From Tsukamurella paurometabola (GTDB lineage Bacteria; Actinomycetota; Actinomycetes; Mycobacteriales; Mycobacteriaceae): DNA of 64,000 nucleotides. Under the pieces are notes generated by a model. That model had not been told where the DNA came from and made no database searches. It saw only the letters and a program-made list of their open reading frames with translations. How positions within the stretch are numbered: position 1 is the first letter of the stretch; each line of letters opens with the position of its first letter. Shown here in pieces: positions 1 through 64,000 of this stretch. The stretch is from contig NZ_LR131273.1 in assembly GCF_900631615.1 (NCBI RefSeq), forward strand, positions 434,001-498,000, given 5' to 3'. A program made the position numbers and the translations under genes.

Positions 1-934
1 CCGGCAGGTCCCGTCGCTTCATCGCGCGCAGGGCGCGGGCTTTGCCGCGGGCGTGGTACGCGAGCGGCGTGTACCCGACCCGCTCGGGGAGCACCCGGTA
101 CGCCTGCCGGATCGCCGTGGTGACACCGCGGTAGGCGAATTCCTCCCGGCGACTCCAGGTGACGCCGAGGATCTCGCGGATCTCGGGGCGCAGCACACCC
201 GCCGTGAGGAGGTACACGGCGCGGTTGACGGAGACGCCCACGGGCTTGAGGGCCGGCTCGAGCGCGCGGAGGAACGGTCCCGCCTCCGGCGGGAGCGGCG
301 GGTTGCCGTGGGCGAACTCGTCGAGGAATTCGAGCGCCCCGGGGTGTGCGACCAGCTTCGGGAGCATGTCCTCGTAGTACCGGGCGAAGGCTCCGGGCTC
401 CCAGGGGACGGCACCGTCGGGCACCTGGACGATCGCGGCGATCTTGCGCGAGTCGTCGAAGAGTTCGAGTACCTCCGCGTCGGTGAGCGGCCGGCCGAGG
501 CTCCGCGGCAGGGAATCGATCCCCGTGATCGTGCCGGTGGCGATCACCCAGCCGTAGGCCTCGGGGTTGAGGGCGCTGATGTGTTTGCCCTCGGCGTTGC
601 GCATCTGCAGCGGTCGATGCTGGGCGCGCAGCCGGTAGCCCTCCTCGAGCGCGGCGTCCTCGCCGAAGTACCAGCGCTGCACCGAGTCCATGGAGCGGAT
701 GGCGCGGCCCACCGGATCGGTGTAGGCGACGCTGAACTCGCCCACGATGTCGCCGATCACGGGATGCATCAGCTGCATCACGAAGGCGGCGCCGTTGATC
801 GGCAGGAAGGACCACTGCCCGGCGACGGTGCCGCTGATGCCCAACGGGTCCACGAACGGTGATTCCGGCCCGTACCGGTCGGGAACGCGGGTCGTGGTGT
901 CGGTACGGATCTCGGACGTCGCGAGCTGGGTCAT
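1..934 (-). CDS. Oxygenase MpaB family (DUF2236) protein, 3' end cut by window edge
   Basis: This gene runs off the left edge of the window, and about 311 residues are visible. The family holds haem- or copper-linked oxygenases such as latex-clearing protein and mycophenolic acid MpaB, but the substrate here cannot be told. Family-like stretches are QLMHPVIG near residue 54, YTDPVGRAIRS shortly after, and QRWYFGED. The ATG at 934 is preceded by a good ribosome site (GAGG). A TGTTACGA inverted repeat lies just upstream, so control by a TetR-like repressor is plausible. The family assignment is fairly secure; the biochemical role is not. Confidence 0.75.
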   Translation of the reverse strand, partial: MTQLATSEIRTDTTTRVPDRYGPESPFVDPLGISGTVAGQWSFLPINGAAFVMQLMHPVIGDIVGEFSVAYTDPVGRAIRSMDSVQRWYFGEDAALEEGYRLRAQHRPLQMRNAEGKHISALNPEAYGWVIATGTITGIDSLPRSLGRPLTDAEVLELFDDSRKIAAIVQVPDGAVPWEPGAFARYYEDMLPKLVAHPGALEFLDEFAHGNPPLPPEAGPFLRALEPALKPVGVSVNRAVYLLTAGVLRPEIREILGVTWSRREEFAYRGVTTAIRQAYRVLPERVGYTPLAYHARGKARALRAMKRRDLP

Positions 935-952
935 GTCCCGGCCTCCTCGGGT

Positions 953-980
953 TGTTACGACTAATGATTCAATCGTAACA
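953..980. promoter_or_regulatory. Inverted repeat TGTTACGA-N12-TCGTAACA, probable repressor operator
   Basis: Two perfect 8-base arms flank a 12-base AT-rich spacer, directly upstream of the oxygenase start. The position overlaps where the promoter must lie. The shape suits a dimeric TetR-type regulator; none is visible nearby, but the window ends on the far side of the gene. Confidence 0.5.
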
Positions 981-1065
981 GCGAGTGGCGTGTGTCACCA
1001 GACTTCGGTGATAGGAAATGTGCGATCGCCCCTCACTCCGGCGATCGCGGCAGGTCACGCGGGCT

Positions 1066-1896
1066 CTACGCCCCGAACCGGCGGTGCCGGGCGGCGTAGT
1101 CGCGCAGCGCGCGCAGGAAATCGACGCGCCGGAACTCGGGCCAGTAGGCCTCCGTGAACCAGATCTCGCTGTACGCGCTCTGCCACAGCAGGAAGCCGGA
1201 GAGCCGCTGCTCCCCCGACGTGCGGATCACCAGGTCGGGGTCGGGCTGCCCCTTGGTGTAGAGGTGCTGGTCGATCCCGTCGACGGTGACCGCGTCCACC
1301 AGCTCCTGCCCGGACATCCCCTCGGCGAGCTCGCTGCGCAGCAGCGACTGCACCGCGTCGACGATCTCCTTGCGGCCGCCGTAGCCGACGGCCACGTTGA
1401 CGTGGGTTCCCGTCCGCCCCGTGGTGCCCTCGGCGGCGGCGGTGAGCCGGCGCGCGGCGTCGGGCGGCAGCAGATCCATCGCGCCGACGATCTTCACGGA
1501 CCAGTTCTTGTCCGGCCCGGAGATCTCCTCGACGACGTCGGTGATGATCTCCAGCAGCGCCGCGAGCTCGTCGGGGTCGCGGCGCAGGTTCTCGGTCGAG
1601 AGCAGGTAGATGGTGGCGAGTTCGATGCCGGCCTCGTCGCACCACTCGAGCATCTCGGCGATCTTCTTCGCGCCCATGCGGTAGCCGTGACTCACGTCGC
1701 TGAACCCGGCGGCGCGGGCCCAGCGGCGATTGCCGTCGCAGAGCACCGCGACGTGCCGCGGCCGCTGCGCGCCGTCGCGGTAGGCGGCGGTGAGCTCGTT
1801 CACCAGCCTCCGCTCGTAGAGCGCGTAGGCCGGCGAGAAGAGCTTGCGGGCCGGCCCGGTCGGCAGCGACACGGGCAGTCTGGGGGCACTCACCAC
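1066..1896 (-). CDS. Short-chain Z-isoprenyl diphosphate synthase (UppS family)
   Basis: This is a cis-prenyltransferase that adds isopentenyl diphosphate to an allylic primer to make lipid carriers for cell-wall synthesis. The catalytic loop CDGNRRWAR puts the essential Asp at residue 54, followed by the HGYRMGAKK and YLLSTEN family motifs. At 276 residues and with Arg in place of the usual Gly after DGN, it resembles the M. tuberculosis Rv1086 branch, which makes Z,E-farnesyl diphosphate, more than the long-chain decaprenyl enzyme. Neighbouring genes also match the Rv1082-Rv1086 neighbourhood. Product chain length is inferred from these similarities. Confidence 0.85.
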   Translation of the reverse strand: MVSAPRLPVSLPTGPARKLFSPAYALYERRLVNELTAAYRDGAQRPRHVAVLCDGNRRWARAAGFSDVSHGYRMGAKKIAEMLEWCDEAGIELATIYLLSTENLRRDPDELAALLEIITDVVEEISGPDKNWSVKIVGAMDLLPPDAARRLTAAAEGTTGRTGTHVNVAVGYGGRKEIVDAVQSLLRSELAEGMSGQELVDAVTVDGIDQHLYTKGQPDPDLVIRTSGEQRLSGFLLWQSAYSEIWFTEAYWPEFRRVDFLRALRDYAARHRRFGA

Positions 1897-1938
1897 GGTG
1901 GCAACACTACGCCGCGCGACCTGTGCTGCCGCTGAGGT

Positions 1939-2724
1939 TCAGCCGTGTGCTGCGTAGATCGCGGCGGCGAGCTCCGTACGCAGGGCTTGGAACTCGGGCG
2001 TTCCGGTCACCGACGGGTCGCGGACGGTGTCGGGTCCGTCGCCCGGCAGCTCGACCTTGCGGTCGATGACCACGCGGCCCGGCCGGGCGCTCATCACGAG
2101 AACGCGCGTGCTCAGGAAGACGGCCTCCTCGACGGAGTGCGTGATGAAGACGATGGTCTTGCCCGCCTCCCGCCAGATCTTGAGGAGGTCGACCTGCAGC
2201 CGCTCGCGGGTGAGCGCATCGAGCGCGCCGTACGGCTCGTCCATGAGCACGATGGCGGGATCGTTGACGAGCACCCGGGCGATCTGCGCGCGCTGCTGCA
2301 TGCCGCCCGACAGCTCGTAGGGCCGCTTGTCGCCGAAGTCGCCGAGGCCCACGAGGTCGAGCAGCTTCTGCGCCTGCTCGCGCCGCTCGGCCTTGCCCAC
2401 GCCGCTCACCTTGGGCCCGAACTCGACGTTGCCGCGCACCGTCAGCCACGGGTAGAGGGTGGGGGCCTGGAAGACCACGCCCCGGTCGGCCGACGGTGCC
2501 GTCACCCGCGCGCCGCCGACCTCCACGACGCCCTCCGTCGGGTCCTCGAAGCCGGCGATCAACCGGAGCAGGGTCGTCTTGCCGCAGCCCGACGGCCCGA
2601 CGATGGAGACGAACTCGCCGGGCTCGATCGTGAGGTCGGTGGGCTGCAGCGCGACCGTCTGCCCGCTCGCGGTGTCGTAGGTCTTGCCGAGCCCGGTCAG
2701 CTCGACGCGTTCCGTGCCGGTCAC
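1939..2724 (-). CDS. ABC transporter ATPase, taurine/sulfonate/nitrate type
   Basis: This 261-residue ATPase powers uptake through the permease encoded upstream. Walker A GPSGCGKTT is at residues 43-51, the signature LSGGMQQR at 138-145, Walker B with DEP at 162-164 and the switch His at 196. The Q-loop FQAPTLYPWLTV is typical of the TauB/SsuB group. The GTG start at 2724 overlaps the stop of the binding-protein gene, so the three genes are translationally coupled in the order permease, binding protein, ATPase. The substrate is inferred only from family type. Confidence 0.85.
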   Translation of the reverse strand: MTGTERVELTGLGKTYDTASGQTVALQPTDLTIEPGEFVSIVGPSGCGKTTLLRLIAGFEDPTEGVVEVGGARVTAPSADRGVVFQAPTLYPWLTVRGNVEFGPKVSGVGKAERREQAQKLLDLVGLGDFGDKRPYELSGGMQQRAQIARVLVNDPAIVLMDEPYGALDALTRERLQVDLLKIWREAGKTIVFITHSVEEAVFLSTRVLVMSARPGRVVIDRKVELPGDGPDTVRDPSVTGTPEFQALRTELAAAIYAAHG

Positions 2725-3779
2725 TTCGTTCCCCCCTGTGCGGCGGCGGCGTAGACGCCGTCCGTGTAGTGCTGTGCCGGCCCCACGCCCTGCACCTGCC
2801 CCTGCTGGAGCAGGAATTCGGCGGTCCGCCGGATGTCGGCGCCGAGCTGCCCGCCGAGGTGATCGGGGCCGCCCTGGGTCTTCGCGTCGAAGTACGCGTA
2901 GCCCTTGATCTGGGTCAGCACCTGTTCCAGCGGCACGCCCAGCTGGCCCGCGATGTGCTCGGCGGCCTTGTTCGGATCGGTGTTGAGCAGGTTCGCGGCC
3001 CACCCCTGCGCGGCGGCCCACGCCTTGAGGAAGGCCGGGTTGTTCTTCACGAAGTCGCCCCGGGCGCCCTCGAGGTCGTAGGTCGGCGCTCCCTGCTCGG
3101 CGACCTGCGCGCTCGTGGTGAGCACCGTGCCGCCCAGTTGACTCAGGGTGGGTTCCCAGATGTAGGTGGCGTCGATCTGCCCGCCGCCCCAGGCGCCGTG
3201 GATGGCGTCCGGCGCCAGATTGATCACCTGCGCGTCGGTGACGCCGGCCTTGTCCAGGGCGGTGAGCAGGCTGTAATGCGCGGTCGACGCGAAGGGCACG
3301 GCGATCCGCTTGCCCCGGAGGTCGCCGACGGTCCTGATCGCCGGGTCCTTCGCGACCAGCGATTCCGCGGCCCCGATGCGGTCCTGGATCCAGATGACCT
3401 TCATGTCGATGTTGAGCGGCGCGCTGAGTGCCTTCGCGGCGGGCGCGCTGCCGAGCAGGCCCACGTCGAGGCTGTTCGCGCCGAAGGCCTGGATCACGTC
3501 GCCTCCGGAGGCGAACTTGCTCCACACGACGTTCACGTTGGGCAGGCAGGTCTTGAGCAGGCCCGTGTCCTTGACGACGAGGTCGCCGTTCGGGATCTCC
3601 TGCCAGCCGATCCGGACGGTGCCGCGCACCGTCGGGTCCGGGTCGACGGGGCACGCCGTCGTGCCGCCGAGGGAGCGGGACTGCTCGGCCCGGCCGGATT
3701 CGACGATGCAGCCGGTCAGGGTCAGGCCGACGGTGCCGACGACGAGCGCCGTGCGCGCGAGGCGCGTGAGGCGGTTCAT
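2721..3779 (-). CDS. ABC transporter substrate-binding lipoprotein, TauA/SsuA-like
   Basis: This 352-residue extracytoplasmic binding protein has a lipoprotein signal peptide with lipobox LTGC, giving a lipidated Cys24. The mature part reads as a NMT1/TauA fold, with GWQEIPNGDLVVKDTGLL near the start and GLLGSAPAAKALSAPLNI lining the site. The ATG at 3779 overlaps the permease stop (ATGA). A taurine, alkylsulfonate or related organosulfur ligand would fit the family, but nitrate or thiamine-precursor relatives share this fold, so specificity is open. Confidence 0.85.
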   Translation of the reverse strand: MNRLTRLARTALVVGTVGLTLTGCIVESGRAEQSRSLGGTTACPVDPDPTVRGTVRIGWQEIPNGDLVVKDTGLLKTCLPNVNVVWSKFASGGDVIQAFGANSLDVGLLGSAPAAKALSAPLNIDMKVIWIQDRIGAAESLVAKDPAIRTVGDLRGKRIAVPFASTAHYSLLTALDKAGVTDAQVINLAPDAIHGAWGGGQIDATYIWEPTLSQLGGTVLTTSAQVAEQGAPTYDLEGARGDFVKNNPAFLKAWAAAQGWAANLLNTDPNKAAEHIAGQLGVPLEQVLTQIKGYAYFDAKTQGGPDHLGGQLGADIRRTAEFLLQQGQVQGVGPAQHYTDGVYAAAAQGGTK

Positions 3780-4636
3780 GCCTTCCCCTTCCACGGGACG
3801 GCCAGCAGGCCGATCCACTTGATGAGCGAGTCCAGCAGCAGCGCGGTGACGCCGATGACGATGATGCAGGCGATGGTCAGCGGCGTGTTGAGCTGCTGGC
3901 CGGCGAGGTAGGCGAGGCCGCCGATGCCGGGGATGCCGTTGTTGAGCTCGGCCGCGACGACGGTGGTCCACGCGAAGCCGACGGCGATGCGGATGCCGTT
4001 GATGACCTCGGGCAGCGTCGCGGGGACGATGACGCCGCGGATGGTCTGCAGCCGGTTGGCGCCGAGCGCGCGGGCCGCGTTGATCTGATCCTGGCTGACA
4101 CCCTGCACGCCGTTCACCGTGGAGATCGCGATGGCCGGGAAGGCGGCGAGGAAGAGCAGCCAGATCTTCGACGTGTCGCCGATGCCGAACCACACGATGA
4201 GCAGGCCGATGTAGCCCAGCGGCGGCAGCGCGCGCAGGAAGTTCAGGTAGGGCTCGATGATCGTGTTGACGGTCTTCGACGTGCCCATGGCGAAGCCGAG
4301 GAGCGGACCGACGATGATCGCCGCGCCGACACCGGCGAAGATCCGCTGCAAGCTGGCGACGAGGTGCTCCCACAGGAAGTAGTTCTGCTCGCCGAGCACC
4401 TCGCGCGGCACGCCGGGCGCCACCTGGTGCCAGGTGCTCGCGCGCACCGCCGCGTCCCAGACCGCCTTCGGCGTGGGCAGGAACGTCTCGTCGATCAGGC
4501 GCAGCCCGCTCACCAGCCACCACACGGCGACGAAGACGAGCAGCGCGATGATGCGGACGAGCCACGACCTGACCGCCAGCGGCAGCGGTTCGATGACGGC
4601 GTTCTTCACCCTCAGCAGCGGGGGCTCTCCGGCCAT
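3776..4636 (-). CDS. ABC transporter permease, TauC/SsuC-like
   Basis: This inner-membrane subunit of 286 residues has about six hydrophobic helices, starting near residue 27. The cytoplasmic EAA loop that docks the ATPase reads INAARALGANRLQTIRGVIV, as in TauC and SsuC. A GAGAGGA ribosome site precedes the ATG at 4636. It is the first gene of the three-gene uptake operon, whose promoter should lie in the 130-base gap before the dehydrogenase gene, where a perfect palindrome is found. Confidence 0.87.
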   Translation of the reverse strand: MAGEPPLLRVKNAVIEPLPLAVRSWLVRIIALLVFVAVWWLVSGLRLIDETFLPTPKAVWDAAVRASTWHQVAPGVPREVLGEQNYFLWEHLVASLQRIFAGVGAAIIVGPLLGFAMGTSKTVNTIIEPYLNFLRALPPLGYIGLLIVWFGIGDTSKIWLLFLAAFPAIAISTVNGVQGVSQDQINAARALGANRLQTIRGVIVPATLPEVINGIRIAVGFAWTTVVAAELNNGIPGIGGLAYLAGQQLNTPLTIACIIVIGVTALLLDSLIKWIGLLAVPWKGKA

Positions 4637-4730
4637 GTATTCCTCTCCGGCGCCCCAGTGGGCACACGAACAGGAAACTCTGTCAGGCGGCGATCCGCAC
4701 CGGAACCGTTCGAATCGCGGTGATCGTTAG

Positions 4731-4744
4731 GTGCACCGGTGCAC
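4731..4744. promoter_or_regulatory. Perfect 14-bp palindrome GTGCACCGGTGCAC, possible operator
   Basis: A fully self-complementary 14-mer lies in the gap upstream of the ABC operon and just downstream of the dehydrogenase stop. It has no T-tract, so it is less likely a terminator than a binding site for a dimeric regulator of the ABC operon. Confidence 0.4.
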
Positions 4745-4766
4745 GGTCGCGGGGCATAGGGGTGGC

Positions 4767-5522
4767 TCAGACGTTCCTCCGGTGCACGTTGCGAGCGGCT
4801 ACCTGGTCCCGGGGCATGATCTGCAGGGAGTCGATGTTGACGTGCGGCGGCCGCGTGACGGTCCAGGTCACGGCGTCGGCGATGTCGTCGGCGGTGAGGT
4901 TGTCGACGCCCTCGTAGATCTTGTCGGCCGCGGCCTTGTCGCCGCCGAGCCGGACCACGGAGAACTCCGTCTCCACGAGGCCCGGGTCGATCTCGATGAC
5001 GCGGATCGGTTCGCCCTTGAGCTCCAGGCGCAGCACGCGGGTCACCGCGCGGGCGCCGTGCTTGGCCGCGTTGTAGCCCGCGCCGGTCTCGTAGGCCTCG
5101 AGCGCCGCGACGGAACCGATGGTCACGACGCTCGCGGCCGGCGAGTTCCGCAGCTTGGGCAGCAGCGCCTGGGTGACGCGCAGGATCGAGAGCACGTTGA
5201 TGTCGTACATGCGGGACCAGTCGGCCTCGTCGGCGGTCTCGATGCGGTCCACGCCGAGCGCTCCGCCCGCGTTGTTGACGAGCACGTCGACCTTGTCGAT
5301 CGCGTCGGTGAAGGCCTTCACCGAGTCGGCGTCGGAGACGTCGAGCGGCAGCGCGGTGACGATCCGCTCGGGGTGCTGGGCCTCGATGTCGGCTTTGAGC
5401 GCCTCCAGCCGCTCGACGCGGCGGGCGCCGATCACCACGTCGAACCCCGCGCGCACCAGGTGCCGCGCCGTGGCGGCCCCGATCCCGCTGCTCGCTCCGG
5501 TGACGACGGCGACTTCGGCCAT
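4767..5522 (-). CDS. Short-chain dehydrogenase/reductase, YdfG-like
   Basis: This 251-residue classical SDR has the cofactor motif TGASSGIG at residues 8-15, NNAG at 83-86 and the catalytic Ser137, Tyr150 and Lys154. The Arg-Arg pair after the second beta strand (GARRVERL) favours NADP(H). Overall it resembles YdfG-type 3-hydroxy acid dehydrogenases that act on serine or 3-hydroxy acids. It stands alone between the ABC operon and a divergent exporter gene. The substrate is not visible from the sequence. Confidence 0.82.
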   Translation of the reverse strand: MAEVAVVTGASSGIGAATARHLVRAGFDVVIGARRVERLEALKADIEAQHPERIVTALPLDVSDADSVKAFTDAIDKVDVLVNNAGGALGVDRIETADEADWSRMYDINVLSILRVTQALLPKLRNSPAASVVTIGSVAALEAYETGAGYNAAKHGARAVTRVLRLELKGEPIRVIEIDPGLVETEFSVVRLGGDKAAADKIYEGVDNLTADDIADAVTWTVTRPPHVNIDSLQIMPRDQVAARNVHRRNV

Positions 5523-5654
5523 GACTGCTCCTGCTCAACGACGGGACGATGGAACCTCACCGTATCCCCGCCCGAGACGCACCGTCGGACCGAGGGCGAG
5601 CGATCCGACCGATTCCCGCCAGCGGCCGCGCCGGCGCCGGGATGGAATCGACGG

Positions 5655-6590
5655 ATGCGCGCCATCCCGTTGCAGTTCGCCGCCCTGTCCATCGCCTGGG
5701 GCTCGAGCTTCCTGTTCATCAAGGAGGGCCTCGCCGGCCTGTCCCCCGCCCAGGTCACCGCCGCCCGGATGACGATCGGCGCGCTCACGCTCGTCGTGGT
5801 CGCGGTCGTGGTGCGGGCGCCTCTCCTCCGCGACCCGCGGGCGGTGGCGCACATCGCGGTCGTCTCGGTCACGCTCTGCGTCGTGCCCTTCACGCTGTTC
5901 GGATGGGCGGAGCAGCGGATCGACTCCGGTCTCGCGAGCATCCTCAACGCCACCACGCCGCTGATGACGGTGCTCGTGACCTGTGCCGCGCTGCGGTCCG
6001 AACGGCCCGGCCGCCATCAGCTGATCGGCCTCGGGGTCGGCTTCGCGGGGGTCGTCGTGGTGCTGGCGCCCTCGATCTCGCACGGTGCCGCGTCGATCTC
6101 CGGGCAACTCGCCTGCCTGGCGGCGACCGCGAGCTACGGCGTCGCCTTCGTGTACCTGCGACGGTTCGTGACCCCGCTCGCGCTGCCCGCACCGTCGGTC
6201 GCGCTGTACCAGGTGGGGATCGGCGCCGTGCTCATCGACACCTGGGCGCTGACGGCCGACCCGCACGCCGCGGCCTGGACGCCGCGGGTGGTGCTGTCGA
6301 TGCTGGCGCTCGGGGCCCTCGGGGCGGGCCTGGCCTACCTGTGGAACACGAACATCGTCGCGGCCTGGGGCGCCGCCGCGGCGGCGTCGGTGACCTACCT
6401 GACGCCCGTCGTGGGTGTCGCCCTGGGCGTCGCGGTGCTCGGTGAGCGGCCCACGTGGAACCAGCCACTGGGCGGGCTGATCGTGCTCGCCGGGATCGTC
6501 CTCAGCCGACGGGCCGCGGATCCAGCCGCACGTCCACGCGATGATGCTCGAGGTCGTGCAGGGCGTAGACCGCAAAGGACTCGACCGTGA
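5655..6590 (+). CDS. EamA/DMT-family transporter
   Basis: This 311-residue membrane protein has ten predicted helices in two EamA repeats. The N-terminal repeat begins at once (FAALSIAWGSSFLFIKEGL) and the second has the typical PVVGVALGVAVLGERP segment. Such proteins export amino acids or other metabolites. The C-terminal tail is short, charged and Arg-rich, and the last 89 bases overlap the 3' end of the opposing DinB-family gene. The ATG at 5655 follows only a weak GGGATGGAA ribosome site. Confidence 0.8.
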   Translation: MRAIPLQFAALSIAWGSSFLFIKEGLAGLSPAQVTAARMTIGALTLVVVAVVVRAPLLRDPRAVAHIAVVSVTLCVVPFTLFGWAEQRIDSGLASILNATTPLMTVLVTCAALRSERPGRHQLIGLGVGFAGVVVVLAPSISHGAASISGQLACLAATASYGVAFVYLRRFVTPLALPAPSVALYQVGIGAVLIDTWALTADPHAAAWTPRVVLSMLALGALGAGLAYLWNTNIVAAWGAAAAASVTYLTPVVGVALGVAVLGERPTWNQPLGGLIVLAGIVLSRRAADPAARPRDDARGRAGRRPQRTRP

Positions 6591-7038
6591 ACGCGGAGCC
6601 GTTGGAGCGCAGGCCCGTCCGCGTCCATTCGTCGCCGGCGACCGCGCGGTACGCGTGCGCGAACGCCGTCGCCGCGTCCGCCAGCTCACCGGCGACGGTA
6701 GCGGGATCCTGCTCGCCGTAGGCGTCCTCGACGGCGGTGACGTCCTGGTCCCAGTTCGCGAAGGTGGCGCCGTCCCGCCCCAGCATCAGCTCGAGGCGCT
6801 CGCGCATGATGCGGTGCACGTCGCGCACGTGGCAGCCGTATTCGAGCACCGACCACGTCCGCTCGTCGGGCCGTTCCCGTGCGTCCGGGCGCGCGAGCGC
6901 CCGGTCCCAACCGGCGGCCGACCGCGCGATGCGGTCGCCGACGTCGTCGCGGCGGACCGTCGAGGGGTCGAATCCGCAGGCCGGGCAGGCCCGCTCGATG
7001 ACCCACGTCCAGTCCTTGGTGTCCGGTGTAATCGCCAC
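6502..7038 (-). CDS. DinB-family (DinB_2) protein
   Basis: This 178-residue protein is of the DinB/YfiT four-helix superfamily, whose members include mycothiol- and bacillithiol-dependent enzymes. Probable metal ligands are the His of YGCHVRDVH near residue 69 and the pair in LHDLEHHRVD near residue 162. A CPAC pair near residue 18 is an addition. The GTG start at 7038 lies six bases after a TAGATT -10 box, so the message is probably leaderless. A role in thiol-linked detoxification is an inference from the family. Confidence 0.75.
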   Translation of the reverse strand: MAITPDTKDWTWVIERACPACGFDPSTVRRDDVGDRIARSAAGWDRALARPDARERPDERTWSVLEYGCHVRDVHRIMRERLELMLGRDGATFANWDQDVTAVEDAYGEQDPATVAGELADAATAFAHAYRAVAGDEWTRTGLRSNGSAFTVESFAVYALHDLEHHRVDVRLDPRPVG

Positions 7039-7057
7039 ACCACGAATCTACTGCGTT

Positions 7058-7133
7058 GCTCACGATGTCGGGTTCTGCGCGGGTGCACGTGCTGCTGCGC
7101 ACGTGCACCGCGCGAGAACTCGACATCGTGAGC
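7058..7133. repeat. Long near-perfect inverted repeat (about 35-base arms) between aroG and the DinB gene
   Basis: The arms begin GCTCACGATGTCG on each strand and meet around GTGCACGTGC, with only two or three mismatches and a loop of about four bases. The repeat starts seven bases after the aroG stop, so it can act as a strong factor-independent or Rho-assisted 3' end of the aroG message. It lacks a clear U-tract. It could also be a small mobile palindrome. Confidence 0.7.
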
Positions 7134-7140
7134 CATCCGC

Positions 7141-8199
7141 TCAGCGCAGCGCGGCCGCGAGATCGTGCAGCACCGAGTCGGTGGTACCGAAGTCCATGCA
7201 CTTGTCGGTGACGGACTGGCCGTAGACCAGCGGGCCGGGACCGGGCTGCTGCGCGCCGGCGACGAGGAAGGACTCGAGCATGACGCCGGAGATCCCCTTC
7301 TCCCCCGCGGCGAGGCGGCCTGCGATCTCCCGCGCGACCTCGGCCTGGCGGACGTGGTCCTTGCCTGAGTTGGCGTGGGAACAGTCCACCATCACCGACG
7401 GCGCGAGGCCCGCCTTCTCCAGCGCGCCGACCGCCGCACCCACGGCGGCGGCGTCGAAGTTCGGACCGCCGCGGCCACCGCGCAGGATGACGTGGCAGTT
7501 GTCGTTGCCGACGGTCTCCACCACGGCGGCGGCGCCCTCGTCGTCGGTGCCGAAGAAGACGTGCCGGGCCGCGGCGGCCTGCACCCCGTCGATCGCGACG
7601 GAGACGTTCCCGTCGGTCGCGTTCTTGAAGCCGATCGGCATCGACAGCCCGGAGGCGAGCTGGCGGTGCACCTGCGACTCGGTGGTGCGCGCGCCGATCG
7701 CGCCCCAGGCGACGGTGTCGGCGATGTACTGCGGGCTCGTCGGCTCGAGGAACTCGCAGCCCACGGGCAGCCCGATCTCCAGGATGTCGAGGAGCAGCTG
7801 GCGGGCGGTGCGCAGGCCGCGCGGCACGTCGTAGCTCTCGTCCATGCCCGGGTCGTTGATGAGGCCCTTCCATCCGACGGTGGTGCGCGGCTTCTCGAAG
7901 TACACGCGCATCACGACGAGCAGTTCGTCGGCGAGCTCGTCCGCGATGGGCCCCAGCCGCCGGGCGTAGTCGAGCGCGGCCTCGGGATCGTGCACGGAGC
8001 AGGGGCCCACGACGACGAGGAGTCGCTGGTCACGGCCGGCGATGACGTCGGCGACCGCGGCGCGGTCGGCCTCGACCTGAGCGGCCAGTCGGGGCGCGAG
8101 GGGCAGCTCGTCGCGCAGCTCCGCGGGCGAGGGGATCGCGTGGAACGCCGAGACCCGCCGGTTCGATGTGGACGCCGGTGTGTCGAGCTCGATGGTCAT
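7141..8199 (-). CDS. aroG: 3-Deoxy-7-phosphoheptulonate synthase, type I (DAHP synthase)
   Basis: This enzyme makes the first shikimate-pathway step, joining phosphoenolpyruvate and erythrose 4-phosphate. The 352-residue protein has the type I signatures GPCSVHDP at 65-72, YFEKPRTTVGWKGL from residue 100, the GFKNATDGN loop, and DCSHANSGK. Length and the N-terminal extension match the AroF/AroG/AroH group of E. coli, which is feedback-inhibited. The gene is preceded by a 22-codon leader peptide with Tyr, Trp and Phe codons and by an intrinsic terminator, so transcription is probably attenuated by aromatic amino acid supply. Confidence 0.93.
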   Translation of the reverse strand: MTIELDTPASTSNRRVSAFHAIPSPAELRDELPLAPRLAAQVEADRAAVADVIAGRDQRLLVVVGPCSVHDPEAALDYARRLGPIADELADELLVVMRVYFEKPRTTVGWKGLINDPGMDESYDVPRGLRTARQLLLDILEIGLPVGCEFLEPTSPQYIADTVAWGAIGARTTESQVHRQLASGLSMPIGFKNATDGNVSVAIDGVQAAAARHVFFGTDDEGAAAVVETVGNDNCHVILRGGRGGPNFDAAAVGAAVGALEKAGLAPSVMVDCSHANSGKDHVRQAEVAREIAGRLAAGEKGISGVMLESFLVAGAQQPGPGPLVYGQSVTDKCMDFGTTDSVLHDLAAALR

Positions 8200-8244
8200 G
8201 TCAACCTTCCTGGTGGCGGCACCAGAACCCTTCCGGTGCCATAG

Positions 8245-8271
8245 AAAAAGGCAGCGAGTGATCTCGCTGCC
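8245..8271 (-). terminator. Intrinsic terminator in the aroG leader (attenuator)
   Basis: A perfect 9-bp stem (GGCAGCGAG/CTCGCTGCC, loop of four) is followed in the direction of aroG transcription by TTTTTC. It lies between the leader peptide and aroG, where it would stop transcription before the gene unless prevented. A leader segment inside the peptide codons (GCGGTGAT) can pair with the terminator's ATCACTCGC with one bulge, a possible antiterminator. Confidence 0.75.
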
Positions 8272-8297
8272 TTCGGCTCCGGGTTCGTACGGGGGGT

Positions 8298-8366
8298 TTA
8301 TCCGCGCATGCGCGCATCACCGCCGGCTCCACCCGGAGCCTCGGTAAAGCGCCAATACGCGTTCAT
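8298..8366 (-). CDS. Leader peptide MNAYWRFTEAPGGAGGDARM... of the aroG attenuator
   Basis: A 22-codon reading frame has Tyr, Trp and Phe at positions 4, 5 and 7. A GTG two codons upstream (8372) lies six bases after an extended -10 box (TGC-TATGTT, 8384-8379), so the peptide is probably translated from the very 5' end of the message. Codons 9-12 form a 10-base arm (8331-8340) that can pair with 8275-8284 just before the terminator, or locally with 8325-8330. This is the layout of a ribosome-stalling attenuator. No protein-level evidence exists. Confidence 0.65.
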   Translation of the reverse strand: MNAYWRFTEAPGGAGGDARMRG

Positions 8367-8390
8367 ACCCACGAGGCGAACATAGCACAG

Positions 8391-10373
8391 CTACCGCGCG
8401 ATCTCTGTGGCGAGCGTCTCACCGTCGGTGACGGGCAGGGAGCAGACGGTGCCGCGGCAGACGTAGGCGGCGGCCCGCCCGTCCACCGGTCCGCGCCCCT
8501 CGAGCAGGGGCTGCGAGTCCTTCGCACCCACGACGACGACGGCTCCCCCGGGTGCCAGCCGGCGCGCCTCGGCGGCGAGCGCGGCGGCACCGGCACCGTC
8601 GGCGACGGCGATCTGCAGGCCCGCGGCGGCCTGCTCGGCGACGGCGAGGTGATGGCCCGCGCCGCGCGGCACCCGGCGGATCAGCTCTCCCGAGCGGGCC
8701 CGGGTCGCCGCGGCGAGCGGGGCGTACCGCTCCCCGAGGAGCGCCTCGGCGTAGGTGAGCGCTTCGGCGATGAGGCTCGCGCCGGCGGGGGTGGCGCCGT
8801 CCGCGGGATCACGGGGGCGGGTGAGGAGCGTCTCGCCGTCCGACGGTGCGTCGTACCAGCTCCCGTCCGCCGCGGGGTCGGCGAAGCGCGCGGTCGCGGC
8901 GTCGAGAATCGTGGCTGCCGCTGCGGCCCAGTCGGTCTCGGCGGCGGATGCGTCGGCGTGCTGCGCCAGCGCGAGCAGCCCGGTGACGAGGGCGGCGTAG
9001 TCCTCCAGCATCCCGTCGGCCTCGCCGACGGCGCCGCCGAGCGAGCTGCGGCGCAGTCGCGCACCGTCCCAATGGGTTCCGAGGACGTATTCCGCGACGG
9101 CCGCCGCCTCGGCGACGCGACCCGCCTCGGCGAGTGCGGTGATCGCGAGGCCGTTCCACACGGTGACCACCTTGTCGTCGCGGCCGGGCTGCGGGCGCTG
9201 CGTGCGGGCGTCGTAGAGCCGGCGCCGCACATCGGCGAGGCGCACCGGGTCGGGTTCGCCGTGCAGTTGCAGCGTGGAGGTGCCGTGCTCGAAGGTGCCG
9301 CCCGGCGTGACGGCGAAGACCTCGGCGGCCCAGGCCCCGTCGGCGTCGCCGAGCACCTCCACGAGCTGCGCCGGCGTCCACACGTAGGTGGCCCCCTCGA
9401 CGCCGTGGCCGTCCACGACGGTGTCGGCGTCGAGCGAGGAGGCGAGCCCGCCGCCGTCGACGCCGAGGTCGCGGACCAGGAAGTCGGCGGTCTCGTCGGC
9501 CACCCGCAGCGCCAGCGGCGAGCCGGTGCGCCGGCCCAGGTGCGCGTAGAAGCGGAGCAGCAGGGCGTTGTCGTACAACATCTTCTCGAAGTGCGGAACC
9601 ACCCAGTCGGCGTCCACGGCGTAGCGGGCGAAGCCGCCGGCCAGCTGGTCGTAGATGCCGCCGCGGGCCATCGCCTCAGCGCACCGTACTGCCACGCCGT
9701 AGGACGCGGGGTCGCCCGTGCGCTCGTGGTGCCGCAGCAGCGCCTCGACGGTGGCCGACGGCGGGAACTTCGGGGCGCGGCCGAAGCCGCCCGACGGATC
9801 CTCGTCGGCGCAGATCGCACGCACCGCCCCGGTGAGGTCGTCGGCGGAGGGGGCGGCACCGTCGGGCAGGCCGGCGGAGGCCTGCCGCAGGTGCTCGGCC
9901 ACCTGCGCGGAGACGCGGCCGACCTCGTCGCGGCGGTCGCGCCAGGTGGCGGTGATGGCCTCGAGGAGCTGCGGGAAGCTCGCCTGGCCGTTCCGGGGCT
10001 CGGGCGGGTAGTACGTGCCGCAGTAGAACGGCTCGCCCGACGGGGTGAGGAAACACGTCATCGGCCAGCCGCCCTGCCCGGTCATGGCGACGGTCGCGTT
10101 CATGTAGATCGCGTCGAGGTCGGGGCGCTCCTCGCGGTCGACCTTGATGCAGACGAAGCCGGCGTTCATCTGGGCCGCGATCGCCTCGTTCTCGAAGGAC
10201 TCGTGCGCCATGACGTGACACCAGTGGCACGCGGCGTAGCCGATGGACAGCAGGATCGGCACATCCCGCTCGACCGCCTCCGCCAGCGCGGCCTCGCTCC
10301 ACTCCTGCCAGTGCACCGGGTTGTCCGCGTGCTGGCGCAGGTAGGGGCTGGTGGACGCGCCGAGACGGTTCAT
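8391..10373 (-). CDS. Thioredoxin-domain DUF255 protein (YyaL / spermatogenesis-associated protein 20 family)
   Basis: This 660-residue protein is the likely counterpart of M. tuberculosis Rv1084. The N-terminal thioredoxin-like DUF255 domain begins NRLGASTSPYLRQHADNPV and has the redox motif CHWC at residues 49-52. The remainder is an (alpha/alpha)6-barrel like those of glucosamine 2-epimerases. Its reaction is unknown. It lies upstream of the aroG leader in the same direction; the terminator in that leader would separate the two. The ATG at 10373 was chosen because the family begins there. Confidence 0.85.
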   Translation of the reverse strand: MNRLGASTSPYLRQHADNPVHWQEWSEAALAEAVERDVPILLSIGYAACHWCHVMAHESFENEAIAAQMNAGFVCIKVDREERPDLDAIYMNATVAMTGQGGWPMTCFLTPSGEPFYCGTYYPPEPRNGQASFPQLLEAITATWRDRRDEVGRVSAQVAEHLRQASAGLPDGAAPSADDLTGAVRAICADEDPSGGFGRAPKFPPSATVEALLRHHERTGDPASYGVAVRCAEAMARGGIYDQLAGGFARYAVDADWVVPHFEKMLYDNALLLRFYAHLGRRTGSPLALRVADETADFLVRDLGVDGGGLASSLDADTVVDGHGVEGATYVWTPAQLVEVLGDADGAWAAEVFAVTPGGTFEHGTSTLQLHGEPDPVRLADVRRRLYDARTQRPQPGRDDKVVTVWNGLAITALAEAGRVAEAAAVAEYVLGTHWDGARLRRSSLGGAVGEADGMLEDYAALVTGLLALAQHADASAAETDWAAAAATILDAATARFADPAADGSWYDAPSDGETLLTRPRDPADGATPAGASLIAEALTYAEALLGERYAPLAAATRARSGELIRRVPRGAGHHLAVAEQAAAGLQIAVADGAGAAALAAEARRLAPGGAVVVVGAKDSQPLLEGRGPVDGRAAAYVCRGTVCSLPVTDGETLATEIAR

Positions 10374-10439
10374 GTCCCCATCCTGCCTCAGACCACCGAC
10401 ACGGCGCGTGGCCGACGAGCGGCGACTAGCGTCGGCGTC

Positions 10440-10931
10440 ATGAAGTGCACGACCTCCATCGAGATCGCCCTGCCGCTCGACCGCGTCGCACAGCTGCTCG
10501 CCGACCCGGCGCAGCTGCCGATGTGGCTGCGGGGCATGGTGGTCCACGAGCCGGTGCGCGGTGAGCACGGTGAGGTCGGCACCGTCTCGCGCGTGGTGCT
10601 CCGGTCGGGGAAGCGGACGATGGAAGTCACCGAGACGGTCACCCTCCGCGAGCCGGCGGACCTGCGCACGCTCCCCGAGGGCACCGTCGTGCGGTTCGAG
10701 CGGGAGATCGAGGGCGCGGGTATGTGGAACGCCGCGCGCGAGCGGCTCTCGGCGGCCGCCCCGGACCGGACGCGGTGGGAGAGCGAGAACGAGTACCGCT
10801 TCCGCAATCCGCTGATGCGGCTGATGGCGCTCCTGATGCCCGGCGCCTTCCGCAAGCAGCAGCTGCAGCACATGGAGGACTTCAAGGCCTTCGCCGAGCA
10901 GGGAACGGACGTCCGCGACGGCGGGGCCTGA
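10440..10931 (+). CDS. SRPBCC (START-like) family protein
   Basis: This 163-residue small polyketide-cyclase/START-like protein begins KCTTSIEIALPLDRVAQLLADP, the usual first beta strand and helices that form a hydrophobic cavity. It ends with a long helix rich in Met, Gln and Lys (RKQQLQHMEDFKAFAEQG). No catalytic residue can be named. A TAGCGT box lies seven bases before the ATG, so it is likely transcribed without a leader, divergently from the DUF255 gene. Confidence 0.75.
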   Translation: MKCTTSIEIALPLDRVAQLLADPAQLPMWLRGMVVHEPVRGEHGEVGTVSRVVLRSGKRTMEVTETVTLREPADLRTLPEGTVVRFEREIEGAGMWNAARERLSAAAPDRTRWESENEYRFRNPLMRLMALLMPGAFRKQQLQHMEDFKAFAEQGTDVRDGGA

Positions 10932-11010
10932 CCATCGGTCCTCTCCCGCCTTCGCCGCGAGCAGGTTGGCGCGACATTCCGACTCCCGCCCTTCGATGCG
11001 TGAGCCATGA

Positions 11011-12930
11011 CTACGCCACCAGCTTGTAGACCGTCGCGCTTCCGACCTTGGTGGCGGTGAAGTTCTGCTCCACCCAGCTCTGGATCTCGGACTTACCGCC
11101 GCCGGGGCGGAAGCCGCCGGAGGCGACGTAGTACGAGACCTTCCCGTCCCTCACCCACTGCTGGAACTGCGCGAGCGTGGGCGCGGGGTCGGAGCCGCTG
11201 AACCCGCCGATGGCGATCACGGGCCTTCCGGAGTTCAGCTGTAGCGAGCCCTGGCTCTGCGCACCGTTCACCGCCGCCGCCCACTGGGTGGTGGTGCCCT
11301 TGAGCAGCGAAACCAGCTCGGCGTTCGCCTTCTCGTCCGGCCGCCCGGCGGCGCCGCGCGCACCGTCGGGCAGCTCGACGCCCGCCGGCAACTCAACCTT
11401 CGCCCCGCCGCCCGACGGTGCCCTCCCGTCGCGCCCACCACCGGGCCCGCCGCCGACCATGTCGCCGGATTTCGCGGTCTTCACGGCGGTGGGCACGCCG
11501 CCGCTGTGCGCAGTGCCGGCCGTCGAGACGGAGAACGCCGCCGTCGCGACGCCGCCCGCGAGCAGCGCGAGCACCACCGCGGCGGCCACCGCCCGGCCGG
11601 TGCCGCGACGGGTCACGATGAGCGCGACGACCGCCACCGCCATCAGGACTCCCACGACGATGCCCAGGGCCGGCCAGGCGTATCCCGCCCGCCAGGCGCG
11701 GACGATGCCCCAGCCGCCGGCGGCGAGCACGAGCGCGACCAGCGCGAGCGTGCCGGGCACCGTCGACCTGCGACTCCACGCGACGGCCGCGCCGCCGCCC
11801 ACGAGCACCGCGATCGCCGGCGCCAGGGCCACGGTGTAGTACGGGTGCACGGTGCCGCTCATGAACGAGAACACCACCCCGGTCACCGCGAGCCACGTGC
11901 CGAACACCGTGAGTCCCAGCGCGAGGTCGCGTTCGAGGCGGCGGCGTGCCACCAGGGCGAGACCGATCAGCAGGACCAGCAGCGCCGCGGGCAGCAGCCA
12001 GGAGATCTCGTTGCCGAACTCGTTGCTGAACAGGCGCGCCGGACTCGGAGTGCCGCCGAACGAGGTGCCCGTCGCGCCGCTCCCGCCCGGCCCGCCACCG
12101 CCGCCGAAGCCGGAGTCGCCGCCGCCGTTCCCGACGATGCGTGCGAGGCCGTTGTAGCCGAGCACGAGGTCCATGAACGTGCCGTCCTTCGAGCCGCCGA
12201 TGTACGGGCGCGAGGACGCGGGCCACAGCACCGTCAGCAGCACGTACCAGCCGGCCGAGGCGACCACGGCCACGACGCCCAGCGCGAGGTCCCGCGCCCG
12301 CCGCAGCCAGGTGGTCGGCGCGAACAGGAGATACGCGAGGCCGAAGCCGGGGAGCACGAGCAGGCCCTGCAGCATCTTGGTGAGGAAGGCGAGGCCGAGC
12401 AGCGCGCCGCACGCGACGAGCCACCGCCACGAGGCCGCCTGGCACGCCCGCACCGTGCAGTAGGCGGCGGCGGTCATGAGCAGCACCAGCAGGGCGTCGG
12501 GGTTGTTGAACCGGAAGATGAGAACGGCCGCGGGCGTCAGCGCGCACACGGCACCGGCCAGCAGCGCGCCACCCGTCGCGGTCCGGCCCGCCAACGAGCC
12601 GAGGAGCCGGCGCGTGGTCACGTAGACCAGTCCGACGGTCCCGACCCCCATCAGCGCCTGCGGCAGCAGGATCGACCACGAGGAGAGGCCGAACACACGG
12701 ACGGACAGGCCGGTCACCCACAGCGCCGCGGGCGGCTTGTCGACGGTGATCACGTTTCCCGGGTCGAGCGAGCCGAACAGCCAGGCCTTCCAGCTCAGCC
12801 CGCCGGCCTGCGCCGCGGCGGCATAGAAGTCGTTGCCGTAGCCGCTGATCGACAGGTTCCAGCAGTACAGCAGCGCCGTGGCGGCGAGCAGTGCGGTCAC
12901 GGCGCAGCGCCGCGGAGTCAGGTACGTCAC
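11011..12930 (-). CDS. Glycosyltransferase family 39 / ArnT-like integral membrane protein
   Basis: A polytopic transferase that uses a polyprenyl-phosphate sugar to glycosylate an acceptor outside the membrane. The first loop carries the acidic GYGNDFYAAAAQ site (Asp34 from this start) and DKPPAALW. About 13 helices follow, with a Gly-rich external loop, then a soluble domain of roughly 150 residues ending in WVEQNFTATKVGSATVYKL. The GTG at 12930 is preferred because GAGG lies nine bases upstream; a GTG at 12939 overlaps that ribosome site. Acceptor and sugar are unknown; mannose or arabinose would be usual in this group. Confidence 0.8.
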   Translation of the reverse strand: MTYLTPRRCAVTALLAATALLYCWNLSISGYGNDFYAAAAQAGGLSWKAWLFGSLDPGNVITVDKPPAALWVTGLSVRVFGLSSWSILLPQALMGVGTVGLVYVTTRRLLGSLAGRTATGGALLAGAVCALTPAAVLIFRFNNPDALLVLLMTAAAYCTVRACQAASWRWLVACGALLGLAFLTKMLQGLLVLPGFGLAYLLFAPTTWLRRARDLALGVVAVVASAGWYVLLTVLWPASSRPYIGGSKDGTFMDLVLGYNGLARIVGNGGGDSGFGGGGGPGGSGATGTSFGGTPSPARLFSNEFGNEISWLLPAALLVLLIGLALVARRRLERDLALGLTVFGTWLAVTGVVFSFMSGTVHPYYTVALAPAIAVLVGGGAAVAWSRRSTVPGTLALVALVLAAGGWGIVRAWRAGYAWPALGIVVGVLMAVAVVALIVTRRGTGRAVAAAVVLALLAGGVATAAFSVSTAGTAHSGGVPTAVKTAKSGDMVGGGPGGGRDGRAPSGGGAKVELPAGVELPDGARGAAGRPDEKANAELVSLLKGTTTQWAAAVNGAQSQGSLQLNSGRPVIAIGGFSGSDPAPTLAQFQQWVRDGKVSYYVASGGFRPGGGKSEIQSWVEQNFTATKVGSATVYKLVA

Positions 12931-12996
12931 GGATCCCACCCTCGCGGGCGGAACTGGGCGACCCCGGCCGTAAGCCTGGGAGGTCGCTGTGAGGCC

Positions 12997-13323
12997 CTAC
13001 CGGGGCCCGTCGCCCCCGTCACCGTCGGATCCGCCCGACGGTGCGCCGTCGCCCTTCGTCAGCGAGGCACCGTCGGCCTCGATCCCGGCGTGGTCGGTGC
13101 CGCCGGCCTCGTCGCCCTCGCCGGGCGCCTCGTCCTCGAAGGACTCGGGGAGGTTGCGGACGTGCTTGTTCATGGAGCGGATGAGCAGGAAGGTGACGGC
13201 CAGGAGCACGACGATGACGGCCAGGCCGAGCGGCCCCGACTTGCCGAACTCGGGCCCCTTGGGTTTCTGCGGGTCCTGGGCGAGGATCGCCACGTCGCTC
13301 GCGAGCTGTAGCAGCGGTCCCAT
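12997..13323 (-). CDS. Single-pass membrane protein downstream of mca (Rv1083-like position)
   Basis: A 108-residue protein of unknown function. One transmembrane helix (LAVIVVLLAVTFLLIRSM) lies around residues 33-50, with an acidic, Gly- and Ser-rich C-terminal tail. The ATG overlaps the mca stop (TGATG), so it is coupled to mca. The same arrangement of a small membrane protein after mca occurs in M. tuberculosis (Rv1083), which suggests a conserved but uncharacterised link. Confidence 0.75.
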   Translation of the reverse strand: MGPLLQLASDVAILAQDPQKPKGPEFGKSGPLGLAVIVVLLAVTFLLIRSMNKHVRNLPESFEDEAPGEGDEAGGTDHAGIEADGASLTKGDGAPSGGSDGDGGDGPR

Positions 13324-14189
13324 CACTTCTCGATCCCGCTGAACAGGTCCTTCTCGGGCATCCTGCTGCTCACAGTGGTCTTCGCCAACTCGTACTCCTC
13401 GGTCGGCCACAGTCGCTGCTGCCACTCCATCGGCACCGCGAAGAAGGGGCCGTTGGGGTCGATCTGGGTCGCGTGCGCACGCAGTGCGTCGTCGCGGACG
13501 GGGAAGTACTCGCCGCACTCGACCTGCGTGGTCACGCGCGCCATCATGTCGTTCTTCTCATCCTTCCACCGGGCGAGCCACTCGGTGTAGGGGTTCTCGA
13601 GGCCGTGCTTCTCGAACTCGTCGGCGAAGGCCTGGAACTTGCCGCGGAGGAAGCCGTGGCTGTAGTAGACCTTCGAGATCTGCCAGGGCTCGCCGGCGTC
13701 GGGGAACTGCTCGGGATCGGCCGCGGCCTCGTACGCCGCCATCGAGACGGTGTGGGTCATGATGTGGTCCGGGTGCGGGTAGCCGCCGTTCTCGTCGTAC
13801 GTGATCATCACGTGCGGGCGGAACTCGCGGATGAGCCGCACCAGCGTCTCCGTCGGCACCTCGACCGGCTCCAGCGCGAAGCAGCCCTCCGGGAGCGGGG
13901 GCAACGGGTCGCCCTCGGGCAGGCCCGAGTCGACGAACCCGAGCCAGCGGTGCTCGACACCCAGGATCGCGGCGGCCTTGGCCATCTCCTCACGACGCAC
14001 CTCGGGCAGGCGGTCCTTGACGCCCGCGACGTCCATCGCGGGGTTCAGGATGTCGCCCCGTTCGCCGCCCGTGAACGTCGCGACCAGCACGTCGTTCCCC
14101 TCGGCCGCGTACCGCGCCATCGTGGCGGCGCCCTTGCTCGACTCGTCGTCCGGGTGCGCGTGAACGGCGAGGAGGCGGTATCCGGTCAT
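13323..14189 (-). CDS. mca: Mycothiol S-conjugate amidase
   Basis: Mca cleaves mycothiol S-conjugates of electrophiles and drugs to a mercapturic acid and GlcN-inositol, a detoxification step in the cytoplasm. The zinc site is visible as AHPDDE (His12, Asp15) and PHPDH (His142). The 288-residue length equals the characterised mycobacterial enzyme. The ATG at 14189 was chosen because [16 protein letters not shown] is the family N-terminus. Presence of mca implies that the cell makes mycothiol. The small membrane gene downstream is coupled. Confidence 0.93.
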
Positions 14190-14250
14190 GACCCCCAGTG
14201 TTCCACGATCGGCCGAGGGCACGCCGAGCCGGGTGTGCTTCCATGGAGGC

Positions 14251-14679
14251 ATGTCGACCGCCCCCGTGCGCCCCTCCGATCGCTATCCCGACGAGCGCGA
14301 TCCCGCCCGCGCGCGCCGGATCGGCGTCATCGGGCTGGTCGTGGTCGTGTTCCTCGGTGTCGGGCTCGCATGGATCGGCTACCAGAAGTTCTCGCGGCAG
14401 CCGGTCACCGGCGAGACCGCGGGCTACGAGGTGCTGTCCGATTCGGCGGTGGACGTGCAGGTCACCGTCACCCGCACCGACCCGCAGCAGGCCGTCAGCT
14501 GCATCGTCTACGCCAAGAACAAGGCGGGCGACGAAATCGGCCGGCGCGAGTTCTACGTCGCCCCGTCGGCGGACCCCGTCATCGTGGTCACCAGCGAGGT
14601 GCGCACCACCGAACCGCCCGCCGTGGGCGATGTCTTCGGTTGCGGCACGAACGTGCCCGCGTATCTTGACCGTGCGTGA
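14251..14679 (+). CDS. DUF4307 membrane protein (Rv1081c-like)
   Basis: A 142-residue protein with one N-terminal transmembrane helix ([21 protein letters not shown], about residues 24-44) and a folded extracytoplasmic domain with two Cys (SCIVYAKN and GCGTN) that may form a disulfide. The function is unknown. It is divergent from mca and its stop overlaps the start of the downstream transporter gene (GTGA). The mca/DUF4307/greA neighbourhood matches mycobacteria. Confidence 0.8.
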
Positions 14680-15440
14680 GCACTGACAACTCCCCCACCC
14701 CGAAGTCTGGGCAGCCGGCCCGCGTCCGCGTGCGGCCGGCGTTCGCCACGGTCTCCAGCTACTACTTCCCCATGCTCGTCGGCCTCTTCGTCGGCGTCAT
14801 GATCATCAGCAACATCACGGGCACCAAGGCCGTGTTGTTCGCCCCGTCGCTGCACTTCGAGTTCCTCGGCCTGCAGGTCGACGGCATCGCCACCGACGGC
14901 GCCTTCTACCTCTTCCCCCTCGCTTACGTCCTCGGCGACGTGATCTCCGAGGTCTACGGCTTCCGCGCCATGCGCCGCGTGATCCTCACCGGCTTCGCGA
15001 TCCTCGCCCTGGCCGCGCTGTGCTTCTGGGTGACCACGCTGCTGCCGCCCGCGCCGGGCTGGCCCAACGACGAGGCCTTCAGGACCGTCGCCGGGGTGGT
15101 GCCGCGCTTCCTCATCGCCGGCCTCGCGGGTTATCTCGTGGGCGAGTTCATGAACTCCTGGGTCCTGGTGCGGATGAAGGCGTGGACCGGCGAGAAGCAC
15201 CTCTGGTCGCGCCTGCTCGGGTCCACCGTGGTCGGGGAGTTCTTCGACACCCTGGTGTTCTGCTCCATCGCCGCGCCCGCGCTGGGCTTCACCAGCCCCG
15301 GCCAGTTCCTCAACTACCTGATCCTCGGTTTCGTGTGGAAGACGCTGGTCGAGATCGTCATCATGCCGCTCAGCTACGCGCTGTGCGGCTACCTCAAGCG
15401 GCGCGAGCCCACCTACCAGCAGGCACTGCAGGCCGCCTGA
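14676..15440 (+). CDS. Queuosine precursor transporter (YhhQ/DUF165 family)
   Basis: A 254-residue integral membrane protein with six or so helices. Family stretches are [34 protein letters not shown] and [13 protein letters not shown]. YhhQ relatives import preQ0 or preQ1 for tRNA queuosine modification. The start is a GTG overlapping the previous stop. No other queuosine gene is in view, so salvage of precursors is inferred from the family. The gene is followed by the greA promoter. Confidence 0.85.
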
Positions 15441-15468
15441 ACCGAATACCCGTTTCCGTTTCCCATGC

Positions 15469-15607
15469 TAGAATCAGCGGATACACGGTTCCGCATGGAG
15501 CCGTGTATTGCTGCATTTACGGGCCCCGGGCGCCGTTCCGGGGCCGGTCGGCTGCGGGATGGCGAGTCCCACAGCAGGCCGTGCCGACTACGACGAAGGA
15601 CGAAGAA
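15469..15607 (+). promoter_or_regulatory. greA promoter and structured 5' leader
   Basis: An extended -10 box (TGC-TAGAAT, 15469-15474) puts the transcript start near 15480. The leader then folds at once: a 12-bp hairpin with loop GCAT (arms 15481-15492 and 15497-15508, one G-U pair), then a GGCCCC/GGGGCC hairpin, then a CTGNGGGA/TCCCNCAG hairpin, before an unremarkable ribosome site. Such a structured leader of about 127 bases is unusual next to the many leaderless genes here. Confidence 0.6.
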
Positions 15608-16102
15608 ATGACGGACACTCAGGTGACGTGGTTGACCCCCGAGTCCCACGAGCGCCTCAAGAACGAGTTGGACGCGCTGATCGCCAACCGCCCCGTCATC
15701 GCCGCCGAGATCAACGAGCGCCGCGAAGAGGGCGATCTCAAGGAGAACGGCGGTTACCACGCTGCACGCGAGGAGCAGGGCCAGCAGGAGGCGCGCATCC
15801 GCCAGCTGCAGGAACTCCTCAACAACGCCAAGGTCGGCGAGGCCCCCACCCAGTCGGGTGTGGCGCTGCCGGGCTCGGTCGTGAAGGTGTACTACGACGG
15901 TGACGAGAAGGACACCGAGACCTTCCTCATCGCCACACGCGAGGAGGGCGCGCAGGACGGCAACCTCGAGGTGTACTCCCCGAGTTCGCCGCTCGGTGCC
16001 GCGCTCATCGACGCCAAGGTCGGCGAGACGCGCGAGTACACCATCCCGAGCGGTGCCGTCGTCAAGGTCACGCTGGTCAGCGCGGAGCCCTACCACTCGT
16101 AG
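15608..16102 (+). CDS. greA: Transcription elongation factor GreA
   Basis: GreA rescues backtracked RNA polymerase by stimulating transcript cleavage through its secondary channel. The 164-residue protein has the N-terminal coiled coil with the acidic tip [13 protein letters not shown] (Asp43 and Glu46 match the catalytic pair of E. coli GreA) and a C-terminal FKBP-like domain with [14 protein letters not shown]. The start follows from the [10 protein letters not shown] family N-terminus. It has its own promoter and leader and a strong terminator behind it. Confidence 0.95.
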
Positions 16103-16119
16103 GCTCCCCGCACCACGAG

Positions 16120-16156
16120 AATGCGGCCCGCCCCTTCGAGAGGGGCGGGCCGCATT
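16120..16156. terminator. Bidirectional terminator hairpin between greA and the NodB-like gene
   Basis: A perfect 15-bp stem (arms 16120-16134 and 16142-16156, loop of seven) separates two convergent genes. It is very GC-rich with only a short T run after it. Confidence 0.8.
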
Positions 16157-16198
16157 TCGCGTTCCGCGGCCGGCGGTCGGTCGGCCGGTGGAGCCCGG

Positions 16199-17266
16199 TC
16201 AGCCGGCGCGGCTGCGCAGCAGCTGGCTGACCGTGACGAAGGCGTAGCCCTGGTCGCCGAGCTGCGTCATCATGCGGTCCATCGCCGTCGCCGAAGCGGA
16301 GAACGTGTCGTGCAGCATCACGATCTGCCCCGGCTTCGCTTTGAGCAGCACCTGGGTCAGCCCGTCGGGGTTGGCCTGGTAGTTGTAGTCCATCGAGTCC
16401 AGGTCCCACAGGATCTGGGTCAGGCCCAGCCGCTTCCCCGCGTCCACGACCGCCGGGGAGGTGTGGCCGCCCATCGGCCGGAACAGCGTCGGCGCGCTGC
16501 CCACGGACGCGCGGATCGCGTCGTTGGTCTGCTGCAGCTGCGCGGTGGTGTCGGTGTCCGAGAGCGTCGTCATGTCCGGCTGGGTCCAGGTGCCGTTGGC
16601 GACCTCGTTCCCGGTGCCCGCGATCGCGGTCATGATGTCGGGGTTGAGGTTCACCTGCGCGCCCGTCACGAAGAACGTGCCCTTGGCACCGTGACTGTCG
16701 AGGATCTGCAGGAACTGCCGGGTCACGGGGCCGGGGCCGCCGGAGAAGGTGAGTGCGATGCACTTGCTCCGCGCGCAGTCGACGCTGCCGTCGGGCAGGT
16801 ACACGGGCTTGGTGACCGGTTTCGCCGCCGCCTGCGGGGCGGGCGCGGGCGCCGAGGTGCCGCCGCCCTCGCCCGACGGTGCCCCCTCGCCCCGGTTCGC
16901 CGCGTCGCCGCCCGCGGGCGCGGTGGGCGCGGGAGGTACCGCGGCCGCGGTGGGCCCGGCGACCGTCGGCTGCGGCTTCGCCGGCGCACTCGGCGGCGGC
17001 ACCACGACGGTCATCGTGGCGGGCGGCTGCGGCGACGGCGGAGCGGTCGTCTGCCCGGAGGGCGGAGCCCCCGGATTGATGCCGGCGCCCGGCGTCGCGG
17101 AGGCGCCCGACGGGGCCGACGGCAGCGGGTCGAACGTGAGACTCGAACCGAGACGGCTCGGGTCGCCGCCGGTGACGCCGCATCCGACCGCGACGGCAGC
17201 GGCGATCACGAGGACGCTCCCCGCCACCGCGAAATTGCGGACCTTCCGGCTCTGCTTCGGCCTCAC
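16199..17266 (-). CDS. Membrane-anchored NodB-like polysaccharide deacetylase homologue with lost active site
   Basis: A 355-residue surface protein with an N-terminal hydrophobic anchor (residues 12-30, possibly a non-canonical lipobox at Cys29), a Pro/Ala-rich linker of about 110 residues, and a NodB fold from about 165 onward. The usual catalytic TFDDGP reads TFSGGP (173-178) and the metal-binding HTWxH reads GTWTQ (225-229); only LHD (318-320) is kept. It is therefore unlikely to deacetylate and may bind glycan or peptidoglycan. The GTG at 17266 follows GGAG by seven bases; an upstream GTG at 17311 is the alternative. Confidence 0.8.
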   Translation of the reverse strand: MRPKQSRKVRNFAVAGSVLVIAAAVAVGCGVTGGDPSRLGSSLTFDPLPSAPSGASATPGAGINPGAPPSGQTTAPPSPQPPATMTVVVPPPSAPAKPQPTVAGPTAAAVPPAPTAPAGGDAANRGEGAPSGEGGGTSAPAPAPQAAAKPVTKPVYLPDGSVDCARSKCIALTFSGGPGPVTRQFLQILDSHGAKGTFFVTGAQVNLNPDIMTAIAGTGNEVANGTWTQPDMTTLSDTDTTAQLQQTNDAIRASVGSAPTLFRPMGGHTSPAVVDAGKRLGLTQILWDLDSMDYNYQANPDGLTQVLLKAKPGQIVMLHDTFSASATAMDRMMTQLGDQGYAFVTVSQLLRSRAG

Positions 17267-17311
17267 GAACACACTCCAGCCACTTGTGTCACTTTCTACA
17301 ACAAGCGCCAC

Positions 17312-17595
17312 TTTAGTCCCACGAACCTTAAAGGGGAAGTCGAAGGTTCAGATGGTGACCGAGTCGTTACTGCCGGCCGCCTCCCATGCGGTCGCCGATC
17401 GGACATTTCTCGTAGGTTTCTGCGCCGGATCCCGCCTCGGAGCTCGCAGAACGCCTCGAAAGATGCGGCCGCGCCCGTCTCAGGCGCACTGTTGGCGCCC
17501 CCTGTCCGACCCGGTGCCCGTCGACGAGCACGACGAGCGCGGTCCGGTCACGGCTGAGCTGGTACGGCGCCGACGTCGACGCGGGTACTGCGGGG
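17312..17595. other. Intergenic region without a recognised gene
   Basis: These 284 bases hold the promoter of the NodB-like gene at the left end. No convincing reading frame or hairpin is visible in the rest. Confidence 0.5.
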
Positions 17596-18768
17596 TCAGC
17601 TGAACGCGTTCTCCAGATCGGCGATGAGGTCGCCGATGTCCTCGATGCCGACGGACAGCCGCACCAGGTCCTCGGGGACCTCGAGCTGCGAGCCGGCGGT
17701 GGAGGCGTGGGTCATCGCGGCGGGGTGCTCGATCAGCGACTCGATGCCGCCGAGCGACTCCGCGAGGGTGAAGACCTCGGTCCGGGCGCAGAACCGCTGC
17801 GCGGCCTCGCGGCCGCCGGCGAGGCGCACGGAGATCATGCCGCCGAAGCGCTTCATCTGCTTGGCCGCGACCGCGTGGTTCGGGTGGCTCTCCAGGCCCG
17901 GGTACAGCACCGTCGACACCTCGGGACGGCCGGAGAGGAACTCGACGATCTTCTCCGCGTTGTCGCAGTGCCGGTCCATGCGGACGCCGAGCGTCTTGAT
18001 GCCGCGCAGCGCGAGGTAGACGTCGAACGGGCCGGGCACCGCGCCCGCGCCGTTCTGCAGGAAGGCGAAATCGGTGTCGAGCTGCTCGTCGTTGGTCACC
18101 AGCGCGCCGCCGACGGTGTCACTGTGCCCGCCGAGGTACTTGGTCACCGAGTGCAGCACCACGTCGGCGCCGAGCGTGAGCGGCGTCTGCAGGTACGGAC
18201 TGGCGAACGTGTTGTCCACCACCAGCTTCGCGCCGCCGGCATGGGCCACCTCGGCGAGGGCCTCGATGTCGCCGATGTTGAGCAGCGGGTTGGTCGGCGT
18301 CTCGATCCACACCAGCTTGGTGTTCGGGCGGATCGCGGCGCGCACGGCGTCGACGTCGTTGACGGCGGCGGGCGTGTGCTCGATCCCCCACTGCGAGAAC
18401 ACCTTGTCGATGAGGCGGAAGGTGCCGCCGTAGGCGTCGTCGGGGATCACCAGGTGATCGCCCGGGCGCAGGGTGGCGCGCAGCAGCGTGTCGGTGGCCG
18501 CCATGCCGGAGGCGAAGCCCCGGCCGAAGGTGCCCTCCTCGATCGCGGCGAGGTTCGCCTCGTACGCGCGCCGGGTGGGGTTGCCGGTGCGGGCGTACTC
18601 GAAGCCGCCGCGCATGCCGCCGACGCCGTCCTGGGCGAAGGTGGAGCTGGCGTAGATCGGGACGTTGACGGCGCCGGTCAGCGGGTCGGGCTCGTAGCCG
18701 GCGTGGATCGCGCGGGTCGAGAAGCCCTGCGCCGCGTGCTTGTCGATCGCGCTCTTCTGCTCGCTCAT
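17596..18768 (-). CDS. metB: Cystathionine gamma-synthase
   Basis: A 390-residue PLP enzyme of the Cys/Met metabolism family that makes cystathionine from an activated homoserine and cysteine for methionine synthesis. The PLP lysine is Lys210 in SVTKYLGGHSD; YARTGNPTR (58-66), ASGMAA (86-91) and the C-terminal ESLGGIESLIEHP support the family. It lies 14 bases behind cbs in one operon, as in M. tuberculosis (Rv1077, Rv1079). Cystathionine gamma-lyase shares all these motifs, so reverse transsulfuration cannot be excluded. Confidence 0.87.
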   Translation of the reverse strand: MSEQKSAIDKHAAQGFSTRAIHAGYEPDPLTGAVNVPIYASSTFAQDGVGGMRGGFEYARTGNPTRRAYEANLAAIEEGTFGRGFASGMAATDTLLRATLRPGDHLVIPDDAYGGTFRLIDKVFSQWGIEHTPAAVNDVDAVRAAIRPNTKLVWIETPTNPLLNIGDIEALAEVAHAGGAKLVVDNTFASPYLQTPLTLGADVVLHSVTKYLGGHSDTVGGALVTNDEQLDTDFAFLQNGAGAVPGPFDVYLALRGIKTLGVRMDRHCDNAEKIVEFLSGRPEVSTVLYPGLESHPNHAVAAKQMKRFGGMISVRLAGGREAAQRFCARTEVFTLAESLGGIESLIEHPAAMTHASTAGSQLEVPEDLVRLSVGIEDIGDLIADLENAFS

Positions 18769-18782
18769 GTCGCTGGCCCTTT

Positions 18783-20165
18783 CTACTTGCCGTGGGAGAG
18801 GAAGTTCAGCACGTCGTGCCGGGTGATCACGCCGACGGGCTTGCCGTCGTCGATCACCATGAGGGCGTCGGACTCGCGCAGCGCGGTGTTGGCGGCCGAG
18901 ATCGGCTGGCCCGCACCGATGAGCGGGAACGCGGGGCCCATGTGCTTGCTCACCGGGTCGGCGAGGTTCGCGCGGCCCTCGAAGACCGCGGAGAGCAGCT
19001 CCCGCTCGGTGACGGCACCCGCGACCTCGCCGGCCATGATCGGGGGCTCGGCGCCGACGACGGGCATCTGCGAGACGTTGTACTCCGCGAGGATCTCGAT
19101 GGCGTCGCGGATGGTCTCCGACGGGTGCGTGTGCACCAGGTCGGGCAGCTCGCCCTTCTTGCCGCGCAGGATGTCTCCGACGAGGGCCTCCTGCTCGTTG
19201 GGGTCGAGGGGCGCGCGCAGGAAGCCGTAGCTCGACATCCACTTGTCGTTGAAGATCTTCGACAGGTAGCCGCGGCCACCGTCGGGCAGCAGCACGACGA
19301 CGACCGCGTCGGGGTCGCGCTCGGCGACGCGCAGCGCGGCGACGACGGCCATGCCGCACGAACCGCCTACGAGGAGGCCCTCCTCGCGGGCGAGGCGCCG
19401 GGTCATCTCGAAGGAGTCGGCGTCGGAGACGGCGATGATCTCGTCGGGGACGTCGGGGTCGTAGGCGGTGGGCCAGAAGTCCTCGCCCACGCCCTCGACG
19501 AGGTAGGGCCGGCCGGTGCCGCCGGAGTAGACCGAGCCCTCGGGGTCGGCGCCGACGATCTTGACCGTGCCGCCGGAGATCTCCTTGAGGTAGCGGCCGG
19601 TGCCGGTGATGGTGCCGCCCGTGCCGACGCCCGCCACGAAGTGGGTGATCTTGCCCTCGGTGTCGCGCCAGATCTCCGGGCCGGTGGTCTCGTAGTGCGA
19701 GGCGGGACCGTTGGGGTTGGAGTACTGGTTCGGCTTCCAGGCGCCCGGGATGTCGCGCGTCAGGCGGTCGGAGACGTTGTAGTACGAGTCGGGGTGCTCC
19801 GGCGCGACGGCGGTCGGGCACACGACGACCTCGGCGCCGTAGGCCTTGAGGACGTTGCGCTTGTCCTCGCTGACCTTGTCCGGGCACACGAAGACGCATT
19901 TGTAGCCGCGCTGCTGCGCGACGATCGCGAGGCCCACGCCGGTGTTGCCGGAGGTCGGCTCGACGATGGTGCCGCCGGGCTGGAGCTCACCCGATGCCTC
20001 CGCGGCGTCGATCATCTTCACCGCGATCCGGTCCTTACTGGACCCGCCGGGGTTGAGGTACTCGATCTTCGCCGCGACCAGGCCCGACCCGGGCTTCACC
20101 ACGGAGTTCAGTCGCACCAGTGGGGTGTCGCCGATCAACTCGCTGACGTGTCCTGCGATACGCAT
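18783..20165 (-). CDS. cbs: Cystathionine beta-synthase
   Basis: A 460-residue PLP enzyme that condenses serine with homocysteine. PLP Lys44 lies in GGSSKDR, the substrate loop is PTSGNTG, and the phosphate-binding loop is GVGTGGTITG. Two CBS domains occupy about residues 335-455 and may bind adenosyl nucleotides. As in other bacterial forms, the N-terminal haem domain is absent. The gene starts near 20165 next to the divergent SGNH hydrolase gene; metB follows, giving a transsulfuration operon. Confidence 0.92.
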   Translation of the reverse strand: MRIAGHVSELIGDTPLVRLNSVVKPGSGLVAAKIEYLNPGGSSKDRIAVKMIDAAEASGELQPGGTIVEPTSGNTGVGLAIVAQQRGYKCVFVCPDKVSEDKRNVLKAYGAEVVVCPTAVAPEHPDSYYNVSDRLTRDIPGAWKPNQYSNPNGPASHYETTGPEIWRDTEGKITHFVAGVGTGGTITGTGRYLKEISGGTVKIVGADPEGSVYSGGTGRPYLVEGVGEDFWPTAYDPDVPDEIIAVSDADSFEMTRRLAREEGLLVGGSCGMAVVAALRVAERDPDAVVVVLLPDGGRGYLSKIFNDKWMSSYGFLRAPLDPNEQEALVGDILRGKKGELPDLVHTHPSETIRDAIEILAEYNVSQMPVVGAEPPIMAGEVAGAVTERELLSAVFEGRANLADPVSKHMGPAFPLIGAGQPISAANTALRESDALMVIDDGKPVGVITRHDVLNFLSHGK

Positions 20166-20235
20166 GCCTCCATCGTCCCAGAGCGCCCGGTACGCCTCAC
20201 GCCCGGTCCACGGCAGGACGTCTAGATTGGTGAGC

Positions 20236-21153
20236 ATGGGGTACTCCCGAAGCCGGCTCGCCCGTGACGCGCTGTACACCTCGGCGGCCGCCGTCAGCGG
20301 CGCCGGAGCCACCTGGGGCGCCTACGCCCTGCTCACCAAGCAGGCGCGCACCGCGCGCACCGTCATTCCCCACCGCACCGACATGGCGCCGTCGAAGGAC
20401 GGCATCTACTCGCCCGGCACCACCGTCGTCGAACGGCCGGGGCCGCACGTCTCCGCCGACGTGAGCCTCATGGTCTTCGGCGACTCCACGGCCGCGGGCC
20501 TCGGGGTCGACGATGCCGAGCACACCCCCGGCGTGCTCCTCGCGCGGGGCGTCGTGGCGGAGACGGGCCGTACGGTGCGGCTCGCGGTGAAGGCGATCGT
20601 GGGCGCGACGTCGAAGGGCTTGGCCGGGCAGATCGAGGCGGCGTTCATCGCGAAGCAGATCCCCGATGTAGCCGTCATCATCGTCGGCGCGAACGACGTG
20701 ACGGCGCTGAACTCGATCGAGCCGTCGGCGCGCCGGCTCGGGGCGGCGGTCGCCCAGTTGCGCGGCGCGGGCGCCGAGGTCGTGGTGGGCACCTGCCCGG
20801 ACATCGGGGTGGTGCAGGCGATCCCGCAGCCCCTGCGGTCGGTGATTCGGCGGTACGGGCTGCAGCTCGCGGCGCGGCAGCGGGCGCACGTGCTGGCTGC
20901 GGGCGGGCATCCCGTGCCCTTCGCCGACACCTTGACCCCCGAGTTCCTCGATGCGCCGGAGCGCATGTTCTCGCCGGACAACTTCCACCCGTCGGCAGCG
21001 GGCTACGAGCTGGCGGCGCGGCTGCTGCTCCCCGAGGTGCTCGCCGCGCTCGGCGAGTGGCACGGCCCGCTCCCCTCTCCGCCGGAGGTCTCGGAGGCCG
21101 CCGACGCGAACCGGCTGACGGCGCGGTTGGGGCGCGCCCTGCGCCGGGGCTGA
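20236..21153 (+). CDS. SGNH/GDSL-family hydrolase (Rv1075c-like)
   Basis: A 305-residue esterase-like protein with an N-terminal hydrophobic segment (residues 13-35) that anchors or exports it. The SGNH blocks are visible: block I GDSTAAGLG with the catalytic Ser, block III GANDV, and the C-terminal DNFHPSAAGY with the Asp/His pair. The substrate is unknown. A TAGATT box seven bases before the ATG points to a leaderless start; an in-frame GTG sits two codons earlier. It is divergent from cbs. Confidence 0.83.
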   Translation: MGYSRSRLARDALYTSAAAVSGAGATWGAYALLTKQARTARTVIPHRTDMAPSKDGIYSPGTTVVERPGPHVSADVSLMVFGDSTAAGLGVDDAEHTPGVLLARGVVAETGRTVRLAVKAIVGATSKGLAGQIEAAFIAKQIPDVAVIIVGANDVTALNSIEPSARRLGAAVAQLRGAGAEVVVGTCPDIGVVQAIPQPLRSVIRRYGLQLAARQRAHVLAAGGHPVPFADTLTPEFLDAPERMFSPDNFHPSAAGYELAARLLLPEVLAALGEWHGPLPSPPEVSEAADANRLTARLGRALRRG

Positions 21154-21169
21154 CGCGGCCCGGACACGC

Positions 21170-21204
21170 CGAACGCCCCGCAGCCCAGGGCTGCGGGGCG
21201 TTCG
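21170..21204. terminator. Strong bidirectional terminator
   Basis: A perfect 17-bp stem with a single-base loop lies between the SGNH hydrolase gene and the convergent BAX inhibitor-like gene. It is a GC-rich palindrome with a short T-containing tail. Confidence 0.8.
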
Positions 21205-21216
21205 CGCGGGTAGTGA

Positions 21217-22143
21217 CTAGTCGCTGCTGTAGAAGTAGCTCAGCAGGCGCAGGATCTCGACGTACAGCCAGACCAGCGTGACGGTCAGGCCCAGGGCCAC
21301 GCCCCACGCCGCCTTCGACGGTGCGCCGGCGCGGATCAGCTGATCCGCCTGGTCGAAGTCCAGCAGGAAGCTGAACGCCGCGATCGCGATGCACACCAGC
21401 GAGAAGATGATCGCGATGGTGCCGCCGCCGCGCAGCGGGTTCGACTCGCCGCCGGTGACCATAGCAATGACCATGTTGCCGAGAGCCAGCACCAGCACGC
21501 CGATCATGGCCGCGAACAGCATGCGGGTGAAGCGCGGGGTCACGCGGATCGCGCCGGTCTTGTAGACCACGAGCATGCCGATGAACACGCCGATGGAGGC
21601 AAGTACAGCCTGGCCGATGAGGGCACCGGCGCTGGGGCCGCCCTGCGAGACCGTGATGGCCGCGAACACGAAGGAGATCGAGCCGACGAACAGACCTTCG
21701 AGCGCCGCGTACGACAGCACGATGGCGGGGTTGTCCTGCTTGCGGCCGAAGCTCGCGATCATCACCAGGATGAAGCCGCCGATAGCGCCGACGAGCATGA
21801 GCGGCATCGCGGATACGATGCCTCCTGCAATCAGCGCATAGGCCGCGACCGCGAACGCAATGAGCACGCCGAGCGTCGCCGCGGTCTTGGTGACCACGTC
21901 GTCGATCGTCATCGTGCCGGAGCCCGTGCCCTGCTGGTACGGGGCCTGCGGCGGCTGCTGGTACTGCTGGAACTGCATGCCCTGGGCGGCGCCTGCGGCA
22001 CCCATCCCCAGGTTCATGCCCTGCGGGTATCCCTGCTGCTGACCGTAGCCCTGCTGCGGGTAGCCCTGCTGATAGCCGGCGGGCGCCTGCTGGCGGGTCT
22101 CCTTGGTCAGCCCGCGGAAGATCGGGTTGCTGCTTTCGCGCAC
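21217..22143 (-). CDS. BAX inhibitor-1/YccA family membrane protein
   Basis: A 308-residue protein. The first 85 residues are a low-complexity Gln/Gly/Pro/Tyr tail (repeats of QQGYPQ type), followed by seven hydrophobic helices ending LVWLYVEILRLLSYF, with the family's acidic FLLDFDQADQLI loop. Relatives modulate membrane protein turnover or calcium leak. The GTG at 22143 follows AAAGGA. A perfect GGGAAC-N17-CGTT promoter lies about 40-70 bases upstream, which suggests control by a SigH/SigE-type stress sigma factor. Confidence 0.83.
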   Translation of the reverse strand: MRESSNPIFRGLTKETRQQAPAGYQQGYPQQGYGQQQGYPQGMNLGMGAAGAAQGMQFQQYQQPPQAPYQQGTGSGTMTIDDVVTKTAATLGVLIAFAVAAYALIAGGIVSAMPLMLVGAIGGFILVMIASFGRKQDNPAIVLSYAALEGLFVGSISFVFAAITVSQGGPSAGALIGQAVLASIGVFIGMLVVYKTGAIRVTPRFTRMLFAAMIGVLVLALGNMVIAMVTGGESNPLRGGGTIAIIFSLVCIAIAAFSFLLDFDQADQLIRAGAPSKAAWGVALGLTVTLVWLYVEILRLLSYFYSSD

Positions 22144-22185
22144 CGTGGGGTCCTTTCCCTGGTCGTGCACCTGTACGTACTGTTC

Positions 22186-22212
22186 AACGCTCGAGTCGGC
22201 GGTTGCGTTCCC
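22186..22212 (-). promoter_or_regulatory. SigH/SigE-type promoter upstream of the BAX inhibitor-like gene
   Basis: On the minus strand GGGAAC (22212-22207) is followed after 17 bases by CGTT (22189-22186). This fits the GGAAC-N16-18-GTT consensus of the mycobacterial SigH/SigE and streptomycete SigR group. It predicts induction under thiol-oxidative or envelope stress. Confidence 0.6.
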
Positions 22213-22272
22213 GATTCTTGCGACAATTCTTTACGAACAGCTTAACCGTGTCCCGGCGGGAGTGCAGGTGGC

Positions 22273-22812
22273 TTACGCCGCAGGCCGGTCCAACAGGCTG
22301 TACAGCCGCTGGCGCAGCTCGTCGCGCGGCACCACGGACTCGACGGCCGCGAGCGCGTCGGCATCGTCGCTGCGCAGCACACCGAGAACCATGTGGGCGC
22401 CGTCGATCGTGCGGTCCTTTCGGTGCGCCGCCTCGCGCACCGCGAGTTGCAGCGTCTTCTTCGAGGCGGGATCGAAGGGGATGTGACCGGCGCGGAACTT
22501 CTTGCGGATGGGCCGCAGGATGTCGAAACCGAAGCGCTTCTCGACGGCGTCCGCGACGGCGCCCACGTCGATCCCGATGCCGCGCAGTGCCTCGGCGTCC
22601 TGGTCGGTGAGCACGCGGCCCGCGGCGGAGGCGCGCACCGCCTCGGGCGTGAGGCCGACGTCGGTCAGCTCGCGCTGCAGTGGACCGTCGACGGTGCCGA
22701 GCACACCGAGCAGCAAGTGGGTGGGAGTGATCTTGTCGGCGCCGCTGTCGCGCGCCTCCTCCTGGGCGAGTACGACCGCGACGCGGGCACTCTTGGTGAA
22801 CCGTTCGAACAC
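22273..22812 (-). CDS. Stand-alone Clp N-terminal domain protein
   Basis: A 179-residue protein made of the double Clp-N repeat that ClpA/ClpC use to bind substrates and adaptors, without any AAA domain. It starts MFERFTKSARVAVVLAQEEA and repeats LLLGVLG and MVLGVLR in the two halves. It lies 18 bases behind a small HTH gene, as an apparent two-gene operon. A role as adaptor, decoy or regulator of Clp proteolysis is inferred. Confidence 0.8.
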   Translation of the reverse strand: MFERFTKSARVAVVLAQEEARDSGADKITPTHLLLGVLGTVDGPLQRELTDVGLTPEAVRASAAGRVLTDQDAEALRGIGIDVGAVADAVEKRFGFDILRPIRKKFRAGHIPFDPASKKTLQLAVREAAHRKDRTIDGAHMVLGVLRSDDADALAAVESVVPRDELRQRLYSLLDRPAA

Positions 22813-22830
22813 AGCAGTCCTGTTCCCGGC

Positions 22831-23037
22831 TTACTTGCCGTACTTCTTGTGCACCGCCTGGCGGCTGACCGCGAGATGTTCCGCGATGTCCTGCCAGGAC
22901 CAGCCGAGATTCCTGGCGTTGGACACCTGGACCGCCTCGAGTTGGTCGGCCAGCTTCCGCAGTGCGACGACGGCGCGGAGCCCCTCCGCGGGGTCCTCCG
23001 ACGCCGCCGATCCGACGAGGGTGGGTGGTGAGCTCAC
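22831..23037 (-). CDS. Small helix-turn-helix protein, likely autoregulator of the Clp-N operon
   Basis: A 68-residue protein with a C-terminal HTH (LGWSWQDIAEHLAVSRQAVHKKYGK). The GTG at 23037 is preferred because TTGACA-17-TAAATT lies with the -10 box seven bases ahead, which predicts a leaderless start; a longer frame reaches 23073. Two GTCAAC-N4-GTTGAC-like palindromes overlap the -35 and -10 boxes, so it probably represses itself and the Clp-N gene. Confidence 0.72.
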   Translation of the reverse strand: MSSPPTLVGSAASEDPAEGLRAVVALRKLADQLEAVQVSNARNLGWSWQDIAEHLAVSRQAVHKKYGK

Positions 23038-23041
23038 ACCC

Positions 23042-23084
23042 GTCAATTTACGTTGACACTTCCGCCTTGTCAACGCATGTTGAC
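23042..23084 (-). promoter_or_regulatory. Promoter with two palindromic operators for the HTH/Clp-N operon
   Basis: The -35 TTGACA (23073-23068) and -10 TAAATT (23050-23045) have a 17-base spacer. Palindrome 1 is 23042-23057 and palindrome 2 is 23069-23084; both have GTCAA/TTGAC arms around a centre of a few bases. Their centres are 27 bases apart, so a dimer on each would cover both promoter boxes. Confidence 0.65.
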
Positions 23085-23121
23085 GGATCCGACGGTGCGC
23101 CGCACGCTACGCTTCCCTCGC

Positions 23122-23195
23122 GCCCCCATAGCCCAATTGGCAGAGGCAGCGGACTTAAAATCCGCACAGTGTCGGTTCGAGTCCGACTGGGGGCA
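23122..23195 (+). tRNA. tRNA-Leu(UAA)
   Basis: The cloverleaf reads with acceptor arms GCCCCCA/TGGGGGC, discriminator A, anticodon stem GCGGA/TCCGC around loop CTTAAAA (anticodon UAA), and T arm GTCGG/CCGAC. The variable loop is only five bases, whereas leucine tRNAs usually have a long one. No CCA is encoded. UUA codons are rare in a genome this rich in GC. The 3' half from the anticodon loop is the attachment site of the integrated element. Confidence 0.9.
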
Positions 23196-23196
23196 C
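23153..23196 (+). repeat. attL of the integrated element (3' half of tRNA-Leu)
   Basis: These 44 bases recur at 35589-35632 with two mismatches (23166-23167). The last 29 bases (23168-23196) are identical in both copies and are the likely crossover region. Integration leaves the tRNA gene intact. Confidence 0.9.
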
Positions 23197-23259
23197 TGCA
23201 TCACCGCAGGCAGGCCAGGTTTTCCCGGCTCACCTAGGTACTACCACCCCGGCCGCGCT

Positions 23260-23275
23260 ACCCCCGTGCTACCCA
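23260..23275 (+). repeat. Left copy of a 16-bp direct repeat, candidate integrase arm site
   Basis: ACCCCCGTGCTACCCA lies 63 bases inside attL and recurs exactly at 35432-35447 near attR, in the same orientation. Position near both ends suits arm-type binding sites of a tyrosine integrase or its directionality factor. Confidence 0.55.
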
Positions 23276-23346
23276 ACATGCGTGAGCCGGGGTGGTATCT
23301 CGCAAAAAGGATCGAGCTTGTCGGTGCCGCATGCGACGATCTGCGC

Positions 23347-24213
23347 ATGGGATTCGACGCACACGTACTCAAAGTGATGATCTCGTCGCCAGGCGACACC
23401 ACAGACGAGGTTCAGGCCGTCAAGGACGCACTGTACGGCTGGAACGGGTCGCGGTCCGAGAACGCCGAAACGGTTCTACTACCCCGCTTCTGGAAGACTG
23501 ACGCGGTGCCAACGCTCAGTAGTTCCGGAGGTCAGAGCGTCATCAATTCGCAACTCCTCGACGATGCAGACATCGTCATTGTGTTGTTTGATTCTCGGCT
23601 CGGCCAAGCCACCGACACCGCAGTATCGGGGACCGCGGAAGAGATTGAGCGGGCGGACGGTGCGGGCAAGCCCGTTCATGTTTGGTTTTCGGACGAGCCG
23701 ATCGACCGACACACGGACCTCAAAGAGTTGGGGCGCCTGAAGAAGTTCCGAGACGAGTTGGAGGACAAGGGGCTGCTCGGCGTCTACGCCGACCTGAACG
23801 ACCTCGCCTACAAGGTGCGCGACGCAGTGGAATCCGACATCTCCAAAATGGGACTCGGAACACCGTCGGTCAAACGAAAAGGTGAACACGCGAAGCCTCG
23901 CGCCAAGATCCGGTCGTGGCGCGAACAGGACGGAATCGACAGACGATCCGGCGCTGCAAAATTTAAAACCAGAAATCGCCTCGTGCTAGAAAATCTATCC
24001 GACACCGTGACCGCTGAGGGACTTACAGTGGACCTCGGCGAGTTGGAATCGTGGGTCAGGCGCCCAACTACGGAGCCTTTCGACCTACCACCCGACTCTC
24101 CCCTTGAATGGGTTGCCCTACTTGTCGGCGACATCCCTCCTCAGTTGACGGTCACCTTCCGCTGGACAGAGGACGGCAACGAACATTCATTCGATCAGCC
24201 CCTCACAATCTAA
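23347..24213 (+). CDS. DUF4062 domain protein, candidate anti-phage cargo
   Basis: A 288-residue protein. Its N-terminal half reads as a DUF4062/TIR-like Rossmann fold: KVMISSPGDT (9-18), DADIVIVLFDSRLG (73-86), TAEEIE (96-101) with a candidate catalytic Glu, and KPVHVWFS (108-115). A basic linker near 175-195 joins a beta-rich C-terminal domain of about 85 residues. DUF4062 proteins often serve as effector or sensor modules in immunity; the activity here is unproven. The gene lies between attL and the integrase, a typical cargo position, is AT-richer than the host, and its stop overlaps the integrase stop by four bases. Confidence 0.75.
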   Translation: MGFDAHVLKVMISSPGDTTDEVQAVKDALYGWNGSRSENAETVLLPRFWKTDAVPTLSSSGGQSVINSQLLDDADIVIVLFDSRLGQATDTAVSGTAEEIERADGAGKPVHVWFSDEPIDRHTDLKELGRLKKFRDELEDKGLLGVYADLNDLAYKVRDAVESDISKMGLGTPSVKRKGEHAKPRAKIRSWREQDGIDRRSGAAKFKTRNRLVLENLSDTVTAEGLTVDLGELESWVRRPTTEPFDLPPDSPLEWVALLVGDIPPQLTVTFRWTEDGNEHSFDQPLTI

Positions 24214-25688
24214 GGGCCGAATAGTTGAATAACCGGGGCGAGGTCCGCTGCCTCTGCCAATTGGGCTATCGAAACCGGCGCGGGCAGGTTGTTGAGCGCG
24301 CCGCCGTCTTCTTCGGGGATCCAGTCGCCGTAGGTGTCCAGGGTCAAGGTGAACGTGCCGTGACCTAGCCACTTGGACACCTGCATGAAGTGCACCCCGG
24401 CCATCAGCTGCATGGTGGCGAAGGTGTGGCGCAGATCGTGCAGACGGACTCCTTGGTGCGCTGGTTCAGCGGGCCGGGTTTTCGTCGCGGGCTTAGCGGG
24501 CTGGCTCGCTGGCAGTCCTACCGCGAGCAGCGCGGGCTTAAGGATCGTGTCGTAGAAGGTGCCCATCGCCAATGGCTGAGACCAGTCCAACGGCACCGCG
24601 TACCGCTCCCCCGCCGCACGATGCCCTCCGCCGTTCTTCCGGCTCGGCCACAACGGCGCAGTCGGCTCGTCAGCGCGAGGATGAACGTTCCGTAGGTAGG
24701 CGTGCATCCGCTCTGCGAGCCAGCCTGGCAGCGGCACCGAGCGGCGAGACTTCCGGCTCTTGGGGGTGCTGGTGGTCCACGCGCCGCCCTTACGCTCCTT
24801 GGTCCGCTGCACCCGGACCGCGCACTGAACCGTCGGTGTGGAGTCGCTGCCAGGGCGGGTAGTGAACAGGAGATCCCCCACCTCTAGACCGGCGTTCTCG
24901 GCGCTGCGGAGACCGCTGTACGCGAGGAAGTCCACCATCAGCGCATACACCGGGTACGCCGGAAGCTCCGCCGACGGCTTACCGTCCAACTCTCCTCCGA
25001 CGGCCGCGCTCAGCTTGGCGACCTGCGCCGCCGTCAGCGGGTGATGCTCGAACTTGTCGTGGTCGCCCGTGGCGCGATTGGTCGCAAAGTCCACCCGGTC
25101 GCATGGGTTCGCCGTCAGCGCGCCTTGCTGGAGTGCGTACCGCATCACTCGACGGAACGTGCCCCACGCGTGCTTCACGGTCGCGGGCTTGATCGGCTCT
25201 CCCCCATTCTGCCGCGACTGCTGCCCAACCAGACCCGCGAGGAAAAGCTCGCAGTCTCGCGGCGTGATGCTCGCGACCGCCCTGCCTCCGAAGTGATCCA
25301 GCGCGTAGCGCCGCAGCACCTTCTCGTAGTCGTCGAGGGTGCGCTGCTTCAGTCGGCCCTGCGCCACCTTCAGCGCCTGACTCTCGATCCACGCCTGGGC
25401 GTAGTGCCCGAACGGTAGATCGCCGGCGACCTTCTGATCCGCGAGCGCGGAGGTGCCGTTGGTGTGGCGGGCGGCGTTCAGCTCGTCACGACGAGCCTCG
25501 GCCAGCTCTCTCGTCGGGAACGTCTCCTGCCGGTTGGCCGTCTTCTTGCGACCGTTCGGCTTCGCGGGGTCCACCGGGATCGGCAGGCCGTAGTCGTCTC
25601 GCTCGGTCTCCTTCCAGATGACGACGTACGCCTTCACGGGCTTGCCGCGATGTCGCGTGGCGGTATCCCGCGTCTTGATCCAAGCCAC
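24210..25688 (-). CDS. int: Tyrosine-family site-specific integrase
   Basis: A 492-residue phage-type integrase. An arm-binding N-terminal domain and a core-binding SAM-like domain (about 90-200) precede the catalytic domain with Arg261, Lys in TPKSRKSRR, His417/Arg420 (HDLRH), His443 (LGH) and nucleophile Tyr453 (LDTYGDW). The GTG start is one base after the serine recombinase stop, so both recombinases form one operon. After residue 470 the tail SIAQLAEAAD is translated from an inverted copy of the 5' half of tRNA-Leu, which is odd; see the repeat at 24243. Confidence 0.93.
   Translation of the reverse strand: MAWIKTRDTATRHRGKPVKAYVVIWKETERDDYGLPIPVDPAKPNGRKKTANRQETFPTRELAEARRDELNAARHTNGTSALADQKVAGDLPFGHYAQAWIESQALKVAQGRLKQRTLDDYEKVLRRYALDHFGGRAVASITPRDCELFLAGLVGQQSRQNGGEPIKPATVKHAWGTFRRVMRYALQQGALTANPCDRVDFATNRATGDHDKFEHHPLTAAQVAKLSAAVGGELDGKPSAELPAYPVYALMVDFLAYSGLRSAENAGLEVGDLLFTTRPGSDSTPTVQCAVRVQRTKERKGGAWTTSTPKSRKSRRSVPLPGWLAERMHAYLRNVHPRADEPTAPLWPSRKNGGGHRAAGERYAVPLDWSQPLAMGTFYDTILKPALLAVGLPASQPAKPATKTRPAEPAHQGVRLHDLRHTFATMQLMAGVHFMQVSKWLGHGTFTLTLDTYGDWIPEEDGGALNNLPAPVSIAQLAEAADLAPVIQLFGP
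24243..24269 (-). repeat. Inverted 27-bp copy of the tRNA-Leu 5' half inside the integrase 3' end
   Basis: These bases are the exact reverse complement of 23128-23154, the tRNA segment from just after the acceptor stem to the anticodon loop. Together with attR, which carries the 3' half, the element holds a whole tRNA-Leu sequence split at GGAC/ACTT and in two orientations. The repeats flank about 1.1 kb that contains the DUF4062 gene. Confidence 0.9.
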
Positions 25689-25689
25689 G

Positions 25690-26319
25690 TCAGGCTGCCT
25701 TTCGTTCGATGCGGGCCAGGGCTCGCCTGACCGAGCTGTAGCTCCATTCGCTGCCGCCCTTGGCGGTGGGGATTCCCTCGTTGGTGAGCGTGCTGGCGAT
25801 GGCCTTAGCGCCGAGGCCCTGCGCGGCGAGCACCTGGATGCGCCGCTGAGCCGAGACGCTGATCAGGCCGGGGTCGCCCTTGCTGCGCTTCTGGTCCAGG
25901 GCTTCGCGGGTACGGGTGCCGATCTTGCGGCGTTCCTCTGCGGCCACAGCCAGGCGCACATCCGCTACGAGACGCTGGCTCGGGTCGCCGCTGTCGGCGC
26001 CCTCGCAGTCCAGGAGTCGCCATCCGTAGTCGTTGGCTCGCTTCATGATCTTCGCGGCGTCCAGCTGGTCGCGGGTGACACGGTCCAGGGCGCGGACGAG
26101 TAGCCCTTGCGCCACTCCGCTTTCCACTGCGGCGACGGCGACCTCACGGCCGAACATCGCGTCGTTCTTCGCGCCGCTGACCACGTCCGTCGTGACCGTG
26201 AGTAGTTCGTGACCGCGAGCCGCACACCACTGTGCGAGTGAATCGCGCTGCGCTTCAAGACCGAGACCGCTGACCCCTTGATTCTGCGTACTGACCCTGA
26301 CGTATCCGATGACTCTCAT
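25690..26319 (-). CDS. Serine recombinase (resolvase/invertase family)
   Basis: A 209-residue protein with an N-terminal resolvase domain. Ser10 in YVRVSTQNQ is the nucleophile, and the Arg cluster ALDRVTRDQ matches the catalytic LDRLSRD loop. The C-terminal part (about 150-205) is a short recombinase-type HTH with EGIPTAKGGSEWSYSSVRRAL. It is far smaller than the large serine integrases, so it is more like a resolvase or invertase. It is the first gene of the operon with int; its own target is not visible. Confidence 0.87.
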   Translation of the reverse strand: MRVIGYVRVSTQNQGVSGLGLEAQRDSLAQWCAARGHELLTVTTDVVSGAKNDAMFGREVAVAAVESGVAQGLLVRALDRVTRDQLDAAKIMKRANDYGWRLLDCEGADSGDPSQRLVADVRLAVAAEERRKIGTRTREALDQKRSKGDPGLISVSAQRRIQVLAAQGLGAKAIASTLTNEGIPTAKGGSEWSYSSVRRALARIERKAA

Positions 26320-26556
26320 CCGTTGTCTCCCTTGCTGTGTGGTTCAGGGGGCGCGGCCCTGCCTGCACCCCATGCACCCCACGTTACCGCACTGTGAGGT
26401 GCATCACTATTGACGAATATCTGTGTGCTGTCGATTGATTCGCGTATCGCTCAACGTCGTTGTAAGCGCTGACGCCACGCGCCCCACACCCGCGGGCCAG
26501 GCCGCCCCGCCAAGCTGGCAGCGGGGCAGCCAGGCCACCGCGATAGCCCCTTGCCG
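26320..26556. other. Intergenic region upstream of the recombinase operon
   Basis: These 237 bases between the recombinase start and the preceding gene's stop hold no convincing gene. A TAACGT box and a GCAC-N6-GTGC inverted repeat lie 40-70 bases before the recombinase start and are candidates for its promoter and operator. Confidence 0.45.
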
Positions 26557-27279
26557 CTACCCGGTGCGGCCCCGGCGCTTGCCGGTGGGCGCGGGCGGCG
26601 GCGTGGTGGCACGGAGCTGCGCGAGGGCCGTCTCCATGTCCATCAGTCCCGTGTCGCGCGGCTTCGGTGTCGCCGGCTCCTCGCTGGGCCGCGGACGTGG
26701 CTCGGGGTCCTCGACCTCGACGTCGATCACGTTGGACGCTGCGAGCTCTTCCGTGATCCACGCGGTGTCGGCGTCCTGGTCCTCGGCCACGCCACGCTCC
26801 CCGCGGGAGGCCGCACGGCTACCGCCCGTGAGCGTTGCCATGCCAGATAGCAACTGCTCGAACGGCTTCGGGTCCACGGAGACCTCCACGGCGGTCTTCG
26901 GGCTGAGGCCAGCGCGGTCGAGCGCGTCCTTGATCGCGGCCAGCTTCACGTTGTCCGGGGCGTCGTCGCTGACAGCGATCTTCAGGAGCTCCTTCGCCAT
27001 GCGGTCGGCGGCCATCTCCAGGCGGACGCGGGCCTTCGCCTTCACCTGCGGCGAGCGGCCTCCGTGCGTGGCGCACACGGTTCCGCCGTTGATAGCGGCT
27101 CTGCGGCACGGGTCGCCGTTGGTGCGATGCGCGGTGCACTGCCGTTCTGGTCGTCGGCCGTCCTGCCATGCGGTGTCGAATACGTCTTCCAGGTCTGCCA
27201 CCTTCGATGGCTCCAGGCCACCCGCGTCCTGATCGTCGACCGCCTCGCGTTCGACATCGTCGTAGTTGTTCTCGGTCAT
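26557..27279 (-). CDS. Phage Cys/HGG-motif protein
   Basis: A 240-residue protein common in actinophage genomes. A probable zinc site is C48, C58, C69 and H72 with the hallmark CATHGG followed by RSPQVKAKARVRL. A helical middle and an acidic, Pro-rich tail follow. Such proteins are sometimes called small terminase subunits, but no large terminase is present and the motif does not prove that role. The second of two ATGs is chosen for ribosome-site spacing (AAGGA). Confidence 0.65.
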   Translation of the reverse strand: MTENNYDDVEREAVDDQDAGGLEPSKVADLEDVFDTAWQDGRRPERQCTAHRTNGDPCRRAAINGGTVCATHGGRSPQVKAKARVRLEMAADRMAKELLKIAVSDDAPDNVKLAAIKDALDRAGLSPKTAVEVSVDPKPFEQLLSGMATLTGGSRAASRGERGVAEDQDADTAWITEELAASNVIDVEVEDPEPRPRPSEEPATPKPRDTGLMDMETALAQLRATTPPPAPTGKRRGRTG

Positions 27280-27484
27280 CATCTGTCCTTTCAACTGAAT
27301 TCTGTTTCTGTGTGGGCTATTCCGAGCTGGTAGCGCCACATACCCCTATTGCGCGCGGGGAAATACCCACCTTTGCTTCTAGGGGGTTATGGGGGTATCT
27401 GGGGGCTTCTGGTGCCAGGTAGCCAGGTGCCCAGATGCCCCCAGAAGCCACCGGTTGCCACAGGTACAAACGCGGGGCATGTGG
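27280..27484. other. Intergenic region with a hairpin at 27399-27444
   Basis: An imperfect stem of about 14 bp (outer arms CTGGGGGC at 27399 and GCCCCCAG at 27437) lies downstream of the primase gene on the minus strand. It may end that transcript or reduce read-through into the HGG-motif gene. No gene is seen in the rest. Confidence 0.5.
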
Positions 27485-29797
27485 CTACCCCCGTGCCTTG
27501 AACGTGTTCGGCGGCAGTCCCCACGTCCATCGGTCGACCTTGCCGCTTTCGCCACGGATCGGCGTCTTGACGATCAGTAGCTTGCTCGCGGCGTTCGCCA
27601 CCGTCTTCTCGCTGCATCCGGTCTCCGCGCTGACCATCCGGCGAACCTCCTTCGCGTCCATCGGCCCACCAGCGAGGAGTTCCTTCAACATTCGTGCGGC
27701 CTCGTCTCTTGACGGTGCCGCCTTACGTGCGTCCGGCTTGGCGCCGTCGGCACCGACCAGCTGATCGGCGTCCTCGTCGAGCACCCCGGCCCATGCCACG
27801 ACCGGCGAGTCGGCGTCGTGAGGACTGGATGTCAGGCGATACCCAAGGGCCGAGGGTGTCCGCGACAAGTTCCCCTTGATTGACGCCAGCCCGTGAGTGG
27901 CATCCGTGTTCTGACGTTCGTCGCTGGGTGGGAGCTTCGCCGCCAACAGCGACGACCGCGCCAGAGCCGTAAACGCGATGGAGCCCCCGCCACGATGCTT
28001 AGCGCTCATGCCGGTGGCCTTGTTCAGGTGCCGCACCAGCACCACCGCTGTGCCGGTCTGCTCGGCTACATCGGCGATCTCCATCAGCGCCTTACGGTTT
28101 GCCGTGTCGCTTCCCGGCCTCACGGCATCCGACATGAACGCGGTGATCGGATCAACAATGACCAGCGCCGCATCGACCTCTTCGATCGCCTTCTTCAAGC
28201 GGTCAACATCGTCCGGGATCAGGAAGGGGACGGGCCGTCCGTTTTCGTCGCGCGGGCGTGCGAGCGTCGCCACCCGCTGCATGTCGGCACCGGCGGCGAG
28301 CAACCGCGGCACGACGGTGTCAGCCAGGTCGTCTTCCACGCCGACCAACACCACCGACGCCGGTTCGTTCAACCCCTTCTCGTTGCGGGTTTCACGCTCA
28401 CCGACCATCGTCGTCGGCCACGGACCGCCGCGAGTGACCAGCGCCGCCCACGTGAGGGTCATCGTCGATTTGCCCACGTCCGGCTCGCCCTCGAACATCG
28501 TCAACTTGCCGCGCGGAATCCAGGGCCACCACAGCCAGTCCACCTTCTTCGGCGTCACATCGGCCAGCGACTCAGTGAAGCGCCGACCGGCATCCCCGGC
28601 CGAGCCGTCGGTGTTCGGCTTCAACACAGCCCGGGACCGGGTGCCGTCCTCGTTGGCGACCCACCCCGACCTCGGCCCCCAGATACCGTCTAGCTCGAAC
28701 GCACCGCCGCTGTAGAAGTCCAACGCGACGTAGTCGGGATCGCCGGCGACGACGCGCAGCGCGCTGGTCAGAGACCGTTGGAACTCGCCGGAATCGTGCC
28801 CTGGGGAGTCACCCACCGCTTCGAATAGCGCTTCCACGGTGATCAGCGCGGTGCGCACGCCGGGTTCGCCCTTCGCGCCGAGCCGGACAAGGCCGAGCGT
28901 CGCGGAGTTCATGGTTGAGTGGCGGTCAGCGCCGTCCTCGATCGCGGCCTCCACCTCGCGGACCTTCGCGGCGACCGTCGCGCTCATCGCGCCGCTACGG
29001 AAGCCGTCGAGTACCGCGCAGCCCTCCGCAGGGGTGCCCTTCGCATGGACGGGAGACGCTACGGGCGCTTCCGGCAGGATGGCTCCGAGTTCCGCGACTT
29101 CGAGCCACCCGGCCTCTGCATTCACCGAGCACCGCGCAGGCACCGGCTCGTCAGGGACCTTCCAGTTGGTCGACCCAGGGCACCGGAGCACGCGGTCGAT
29201 GTTGAACACCGAGTCCACGTGCCCGTCGGGGTTGATCTCTGCGGCGACCTGCCGCACCAGGGCTGCCCATCGCGCACTGATCGTCTTCCAGGCCACCGCT
29301 CCGTCGGTGATGGTCGGCGCATCTCGGACGCGCCATATCGGTTGCAGGCCATGCCCGCTCTCGATCACCACGGCAGGCGCACAGCCGAGCGCCGCGGCGA
29401 GCTTTTCGATCACCTGCTCGCACTCCGCCAGCGACGCCAACCCCTTGTCCTTCACGCCGGGGATTACGACGTCCAGGTCCACGTACAGGGCGAGCCCCCG
29501 CGAGACGTCCGCCTCGCCACCCTTGCGTGAGATGCCAGGCTCCAGGGTCAGCGGGTTGGGCGAGAACCACACGTTGACGTCGTCGGGCGGCGACCACCCT
29601 TGTCCCAGGAGCTCGACACGCATCGTCCGTCCTCGAAAGGGCGTCGTGTGGTCTGGCTCCTGGGTGCAGACGCTGACCACGGCGTCGTCCTCGTGCCCGA
29701 GCACGAGCAGCACTTCGTAGAGACCGACAGAGTTGTCGCCGCATCTGTATGACGGCAACGGAATACCGTCCAGATCGGAGTTGCTTGTATGCTTCAA
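27485..29797 (-). CDS. Primase-polymerase / RepA-type ATPase fusion, element replication protein
   Basis: A 770-residue protein with three parts. The N-terminal archaeo-eukaryotic primase domain has catalytic D107 and D109 (LYVDLDV), SGHG (147-150) and RVLRCPGSTN (202-211). The RepA-like AAA ATPase has Walker A GEPDVGKST (437-445) and Walker B ALVIVDP (544-550), with an RHLNK sensor later. A winged-helix segment lies near the C-terminus (CSEKTVANAASKLL). It should initiate replication of the excised element. The start is a TTG after GAAGG; an ATG at 29623 would cut the primase domain. Confidence 0.83.
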   Translation of the reverse strand: MKHTSNSDLDGIPLPSYRCGDNSVGLYEVLLVLGHEDDAVVSVCTQEPDHTTPFRGRTMRVELLGQGWSPPDDVNVWFSPNPLTLEPGISRKGGEADVSRGLALYVDLDVVIPGVKDKGLASLAECEQVIEKLAAALGCAPAVVIESGHGLQPIWRVRDAPTITDGAVAWKTISARWAALVRQVAAEINPDGHVDSVFNIDRVLRCPGSTNWKVPDEPVPARCSVNAEAGWLEVAELGAILPEAPVASPVHAKGTPAEGCAVLDGFRSGAMSATVAAKVREVEAAIEDGADRHSTMNSATLGLVRLGAKGEPGVRTALITVEALFEAVGDSPGHDSGEFQRSLTSALRVVAGDPDYVALDFYSGGAFELDGIWGPRSGWVANEDGTRSRAVLKPNTDGSAGDAGRRFTESLADVTPKKVDWLWWPWIPRGKLTMFEGEPDVGKSTMTLTWAALVTRGGPWPTTMVGERETRNEKGLNEPASVVLVGVEDDLADTVVPRLLAAGADMQRVATLARPRDENGRPVPFLIPDDVDRLKKAIEEVDAALVIVDPITAFMSDAVRPGSDTANRKALMEIADVAEQTGTAVVLVRHLNKATGMSAKHRGGGSIAFTALARSSLLAAKLPPSDERQNTDATHGLASIKGNLSRTPSALGYRLTSSPHDADSPVVAWAGVLDEDADQLVGADGAKPDARKAAPSRDEAARMLKELLAGGPMDAKEVRRMVSAETGCSEKTVANAASKLLIVKTPIRGESGKVDRWTWGLPPNTFKARG

Positions 29798-29853
29798 GAT
29801 GCAGCCTTCAGGTTGTGGTATCCGTTGCCCTACAACGGATATGGAGGGTCAGC

Positions 29854-30129
29854 TCAGCTGACCCGAGAGCTCTTGCTCGCCGTGTGGAAATCGGTCGGGA
29901 CGGCCTCGAGGACAGCGTTCTCGGGGTCGTCCGTTCGTTTCGAGCAGACGCACAGCGCCTCCAGGCCGACGCCCAGCGTTGAGATGCACACCGTGCGCCC
30001 GCTACTGCCAGCCGCACCGTTGCATCCGACCCGGACGACGCCAGGCCGCAGCGCGGCATCAACCTTGACGGCCGCGTACACCGCCCATCCGGCCAGCCAG
30101 GCCAGGGCGGCGATCTCGACGGCGCTCAT
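29854..30129 (-). CDS. Small protein with one hydrophobic helix, unknown function
   Basis: A 91-residue protein starting MSAVEIAALAWLAGWAVYAAVKV, one likely membrane helix, then a short Cys-containing region (VGCNG, TVCIS, LCVCSK). The ATG overlaps the previous stop (TGATG), so it is coupled to the gene before it. No family is recognised. Confidence 0.5.
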   Translation of the reverse strand: MSAVEIAALAWLAGWAVYAAVKVDAALRPGVVRVGCNGAAGSSGRTVCISTLGVGLEALCVCSKRTDDPENAVLEAVPTDFHTASKSSRVS

Positions 30130-30941
30130 CACCAGAACCCCTGATCAGGCCAACCGACGGACGCGGGCCAGGTGTCGGATCGGCCGGCGATCCAGTCCGT
30201 GCGAACTGGCACGCCTTGGTCGGCCATAGCCTGCGCCTCGCTGTAGACCGACCAGTGGCATGACTGGCAGCTCGGCAACAGGTAGGTCGTCCCGCCCGAA
30301 TCGACGATCATGAAGTCGTCCAGTCCGCGCGACCCGCACCGCGTCACCCGACAGAACGCGCACTCGCGGACCGTGACGTGCTTCGCGATGTACTGGCAGA
30401 GGCGGTAGGCGGTCCAGTATCCGGGGACGACCAGGAACTCATAGTTGCCCTCGTGACCGCCCGCGAGAATCACCGTCGGTACCGGGCTACCGCCGTGCTC
30501 TGCGACCGCGACCGCAGTGGGATAGGTCTCGGCGTCGCGGACTACCTTTTCGCGCTCGCCGCGGTCGGCGGCGTTACGAAGCGTGACCCTGCGCTTCTCC
30601 TCCTCGGTCGGTACGTATCCGCCGTGCATCGGCATCCGTTCCCGCCCGCAGTTCGTCTCGAGGTAGCCCCACGGCATCCCTTCGGAGTGAAGCTCGCCAG
30701 CACGGGCACGCTCGACCGCCCTCGCGACCGACCGGAGGTAGCGCGTAGCGCCCTGCGAGTACCGAACGTCACGGCTCTTGTCCCTCAGCGGGCTCTCGCT
30801 GTGCTCCATGACCGTCAGGTACTGGTCGCACGTGGAGTTCGAGGTCGCGCGCAATGACGGGTCGGTGTACTCACGGTCGGACAGCGCCGGGAACTGCTCA
30901 AACTCGGGCTTCCAGCCCGGATCGGGGATCGGCCCGCTCAT
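30129..30941 (-). CDS. Element protein with a C-terminal Cys-rich motif, unknown function
   Basis: A 270-residue soluble protein. The C-terminal third holds CAFCRVTRCG and a later SCQSCHW, which together could bind one zinc. An MHGGY stretch lies in the middle. Its start ATG overlaps the excisionase stop (ATGA), so it belongs to the early operon that runs from the excisionase to the primase. The function cannot be told. Confidence 0.6.
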   Translation of the reverse strand: MSGPIPDPGWKPEFEQFPALSDREYTDPSLRATSNSTCDQYLTVMEHSESPLRDKSRDVRYSQGATRYLRSVARAVERARAGELHSEGMPWGYLETNCGRERMPMHGGYVPTEEEKRRVTLRNAADRGEREKVVRDAETYPTAVAVAEHGGSPVPTVILAGGHEGNYEFLVVPGYWTAYRLCQYIAKHVTVRECAFCRVTRCGSRGLDDFMIVDSGGTTYLLPSCQSCHWSVYSEAQAMADQGVPVRTDWIAGRSDTWPASVGWPDQGFW

Positions 30942-31216
30942 GCGGCACCCCCGCGCTGAACGGCGGGGCGAGCCAGGCTCTTGACCCACAGGTACAGGTC
31001 GCGCTCGCTGAAGTAGTTGCAGCCGCTGATCTTGAACACCGGGAGCTCGCGCCCCTCGATCGCGGACCTCATGCGGGTCTTCGTCACCGGGACGTTGAAC
31101 ACGTCGTTGATGAACTCGACCGCGCCGTCGCGTCCGCGGATCGTCGGCATCTCGTTCAGGGTGATGGGGCCGACCGTCTCGGTCGGACGAGCAGGGGTGG
31201 CGGTCGCCTTACTCAT
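30938..31216 (-). CDS. Probable excisionase / MerR-like HTH protein
   Basis: A 92-residue protein with a winged HTH of the excisionase type: VPVTKTRMRSAIEGRELPVFKISG followed by NYFSERDLYLWVKSL. Small proteins like this bend DNA at att sites and reverse integration, and may also repress. It is the first gene of the leftward early operon. Upstream is an AT-rich region with repeated TTGCGC boxes. The ATG at 31216 follows GAGAGGT. Confidence 0.72.
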   Translation of the reverse strand: MSKATATPARPTETVGPITLNEMPTIRGRDGAVEFINDVFNVPVTKTRMRSAIEGRELPVFKISGCNYFSERDLYLWVKSLARPAVQRGGAA

Positions 31217-31551
31217 GTCAGTAACCTCTCGAATTGGATATTGCGCAGCGTTTGTTTTGCCATTCGCGTCTTGAAACAAATGGACTGGCGTACTGCCGTT
31301 GCCCCATTGTTTGCGTTGCGCTGGCCCACTATAAGCACAGCTGCAGCCCGGCGCGCAACCACCAATTTGCGCAGAGATAGTCCAGCGCAACAGGTTTCAT
31401 CCATGATTGCTTTGTCCGATTTATTTCGACCACACTAGGGGGTAATTGCCGCCCGCCAATAGCCCCGCTGCCCGATTTTCTTTCTGTGTGCGTGCAGGGG
31501 TGCGCGCCGGAGAAGTCAACCGACGTGTGCGCTAGGTGTAACGTCGAGCCT
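31217..31551. promoter_or_regulatory. AT-rich divergent control region with TTGCGC boxes
   Basis: The 335 bases separate the leftward early operon from the rightward zinc-ribbon gene. TTGCGCAG is at 31241 and 31367, GTTGCGCTGG at 31315 and as its reverse complement at 31382, and a further GCGCAA at 31353. It is markedly AT-richer than the flanks. It is a good candidate for the main genetic switch or for a replication origin with iterons. A TAACGT box lies seven bases ahead of 31552. Confidence 0.55.
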
Positions 31552-32034
31552 GTGGGTGCCGAAAAAATATTCTCCTGCCCGGTCTGCCGCGGCCCGATCG
31601 AGCCGCCAGGGGTCCGGACCCACGTCGTGGTGTACCGGTCGCGCAGGCGGCTCGACGTGATGTCGAGACGCTGGGAGCTGGTGTGTCGATCGTGTGCGAC
31701 ATTGGGCAGCCTCGAGGGCTCAGGTGAGATTGGGATCGAGTCGCCGAGCGGGCGCACCGTGGCGACGCCCGTGTCACCCGGAGCGCTCACGCTTCACGAG
31801 TGCGTGACATGTGCGCGGCAGTTTCTGGCCGGCGAAGACTCGTTCCTCAAGGTCGCGACCTGTTCATCGACGTGTCGTTGGTCCTACTACCGCAACCGAG
31901 ACCGGCCCACGCCCTCCGCTGCGAGTTGTTGTCGCGGTTGCGGGTCGCCTATGGAAGGTCGATCAGACCGGCGATACTGCTCATCGGCGTGCCGACAACG
32001 GGACTACCGCTCACGAAAGAACGCACGCAAGTGA
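31552..32034 (+). CDS. Multi-zinc-ribbon protein, unknown function
   Basis: A 160-residue Cys-rich protein with paired Cys in CPVC (9-12), CRSC, CVTC, CSSTC, CCRGC and CSSAC. The last pair sits in RRYCSSACRQRDYRSRKN, the closing motif of a small actinobacterial zinc-finger type. The GTG at 31552 is chosen since TAACGT lies seven bases upstream, giving a leaderless start; a GTG at 31486 is possible. It is likely a nucleic-acid-binding regulator. Confidence 0.6.
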   Translation: MGAEKIFSCPVCRGPIEPPGVRTHVVVYRSRRRLDVMSRRWELVCRSCATLGSLEGSGEIGIESPSGRTVATPVSPGALTLHECVTCARQFLAGEDSFLKVATCSSTCRWSYYRNRDRPTPSAASCCRGCGSPMEGRSDRRYCSSACRQRDYRSRKNARK

Positions 32035-32087
32035 CGCCCTCACCGAAGCGACTGTGCCGCCGTGGAGTACGGGCCCAAATTGTGGAG

Positions 32088-32351
32088 CTACGGTAGCTCC
32101 CTGGTTTCGAGAGGAAGCCCGTCAAGTAACGCTCCCGGCGATGTGTCAAGGCCGTGCGCGAGCTTGAGGATGGAGTCGATGCGGCTACTCCGCTGCCCGC
32201 GCTCGGCGCGGGCGTAGTAGCTCCAGTGCACCCCCGCCTTCGCGGCGGCGGCTTCCTGCGAGAGTCCGAGTTCCTCGCGTCGAGCGCGCAACCGTCGGCC
32301 GAACTCCACCACGGCGGGCGTGGGCGGCGTCGGTTCGGCAGCTGGACTCAT
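32088..32351 (-). CDS. Cro/CI-type (XRE) repressor
   Basis: An 87-residue DNA-binding protein with a clear HTH (LRARREELGLSQEAAAAKAGVHWSYYARAERG). It is small, with no peptidase or dimer domain of the classic CI type. It is divergent from the lipoprotein gene and probably maintains the dormant state. The ATG at 32351 is used; an in-frame GTG at 32363 would add four residues. Confidence 0.78.
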   Translation of the reverse strand: MSPAAEPTPPTPAVVEFGRRLRARREELGLSQEAAAAKAGVHWSYYARAERGQRSSRIDSILKLAHGLDTSPGALLDGLPLETRELP

Positions 32352-32363
32352 AGCGGCATCCAC

Positions 32364-32487
32364 TACAGCGGGTTGCGGCCAGACGGACCAGAGCCAATCG
32401 GTCCACGGCCAAACGGTTTAGTATTCGATTCCAGCCGGATTGTCCGGCAAGTCGGGCATGATCTGCCTGGTCTAGAAGGAGGCACAG
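32364..32487. promoter_or_regulatory. Divergent promoter region of the repressor and lipoprotein genes
   Basis: TAGTAT (32419-32424) is a -10 box for the lipoprotein and lies within TTTAGTATTCG, which also reads TACTAA on the other strand, so two promoters overlap. A GGACC-N10-GGTCC inverted repeat near 32384-32404 is a candidate operator. A full AAGGAGG ribosome site precedes the lipoprotein. Confidence 0.5.
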
Positions 32488-32991
32488 ATGCATGGATGGA
32501 AGCGGGCCGGGGTCGGCTTGGCAGTGGGATCGATGGTCCTGACAGGATGCGGCGGGGGCGAGAAGGCGACGACCGGCAGCACGTCGACGACGACTGAGGC
32601 GACTGCTACGGCGGCCAAGGTAAGCGCGCAGACGTTCAGCGGGTCGCAGGCGATTTTGGTCGCGCTGCAAGCAGGAGGCGTCAACTGCGTTCAGGACATG
32701 ATTGCAGCCCCTGGCGCTCAGTCTCAGCGGTGCAATGTGGATGGCGACGCGATGAAGAGTCTCTCCATCTACTACTCGGCGGACCCCTCCGTCTTCCAGA
32801 AGCGGCTGTACCTGGAGACGTCTATGGTCACGACTAACAGTGCCGCACTGGCCCTATACCTGGTTCAGGGGTCGAACTGGTTCGTCTCGTGCGACGGACT
32901 GGTCCAAGCTAAGCAACAGGCAGCGTGCAGCGCGGTCTCTGGCGTGCTCGGCGGCGAGGTGCAGTTCTTCAAGTCGGCGTCGTTCAAGTAG
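32488..32991 (+). CDS. Element-encoded lipoprotein, candidate superinfection-exclusion or conversion protein
   Basis: A 167-residue protein with a lipoprotein signal peptide (lipobox VLTGC, lipidated Cys21), a Thr/Ser-rich spacer, and a folded domain of about 120 residues with four Cys (NCVQ, RCNVD, SCDG, ACSAV) that could form disulfides. It has the strongest ribosome site in the element (AAGGAGG, 32476) and is expressed away from the repressor, like a lysogenic gene. No homologue is recognised; the exclusion role is inferred. Confidence 0.7.
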   Translation: MHGWKRAGVGLAVGSMVLTGCGGGEKATTGSTSTTTEATATAAKVSAQTFSGSQAILVALQAGGVNCVQDMIAAPGAQSQRCNVDGDAMKSLSIYYSADPSVFQKRLYLETSMVTTNSAALALYLVQGSNWFVSCDGLVQAKQQAACSAVSGVLGGEVQFFKSASFK

Positions 32992-33004
32992 CTACGTCGA
33001 ACAG

Positions 33005-33059
33005 CCGAAACCCCGCCGAGGCGATGATTGCGATCGAGTCGTCCTCGGCGGGGGTTCGG
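33005..33059 (+). terminator. Hairpin terminator behind the lipoprotein gene
   Basis: Arms CCGAAACCCCGCCGAGG (33005) and its near complement at 33043-33059 form a stem of about 17 bp with one mismatch and a 21-base loop. Confidence 0.6.
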
Positions 33060-33360
33060 TGTTTGCGGGAAGAGGGCCGAGCCTGGCTCTCCTCCCGCAC
33101 CGCGTCGGACAAGTCGACGACGCGCGGCAGGGACAAGTCGACCTGCCGTCGGTGAGCGGGGAACTCACCGAGTCTGTGGCCGGGCGGTGCCCGGCTCGCT
33201 GTGTAGTTGTGGTGGTGGGGCGGCTGCAACGTGGCCGCTCAACCGCCTATCGCGGGCCACAGGCTGTCGCGGTGGCTCCCTGCGCGGGGTGGGTGGCCCA
33301 CAGGGCGTGCCCGGTGCTGCGTCAACGGCGTAGGTCCGATCTGGGGCAGATCGCCGGCGA
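33060..33360. other. Gene-poor stretch between lipoprotein and late genes
   Basis: No convincing gene is seen on either strand. GGACAAGTCGAC occurs twice (33107-33118 and 33131-33142), 24 bases apart. This may be a protein-binding site or a remnant of deleted late genes. Confidence 0.4.
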
Positions 33361-33747
33361 TCATCGCCGCACCTTCGTCCCTGCCGTGGCCTTACGGCTC
33401 GCGGGGTTCGGCCGCGCGGTGACCGTCAGCTTCTTCTGCGCCTTGTCCAGCGAGGGCGTGACGTCGAGCCGGCGATCAGGACGGCCGTGGTAACCGACGA
33501 TGCCCTTCGCGACCACTCCACGACCGGCGGGCGAACGGAACTCAGCACCGATCTTCACGCCCTTGTAGTCGCCGCCCTGACCGACGGTCAGGTGCTTCTC
33601 AAAGCTGCCCTGGACGTAGGCGTTGCTCACCGACTTGGACACCTTCTTGCCCGCGTTCGCCGTCGCCGCCTTCGTGGAGCTGACGACCTTCGAGCCCGCC
33701 CCAGCGAACCGGCCCAGCCGGTCCCTGCGCTGGACGCGGCGGCTCAT
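33361..33747 (-). CDS. Basic late protein with RDRLGRFAG motif
   Basis: A 128-residue strongly basic protein. The N-terminal RDRLGRFAGAGS resembles the RDxxGRFA motif at the start of many phage head-associated proteins. The rest is Lys/Ala/Val-rich without a recognised fold. It is third in the capsid operon and its ATG overlaps the previous stop. It may package with DNA or bind the capsid; that is speculation. Confidence 0.6.
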   Translation of the reverse strand: MSRRVQRRDRLGRFAGAGSKVVSSTKAATANAGKKVSKSVSNAYVQGSFEKHLTVGQGGDYKGVKIGAEFRSPAGRGVVAKGIVGYHGRPDRRLDVTPSLDKAQKKLTVTARPNPASRKATAGTKVRR

Positions 33748-34004
33748 TGCCGACCGCCCTGCAGACGCTCGCGGCGTGCGCGCCGTTCGGCCAGCTCGTC
33801 AGTGAGGGCGCGCAAGTCCTCGGACTCAGGCATGGGTGGCGTCGTCCCGCGATACATCCCACCCTGCGAGGGCGGAGCGTCCGCGAGCTCGGGCGGCGTG
33901 AGGCCCGGCCCCCAGCTGAATTCGCTCGGCTCCAGCTCGGGCAGGTCGTGTTCGTGACTGCCAGCGAGCGGCCTACCGGTCGTCCTCGGTCGCGACGCGT
34001 GCAT
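33744..34004 (-). CDS. Small late protein, unknown function
   Basis: An 86-residue protein with a Pro/Glu-rich middle and a charged C-terminal helix (ALTDELAERRARRERLQ). The ATG overlaps the capsid stop (TGATG). It could be a head-completion or scaffold-like peptide, but nothing in the sequence proves it. Confidence 0.5.
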   Translation of the reverse strand: MHASRPRTTGRPLAGSHEHDLPELEPSEFSWGPGLTPPELADAPPSQGGMYRGTTPPMPESEDLRALTDELAERRARRERLQGGRQ

Positions 34005-35179
34005 CAGCGCCACGACCATTCGGGCTCGGAGTACGGACCGGACGACTTGACCTGGACGACGCACGCCGCGCCCCGGTACCGGACGCCCGTCCCGTACCCG
34101 CGAGCGAAGAACGAATCCTGCAGCGGGTACCTCTGGTCCCGGCCCGGAATCATTCGCAGGCCTTGGTAATTGGGGTTATTGTGCTGCCGGAAGGCGACCG
34201 GGTTCATCGAGCTATTCGGTCCACCGGTCGCGACAACGGCGACGTACCCGACGGGCAGGTAGTGGCTCTCGATCAGCCATGCCGGGCCGTAACTGCCGCT
34301 GACCTCCAGGCCTCCGAATTCTGCTGGGGCGATCTGGCCCACGACGTTCTCGGTGGTGAGGTACGCCGGGGCGGACGACGACGGGATGAAGTCGTACTTG
34401 CTCTCGATGCCGTTCGTGGCGATGCCTGCACGGAAGGTCTGGATGATCTCGCCGTCCGCGGGGTTCGCCAGGATGATCAGCCGAGAATTGCCGTCGACGC
34501 CGAAGCCCTTGGAGCGGACCTGGTCGATTGCATCCTTCAGGTCGCCGGGGTCGAGATCGGTGTTCCCGCTCACGAGGTAGTGACTGGTCTCGGGTGGGAA
34601 CACCTGACCGGCGTACTCGGGCGGGATCATTCCGTCGGTGCCGTTGTAGAGGCCGTAAACCGGAGTGCCGAACTCGTTGGCCCCCTGCTCGGGGCTGAAC
34701 AGCCGCCGGAGGATCGCGCCGGTCGTCTGACGATTGTCGGCCTCCATCACGCGGTTGACGACGCTGCGGACCTGCTCAGCGTTCGCATCGCGCAAGAACT
34801 TCCAGGTGAACCGCGACGCGATGTCGTAGTCCTCGTAGTCATACCCGAGCAGAAGCGCGTTCGGCTCTGCGCGGAGACCGGTCGGCTCGCCGAATTCCGA
34901 CGCGACCTCGAAATGGTCGCCGCCGAGACTCTGCGGAATGGCGTCGCCCACGTTCACCGTCGAGTACGAGATGAGCGAAGCCAGCGCGGAGCGCTTCTGA
35001 TTCCACATTGCCATCGCGGCCTGCGCGTCGGACCAGAGGGACGAAAGATCGACGCCGTCGGCCGTTTGGTGCACGAGCACATCGCCCGCGGTCGAATAGC
35101 CGGTGGCTGCGTCACCGCCGAAGGCGAACAGTTCGTCGCGAAGATCGCGGAGATCGGGCGGGGTCAGGGTGGCGTTCAT
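34004..35179 (-). CDS. Phage major capsid protein, HK97 fold
   Basis: A 391-residue capsid subunit with an N-arm, an E-loop region and P/A domains suggested by stretches such as LISYSTVNVGDAIPQSL and LEVSGSYGPAWLIESHYLP, followed by FRQHNNPNYQGLRMI. It looks like the capsid type of small actinophages. No prohead protease or fused delta domain is visible. It is the first gene of the late operon, with a GGAGA ribosome site. In a 12-kb element without portal or tail genes it suggests capsid formation or capsid hijacking. Confidence 0.78.
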   Translation of the reverse strand: MNATLTPPDLRDLRDELFAFGGDAATGYSTAGDVLVHQTADGVDLSSLWSDAQAAMAMWNQKRSALASLISYSTVNVGDAIPQSLGGDHFEVASEFGEPTGLRAEPNALLLGYDYEDYDIASRFTWKFLRDANAEQVRSVVNRVMEADNRQTTGAILRRLFSPEQGANEFGTPVYGLYNGTDGMIPPEYAGQVFPPETSHYLVSGNTDLDPGDLKDAIDQVRSKGFGVDGNSRLIILANPADGEIIQTFRAGIATNGIESKYDFIPSSSAPAYLTTENVVGQIAPAEFGGLEVSGSYGPAWLIESHYLPVGYVAVVATGGPNSSMNPVAFRQHNNPNYQGLRMIPGRDQRYPLQDSFFARGYGTGVRYRGAACVVQVKSSGPYSEPEWSWR

Positions 35180-35588
35180 GGATTTCTCCGTTCGGTAGAA
35201 GGGACTGGATTCGTCGGGGCTCTTTCTCGACGACGCCGGTCTCTGACCAAGCGAAGAATTACGCGGTTCGCGGTGAACCTGAACTGCGACAGCTGCGACC
35301 TCGGGTCGCGGGCGCTGCGGGTACTGCCCGGTTGCGGCGTGCTGGCTGCTGCCACCGTACGCCCACCGTCCGACCAGCGGCCAGCGCACGCAGGGGAGCC
35401 AGGCGAATCGCTGAACGGACGGTGCCATGCCACCCCCGTGCTACCCACCGGCGCCAGCTTGGCGGTGCGCCAGCGGTAGCCGCTGGTGGTCAAACGGTGG
35501 TCAGTTATGGGCGCTCACCTGCGAGTCTGCGGGATCGACAATGGCGTCATGCCTGGTGGCGTATCTCGGAGAACAGCACACCGGGAGT
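35180..35588. other. Gene-free right end of the element
   Basis: The late promoter must lie at the left of this stretch. It contains the second copy of the 16-bp direct repeat (35432-35447). No convincing gene is seen. Confidence 0.5.
35432..35447 (+). repeat. Right copy of the 16-bp direct repeat, candidate integrase arm site
   Basis: Identical to 23260-23275 and in the same orientation, about 140 bases inside attR. Confidence 0.55.
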
Positions 35589-35632
35589 ACTTAAAATCCG
35601 CCGAGTGTCGGTTCGAGTCCGACTGGGGGCAC
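35589..35632 (+). repeat. attR of the integrated element
   Basis: A second copy of the tRNA-Leu 3' half, matching attL over 44 bases with two mismatches and a 29-base perfect core at 35604-35632. The tRNA 5' half is absent here, so this copy is not a functional tRNA. Confidence 0.9.
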
Positions 35633-35883
35633 CTGTCGCAGCGCGCGTACCCGACCGGCCGCGCAATGTCCGGAAAGATGCCGATCAGGCAGGGCTCCTG
35701 GCGCTGCTCTTCGCATTCATCCCGTTGATCGGCATGATCGCCTGGCTGCTGTCGCCGATCGGACTACTGCTCTCCGGAGTCGGCTTGGCGAAGTCGCCGA
35801 GGGGGGCTAGCGATCGAGGAATGGTGCTGTCGGGCGTCGCTCTCCTCATCTGCTTCGGCTGGTTGATACTCCTGGCCATCTGA
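35633..35883 (+). pseudogene. 5'-truncated small membrane protein (DUF4190-like C-terminus)
   Basis: A frame open from attR encodes two hydrophobic helices (LLALLFAFIPLIGMIAWLLS and MVLSGVALLICFGWLILLAI) with the LLLSGVGLAKSPRG loop of small DUF4190-type proteins. No ATG, GTG or TTG precedes the first helix on the chromosomal side. It is probably the remains of a gene cut by this or an earlier insertion at the tRNA. Confidence 0.5.
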
Positions 35884-35961
35884 TCCGCCGACGAATGCGA
35901 CCGTCGAACGCTTCGCTCAGGACCTCATCAATTCCGCCGCAGGAACCTGCGCGGTCACGGT

Positions 35962-36528
35962 TCAGCGCAGCACGCGGTAGTGCACGAAATCGACGCCGCA
36001 TGCGAAGGATCGGCCGCCCACACGCTCCAGAGCGGTGGCCGTCCCCTGCTGCGGGAAGTACGGGGTTCCGCCGCCGACTAGCACCGGATACACGCGCACG
36101 CGGTACTCGTCGAGCAACCCCAGCCGAGCTGCCTCGGCGGCCAGGCCGGCGCCGCCGACGCCGATGTTCCCCTCGCCGGGTTCGCCGCGCAGCCGGGCGA
36201 TCTCCTCCGCGAGGTCACCATGGGCGAGGCGGGTGTTGGCGCCGTGCACCTCGGTGAGCGTCGTGGAAAAGACGACCTTCGGCAGGTCCTTCCAGAGCGC
36301 GGCGAAGACCCGCTCGTCGGCGTCCAGCGGTTGGGTCTCCGCGGCGGTGTCCCAGTACAGCATCGTCTCGTACAGCCGCCGCCCCATCAGGTGGACATCC
36401 AGTCCCCGCACCTCATCAGTGGCGAAGCGGAACACCTCCTCGTCGGGCTGGGACCAGTCGAAGGCCCCGTCCGGCCCCACGATGTACCCGTCCGCCGACG
36501 TGCTCAGGGAGTAGGTGACACTGCGCAT
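35962..36528 (-). CDS. RibD C-terminal / DHFR-like reductase family protein
   Basis: A 188-residue NADPH-binding protein of the RibD_C family. Recognisable stretches are YSLSTSADGYIVGPDGAFDW at the start, LMGRRLYETM, and the Gly-rich NIGVGGAGLAAE loop. These orphan DHFR-like proteins are widespread in actinobacteria, and their substrates are mostly unknown. A related paralogue lies 1.1 kb away on the other side of the MscS gene. Confidence 0.82.
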   Translation of the reverse strand: MRSVTYSLSTSADGYIVGPDGAFDWSQPDEEVFRFATDEVRGLDVHLMGRRLYETMLYWDTAAETQPLDADERVFAALWKDLPKVVFSTTLTEVHGANTRLAHGDLAEEIARLRGEPGEGNIGVGGAGLAAEAARLGLLDEYRVRVYPVLVGGGTPYFPQQGTATALERVGGRSFACGVDFVHYRVLR

Positions 36529-36584
36529 CCGTCCATGATGACCGAATCGTCCGCTCCCCGCGGCACTCCCGGGAGAGACCCAGG

Positions 36585-37559
36585 TCAGTCCTGCACCCCG
36601 GCGGCCACCGGGAGTCCGCTGCGGTAGGGCGGGGCGATGCCGTGCTCGTCGAAGGCGCGCAGGATGCGGCGCCGGAGCTCGCGCTCCACCGCCCACTGCC
36701 GGTTGGCGCGCACCCGCACGGTCAGGCGGATACTCACCCGGTCGGCCGTGGCACCGTCGACGCCGAGCATGTCGGGTGCTCCGAGCACGTCGTCCGCCAG
36801 CGGCGCCTCGGCCACCGCATCCAGTGACGCCTCGAGGGCGACGCGGCACGCGAGGTCCACGTCGGCGGAGTACGAGATGGGCAATTGCAGGAAGGCCACC
36901 GCGTAGTCCTGGCTGAAGTTGGCGACGCGCATGATCTCACCGTTGCGGACGTACCAGAGCGTGCCCTGCACGTCGCGTACCGTCGTGATCCGCATGCCCA
37001 CGGTCTCGACGGTGCCGGTCACCTCCCCCAGGTCAACAACATCGCCCACGCCGTACTGGTCCTCGATCAGCATGAAGATTCCGGAGATGAAGTCCCGCAC
37101 CAGGTTCTGCGCACCGAAGCCCAGGGCCACACCCACCACACCGGCGGAGGCGATGAGCGGAGCCACGTTCACCCCGAGGATCGCCAGCGATTGGATCACC
37201 ACCCAGATGAGCACCAGGAAGGAGACCGCGGACTTGAGCACCGACCCGATGGTCTCCGCCCGCTGCGCCCGCCGGGCCCGGGCCTCCCGGTCGCGCTGCG
37301 CCTTCGCCGGATCGTCGACGGTGCGCCGCCGTACAGCGGGCAGCCGCCGGCTGCCGAGTCTGCCGCGGAGCCGATCCAGGCCGAATCGCCGTGGGGCCGA
37401 GTCGCCGTCGCGCCGGTTGCCGCGGACGAGCCGGTCGATGCCGCGGTGCAGCACGTACCGGACGACGACGGCGAGGACGACGTAGAGGCCGATCTCCAGA
37501 GGCGTGTGGATCAGCCACTGCCGTCCGTTCTCGCTGAGTTGAAGGGCTAGATCGGACAT
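36585..37559 (-). CDS. MscS-family mechanosensitive channel
   Basis: A 324-residue small-conductance channel with three membrane helices (about 21-38, 105-125 and 130-155). The pore-lining TM3 reads GVVGVALGFGAQNLVRDFISG, followed by the beta domain (DQYGVGDVVDLGEVTGTVE) and a C-terminal alpha/beta domain. An Arg-rich cytoplasmic loop of about 60 residues lies between TM1 and TM2. It should release solutes during osmotic downshock. Confidence 0.88.
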   Translation of the reverse strand: MSDLALQLSENGRQWLIHTPLEIGLYVVLAVVVRYVLHRGIDRLVRGNRRDGDSAPRRFGLDRLRGRLGSRRLPAVRRRTVDDPAKAQRDREARARRAQRAETIGSVLKSAVSFLVLIWVVIQSLAILGVNVAPLIASAGVVGVALGFGAQNLVRDFISGIFMLIEDQYGVGDVVDLGEVTGTVETVGMRITTVRDVQGTLWYVRNGEIMRVANFSQDYAVAFLQLPISYSADVDLACRVALEASLDAVAEAPLADDVLGAPDMLGVDGATADRVSIRLTVRVRANRQWAVERELRRRILRAFDEHGIAPPYRSGLPVAAGVQD

Positions 37560-37626
37560 GCCCCCGACGGTACGGACGACTCCCGCACACGCAAGTTCCC
37601 GAAACCGGGGATGCGTGGCGGACCGG

Positions 37627-38202
37627 TCAACGAATCACGTCGTAGATCACCTTGAGCACACCGTTCGGGTACGCCTGCGATTCCCGCAGGCGCAGAGCCG
37701 TCGCGTCGCGGTCCTGGCGGCCGAAGATGCTCTTGCCCGCGCCGAGCAGGTACGGGAAGACGAGGAGGTTGTAGCGATCGATGAGGCCGGCGTCGGCGAG
37801 GTTGCGGGCGAGTTCACAACTGCCGTGGATGAAGATCGAGCCCCCGTCGGTCTGCTTGAGGGCGGCGACGTCCTCCGCCGACCGCAGGATCGTGGTGCCG
37901 CCCCACCCGTCGACGAGATCGCCCTCGCCGATCGTCGTGGACGCGACGTACTTCGGCAGGTCCCGGTAGGCGGCGTGGTCCTCGGACTGCGGCCACACCG
38001 CGCCGAACGCCTCGTAGCTGCGCCGCCCGAACAGCAGCGCCGTCGTCTCCCCCAGTTCCTCGCCCTTGAGCGAGAAGGCCTCGGGAAGGAACTCGTGCCG
38101 CGCCACCCAGCCGCCGCTGCGGTGCCCCTCGACCGTCCCGCCGGGCGAATCCGCCACCCCGTCGAGCGAGATGAATCCCGTGTACACCAGTTCGCGCGTC
38201 AT
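37627..38202 (-). CDS. RibD C-terminal / DHFR-like reductase family protein
   Basis: A 191-residue protein beginning ELVYTGFISLDGVADSPGG, with LLFGRRSYEAF and IFIHGSCELARNL in place of the paralogue's motifs. It belongs to the YyaP/YwjB-like DHFR group. The ATG at 38202 is chosen from the family start. It is divergent from the riboswitch-controlled exporter. Confidence 0.82.
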   Translation of the reverse strand: MTRELVYTGFISLDGVADSPGGTVEGHRSGGWVARHEFLPEAFSLKGEELGETTALLFGRRSYEAFGAVWPQSEDHAAYRDLPKYVASTTIGEGDLVDGWGGTTILRSAEDVAALKQTDGGSIFIHGSCELARNLADAGLIDRYNLLVFPYLLGAGKSIFGRQDRDATALRLRESQAYPNGVLKVIYDVIR

Positions 38203-38292
38203 ATCGCTCACCCTAGTGCGCGGGTCAGATTCGTCACCGGCACTTGCCCGTCGGACTCGGTCGAGTAATCTGGTTGTCGTCGCGAAGGACAT

Positions 38293-38335
38293 CCGGACGA
38301 GGCACACCGTACCCGGCGAGCGAAAAGACGGTGTG
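38293..38335 (+). promoter_or_regulatory. Guanidine-III riboswitch (ykkC-III)
   Basis: The order CCGGACGAGG, CACACCGT, ACCCGG, AAGACGGTGTG reproduces the guanidine-III aptamer. CCGG (38293) pairs with CCGG of ACCCGG to form the pseudoknot, and CACACCGT (38303-38310) pairs with ACGGTGTG (38328-38335). The ribosome site GAGGAGG (38341-38347) follows at once, so ligand binding can free translation. It precedes a guanidinium exporter. Confidence 0.87.
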
Positions 38336-38355
38336 TACCTGAGGAGGTTCGCATC

Positions 38356-38670
38356 ATGGCATGGATCGTTCTGGTCGTCTCCGGCGTTCTCGAGGCCGTC
38401 TGGGCCACCGCGCTCGGCAAGTCCGAGGGCTTCTCCAAGCTCACCCCGTCGATCGTCTTCGGCGTCGCGCTCGTCGCGAGCATGGCCGGGCTCGCCTACG
38501 CCATGCGCGACCTGCCCACCGGCACCGCGTACGCGGTCTGGGTCGGTATCGGCGCCACCCTCACGGTGGTCTACGGCATGGCAACCGGCGAGGAGTCCGC
38601 GTCCCTGATCAAGATCGTCTGCATCCTGGCCATCGTCGGCGGCGTCATCGGGCTCAAGCTCGCTCACTGA
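38356..38670 (+). CDS. gdx: Guanidinium exporter, SMR family (Gdx/SugE type)
   Basis: A 104-residue four-helix dual-topology transporter that exchanges guanidinium for protons. The essential Glu13 is in GVLEAVWATALGKSEGF, and Ser42, Tyr59 and Trp62 match the residues around the Gdx binding site. The GxLEAxWAxxLK-like signature separates it from the multidrug EmrE group. The guanidine-III riboswitch directly upstream makes the substrate assignment strong. Its 3' end overlaps the convergent DUF418 gene by 17 bases. Confidence 0.92.
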   Translation: MAWIVLVVSGVLEAVWATALGKSEGFSKLTPSIVFGVALVASMAGLAYAMRDLPTGTAYAVWVGIGATLTVVYGMATGEESASLIKIVCILAIVGGVIGLKLAH

Positions 38671-39799
38671 CCGCGGTGCGCGCGTGCTCGCGGACGCTGC
38701 GGGTCCCGCCGTACGTCGCCACCCGCAGCACCCATTCGGCGGGGCCGTACCGGAACCGTCGCGTGTACCACCGCGCCGCCGCGAGCTGGAGGGCGAACAC
38801 GACGACGGCGAAGGCGAGTACGGCACCGTCGGACCACTTTCCGGCCTGCGCGAATCCGTAACCCGTGAAGACGATCGCCGCAATGAGCGACTGCGACAGG
38901 TACACCGTGGCGCTGATCCGGCCTGCCGGGGCGAAGACCTCGGACACGGCGGGGCGGGCGTGGATCACCCGCAGGAAGGTGGCGGCGTACGCGGCGGCCA
39001 GGAGGGGGCCGGAGACGTACCCGAGTGCCTCGGTGTGCGGGATGTGCAGCGCCACCGGCATCACCGAGAGCGGAAGCCCCAGGCCGAATCCGACCGCCTG
39101 CACCCGCGGGAGGTGCGGGAGGTAGCGGGCCGGGTCCTCGAGCAGGCGGACCTTCCCCGCCGCGAGGCCGACCAGGAACAGCGGCAGCACGTTGAGCAGT
39201 CCGAAGACGACGGTGGGCGCGAGGCGATCGACACCGTCGGTCCAGCGGTACATCGCGGCCTCGCCCCAGCCCGCGCGGACGGCGTCGAGGGCGGCGGCGT
39301 TGTCGGCCGCGGTCTGCGCCGCATCCGGCGGTTGGCCCATCCGTGCGACGGTCAGCGCGACGAACAACACCAGGCACGCTCCGTACAGCACACCGGCGAG
39401 GCGCAGCGCGGACCGCGGACCGAGTCCGCGCAGCGCCAGCAGGGCGAAGCCGATCACGCCGTAGCCGAACAGGACATCGCCCGTGAACAGGAACACGGTG
39501 TGGAGGGTGCCGATCGCCACCAACGCGGCGAGCCGGCGCACGGTGCGCGCCGTGGCGTTCGCGCCGTCACGCTCCGCGGAGCGGAACTGCAGGGTCAGCG
39601 AGTAGCCGAAGAGGAAGGAGAACAGCACGTAGAAGCGGTTGTGCAGGAACATCTCCTCGAAGGCCCGCACCGGCCCCTCCGCGAATCCGGCCGGGTTCGC
39701 CATGATGGCGATGTTGACCGCGAAGATCCCGCCGAGCGCGAAACCGCGCAGGGCGTCGAGCGCCGCGATCCGCGGCACCGACGGGCTGGTCGTCGTCAT
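38654..39799 (-). CDS. DUF418 membrane protein
   Basis: A 381-residue polytopic membrane protein with about ten helices. The N-terminus PRIAALDALRGFALGGIFAVNI and the C-terminal DUF418 region with WVLRVATYGG are family features. These resemble acyltransferase-3 proteins by fold; the substrate is unknown. Confidence 0.82.
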   Translation of the reverse strand: MTTTSPSVPRIAALDALRGFALGGIFAVNIAIMANPAGFAEGPVRAFEEMFLHNRFYVLFSFLFGYSLTLQFRSAERDGANATARTVRRLAALVAIGTLHTVFLFTGDVLFGYGVIGFALLALRGLGPRSALRLAGVLYGACLVLFVALTVARMGQPPDAAQTAADNAAALDAVRAGWGEAAMYRWTDGVDRLAPTVVFGLLNVLPLFLVGLAAGKVRLLEDPARYLPHLPRVQAVGFGLGLPLSVMPVALHIPHTEALGYVSGPLLAAAYAATFLRVIHARPAVSEVFAPAGRISATVYLSQSLIAAIVFTGYGFAQAGKWSDGAVLAFAVVVFALQLAAARWYTRRFRYGPAEWVLRVATYGGTRSVREHARTAVSERA

Positions 39800-39887
39800 G
39801 CGGCAAAGCTAGGACCGCATCGCCGCGCCCGCCTCCGTGAAGTCCCGGATATCCACCCCGATTCCGGGGTCGGACGGTGCGGGTCGG

Positions 39888-40166
39888 TCAGGCCGCGCGG
39901 GACGCCAGCCGGCCGGCCGGGTCGAGCACCGTGTCGACGGTGCCGTGCCGCGCCTCGGCGCGACCGACGGCCGTCGCCCACTGCTCGGGGTCGGCGAGGT
40001 CCGCGACGAGCGCGTAGACGTCACCGGAGAGCACGGAGACCACGTCGCGGAAGTTCGAGCCGACCGCGGTCACCCGGTTCCCCGCCGTGGCGAGCTCAGC
40101 GACCAGTCGTGCTGTCGCGTCGGTGCCGTCCAGTACCACGATCACGCATTCGGTTGCCTTCGTCAT
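39888..40166 (-). CDS. Short Rossmann-fold protein resembling an SDR fragment
   Basis: A 92-residue protein. CVIVVLDGTDATARLVAELATAG resembles the nucleotide-binding strand-helix of an SDR but lacks the TGxxxGxG glycines, and VADLADPEQW...GRAEARHGTVDTVLDPAG resembles the DVTD...NNAG half. The catalytic Tyr/Lys half is absent. It may be a decayed remnant or a small binding protein. Confidence 0.55.
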   Translation of the reverse strand: MTKATECVIVVLDGTDATARLVAELATAGNRVTAVGSNFRDVVSVLSGDVYALVADLADPEQWATAVGRAEARHGTVDTVLDPAGRLASRAA

Positions 40167-40256
40167 CTTCGACTCCCTTTCGCCGTTCGAGGAAGACGTT
40201 AGGCGGCCGAACTGCTTCGTGCGCTGCGGAAAGGCTGTGAGTTCGTCAACAGTGCG

Positions 40257-41210
40257 TTAATTCCCGGATTCGGCGAGCCCCATGGCCACGCCGTCGAGGA
40301 TGTCGTGCTCGGAAACAGTGAGCTCGGTCACGCCGACGGTGGCCAGTCGCTCCGCCAGACGCATCGCCACGAGCGCGCCGCCGCCGATCACATCGGCGCG
40401 ACCGGGGTGCATCGGGCCGAGGGCCAGGCGCTCCACCGAGGTCATGCCCACCAGCCGGCGGCACAGCGCGATCAGATCGTCGAGCGGCACCCGCGAGCCG
40501 TGGATGCGGGCGGGGTCGTACTCCGTGAGCCCGTGCGCGAGCGCGGCGAGCGTCGTGAAGGTTCCCGCGACCCCGATCCACGTGCGAACGCCATCGAGCG
40601 GCACCACCGCGGTCGCTCCGTCGAGCGCGGCGTCGATGTGCACGATCGCGTCCGCCACCTCCGCGTCGGTCGGCGGGTCGGTGCGCAGCGCGCGTTCGGT
40701 GATGCGGACGCAGCCGATGTCGGCCGAATGAGCGTGCGCGACGGTGCCTCCCGAACCCACGACGAGCTCCGTCGACCCCCCTCCGAGGTCGACGACAAGG
40801 GCCGGGTCGGCTGCGTCGAGGCCCGCGGTGGCGCCGCGGTAGGAGAGTTCGGCCTCTTCGGTGCCGGCGATCACCTCGGCGCGGACGCCGGGCGTGATCC
40901 GGCCCAGCGCGGCCGCGGTGAGGTCCAGGAAGGCGTCGCGGTTCGAGACGTCGCGGGCGGCCGAGGTCGCGACCATGCGCACCCGGGTCGCGCCCAGTTC
41001 CAGTGCGGTGGCGACGTACGCGTCCAGCGCCGTGCGTACGCGCTCGAGGGCCTCTGCGGCGAATTCACCGGTGGCGTCGACGCCCTGGCCAAGCCGGACG
41101 ATCCGCATCTCGCGGTGCAGTTCCTCCAGGCCCGCGGCGGTGGACCGCGCGACGTACAGGCGGATGCTGTTGGTACCGCAGTCGATCGCCGCGACGACCA
41201 GGGGGCTCAC
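40257..41210 (-). CDS. ppx: Exopolyphosphatase / pppGpp phosphohydrolase family
   Basis: A 317-residue actin-fold phosphatase of the Ppx/GppA family. Motifs are AAIDCGTNSIRLYV for phosphate binding, VDLGGGSTELVVG, and VSEHDILDGVAMGL. It is the short two-domain form found in mycobacteria (Rv0496, Rv1026), and its place after ftsB and DUF501 matches Rv1026. It may act on short polyphosphate. The GTG start overlaps the DUF501 stop (GTGA). Confidence 0.88.
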   Translation of the reverse strand: MSPLVVAAIDCGTNSIRLYVARSTAAGLEELHREMRIVRLGQGVDATGEFAAEALERVRTALDAYVATALELGATRVRMVATSAARDVSNRDAFLDLTAAALGRITPGVRAEVIAGTEEAELSYRGATAGLDAADPALVVDLGGGSTELVVGSGGTVAHAHSADIGCVRITERALRTDPPTDAEVADAIVHIDAALDGATAVVPLDGVRTWIGVAGTFTTLAALAHGLTEYDPARIHGSRVPLDDLIALCRRLVGMTSVERLALGPMHPGRADVIGGGALVAMRLAERLATVGVTELTVSEHDILDGVAMGLAESGN

Positions 41211-41731
41211 TCACCACCCCAGGGGAACTGCGGCTCCGGCCAGTCGGCGGGGACCGCGTTGCCGCGCAGGCCGGCCGCGGCGGCGAGTGCCACGGCCTCG
41301 TCGCCCAGCCGGACGACCCCGGGCCCCTCGGCGAGCGCGTAGGCGATGAGTACGTGCAGGCACTTCACCCGGTCCGGCATGCCGCCGCCGGTGAAGTCGG
41401 TACCCAGGTCCTCCAGGGCGTTGCGGGATTCGAGGTAATGCCGGTGCGCCGCACGGTAGTTCTCGGCGATCGACTCGTCGGAGGCGAGGAGCGCCTCCAT
41501 CTCGCGCATGAGTCCCGCGCTCTCCTGGCGGCTCGCCTCGGCGGTGAGCCGGGGGTCCGTCAGGTAGTAGAGCGTCGGGAAGGGCGTCCCGTCGGGGAGT
41601 CGCGGTGCGGTCTTGACCACGGCGGGCTCGCCGTCCGGCGTGCGGTACGCGATCGCGAGGACGCCGCGCGGGGTGCGGCCCAACTGCGCGGCGACCCGGT
41701 CCAGGTCCTCCTGGGAGACTGCGTCACTCAT
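41207..41731 (-). CDS. DUF501 domain protein
   Basis: A 174-residue cytoplasmic protein of unknown function, conserved after ftsB in actinobacteria (Rv1025). Family motifs are PTLYYLTDPRLTAEASRQES, and FTGGGMPDRVKCLHVLIAYALAEGPG with a His/Cys pair. The ATG overlaps the ftsB stop (TGATG). Confidence 0.87.
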   Translation of the reverse strand: MSDAVSQEDLDRVAAQLGRTPRGVLAIAYRTPDGEPAVVKTAPRLPDGTPFPTLYYLTDPRLTAEASRQESAGLMREMEALLASDESIAENYRAAHRHYLESRNALEDLGTDFTGGGMPDRVKCLHVLIAYALAEGPGVVRLGDEAVALAAAAGLRGNAVPADWPEPQFPWGGE

Positions 41732-42150
41732 CAGTGCGGCACCGCGATCGTGCGCCAGACATTGGTGTACCAGGGGTTCTGCTTGGCCTGTTCCGCCTCC
41801 ACCTGCTCCGGCGTCGGCTTCGGGGCGCCGGGCACCTGCACGCGGTACGGCGTCTCGCCGGGCATCACGTACTGCAGCCGGATCCGGGCCTGGGCCTTGA
41901 TGTACTCCGGATCGTCCTGCAGGCGCTTCTGCTCCTCGAGCCGGGCGATGTCGGCCAACAACTGGGCGTGCTCGGCCGCGACCTTCTCCTCGCGGGCCTG
42001 CTCGGACATGTACGTCCGCACCGGCACCGCGAGGGTGAGCGCGAGGACGCACAGCACGAGGAACAGCACGACGGTGCGCCCGGCGCTCCGACCGTCCGCG
42101 CGGGCTTCAGCGCCCGACGGGCTGCGCACGAGGCGGGACCTGCTGCTCAC
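41731..42150 (-). CDS. ftsB: Septum formation initiator FtsB/DivIC family
   Basis: A 139-residue single-pass divisome protein with a cytoplasmic N-terminus, a membrane helix (VVLFLVLCVLALTLAVPV, about 27-44), and then a periplasmic coiled coil (EQAREEKVAAEHAQLLADIARLEEQ). A conserved PEYIKAQARIRLQYVMPGE follows. It would bridge FtsL and FtsQ. The gene lies 38 bases after eno, the conserved actinobacterial order. Confidence 0.87.
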   Translation of the reverse strand: MSSRSRLVRSPSGAEARADGRSAGRTVVLFLVLCVLALTLAVPVRTYMSEQAREEKVAAEHAQLLADIARLEEQKRLQDDPEYIKAQARIRLQYVMPGETPYRVQVPGAPKPTPEQVEAEQAKQNPWYTNVWRTIAVPH

Positions 42151-42188
42151 TTCGGCTGTGCTCCTTCGACTCTCGGGGTACTACTCGG

Positions 42189-43481
<1,293 letters not shown>

Positions 43482-43623
43482 TTATGCACTGGCCGAGCTC
43501 GGGGGCAACTCAGCAGCCAGCCTAGTGCCCGGCACCCACGACACGAAGCCCGGCGCGCACGAAGTCCCGATCACGCTGATCGGATCCACTCATACCGGGA
43601 CCGTCCGGCGCTACCCTGCGGTC

Positions 43624-44598
43624 ATGTCCGTCCCGGTGCTCGACCTCGCCCTCCTGGACACCGACCCCGCGCGGTTCGACGGTGCCGTCCGCGCCGCCGC
43701 GCACGACGTGGGCTTCTTCTATCTGACGGGGCACGGCCTCCCGCAGGACCGCATCGACGAGGTGCTCTCCGTGGCCCGCGCCTTCTTCGCGCTGCCGCAG
43801 GCGGACAAGGACGCCGTCGCGATGACGAACTCGCCCCACTTCCGTGGGTACACCCGTCTCGGTGGCGAGCTCACCCGCGGCGAGGTGGATTGGCGGGAGC
43901 AGATCGATCTGGGACGGGAGGACCCGGCACCGTCGGGCCCGGGACCGGACTACCGGAACCTGCTCGGCCCGAACCAGTGGCCGGCGGCCCTGCCGGAGCT
44001 GCGGACGGTCATGGAGCGCTGGGACGCGGACCTGTCGCGGATCTCGCTCGCGCTGCTGCGCGCGTGGGCGCGGTCACTGGGCGCCGACCCGCACGTCTTC
44101 GACGAGGCCTTCGCAGAGCGGCCGGCGACGCTGATCAAGGTGGTGCGCTATCCCGCGGGCACGGCCACCGCCCAGGGCGTGGGCGCGCACAAGGACTCCG
44201 GGGTGCTGACGCTGCTGCTGGTGGACCCGGCGTCGGAGGGCCTGCAGGTACTGCCGCCCGGCGCGACCGTATGGGTGGACGTGCCACCGCTGCCCGGCGC
44301 GTTCATCGTGAACATCGGCGAGATGCTCGAGGTCGGCACCGACGGCTACCTGCATGCGACGGAGCACCGCGTGGTGAATCGCCGCACCGGCGCCGACCGG
44401 ATCTCCGTGCCGTACTTCTTCAACCCGTCGGTCACGGCGCGCATGCCGCACCTGCCGCTCCCCGCGGAGCTGCGCACGGGCGTCACCGTCGACCCGGACA
44501 ACCCGATCTTCGACACCTACGGCGAGAACGCCTGGAAGAGCCGCCTGCGGGCGCACCCGGACGTGGCGGCGCGGCACTACCCGCAAACCGCCTCGTAA
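43624..44598 (+). CDS. Isopenicillin N synthase-like 2-oxoglutarate/Fe(II) oxygenase
   Basis: A 324-residue non-haem iron oxygenase with iron ligands His189, Asp191 (GAHKDSG) and His248 (ATEHR), and the 2-oxoglutarate Arg259 with Ser261. The N-terminal DIOX_N domain starts VPVLDLALLD and contains GFFYLTGHGLP. The substrate is not evident. A TACCCT box six bases before the ATG suggests a leaderless start. It is divergent from eno. Confidence 0.85.
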   Translation: MSVPVLDLALLDTDPARFDGAVRAAAHDVGFFYLTGHGLPQDRIDEVLSVARAFFALPQADKDAVAMTNSPHFRGYTRLGGELTRGEVDWREQIDLGREDPAPSGPGPDYRNLLGPNQWPAALPELRTVMERWDADLSRISLALLRAWARSLGADPHVFDEAFAERPATLIKVVRYPAGTATAQGVGAHKDSGVLTLLLVDPASEGLQVLPPGATVWVDVPPLPGAFIVNIGEMLEVGTDGYLHATEHRVVNRRTGADRISVPYFFNPSVTARMPHLPLPAELRTGVTVDPDNPIFDTYGENAWKSRLRAHPDVAARHYPQTAS

Positions 44599-44626
44599 CC
44601 CGATCCTCGTCCCTATCGTGGGGACC

Positions 44627-45022
44627 ATGACCGGCGCAGCCCCGCTCGTCCTCGTCTACAGCTCCAACGCGCGCCACCGCGCGGAGATCACGGCGGCCCT
44701 GGGCACACGCCCCGCCCCGGACAGACCTCCGATCACGGTCCTCGAGGCCGCCACGGCCCCGGCGGTCATCGCGCGGCTCGACGAGGGCGGGGTCGCACTG
44801 GTCGTGCTCGACGGGGAGGCCGCCCCCGCGGGCGGCATGGGCCTGGCGCGGCAGGTGCGCGACGAGATCGATCCGTGCCCTCCGCTGCTGGTCGTCACAG
44901 CGCGTCGTGCCGACCGCTGGTTGGCACGGTGGTCCCAGGCGGACGCCTGGGTGAGCCACCCGCTCGACCCGTTCGAGCTGGCGGAGGCCGCCGGACGACT
45001 GCTCGCCACCGCGACCCTCTGA
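44627..45022 (+). CDS. Degenerate receiver-domain protein preceding nuo (Rv3143-like)
   Basis: A 131-residue CheY-like protein. Asp62 in VVLDGEAAP sits where the phosphoryl acceptor should be, but the acidic pair near the N-terminus is replaced by YSSNARHR and the conserved Lys region reads SHPLDPFE. It may therefore signal without classic phosphorylation. The same gene precedes nuoA in M. tuberculosis (Rv3143). TATCGT lies seven bases before the ATG, pointing to a leaderless start; a GTG at 44618 is in frame. Confidence 0.78.
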   Translation: MTGAAPLVLVYSSNARHRAEITAALGTRPAPDRPPITVLEAATAPAVIARLDEGGVALVVLDGEAAPAGGMGLARQVRDEIDPCPPLLVVTARRADRWLARWSQADAWVSHPLDPFELAEAAGRLLATATL

Positions 45023-45075
45023 AAATCAGACACGCTCGCCCCAAAAGCCCACCCCGATCACACGTAGGACATATA

Positions 45076-45095
45076 GTTGTGATGTAGCTCACAAC
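45076..45095. promoter_or_regulatory. CRP/GlxR-type site upstream of nuoA
   Basis: GTTGTGATGTAGCTCACAAC contains TGTGA-N6-TCACA with the central TA of the GlxR consensus, extended by two further paired bases on each side. It lies 69 bases before nuoA. A TATAGT box at 45072-45077 overlaps its left edge, so binding could repress that start or activate one further downstream. Confidence 0.75.
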
Positions 45096-45163
45096 TTCAC
45101 TCAGGGGAGCCTAACCGGTTCTGCTGAATGGGATTTCGCATACACCGCGGAAGGAGCGTCGCC

Positions 45164-45526
45164 GTGAACCTGTACGTGCCCATCCTGGTACTGGGGGCGA
45201 TCGCGGCCGCCTTCGCGGTGTTCTCCGTGGGCGTCGCCCGGTTCGTCGGGCCGCGCCGCATCAACCGCGCGAAGCTCGAGGCGTACGAGTGCGGCATCGA
45301 CCCCTCCCCCACGCCCGCGTCGGGCGGCGGCCGGTTCCCGGTGAAGTTCTACCTGACGGCCATGTTGTTCATCATCTTCGACATCGAGATCGTCTTCCTC
45401 TATCCGTGGGCCGTGCACTTCGACGTGCTGGGCACGTACGGCCTGCTCGCAATGGCGCTGTTCCTGGTGAACGTCACGGTCGCCTACGTCTACGAGTGGC
45501 GGCGAGGGGGACTGCAGTGGGATTGA
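45164..45526 (+). CDS. nuoA: NADH-quinone oxidoreductase subunit A
   Basis: A 120-residue membrane subunit of complex I with three helices. The second loop AYECGIDPS carries the conserved Cys near the quinone channel, followed by VKFYLTAMLFIIFDIEIVFLYPWA. The GTG at 45164 follows GGAAGGAG; the N-terminus VNLYVPIL matches mycobacterial NuoA. It is the first gene of the 14-gene operon. Confidence 0.96.
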   Translation: MNLYVPILVLGAIAAAFAVFSVGVARFVGPRRINRAKLEAYECGIDPSPTPASGGGRFPVKFYLTAMLFIIFDIEIVFLYPWAVHFDVLGTYGLLAMALFLVNVTVAYVYEWRRGGLQWD

Positions 45527-45581
45527 GGGAGGCGCCCGCGGTGCGCCACGCTGACGGATTCGTCGGGAGCGAGGTTCCGCC

Positions 45582-46136
45582 GTGGGGGTAGAGGACAAGG
45601 TTCCGGGCGGATTCCTGCTGTCGACGCTCGAGGTGGTGGCGGGGTACGCGCGGAAGGGATCGCTGTGGCCGGCCACGTTCGGCCTGGCCTGCTGCGCGAT
45701 CGAGATGATGGCCACCACCGGCCCGCGTTTCGACATCGCCCGGTTCGGCATGGAGGCGTTCCGCGCCTCACCGCGGCAGGCCGACCTGATGATCGTCGCC
45801 GGCCGCGTGAGCCAGAAGATGGCACCGGTGCTGCGCCAGGTGTACGACCAGATGGCGGAGCCGAAATGGGTCCTGGCCATGGGGGTCTGCGCCAGCTCGG
45901 GCGGCATGTTCAACAACTACGCCATCGTGCAGGGCGTCGACCACGTGGTTCCCGTCGACATCTACCTGCCCGGGTGCCCGCCCCGCCCGGAGATGCTGCT
46001 CAACGCACTGCTGGCGCTGCACGAGAAGGTCGCGGAGACGCCGATGGGCGTGAACCGCGAGGCCGCCCGCCGCGCCGCGGAGGAGGCCGCTCTCGCCGCA
46101 CGCCCGACCATCGAGTTCAAGGGTCTGCTGCGATGA
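45582..46136 (+). CDS. nuoB: NADH-quinone oxidoreductase subunit B
   Basis: The 184-residue peripheral subunit that binds cluster N2, the last electron carrier before quinone. Its ligands are the tandem Cys37-Cys38, Cys103 (GVCASSGG) and Cys132 (PGCPPRPE). A 55-base gap after nuoA is the widest in the first half of the operon. The start is GTG; the stop overlaps nuoC. Confidence 0.96.
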
Positions 46137-46870
46137 CCGAGTCCCCCGACCCGCCCGAGCCCGGCGGCACCGTCGACCCCGGCGACGCCGTCGAGCGCAC
46201 GACACCCCAGCCCGACGTCGTGCGGACGCGTACCGGGATGTTCAGCGGCGGCACCGGCGATACCTCGGGCTACGGGCGGATCAGCCGTCCCGTCGTGATG
46301 CCCGGGCCCGGCGAGGAACCATTGCCCGACGGTTTCGACGGGATGCTCGCCGTGCTGCGGGACGCCCTGGACCGCACCGACGGTGCGCCCTTCGCCGAGG
46401 CGGTCCGCGCGGTGGTGGTGCACCGGGGCGAGGTCACGCTGCGGGTACCGCGCGAGCACGTGGTCGCCGTGGCGCGGCTGCTGCGCGACGAGCCGGCCCT
46501 GCGGTTCGAGATGTGCCTGGGCACCTCCGGCGTGCACTTCCCCGAGGACGCCGGCGCGGAACTGCGCGCGGTCACGCACCTGCAGTCGATCACCCACGGC
46601 CGCCGGCTGCGCCTCGAAACCTCGTGCCCCGACGCCGATCCGCACGTCCCGTCGTTGTTCTCCGTGTACCCCACGACGGACTGGCACGAACGCGAGACCT
46701 ACGACTTCTTCGGCATCGTCTTCGACGGCCACCCCTCGCTCACCCGGATCGAGATGCCGGACGATTGGGAGGGGCATCCGCAGCGCAAGGACTACCCGCT
46801 GGGCGGCATCGGCGTCGAGTTCCACGGCGCCGAGGTCTCCGCGCCCGACACCCGGAGGTCGTACTCGTGA
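46133..46870 (+). CDS. nuoC: NADH-quinone oxidoreductase subunit C
   Basis: A 245-residue peripheral-arm subunit. A long unstructured N-terminus of about 60 residues, rich in Pro, Asp and Thr, precedes the 30-kDa domain with [19 protein letters not shown] and RKDYPLGG. It is not fused to NuoD, unlike in E. coli. It overlaps nuoB and nuoD by four bases each. Confidence 0.95.
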
Positions 46871-48156
46871 CCACCGACCACAGCGAGTTCACCGCCATGG
46901 GCTCCGACTGGGACGACATCGCCGCCGAGGCGATCGGCCAGGAGCGGATCGTGGTCAACATGGGCCCGCAGCACCCGTCGACGCACGGCGTGCTGCGCCT
47001 GATCCTCGAGCTCGACGGGGAGACCGTGACCGAAGCGCGGTGCGGGATCGGCTTCCTGCACACCGGCATCGAGAAGAATCTGGAGTTCCGCACCTGGACA
47101 CAGGGCACCACCTTCGTCACCCGGATGGACTATCTCGCGCCGCTGTTCAACGAGACCGCGTACTGCCTGGCGGTGGAGAAACTGCTGGGCATCACGGAGG
47201 AGATCCCCGAGCGCGCGACGGTCATCCGCGTACTGCTCATGGAGCTGAACCGGATCACCAGCCACCTCGTGGCGCTGGCCACCGGTGGTATGGAGCTGGG
47301 CGCCGTCTCCCCGATGCTCCGCGGTTTCGAGATCCGCGAGCAGATCCTCGACGTCTTCGAGACGATCACCGGGCTCCGGATGAACCACGCCTACATCCGG
47401 CCCGGCGGCGTGGCGGCCGACCTGCCCGCCGAGGCGGTCCCGCAGATCCGGGAGCTGTTGCGGACGCTGCCGCCACAGCTGGACGCGATGTCGTCGATGC
47501 TCACGGACAACCCGATCTGGATCGCCCGGACCAAGAACATCGGCTACCTCGACCTCACCGGCTGCATGGCGCTCGGCGTCACCGGGCCGGTCCTGCGGTC
47601 GACGGGCCTGCCCCACGATCTGCGCCGCAGCGAACCGTACTGCGGCTACGAGGACTACGAGTTCGACGTGGTCACCGACAGTGGCTGCGACTGCTACGGC
47701 CGGTACCTGATCCGCGTGCTGGAGATGAGCCAGTCCCTCCGCATCGTGGAGCAGTGCCTCGACAAGCTCGCGCCCGGCCCCGTCATGGTCGACGATGCGC
47801 GCCTCGGCTGGCCGGCGGACCTCGCGGTCGGTCCCGACGGTCTCGGCAACTCGCGCGCGCACATCGCGGAGATCATGGGCGAGTCGATGGAGTCGCTCAT
47901 CCACCACTTCAAGCTCGTCACCGAGGGCTTCGCGGTTCCCGCCGGCCAGGTCGCGGTCTCGGTCGAGGCACCGCGGGGCGAGTTGCTCGTGCACGCCGTC
48001 AGCGACGGTGGCACCCGGCCCTATCGGGTGCACTTCCGCGACCCCTCGTTCACGAATCTGCAGGCGGTCGCGGCGATGTGCGAGGGCGGCATGGTCTCCG
48101 ATGTCATCGCGGCCGTCGCCAGCATCGACCCGGTCATGGGAGGGGTGGATCGATGA
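46867..48156 (+). CDS. nuoD: NADH-quinone oxidoreductase subunit D
   Basis: A 429-residue 49-kDa-type subunit that forms the quinone site with Nuo[10 protein letters not shown] lies at residues 33-41 with the quinone-binding His40. ELNRITSHL and the C-terminal DPVMGGVDR, which ends in the processed-like Arg, are conserved. The start is GTG. Confidence 0.96.
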
Positions 48157-48875
48157 GCGAGCCCGTCTTCCTCGAGTTCGGCGCGCGACCGCAGGAGGCC
48201 GTGCAGTTGTACCGGCCCGGCGCGCCCACCGAGTACCCCGCGCCCGTCGCCGAGCGGCTCGCGGCGGACGCCGCACAGTTGATCGCACGCTATCCCGAGA
48301 AGCGGTCGGCCCTGCTGCCGCTGCTGCACCTGGTGCAGTCCGAGGACGGCTACATCACGCCCGCGGGCATCGAGTTCTGCGCGGCCGCACTGGGCCTCAC
48401 CGCCGCCGAGGTGGTCTCCGTCGCCACGTTCTATTCGATGTACCGGCGCGGCCCGACGGGCGAATACCTGGTCGGCGTGTGCACCACCACGCTGTGCGCG
48501 GTGCTCGGCGGCGACGCCATCCTGTCCTCGCTCTGCGAACACCTCGGGATCGCCCCCGGCGGCACCACCGACGACGGGAAGGTCACCGTCGAGCGGGTCG
48601 AGTGCAACGCGGCCTGCGACTACGCCCCCGTCGTGATGGTCAACTGGGAGTTCTTCGACGACCAGACGGTGGCGAGCGCCCGGGACCTGGTCGACGCGCT
48701 CCGGTCGGGCCGGCCACCGTCGCCGACGCGCGGCGCCCCGCTCGGAACCTTCCGCGAGACCGCCCGGCTGCTGGCCGGTTTCGACGACCCCCGGCCCGGC
48801 GCCGTCTCCGCTTCCGGCGCTGGCGGCGCGCCCACGATGGCCGGCCTGCAGGCCGCCCGGGAGGCGGAGTCATGA
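48153..48875 (+). CDS. nuoE: NADH-quinone oxidoreductase subunit E
   Basis: A 240-residue thioredoxin-like subunit with the [2Fe-2S] cluster N1a bound by Cys110, Cys115, Cys151 and Cys155. The C-terminal 50 residues are an extra Pro/Gly-rich tail seen in actinobacteria. The ATG overlaps nuoD and the stop overlaps nuoF. Confidence 0.95.
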
Positions 48876-50212
48876 CCGCGCAGCTCACCCCCGTGCTCTC
48901 CGCCCACTGGGGCGACCCCGAGCCCTGGACCCTCACCTCCTACCGCGCCGCGGGCGGCTACGAGGGACTCGAACGCGCGCTCACGATGACCCCCGACGAG
49001 GTGATCGCCCTGGTCAAGGACGCGGGGCTGCGGGGCCGCGGCGGCGCCGGCTTCCCGACCGGCCTGAAGTGGAGCTTCATCCCGCAGCTCCGCCCGGGCG
49101 AGGACCCCGCACCCGGCGCCGACAAACCGCATTACCTCGTGGTGAACGCCGACGAGTCCGAACCCGGTACGTGCAAGGACATGCCGCTCATGTTCGCCAC
49201 GCCGCACACCCTGATCGAGGGCGTCATCATCGCCTCGTACGCCATCCGAGCACGGCGGGCGTTCATCTACGTCCGTGGCGAGGTACTGGGCGTGCAGCGG
49301 CGGCTGCGCGCCGCCGTCGCCGAGGCGTACGCGGCGGGCTATCTCGGCAAACCCATGGGTCCGAGCGGTTTCAGCCTCGAGCTCGTGGTCCACGGCGGTG
49401 CCGGCGCGTACATCTGCGGCGAGGAGACGGCGCTGCTCGACTCCCTGGAGGGCCGCCGCGGGCAGCCGCGACTGCGGCCGCCCTTCCCCGCGGTCGCCGG
49501 CCTGTACGCCTCGCCGACGTGCGTGAACAACGTCGAGTCGATCGCCAGCGTCCCGGCGATCCTCGCGCGCGGCGCCGAGTGGTTCCGCACCATGGGCAGC
49601 GAGAAGTCGCCGGGCTTCACGCTGTACTCGGTCTCGGGGCATGTGGTCCGCCCCGGCCAGTACGAGGCCGCACTCGGGGTGACGCTGCGGGAGATGCTCG
49701 AGCTGGCGGGCGGTGTCCGGCCCGGGCACGAGCTCAAGTTCTGGACGCCCGGCGGATCGTCGACGCCGCTGCTCACCGCGGAGCACCTCGACGTGCCGCT
49801 CGACTACGAGGGGGTCGCCGGGGCCGGCTCGATGCTGGGCACCAAGGCGCTCCAGATCTTCGACGACACCGTGTGCGTCGTGCGGGCCGTGCTGCGCTGG
49901 CTGGAGTTCTACGCGCACGAGTCCTGTGGGAAGTGCACCCCGTGCCGCGAGGGCACCTACTGGCTGGTGCGGCTGCTGCGCAGGCTGGAGGAGGGCGAGG
50001 GCCGCGCGGAGGACCTCGACACGCTCGCCGAGGTGGCCGATGGGGTGCTCGGCAAGGCCTTCTGCGCGCTCGGCGACGGTGCCGCGAGCCCGATCCAGAG
50101 CTCCCTGAAGTACTTCCGCGAGGAGTACGCGAGACATGTCGCCGAGGGCGGTTGCCCCTTCGACCCCGCCGCCTCGATGCGCGAGGCCCCGGTCCCGGGA
50201 GGTGCGCGATGA
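48872..50212 (+). CDS. nuoF: NADH-quinone oxidoreductase subunit F
   Basis: The 446-residue NADH-oxidising subunit. The FMN loop is [10 protein letters not shown] (residues 55-64), the NADH loop includes [13 protein letters not shown], and cluster N3 is held by CGKCTPC near 351-357 and the Cys in FCALGDGA near 396. Confidence 0.96.
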
Positions 50213-52551
50213 CCGCGCCCGAACCCGTCAAGGCCACCATCGACGGCATCGAGATCGAGGTCCCGCCGGGCACTCTCGTGATCCGCGCCGCCGAGGACCT
50301 GGGCATCGCGATCCCCCGCTTCTGCGATCACCCACTGCTCGCCCCCGCGGGCGCGTGCCGGCAGTGCCTGGTGGACGTGGAGGGCCAGCGCAAGCCGCTC
50401 GCCTCCTGCACGACGACGGTGACCGACGGCATGGTCGTGCGGACGCAGGCCACCTCCGCCGCCGCGGCGGGGGCGCAGCGGAGCGTGATGGAGCTGCTGC
50501 TGGTGAACCACCCGCTGGACTGCCCCGTCTGCGACAAGGGCGGCGAGTGCCCGCTGCAGAACCAGGCGATGTCCGCCGGCCGCGCCACCTCGCGCTTTCC
50601 CGCGGCCGACAAGCGCACCTATCCCAAGCCGATCCCCCTCTCGGCGGAGATCGTGCTCGACCGCGAGCGCTGCGTCCTGTGCGCCCGGTGCACCCGCTTC
50701 TCGGACGAGATCGCCGGCGACGACTTCATCGAACTCATGGATCGCGGTGCGCTGCAGCAGGTGGGCGTCGCCGGCGATCAGCCGCTCGACTCCTACTTCT
50801 CCGGCAACACGGTGCAGATCTGCCCGGTCGGCGCGCTGACGAACACGTCGTACCGGTTCCGCGCCCGCCCCTTCGACCTGACCTCCACCCCGTCGGCGTG
50901 CGAACACTGCGCCAGCGGCTGCGCGCTGCGCGTCGACCACCGCCGAGGCGAGGTACTGCGCCGCCTCGCGGGCGACGACCCGGAGGTCAACGAGGAGTGG
51001 AGCTGCGACAAGGGACGCTGGGCGTTCACCTACGCGTCGGCGCCGGACCGGCTCACGACGCCCCTGGTCCGCGCGGCCGACGGTGCCCTCGCCCCGGCGT
51101 CGTGGCCGGAGGCGATCGCGGCCGCCGCGAAGGGGCTGACCGGGCGGGCGGCGGGCGTCCTCGCCGGCGGCCGCGGCACCGTCGAGGACCTCTACGCCTA
51201 CTCCGCTTTCGCCCGCATCGCACTGCGCACCAACGACATCGATTTCCGGATCCGGCCGCACAGCGCGGAGGAGGCGTCCTTCCTCGCCTCCGGAGCCGTG
51301 GGCGGGGTGACGTACGCCGACCTCGAGGCGGCGCCGGTCGTCCTGCTCGCCGGCCTCGAACCCGAGGAGGAGTCGCCGATCGTGCACCTGCGGCTGCGCA
51401 AGGCCGTCCGGGCCTGCGGCACCCGGGTGCTGTCGATCGCCCCGTTCGCCTCGCGCGGCCTCGGCCGCCTCCACGGCACCCTGCTGCCCTGCCCGCCCGG
51501 CGACGAACCCGCCGCCCTCGCGGACGCGGCCCTCATGGAGCGGCTGACGGAGCCCGGCTCGGTGATCCTCGTCGGCGAGCGGCTCGCCGAGACCCCGAAC
51601 GCGCTCGCGGCCGCCGCTGCACTGGCCGGCACCACCGGCGCTCGGCTCGCATGGATCCCGCGCCGCGCGGGCGAGCCCGGCGCCGTCGCCGGGGGCGCGC
51701 TGCCCGGGATGCTCCCCGGCGGTCGGCTGACGGCCAACTACGCCCACCGCGCCGAGCTCGAAAGCCTCTGGGGCGTCACCCTGCCCGAGGGGCCCGGTCG
51801 CGACACCGCAGGCATCCTCGCCGCTGCGGCGAGCGGCGAACTCCCCGCACTGGTGTGCGGCGCGGTGGACGTCGCGGATCTGCCTGACCCACGGGCCGCG
51901 CGCCGCGCCCTCGACGCCGCCTTCGTGGTGAGCCTGGAACAGCGCGAGTCCGAGGTGACGGCCCGGGCCGACGTGGTGCTCCCCGTCGCCACCGTGACCC
52001 AGCGCGCGGGCACGTTCCGGAACTGGGAGGGCCGCGACCGGTCCTTCGCCGCCGCCCTCCCGACGCCCGGCGCCCTCGCCGACGCGCGGGTGCTCGCCGT
52101 GCTCGCGCGGGCGATGCGCGCCGACCTCGGCTTCACCGACAGCGACGGGGCCGCCGCCGCCCTCCGCACGCTCGGCACCGTCCGGCTGCCGCGCCGCCCC
52201 GTCACCGGGCGACCCGGCACCGTCGGGGCTCCTGGCGATGGGGAGGCCCTGCTCGCGACGTGGCGGCAGCTGCTCGACCTGGGCCGCGGCCAGGACGGGG
52301 AGCCCGACCTCGCGGCCACCGCGCGCCGCCCGGTCGCACGGATGTCCGCGGCGACGGCGGCCGGCATCCTCGCCGCGGACGGCGCCGACGTATCGATCTC
52401 GACCGACCGCGGCACCATCACGTTGCCGCTCGCGGTGACCGAGATGCCCGACGGCGTGGTGTGGGTGCCGCGAAACTCTCCCGGGAGCACCGTCGCCGAG
52501 ACCCTCGGCGTCGGCTGGGGCGCCGTGGTGGGGATCGGGGTGGCACGATGA
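50209..52551 (+). CDS. nuoG: NADH-quinone oxidoreductase subunit G
   Basis: The 780-residue iron-sulfur subunit. N1b is bound by Cys39, Cys50, Cys53 and Cys67, N5 by His101, Cys105, Cys108 and Cys114, and N4 by CVLCARC (155-161) with ICPVG. The extra cluster N7 is kept, as CEHCASGC followed after 27 residues by Cys. A molybdopterin-oxidoreductase-like domain without cofactor fills the C-terminal two thirds. Confidence 0.95.
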
Positions 52552-53864
52552 CCCTCGCCCTCGGACCGCACGACCCGGTCGACCTCTCCGCCTTCGGCCG
52601 CGACCCGTGGTGGCTCATCCTGCTCAAGGCCGTGGCGATCTTCGCCTTCCTCGTACTGACCGTGCTCGCCGCGATCCTCATCGAGCGCAAGGTCATGGCG
52701 CGGATGCAGCACCGGTACGGGCCGAACCGGGTGGGTCCCTTCGGCATCCTGCAGTCCCTCGCGGACGGCATCAAGCTCGCGCTGAAGGAGGGCATCACGC
52801 CCGCGGGCGTCGACAAGCCGGTCTACCTGCTCGCGCCGATCATCGCCACCATCCCCGCCTTCATGGCGTTCGCCGTGATCCCCTTCGGACCGCAGGTCTC
52901 GGTGTTCGGGACGTGGACGCCGCTGCAGCTCACGGACCTTCCCGTGGCGGTGCTCTACATCCTGGCGATCACCAGCATCGGCGTGTACGGCATCGTGCTC
53001 GCCGGCTGGTCCTCCGGCTCGACCTACCCGCTGCTCGGCGGGCTGCGGTCCACGGCGCAGGTGATCAGCTACGAGGTGGCGATGGGCCTCTCGTTCGCCG
53101 CCGTCTTCCTGTACGCGGGCACCATGGCGACGTCGGGCATCGTCGCCCGGCAGGAGGGCACCTGGTACGTCTTCCTGTTGCTGCCCTCGTTCGTGGTCTA
53201 CGTGGTCTCCATGGTCGGTGAGACCAACCGCGCGCCGTTCGACCTCCCCGAGGCCGAGGGCGAACTGGTGGGCGGCTTCCACACCGAGTATAGCTCGCTG
53301 AAGTTCGCGATGTTCATGCTCGCGGAGTACGTGAACATGACCACGGTCTCCGCCCTGGCGACCACCCTGTTCCTCGGCGGCTGGCACGCGCCGTGGCCGC
53401 TGAACATGTGGGAGGGCGCCAATTCCGGTTGGTGGCCGGTGGTCTGGTTCGTGGGCAAGGTGTGGTGCTTCCTGTTCGCCTTCATCTGGCTGCGCACCAC
53501 CCTGCCGCGGCTGCGGTACGACCAGTTCATGCGCTTCGGCTGGCAGCTACTGATCCCCACGGCGCTGGCCTGGGTGCTCGTCGCCGGCGCGGTGCAGGCG
53601 TGGGCGCTCACCGGGCGCTCCACGACGGTGCTGGCCCCCGTCGTCTCACTGCTGTTCACCCTCGTCGTGCTCGCCGTCCTGGTGGCGCGGCACCGTCGCC
53701 AGAAGGCGCCCGATCCCGGCCCCGACCCCGAGACCTTCTCGATGCCCTTCGATCCCATGGCCGGCGGCTTCCCGGTGCCGCCCCTGCCGGGCCAGTACCT
53801 GTCCGAGCCCGCTCGGCGCGCCCTGCCGAGTGAGGCGGATGCGAAGGAGGCGTCCCATGGCTGA
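52548..53864 (+). CDS. nuoH: NADH-quinone oxidoreductase subunit H
   Basis: The 438-residue membrane subunit that forms the quinone chamber with NuoB/D. The first helix is followed by [19 protein letters not shown], and the acidic loop [18 protein letters not shown] is typical. A Pro-rich C-terminal tail of about 60 residues extends past the usual end, as in mycobacteria. Confidence 0.95.
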
Positions 53865-54387
53865 TGCTGCATCGCCCCCACCCGGAGGCCACCCGCTCGG
53901 CCTCGCCGGGTTCGGCGTGACCCTGCGGACGATGTTCACCAAACCGGTCACCGAGAACTACCCGGAGGAGAAGGCACCCACCGCGGGCCGCTACCACGGG
54001 CGCCACCAGCTCAACCGCTACGCGGACGGCCTGGAGAAGTGCATCGGCTGCGAGTTGTGCGCGTGGAGCTGCCCCGCGGACGCGATCTACGTGGAGGGCG
54101 CCGACAACACCGAGGAGGAGCGGTACTCCCCCGGCGAGCGCTACGGCCGGACCTACCAGATCAACTACCTGCGGTGCATCGGCTGCGGCCTCTGTGTCGA
54201 GGCCTGCCCGACGCGCGCGCTGACGATGACCAACGACTACGAGATGGCCGACCGGGATCGCGGCGCGCTGATCTACGACAAGGACGACCTGCTGGCCCCC
54301 TTGCACGAGGGCGAGCAGCCGCCACCGCACGCCATGCGCGAGGGCCTCACGGCCGCGGACTACTACCGCGGGGCGGTGGACGAATGA
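53857..54387 (+). CDS. nuoI: NADH-quinone oxidoreductase subunit I
   Basis: A 176-residue ferredoxin-like subunit with two [4Fe-4S] clusters (N6a and N6b). The Cys sets are 62-65-68-72 and 107-110-113-117. GAAGGAGG precedes the ATG, which lies eight bases inside nuoH. Confidence 0.96.
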
Positions 54388-55169
54388 CGGGCGAGGAGTG
54401 GGCGTTCTGGATCGTCGCGGTACCCGCGGTCGTCTTCGCGCTGGGCGTCGTGCTGGCCTCCAAGGCCGTCTACTCGGCGCTGTGCCTGGCCGCCACCATG
54501 ATCCTGTTGGCGGTCGCCTACATCGCCCAGGGCGCGACCTTCCTGGGTGTCGTCCAGATCGTGGTCTACACCGGCGCGGTGATGATGCTGTTCCTGTTCG
54601 TCGTCATGCTCGTGGGCGTCGACTCCTCCGACTCGCTCGTGGAGACCCTGCGCGGGCACCGGGTGGCCGCCGCCGTCGCGGGGCTCGGCTTCGGCATGCT
54701 GCTCATCGGCCTCGTCGCCCGGGCCTCGGTACGGGACGCCGGGGCCGCGCAGGGGGCGCCCCCGGGCGAGTACCCGCCGAACTCCGTGGAGGCGTTGGCC
54801 GACACCGTCTTCGTGCGCTACCTCTGGGCGTTCGAACTCACCGCCGCGCTGCTCATCACGGCCACGCTGGGCGCGATGATCCTGGCGCACCGGGAGAAGC
54901 TCACCACCGCGCTCAGTCAGCGCGAGCAGTCGATCCGCCGGTTCCGCGAGGGCCGCCGGGCCACGCCGTTGCCCAACCCCGGTGTGTACGCGCTGGGCAA
55001 CGCCGTCGACCTGCCGGCCCGACTGCCCGACGGTTCGCCTGCCCTCGACTCCGTCAACCACACGCTCACGCCGCGCGCGCCCGGCGAACGCCGCGCCCTG
55101 CCCGACCGCGCCGCGTCGCTCGACGACGAGGTCCCGCACGTGCTCCGCGACGAGGAGGTGTCTCCGTGA
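54384..55169 (+). CDS. nuoJ: NADH-quinone oxidoreductase subunit J
   Basis: A 261-residue membrane subunit. Five helices occupy the first 170 residues, with the pi-bulge helix [22 protein letters not shown] soluble tail of about 90 residues is the long actinobacterial form. It overlaps nuoI and nuoK. Confidence 0.93.
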
Positions 55170-55465
55170 ACCCGCATCTCTACCTGTACCTGGCCGCGCT
55201 GCTGTTCGCGATCGGCGCGGCCGGGGTGCTGCTGCGCCGCAACGCCATCGTCGTGTTCATGTGCGTGGAGCTCATGCTCAACGCCGCCAACCTGGCGCTG
55301 GTCACCGCGGGCCGCATGCACGCGGTGCCCCACGGCCAGGTACTCGCCTTCTTCACGATGGTCGTGGCCGCCGCCGAGGTGGTGGTGGGCCTCGCGATCA
55401 TCATCGCCATCTTCCGGGTCCGCAAGTCCGTGTCGGTCGACGAGCCGCACCTGTTGAGGCGGTGA
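55166..55465 (+). CDS. nuoK: NADH-quinone oxidoreductase subunit K
   Basis: A 99-residue, three-helix antiporter-associated subunit. Two buried Glu lie in [14 protein letters not shown] and [16 protein letters not shown] start; GAGGAGG upstream. Confidence 0.96.
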
Positions 55466-55468
55466 CCG

Positions 55469-57346
55469 GTGACCGTACTCCTCGCGGCTCTGCCGCTGAT
55501 CCCCCTCGCCGGAGCGGCGGTCCTGCTGCTCGGCGGGCGCCGCACGAACGCCTGGGGGCACCTGGTGGGGACCGCCGTCGCTGCGCTGTCCTTCGTGGTC
55601 GCGGCCATCGCCTTCGGCCTGCTCCTGGCCCGCGATCCGGCGGACCGGTCCGTGGGCACCGTTCTCTATCATTGGTTCTCGGGCGGAGACCTGTCGGTCG
55701 ACCTCGCGTTCCGGCTGGACCAGCTGTCGGTGTGCTTCACGCTCCTCATCACGGGCGTGGGCACCCTGATCCACATCTACTCGATCGGATACATGGCGAG
55801 CGATCCGGGACGACGACGGTTCTTCGGGTACCTCAACCTGTTCCTCGGCGCGATGCTGGTGCTGGTGCTGGCGGACGGCCTCGTGGTGCTCTATCTGGGC
55901 TGGGAGGGCGTGGGCCTCGCCTCGTACCTTCTCATCGGCTTCTGGCAGCACAAGCCCTCGGCGGCGACGGCGGCGCGGAAGGCCTTCATCGTCAACCGCG
56001 TGGGCGACATGGGACTCGCCCTGGCGGTCGCCGTGACCCTGACGACCTTCGGCACCACCACCTTCGGCGAGTTCCTGCCGCGCGCGGGTGAGGCCGGCGA
56101 GGGCGCGCTCACCTGGCTCGGGCTGCTCCTGCTGCTCGCCGCGTGTGCCAAGTCGGCGCAGGTTCCGCTGCAGAGCTGGCTCGGGGACGCGATGGAGGGC
56201 CCCACGCCCGTCTCCGCGCTCATCCACGCCGCGACGATGGTCACCGCGGGCGTCTACCTCATCGTGCGCACCGGCCCCGTCTTCGAGGCCGCTCCCGTGG
56301 CGCAGGGTTTCGTACTCGCCGTCGGCGCGGTGACGCTGCTCTTCGGTGCCGTCATCGGCTGCGCGAAGGACGACATCAAGAAGGCCCTCGCCGCGTCGAC
56401 GATGAGCCAGATCGGCTACATGGTGCTCGCCGCCGGCCTCGGCCCCGCGGGCTACGCCCTGGCCATCGCGCACCTGCTGGCGCACGGCTGCTTCAAAGCA
56501 GGGCTGTTCCTCGGGGCGGGCTCGGTCATGCACGGGATGAACGACGAGACGGACATGCGCCGGTACGGCGGCCTGGCGAAGGTCATGCCGGTCACCGCGG
56601 TCACCTTCGGCCTCGGCTACCTCGCGATCATCGGCGTCCCGCCGCTGTCGGGCTTCTTCACCAAGGACGGAATCATCGAGGCGGCGCTGGGCCGCGGCGG
56701 CTTCTGGGGCGTCGTGCTGGGCGGCGCCGCGATCCTCGGCGCGGGGATCACCGGCTTCTACATGACGAGGGTGATGGTGCTGACCTTCTACGGCGAGCCC
56801 CGCTGGCGCGCGGGCACGCATCCCCATGAGTCGCCGAGCGTGATGACGGCGCCCATGATCGTGCTGGCGCTGGGCAGCGTCGGTGCGGGCGCGCTGCTCG
56901 TGCTCGGCGGCACGCTCTCCGACTTCCTCTCCCCCGCCGTCGGATCCGCACCCGAGGCGCACCACGCGATCCCCGCGTGGGCGGTCACCCTGCTGGTCCT
57001 CGGCGCGGTCGCGATCGGCGTCGCGGTAGCGGTCCGCCTGACGCGGACGGTGCCCGTCGAGGCACCGACGGCCGTGAGCCCCCTGACCCGCGCGGCCCGC
57101 CAGGACCTGTACGGCGACGCCCTCAACGAGGCCGTCTTCATGCGTCCGGGCCAGGCCGCCACCGAAGCGCTGCTCATCGCCGAGCGCAGGGGCATCGACG
57201 GCGCGGTCGACGCGATCCCCGCGGGCGTGCACCTCGGATCCCTCCTCCTGCGCCGCTCGCAGACGGGGTACGCGCGGAGCTATGCGCTGACCATGCTGGC
57301 CGGGACGGCGGTGCTCATCGGCGCCGCGGCGGTGTGGCTCTCATGA
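55469..57346 (+). CDS. nuoL: NADH-quinone oxidoreductase subunit L
   Basis: The 625-residue distal antiporter-like subunit with about 16 helices and a long lateral helix at the C-terminus. Proton-path motifs include [39 protein letters not shown] and [20 protein letters not shown] start three bases after the nuoK stop. Confidence 0.96.
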
Positions 57347-58857
57347 GCGGGCCGTGGCTGACGCTGCTGTGGGCGGCGCCCGCGGTCGGCGGCGTCGCCG
57401 CCGCTGCGGCGCCTCGCGCGGCGCGGTGGATCGGGCTGGCGGCGTCACTCGTCGCGCTGGTGATCGGCGTCGCGCTGGCGTTCGCGTTCGACACCGCCGG
57501 CGGCTTCCAGTTCGTCGAATCACACTCGTGGATACCGTCGTTCGGCGCCGGCTACCGCCTGGGGCTCGACGGGACCGGTCTGGTCCTGGTACTGCTGACC
57601 ACCGCGCTGCTGCCCGTCCTCCTGCTCGCCGCGTGGCGCGAGACCTCCCCGCAGAGCGAGCGGGCCGGCACCTATGTCGCGCTCACGCTGGCGGTCGAGG
57701 CGATGGTGCTGGTCAGCTTCGTCGCCACCGACGTGCTGCTGTTCTACCTCGTCTTCGAGGCGATGCTGATCCCGCTGTACTTCCTGCTCGCCGGATTCGG
57801 CGGCACCGGAAGCGAACCCGGCGTCCGCATCCGTGCCGCGGTGAAGTTCCTGCTCTACAACCTGGCGGGCGGGCTCGTCATGCTCGCGGCGATGGTCGGG
57901 CTGTACGCCGCGTCCGGCACCTTCGACCTGCGGGCCCTGCTCGACGGTGCGCGGCCCGGCCCCGGGATCGCGCAGGACCTGATGTTCCTGGGCTTCCTCT
58001 TCGCCTTCGCGGTGAAGGCGCCACTGTGGCCGCTGCACACCTGGCTGCCCGGCGCGGCGGTGCAGACGAATCCGCCGACCGCCGTGCTGATGATGGCGAT
58101 CGTCGACAAGGTGGGCACCTTCGCCATGCTGCGCTACTGCCTCACCCTGTTCCCCGACGCCGCCGCCCGAATCGCTCCGTGGGTGGCGGCGCTGGCGGTG
58201 ATCGGGATCGTCTACGGCGCGATCCTCGCGATCGGGCAGTCCGACGTGATGTCGCTCATCGCGTACACGTCCATCAGCCACTTCGGCTTCATCATCCTCG
58301 GCGTGTTCGCGCGCACCGGCGACTCGCAGGCCGGCTCGGTGCTCTACATGGTGAACCACGGCGTGGCGACGGCCGCGCTGTTCCTCACCGCCGGGGTGCT
58401 GGTGGCGCGTCGCGGGAGCCGCAGGGTCGCCGACTTCGGCGGCGTCTGGTCCCGCGCGCCGAAGCTGGGCGCGATCTTCCTCATCGCCGGCCTCGCCACG
58501 CTCTCCCTGCCCGGCCTCGGCCCGTTCGTGTCCGAGCTGCTGGTCGTGGTCGGCACCTACCCGCGGTGGGCGCTCGCCGCGGTCGTCTCCGTCCTCGCAC
58601 TGGTGCTGTCGGCGATGTACGTGCTGTGGACCTACCAGCGCATGTTCACCGGCCCCGCGCCGGAAGCCGTGGAGCGCACCTTCGGTGCCGGGAGCGCGGC
58701 GAGCGGGCCGGATGCTTCCGGCGATGCCCGGCCGCGCGAACTGCTCGTGCTGGTCCCGCTGGTCGTCGCGCTGTTCCTGCTGGGCTTCTTCCCCGGCCCC
58801 GCGCTGGACGCGATCAACCCGTCGGTCTCACCCACGGTCGCGGAGGTCGCCCGATGA
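57343..58857 (+). CDS. nuoM: NADH-quinone oxidoreductase subunit M
   Basis: A 504-residue antiporter-like subunit with 14 helices. The conserved Glu in [15 protein letters not shown] and Lys in [19 protein letters not shown] mark the proton channel. It overlaps nuoL and nuoN by four bases each. Confidence 0.96.
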
Positions 58858-60335
58858 ACCCGCAACCACTCGGCCCGCTCGCTGCGCTCCCGGCGCCGTC
58901 GATCGAGTACTCGCAGATCGCCCCGGCCATCATCGTCTTCACGGCGGCGATCATCGGCGTGCTCGTCGAGTCCTTCGCGCCCGCCGGCGTCCGCGCGCGG
59001 GTGCACGCGGTGCTCGGCGGTGGCGCCGTCGGGGTGGCGCTGCTCGCGGTGGCGCTGCTCGCGGACGCCGGAGCGCGCCCGCGGGCCGTCCTCGCCGGGT
59101 CGGTCGCCGACGACGGGCTCTCCCTCGCGCTGCAGGGTCTGCTGCTGGTGTCCACGCTGCCCGCGCTGGCGCTCATGGTGGCGCGGTACGACTCTCTGAC
59201 GCACACCGAGGCGGTGCCACTGACGCTGTTCGCGCTCGGCGGCATGCTTGCCTTCGTCTCCGCGCAAGACTGGCTGACGGTGTTCGTCGCACTCGAGGTG
59301 TTCTCGCTGCCGCTGTACCTCCTGTGCGCGCTCGCGAAACGGCGCGGCCTGCTGCCGCTCGAGGCGGCGCTGAAGTACTTCCTGCTGGGGGCGTTCAGCT
59401 CGGCGATCCTGCTGTTCGGCGTCGCCCTCCGGTTCGCCGCGACGGGATCGACGGCGATCACGGCGGTGCCGCAGGACGCGACGTTCGGCACGCTCGGCGC
59501 GGCACTGATCGGTGTGGGGCTGCTGTTCAAAGTCGGTGCGGTGCCCTTCCATTCGTGGGTCCCCGACGTCTATCAAGGCGCACCGACCCCGGTCACCGCG
59601 TTCATGGCGGCGGCCACCAAGATCGCCGCGTTCGGCGTGATCGTGCGGCTCACCCTGGTCGCGTTCCGGGACGTGCCCTGGCGGCCGGTGATCGCCGCGG
59701 TCGCCGTGGTCACCGTCGTCGTGGGGTCGGTCATCGCGGTGACCCAGTCGGACGTCAAGCGCCTGCTCGCCTACTCCGCGATCGCGCACACGGGCTTCCT
59801 GCTCATCGGCGTCTTCGCCGGGACCGTCCGGGGGACGGGCGCGGTCTGCTTCTACCTCGGGGTCTACGGGATCAGCACCGTCGGCGCCTTCGCCGTCGCC
59901 GCCGCCGTCCGGGAGACGCGGCCCGACGGGACGACCGCGGAGGTGGCGGAGCTGGATCGGTGGGCGGGGCTCGGGCGGTCGCGCCCGTTGCTCGCGGGGG
60001 CCATGGCGTTGTTCCTGCTGTCGTTCGCCGGCATACCGCTGACCGCCGGGTTCGTCGGCAAGTTCGCGGTCTTCGCGGCGGCGGCGCAGCGGGGCGGTGG
60101 GTGGCTCGTGGTCGTCGGCGTGCTGGCGAGCGCGCTGGCCGCGGTCTTCTACATCCGCGTGCTGATGACCATGTACTTCGCTCCGGCCCACGAGTTCGCG
60201 CCGGACGTGCCGCGGGTGGACCCGCTCACCGGCTTCGCGATCGTCCTGGGCGTGGCGGCGGTGGTCGCGCTCGGGATCCTCCCCCAGCCGTTGTTGGACC
60301 TGTTCGCCGATCTCACGGTGTTCACGGGCCGATAA
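58854..60335 (+). CDS. nuoN: NADH-quinone oxidoreductase subunit N
   Basis: A 493-residue antiporter-like subunit, last gene of the operon. Key stretches are FVALEVFSLPLYLLCALAKR, KVGAVPFHSWVPDVYQGAPTP and SDVKRLLAYSAIAHTGF. No clear terminator follows; the next gene has its own -10 box 15 bases later. Confidence 0.96.
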   Translation: MNPQPLGPLAALPAPSIEYSQIAPAIIVFTAAIIGVLVESFAPAGVRARVHAVLGGGAVGVALLAVALLADAGARPRAVLAGSVADDGLSLALQGLLLVSTLPALALMVARYDSLTHTEAVPLTLFALGGMLAFVSAQDWLTVFVALEVFSLPLYLLCALAKRRGLLPLEAALKYFLLGAFSSAILLFGVALRFAATGSTAITAVPQDATFGTLGAALIGVGLLFKVGAVPFHSWVPDVYQGAPTPVTAFMAAATKIAAFGVIVRLTLVAFRDVPWRPVIAAVAVVTVVVGSVIAVTQSDVKRLLAYSAIAHTGFLLIGVFAGTVRGTGAVCFYLGVYGISTVGAFAVAAAVRETRPDGTTAEVAELDRWAGLGRSRPLLAGAMALFLLSFAGIPLTAGFVGKFAVFAAAAQRGGGWLVVVGVLASALAAVFYIRVLMTMYFAPAHEFAPDVPRVDPLTGFAIVLGVAAVVALGILPQPLLDLFADLTVFTGR

Positions 60336-60350
60336 GTAGAATCGGCACCC

Positions 60351-60674
60351 ATGAGTGACAAGCCGCTTCCGTTCAGCAACGGCCTGCAGTTGAAGTCCAT
60401 GGGCGCAGTCCTGCTGCTGGTGCTCGGCGTGCTGATCTGGCGGCTGACCGACGCGACCACGACCACGGCGCGCGTGCTGTACGTCGCGGCCATCGTCTTC
60501 GAGGTGCTGTTCTTCGTCGGCCTGATCTTCGCGAGCCGGTTCATCAAGAAGCAGCACGACAAGGCGGAGGCGGCGTACCGCGCGCAGATCGCCGCGCAGG
60601 CCGATGCCGCGCGCAAGCCGTCGGACGCCCCCGGCGACGACGGTGCCGTGCCCGGCCCGACGGACGCGTCGTGA
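60351..60674 (+). CDS. Two-helix membrane protein of unknown function
   Basis: A 107-residue protein with two hydrophobic helices (SMGAVLLLVLGVLIWRLT and VLYVAAIVFEVLFFVGLIFA) and an Ala/Asp/Pro-rich tail. TAGAAT lies eight bases before the ATG, a leaderless promoter. Its stop overlaps the GTG of the TetR gene, so the two are co-transcribed. Confidence 0.72.
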   Translation: MSDKPLPFSNGLQLKSMGAVLLLVLGVLIWRLTDATTTTARVLYVAAIVFEVLFFVGLIFASRFIKKQHDKAEAAYRAQIAAQADAARKPSDAPGDDGAVPGPTDAS

Positions 60675-61357
60675 CCTCCTCCGCCAAGGCGAACCGCGCC
60701 GCGCCGGCGCGGAAGCGGATGACCGCGGCCGAGCGCCGGAACCAACTGGTCGACACGGCGCGGTCGGTGTTCGCCGATCGCGGCTACGAGGCGGCCACCA
60801 TCGAGGAGGTCGCGGCGAAGGCCGGCGTCTCGAAGCCCGTCGTCTACGAGCACTTCGGCGGCAAGGAGGGCCTGTACGCGGTGGTCGTGGACCGCGAGAT
60901 GGAGATGGTCCTCGAGGTGTTCTCCCGCGCGATGCGCGAGGACCGGTCGAAGACGCGCATCGAGCAGATCGCGCTCGCCCTGCTCACCTACGTCGAAGAG
61001 CGGGCCGACGGCTTCCGGATCCTGACCCGCAACAGCTCCGTCGAGCACTCGGGCGGGTACTCCACGCTGCTCAACGACCTCGTCGGACAGGTGGAGAACC
61101 ACCTCGAGGGCGAGTTCGAGCGCAAGAACCTCGATCCGGAGCTCGCCCCGCTGTACGCGCAGGCCCTGGTCGGCATGGTCGCCATGACGGCGCAGTGGTG
61201 GCTGGAGGTACGCACTCCGCCCAAGGAGGCCGTCGCCGCGCACATCGTGAACCTCTCCTGGTACGGCCTCATCGGCCTCAAGGAGAACCCCGTCGCCATC
61301 GAGCCGAGCCGGCTGGGCGGGCCCGACGGCACCGTCGAACCCGCCCCCGGGGACTGA
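60671..61357 (+). CDS. TetR-family regulator
   Basis: A 228-residue repressor. The N-terminal HTH reads IEEVAAKAGVSKPVVYEHFGGKEGLYAVVV, with family-typical helices before it (RRNQLVDTARSVFADRGYEAATI). The ligand domain is unremarkable and ends with WYGLIGLKENP. It is translationally coupled to the small membrane gene and abuts the lipase gene end to end. The target is unknown. Confidence 0.85.
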   Translation: MTSSAKANRAAPARKRMTAAERRNQLVDTARSVFADRGYEAATIEEVAAKAGVSKPVVYEHFGGKEGLYAVVVDREMEMVLEVFSRAMREDRSKTRIEQIALALLTYVEERADGFRILTRNSSVEHSGGYSTLLNDLVGQVENHLEGEFERKNLDPELAPLYAQALVGMVAMTAQWWLEVRTPPKEAVAAHIVNLSWYGLIGLKENPVAIEPSRLGGPDGTVEPAPGD

Positions 61358-62788
61358 CTACCGGGGTCCCGCCCCGATCGGCGCGCCGACCAGCGAGGCG
61401 AGGACGGTACCGATGGCCTGCCCGAAGGTGCCGATCGCCGCGGGCTCGAGGCCGCTACTGAAGACGGTGCGGATGTCGCAGCCCGACGGTGCCGGCCCGG
61501 TCGAGTTCATGCGCTGCTTGAGCCAGTCGAACGCGCCGCCCGCGCCGGTCACCACGACGGTCCCGTGGGTGGTCATGAGCTGTTTGACCGGGTTGGGCGG
61601 GAAGTCCTCGCGGCGGTAGGTCACGGACGCGCCGCCGGCGCAGTACGAGTTCACCAGTTTGTCTGTTCCGGTGATCGGCGCGACCTCCTCGGTGACGCCG
61701 TTGTAGACGTACGCGGGCACCGTCGGGATGCGGCCGCTGATGCCGCGCTCGCGAATGGTCTTGGCGATGATCGGGATGCGCAGCACCTCGTCGACCGGCT
61801 TGGTGAGCAGGCGGTTGTAGTCGAACCACAGGTTGGCGACGACGTTCTGCGGCATGCAGTGCCGACGGGTCTCGTTCACGCGCGCCCGCCCCTCGGGCGT
61901 GAGCACCCCGTCGAGGGCCACGCGAAACTCCTCGGAGTCCTTGCCGAGCGCGGAGAGCGCCAGCGGAATGAGGCCCGCGAGCAGCGAGGTGTTCACGGCC
62001 TTGAGCGACGCGGCGAGGTCCCGCTCGGGCGCGCCGAACGCGGCGCCGCGGATGTTGAGCTCCGGCGCGTAGGTCGGGTGCTCCTCGATGGTCCAGCTGC
62101 TGGCGATCGCGCCACCGGAGTAACCCCACAGGGTCACCGGGGTCTTCTCGTTCATCCCGAGGCGGGAGAAGTTCTCCACCGCGCGGATGCCGTCGAGCAC
62201 GGCCCAGCCCGGCTGGCGCGGCGTGAGGAAGCGGTCGTCACCGCCGCCGTGGTCGGGCATCGCCACCGCCCAGCCCTCCTGCACGCCGAGGCCGGCGAAG
62301 AGCAACTCGGCGCCGGGCATGCCGAAGGTGAGCGGCCCCTCCTTGGCGGCGAGGTCGATGGGACCGCCCTTGGTCGTCGCGTACGAGGCCTGGCAGATCC
62401 GCAGCGTGGAGTCGGCGGCCGCCTGATAGGAGAGCAGCTTCGTGGGCTTCTTGCCGCGCGGCACCATCACCGTGGTCACGCTGAGGTCGGGCTCGCCGGT
62501 CATTCCCGTCGTGCGGTAGGCGAGCTGCCAGGCGTCCACGTTGAGCGGCATCACCTGCAGCGACCGGATCGACGTCGTGCGGGTGCGCACGATCTCGCCG
62601 GGCTTGAGCGATGCGAGGTTCGCGGGCCGGTCGTAGAAGGCGTCGGCGGGCGGAGCCGGCTCGACGATGGGCGGCAGCGCCCGGGCGCTCGGAGCGGTCA
62701 CGACGCCCACGGCGATCACGAGGACGGCCCCGAGCAGCGCGGCGAGCGCCCGCGACCCCATCCGGAACGCTGATGTTTCATTCACCAT
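61358..62788 (-). CDS. Secreted lipase, LIP family (alpha/beta hydrolase)
   Basis: A 476-residue exported esterase. A signal peptide ends near ARA-LPP (about residue 42). The nucleophile Ser is in GYSGG, and the family stretches AVAMPDHGGGDDRFL and ENFSRLG support LIP, whose model is Candida lipase A. Likely substrates are triacylglycerols or wax-like esters. The ATG at 62788 is chosen because TAAATT lies eight bases upstream (leaderless). GTGAC-N4-GTCAC at 62805-62818 sits between the promoter boxes as a possible operator. Confidence 0.85.
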   Translation of the reverse strand: MVNETSAFRMGSRALAALLGAVLVIAVGVVTAPSARALPPIVEPAPPADAFYDRPANLASLKPGEIVRTRTTSIRSLQVMPLNVDAWQLAYRTTGMTGEPDLSVTTVMVPRGKKPTKLLSYQAAADSTLRICQASYATTKGGPIDLAAKEGPLTFGMPGAELLFAGLGVQEGWAVAMPDHGGGDDRFLTPRQPGWAVLDGIRAVENFSRLGMNEKTPVTLWGYSGGAIASSWTIEEHPTYAPELNIRGAAFGAPERDLAASLKAVNTSLLAGLIPLALSALGKDSEEFRVALDGVLTPEGRARVNETRRHCMPQNVVANLWFDYNRLLTKPVDEVLRIPIIAKTIRERGISGRIPTVPAYVYNGVTEEVAPITGTDKLVNSYCAGGASVTYRREDFPPNPVKQLMTTHGTVVVTGAGGAFDWLKQRMNSTGPAPSGCDIRTVFSSGLEPAAIGTFGQAIGTVLASLVGAPIGAGPR

Positions 62789-62804
62789 GAGCAAGGAATT
62801 TAAA

Positions 62805-62818
62805 GTGACCCGCGTCAC
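62805..62818. promoter_or_regulatory. Inverted repeat GTGACCCGCGTCAC in the lipase promoter
   Basis: Five-base arms around a four-base centre lie just upstream of the -10 box TAAATT (62802-62797, minus strand). A repressor bound here would block the lipase promoter. Confidence 0.45.
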
Positions 62819-62975
62819 CTGTCAAGACCTGCGGCGACCGGGCTCACACATGATCGGCGACTGGGGCTCGCGCTCGCGGGACGCCCCTAGCGGGACGGCC
62901 GCCTCCCCAGGTCCATGGACGTGGGGAATGCACGACACGCGAGGGCGGTGCATGCCCCGCTAGGGACGGCCGGGG

Positions 62976-63362
62976 TCAGTGCAGGAACCCCAGCACGACC
63001 GCGACGAGTGCCAGCTTGAGCAGCCAGTCGCCGGCGTGGATCGCGGCGGTCTGCCACGGGACGCGCTCCCAGATGATCGAGCCCGTGAGCAGGACCACCG
63101 GGAACGCGACCCACAGCACCAGGGCGAGCGCGAGGGAGCTCGGAAGCGCGAGCAGCGCTGACCGCTCGGCGATCCACGCGAAGCCGGCGGCGACCACCGC
63201 GGTGCGGACCAACTCCGCCACGACCTTGGCGGGCCCCGGCGTGCCGCGGTCGAGCGCGCGGTCGCCGAGCGCGCGCTGCTCGACCGGCGAGAGGAGCACG
63301 TAGTAGACCGAGCTCAGAACGAATGCCGCAAGGGCGGCGACGGCGATACCTGCGACGATCAT
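62976..63362 (-). CDS. DUF1761 membrane protein
   Basis: A 128-residue protein with four hydrophobic helices, typical of DUF1761. Stretches are LSSVYYVLLSP near the start, SIIWERVPWQTAAIHAGDWLLKL near the end. It is divergent from a TetR gene and shares a control region with AGTACT palindromes, so it is probably that regulator's target. Confidence 0.78.
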   Translation of the reverse strand: MIVAGIAVAALAAFVLSSVYYVLLSPVEQRALGDRALDRGTPGPAKVVAELVRTAVVAAGFAWIAERSALLALPSSLALALVLWVAFPVVLLTGSIIWERVPWQTAAIHAGDWLLKLALVAVVLGFLH

Positions 63363-63376
63363 GACGTCCTCCTTTT

Positions 63377-63423
63377 AGTACTAATGAGTACTCTACGTCC
63401 GAGCCTCAGTACTGTCCAGTACT
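63377..63423. promoter_or_regulatory. Two AGTACT-N4-AGTACT operators between the DUF1761 and TetR genes
   Basis: AGTACT occurs at 63377, 63387, 63408 and 63418, that is two pairs whose centres are 31 bases (three DNA turns) apart. Each pair is palindromic in its arms. The right pair overlaps TACTAT, the likely -10 box of the TetR gene, and the left pair lies next to the DUF1761 start. Autorepression plus control of the divergent gene is expected. Confidence 0.7.
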
Positions 63424-63431
63424 ATTTCGGC

Positions 63432-64000
63432 ATGGACAGCGCATCCGACGTACCGCGCCCGCGTGGCCGGCCCGGCGGCAGCAGCGGCGCCGACCTGCTC
63501 GCCATCGCACGCGACCTGTTCCTCGATCGCGGCTTCGCGGGCACGACGATGGACGCCGTCGCGGCCGGTGCCCGGATCTCGAAGCAGACCCTCTACCGGC
63601 AGTACCCGTCGAAGGACGGGCTGTACGCCGCGGTCGTCCGGGACTGGGTGGATCGCGGGCGCGACGCGATGCGCCCCCACCTCGACGCGCTGATCGCGAC
63701 CGACGACGTCGGCCGCGGGCTGCGCTCCCTGGCCCGAACGCTGCAGGCGGGCGTCCTCAGCGCCCCCGTCCTGCGGATGCGCACCCTGGTCGCCGCAGAG
63801 GCGCACCGCTTCCCCGAGGTGGCCGACGACTACGTGCGCCGCAGCTGGGACCGCAACCTGGCCCTGCTCGCGGACGCCCTCGCGCACCTCGCCGCGCGGG
63901 GTCTCCTGCGCATCGACAGCCCGGCCGTCGCCGCCGAGCAGTTCACCTGGCTCGCCCTCGCCGCGCCGCTCAACCGCCTCACGCTCACCGGGGGCCGGAC
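63432..64000 (+). CDS. TetR-family regulator, 3' end cut by window edge
   Basis: 189 residues are visible. A Pro/Arg/Gly-rich start (PRPRGRPGG) leads into the HTH MDAVAAGARISKQTLYRQYPSKDGLY. The ligand domain resembles the AefR-like group (VAAEAHRFPEVADDYVRRSW). TACTAT lies six bases before the ATG, so it is probably leaderless. Its operators are the AGTACT pairs just upstream. Confidence 0.85.
   Translation, partial: MDSASDVPRPRGRPGGSSGADLLAIARDLFLDRGFAGTTMDAVAAGARISKQTLYRQYPSKDGLYAAVVRDWVDRGRDAMRPHLDALIATDDVGRGLRSLARTLQAGVLSAPVLRMRTLVAAEAHRFPEVADDYVRRSWDRNLALLADALAHLAARGLLRIDSPAVAAEQFTWLALAAPLNRLTLTGGR

What the first reader, a model, noticed from the sequence alone, without database searches (positions are those of the whole stretch)
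23153..35632. Capsid-carrying phage satellite of about 12.4 kb with perfect att core
The element has integration, excision, replication and repression genes and an HK97-type capsid gene, yet no portal, large terminase, protease, tail or lysis genes. phiRv1 and phiRv2 of M. tuberculosis and capsid-forming satellites share this pattern but differ in gene set: here there is no protease, and both a tyrosine and a small serine recombinase are present. It may be a distinct satellite family that builds or remodels capsids with a helper phage.
Basis: partly seen in the sequence, partly recalled or inferred. Interest (0 to 1): 0.8.

Follow-up and report, generated by a model that had tools for sequence, protein, structure and literature searches.

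The report
Phage satellite carrying one capsid gene
A 12.4 kb mobile element in a Tsukamurella chromosome carries a phage shell gene but almost nothing else needed to build a virus, and relatives with the same odd gene set sit in other actinobacteria, so it looks like a separate family of virus parasites rather than a broken virus.

Summary
The 12.4 kb element sits in tRNA-Leu(TAA) between 44-nt repeats (42 of 44 identical, not perfect). A copy in T. conjunctivitidis differs by 3 bases in 12,486 while the flanks differ by 10-12%: recent transfer. It belongs to a family: 22 of 29 loci compared carry capsid gene, small serine recombinase and tyrosine integrase, 20 of them also a small-terminase-like gene, in fixed order. 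Large-terminase and portal profiles hit 0 of the 29; of 80 IMG/VR relatives of the capsid gene, 70 have terminase, portal or tail hits nearby. Satellite capsid proteins form one clade (22 of 23) apart from 79 phage ones. A small protein behind the capsid gene occurs in 21 of 29 loci and 0 of 81 phage loci. Ten elements with mapped ends span 10.2-13.4 kb. This argues against a deletion derivative. Likely mode, untested: own shell and packaging specificity; helper's portal, motor, tail, lysis. Mycobacterial "integrase + capsid" candidate PICIs are published, so this is a new variant of a known kind; it fails the capsid-forming PICI definition.

The parts
23122..23196 (+). tRNA-Leu (TAA), integration target, kept whole by attL
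   Evidence: ARAGORN
23153..23196 (+). attL core, 44 nt
   Evidence: direct repeat, 42 of 44 identical to attR
23252..23275 (+). probable arm-type integrase site (repeat near attL)
   Evidence: 24-nt direct repeat with 35424-35447, 88%; short repeats near both ends also in L065, L066, L069; function inferred
23278..24213 (+). DUF4062 protein, candidate anti-phage cargo (start may be 23347)
   Evidence: Pfam PF13271 E 3.6e-5, just under its cut-off; PADLOC PDC-S60 E 7e-18 over residues 30-189
24210..25688 (-). tyrosine integrase
   Evidence: phrog_1 E 1e-48, PF22022, PF00589
24243..24269 (-). exact 27-nt copy of the 5' half of the target tRNA-Leu, in frame inside the integrase gene
   Evidence: (I2)
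25690..26319 (-). small serine recombinase (resolvase/invertase type), beside the integrase in the 22 family loci that have it, the integrase and the capsid gene
   Evidence: PF00239 E 2e-27; phrog_125 DNA invertase over 1-207
26557..27282 (-). HGGxSTG protein, probable small terminase subunit
   Evidence: weak phrog_10899 and phrog_2538 TerS; relatives near phage record ends, though not next to the large terminase; Foldseek top rows NV1 and PaP3 TerS but E 0.17 or worse; VIA-align inconclusive
27485..29797 (-). primase/AAA_25 ATPase replication protein
   Evidence: phrog_2478 E 6e-32, PF13481 E 2e-30
29854..30132 (-). small conserved protein of unknown role
   Evidence: homologues found only in the Tsukamurella loci among the 29 compared
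30129..30941 (-). conserved Cys-containing protein of unknown role
30938..31216 (-). small protein, excisionase-like by size and position
   Evidence: only a weak phrog_27219 match, E 0.05; profile found in 21 of 29 loci
31486..32034 (+). Cys-rich, weakly HNH-like protein
   Evidence: phrog_1271 E 2e-4
32088..32363 (-). XRE repressor
   Evidence: PF01381 E 5e-13
32488..32991 (+). probable lipoprotein, cargo
   Evidence: lipobox-like N-terminus read by eye; no family match
33361..33747 (-). small basic protein downstream of the capsid gene
   Evidence: 8 of 29 satellite loci, 0 of 81 phage loci; no family match
33744..34013 (-). satellite-specific protein directly behind the capsid gene (SEF.WGPG motif), candidate capsid-size or assembly factor
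   Evidence: 21 of 29 satellite loci, 0 of 81 phage loci; no hit in 50,697 phage records at E 1
34004..35179 (-). HK97-type major capsid protein
   Evidence: phrog_3990 E 8e-106; phage capsid genes at up to 45% identity; solved chains 8saj, 8giu
35424..35447 (+). probable arm-type integrase site (repeat near attR)
   Evidence: D18; function inferred
35589..35632 (+). attR core, 44 nt

Best explanation
A tRNA-integrating phage satellite of a distinct actinobacterial family that supplies its own shell protein and its own packaging specificity, and takes the rest from a helper phage. Steps: the tyrosine integrase recombines the element into or out of the anticodon-loop part of tRNA-Leu (att sites and empty sites shown; the reaction inferred); the repressor holds it silent until a helper arrives (inferred); the primase/ATPase replicates it and the small serine recombinase resolves multimers or tailors the circle (inferred); the capsid protein, with the small protein encoded right behind it, forms a shell fitted to about 12 kb (inferred from family-wide size 10.2-13.4 kb); the HGG protein acts as small terminase and steers the helper's large terminase onto satellite DNA (weakly supported); portal, connectors, protease or scaffold if needed, tail and lysis come from the helper (inferred from absence).
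For: Integration anatomy and recent transfer; empty or nearly empty sites in 8 of 15 other genus genomes; collinear family in Tsukamurella, Mycobacterium, Mycolicibacterium, Rhodococcus and an unnamed genus of another family; ends mapped at tRNA-Leu(TAA), Leu(CAA), Arg, Met and Gly with sizes 10.2-13.4 kb; no large terminase or portal found; one satellite clade of capsid proteins, 22 of 23; satellite-only protein behind the capsid gene; TerS-like HGG; defence-type cargo in both elements checked; a prophage with terminase, portal, capsid and tail genes in the same genome that could in principle serve as helper.
Against: No excision, induction, particle or helper was observed; the one exact attP pattern found nothing in IMG/VR and no phage or plasmid record matches the element in near mode. 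The resident prophage has another capsid family (phrog_1650). A single capsid protein without portal, scaffold or protease would have to dock onto foreign helper parts. The TerS call rests on weak scores; its phage relatives are not next to the large terminase in the records looked at and VIA-align was inconclusive. The HGG profile also hits 2 of 81 phage loci. Some relatives are capsid fragments or lack the other genes (L016, L068, L070, L174, L179), and one capsid protein (L177) falls among the phage rows.
Confidence: 0.6

Rival explanations
1. A satellite whose capsid protein does not build its own shell but co-assembles with or poisons the helper's capsid, resizing it or blocking phage production as a form of defence.
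For: Only the shell protein is kept, without portal, protease or scaffold family found; the element carries candidate defence cargo; the capsid protein is related to those of Gordonia and Mycobacterium phages.
Against: The capsid sequence is conserved over its length across 12 satellite proteins, with many invariant columns, in line with a working shell; family size is narrow, as expected if packaging sets it.
Confidence: 0.2
2. Remnant of a full prophage that lost most structural genes (deletion derivative).
For: Capsid protein is phage-derived; some relatives are clearly decayed (L070, L179).
Against: Same gene set in 22 of 29 loci, satellite clade of capsid proteins, near-identical copy in a second species, no full prophage with the integrase-recombinase-HGG set found (of the 80 IMG/VR loci kept only L088 has it, and it lacks terminase and portal hits).
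Confidence: 0.05
3. An integrative island in which the capsid gene now serves a non-viral role (for example a nanocompartment or a secreted particle).
For: The capsid gene is kept without other head genes across a deep clade.
Against: Keeps integrase, replication protein, TerS-like protein and repressor and moves between species; no family match to a cargo enzyme among the scanned proteins.
Confidence: 0.06

Closest known systems
Mycobacterium candidate PICIs (integrase + capsid gene; PMC10654092, including phiRv1 and phiRv2)
   Same: Defined there simply as regions with integration functions and a major capsid gene; three of the four drawn have tyrosine integrases and sit at tRNA genes; some have helicase or terminase genes (passages, section 9 read).
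   Different: Its main text has no occurrence of resolvase, asiaticum, iranicum or Tsukamurella, and 'serine recombinase' only in a reference title on phiRv1. That phiRv1 and phiRv2 carry a protease is recalled. No sequence comparison with phiRv1 or phiRv2 was made here; the mycobacterial relatives found here may well be among that survey's regions (its data sets were not seen).
Capsid-forming PICIs (cf-PICIs)
   Same: Encode their own major capsid protein and depend on a helper for tails; [quoted passage not shown]
   Different: cf-PICIs are said to encode protease, portal, connectors, both terminase subunits and HNH as well; here portal, protease and large terminase were sought and not found. 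The same genome holds two other elements with large terminase, portal and capsid genes that look closer to them.
Streptomyces satellites MulchRoom and MiniFlayer (PMC10690885)
   Same: Actinobacterial satellites with own capsid genes (passages).
   Different: They carry small and large terminase, portal, scaffold and adapter, and no obvious replicase (passages).
Gordonia phage LilyPad (Terapinvirus) and Mycobacterium phage MontyDev and its kin
   Same: Homologous capsid protein at 42-45% identity.
   Different: Full structural modules; apart from the capsid protein the satellite proteins have no match among the 37 phage proteins compared beyond one of 16 residues at E 0.06.

Membership tests
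Phage satellite (generic) | Integrated element with phage-type genes but no complete virion module | tested here: met
Phage satellite (generic) | Mobilised in particles by a helper phage | not testable with these tools
   No reads or experiments; horizontal transfer itself is supported
Capsid-forming PICI | Own major capsid protein | tested here: met
Capsid-forming PICI | Portal protein | tested here: not met
   none; portal profiles 0 of 29 family loci; Pfam SPP1 portal elsewhere only
Capsid-forming PICI | Head maturation protease | tested here: not met
   none among the window proteins scanned
Capsid-forming PICI | Large terminase subunit | tested here: not met
Capsid-forming PICI | Small terminase subunit | tested here: inconclusive
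   HGG protein: weak PHROGs, Foldseek top rows but E 0.17 or worse, VIA-align unclear
Mycobacterial candidate PICI (integrase + capsid definition) | Integration machinery plus major capsid gene in one region | tested here: met
   the host is Tsukamurella, which that main text does not mention
Canonical PICI (SaPI type) | Capsid-remodelling genes acting on helper capsids | not testable with these tools
   33744-34013 is a candidate by position only
phiRv1/phiRv2-like elements | Homologous capsid and protease genes | not tested
   No direct sequence comparison was made; gene content recalled
Defective prophage | Relatives are full prophages sharing the same lysogeny and capsid genes | tested here: not met

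The most novel reading that the evidence does not exclude
A separate satellite architecture, spread over mycolic-acid bacteria and beyond, that encodes only the shell: one phage-derived capsid protein, captured once long ago, plus a satellite-only protein behind it that sets shell size for a genome of about 12 kb, with portal, motor and tail all borrowed. Its small serine recombinase is a fixed part of the element while the neighbouring tyrosine integrase is swapped between tRNA targets (recombinase 95-96% identical beside integrases at 37-67% in three relatives).
Probability: 0.35. Interest if true: 0.78.

Novelty: new variant of a known kind. Interest (0 to 1): 0.62.

Why it matters
Known satellites either remodel helper capsids or bring a whole head-and-packaging module. 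A stable family that brings only the shell protein would sit between the two and would show that a foreign shell can be docked onto a helper's portal, motor and tail. It names a compact, testable candidate for capsid-size control (33744-34013) and a conserved recombinase pair whose division of labour is unknown. It also shows that one Tsukamurella genome can hold three capsid-bearing elements of satellite type beside one prophage with tail genes.

Tried and rejected

Limits: profiles were built from the loci they count, so satellite counts are partly by construction; the phage counts are not. The 29 loci are 28 chromosomal ones and one IMG/VR contig (L088); the window and L059 are two copies of one element. 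Seven of the 29 lack the set capsid gene, serine recombinase and integrase (L177, L014, L016, L174, L179, L068, L070); L014 and L177 are cut by contig ends. The 80 IMG/VR loci are the best of 124. The tree left out one listed satellite row (L088) and two phage rows by length; L016, L068, L070 and L179 were not entered. L177 falls among the phage rows on a long branch. Two weak hits of the 33744-34013 profile (L010, L012, E 3e-4) are in the count of 21.
Full report
WHAT IS THERE. The window lies in a 4.70 Mb single-contig genome of the genus Tsukamurella (genus inferred because genomes placed in the same genus match the named T. conjunctivitidis and Tsukamurella sp. PLM1 records). A tRNA-Leu (TAA) at 23122-23196 is followed by 12.4 kb bounded by a second copy of the last 44 bases of the tRNA: 23153-23196 and 35589-35632, 42 of 44 identical. 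The core is therefore not perfect. The two mismatches help: attR has the variant found in the empty sites of three relatives (L028, L031, L032), attL has another, and both genomes that carry the element show the same pair, consistent with a crossover within the shared anticodon-loop stretch at about 23153-23165. One caution: the attL variant is also the native one in another genus genome (L036).

EMPTY SITES AND RECENT MOVEMENT. All 16 genus genomes searched have the upstream flank. In 8 of the 15 others the right flank follows within the short stretch held after the tRNA, so the site is empty or nearly so. The element, 23148-35633, matches Tsukamurella conjunctivitidis HKU72 with 3 mismatches in 12,486 bases, while the two flanks are 88-90% identical. 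This is strong evidence of recent horizontal movement and gives the ends independently of the repeat. In that genome a second element of about 10.5 kb stands between the tRNA and this one; it has its own integrase, a different capsid gene (phrog_1650), a scaffold- or decoration-type protein, a head maturation protease and an HNH gene.

GENES. From left: a DUF4062 protein (PADLOC PDC-S60, E 7e-18), tyrosine integrase, small serine recombinase, HGGxSTG protein, primase/AAA ATPase, two conserved unknown proteins, an excisionase-like small protein, a Cys-rich weakly HNH-like protein, an XRE repressor, a probable lipoprotein, two small proteins, and the major capsid protein. The capsid protein matches phrog_3990 (E 8e-106) and 153 of 50,697 phage records by tblastn, all under 60% identity; a profile of 12 satellite capsid proteins finds two solved capsid chains, 8saj and 8giu. 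No large terminase, portal, protease, tail or lysis family turned up among the proteins scanned.

A FAMILY, NOT A WRECK. The capsid protein was traced in named genomes (11 loci), in the genus (7 of 16 genomes), and in a sample of the order (14 of 397 genomes, 5 of 85 genera). Of 29 loci compared by profile, 22 have capsid gene, serine recombinase and integrase, and 20 of these also HGG, in all 20 in the order HGG, serine recombinase, integrase on one strand (two of the 22 are copies of this one element). Named hosts include Tsukamurella, Mycobacterium asiaticum, Mycolicibacterium iranicum and Rhodococcus. Large-terminase and portal profiles, from phages and from two other satellites of this genome, hit 0 of the 29 loci; the phage profiles ring in 42 and 51 of 82 phage loci, most of them their own sources. 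In 17 genomes Pfam large-terminase and SPP1-portal matches all lie elsewhere. Of 80 IMG/VR loci with a related capsid gene (the best of 124), 70 have a terminase, portal or tail hit and only one (L088) has the satellite genes. In a tree of 102 capsid proteins, 22 of 23 satellite rows form one clade (99/100) apart from 79 phage rows; the exception, L177, sits on a long branch.

ENDS AND SIZES. Nine relatives have clear direct repeats at a tRNA: tRNA-Leu(TAA) in L009, L168 and L172 (the last at 87% identity), Leu(CAA) in L065, Arg in L069 and L176, Met in L066, Gly in L169 and L171 (anticodons where given; 21 loci were given, one of them this element's second copy; in the other 11 no such pair was found in the DNA held). 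With the window that makes ten elements of 10.2 to 13.4 kb. The Rhodococcus loci L010 and L012 carry the tRNA-Leu core beside the capsid gene too. The narrow size suggests a packaging limit (inference).

THE SATELLITE-ONLY PROTEIN. A protein of very roughly 55-105 residues (starts uncertain) with a conserved SEF.WGPG..PP motif is encoded directly behind the capsid gene in 20 of the 21 loci where its profile rings (21 of 29 in all, two of them weakly), but in 0 of 81 phage loci in which the capsid profile itself rings 81 of 81. It has no match in 50,697 phage records at E 1. Position and distribution make it the best candidate for a shell-size or assembly factor. This is inference; nothing shows its function.

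THE HGG PROTEIN. Weak matches to small terminase families. Its relatives in 23 phage records are partial (39% coverage at most); 8 of the 23 lie within 0.5 kb of a record end and 13 more within 4 kb (several are duplicate records of one phage). Small terminases often sit near such ends (recalled), but in the records opened the large terminase is some 2-6 kb away or not in the stretch seen, so this is weak support. The structure model is of middling confidence (mean pLDDT 68.8). Foldseek's first four rows of 350,542 chains are NV1 and PaP3 small terminases, yet E is 0.17 or worse, and VIA-align leaves it open. I call it a probable small terminase.

TWO RECOMBINASES. In three Tsukamurella relatives the serine recombinase is 95-96% identical to the window's while the adjacent integrase is 37-67%, and the tRNA target differs. 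Nucleotide identity falls at the integrase start in all three, with a partial rise again in two. So the integrase appears to be exchanged while the serine recombinase stays. In T. conjunctivitidis a second element (L008) shares capsid and primase at 91-94% but has a different integrase and recombinase. Modules clearly mix. The recombinase most likely resolves multimers or edits the circle; this is inference.

CARGO AND NEIGHBOURS. The M. asiaticum relative carries GmrSD-type and Mrr-type restriction genes next to its ends, the window a DUF4062 gene: candidate defence cargo in both elements checked. The same chromosome holds a prophage at about 51-89 kb with small and large terminase, portal, capsid, tape measure and minor tail genes (its ends and integrase were not mapped) and two short elements with integrase, large terminase, portal and capsid genes and no tail gene noticed, at about 0.13 and 3.15 Mb. 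The prophage could be a helper, but its capsid family differs from the satellite's.

HOW IT COMPARES. The mSystems 2023 survey (PMC10654092) already lists mycobacterial regions with integrase and capsid gene as candidate PICIs (section 9 read). So the general kind is known, and the mycobacterial relatives here may be in its data sets, which I did not see. Its main text does not mention Tsukamurella, resolvase, or the two species named above. The full-text searches that bear on a description of this family were made; none of the listings showed one, but listings were capped and most subscription papers and all supplements were out of reach. By the definition quoted in PMC10690885 (passages) it is not a capsid-forming PICI. 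I rate it a new variant of a known kind.

WHAT IS SHOWN AND WHAT IS INFERRED. Shown by sequence: integration site, ends, movement between species, gene set, family, no large terminase or portal by the searches named, capsid clade. Inferred: helper dependence, own small shell, TerS role, role of the small protein and of the serine recombinase.

Noticed in passing
window 24243-24269 (in integrase gene 24210-25688): Exact 27-nt, in-frame, inverted copy of bases 7-33 of the target tRNA-Leu near the 3' end of the integrase gene. The integrase of L065 has another linker there with similar flanking residues. Seen in 1 of 10 elements with mapped tRNA and in the T. conjunctivitidis copy; unexplained.
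   Followed up: partly
G002:C289:48.3-58.9 kb (L059, L060): In T. conjunctivitidis a second capsid-carrying element (integrase, phrog_1650 capsid, protease, HNH) is integrated in tandem at the same tRNA-Leu.
   Followed up: partly
L061 (G000:C1:3.147-3.158 Mb) and L063 (G000:C1:0.129-0.139 Mb): Two short elements near tRNA-Asn and tRNA-Leu(TAG) in the window's genome with integrase, large terminase, portal and capsid gene, capsid-forming-PICI-like; ends not mapped.
   Followed up: partly
L185, L186 (G000:C1:about 51-89 kb): Prophage with terminases, portal, capsid, tape measure and tail genes in the same genome, a possible helper; ends not mapped.
   Followed up: partly
L066 near 15844-15887; L169 near 4462-4517: Third copies of the att core, suggesting tandem or remnant elements in two relatives.
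   Followed up: no
L008, L009, L067, L168 against window, L010, L012, L065, L066, L069: The capsid gene runs with the integrase in some relatives and against it in others, so the capsid module has flipped in the family.
   Followed up: no
L009:2788-4689, 11419-13526: Restriction-type cargo (GmrSD, Mrr) next to both ends of the M. asiaticum relative.
   Followed up: partly
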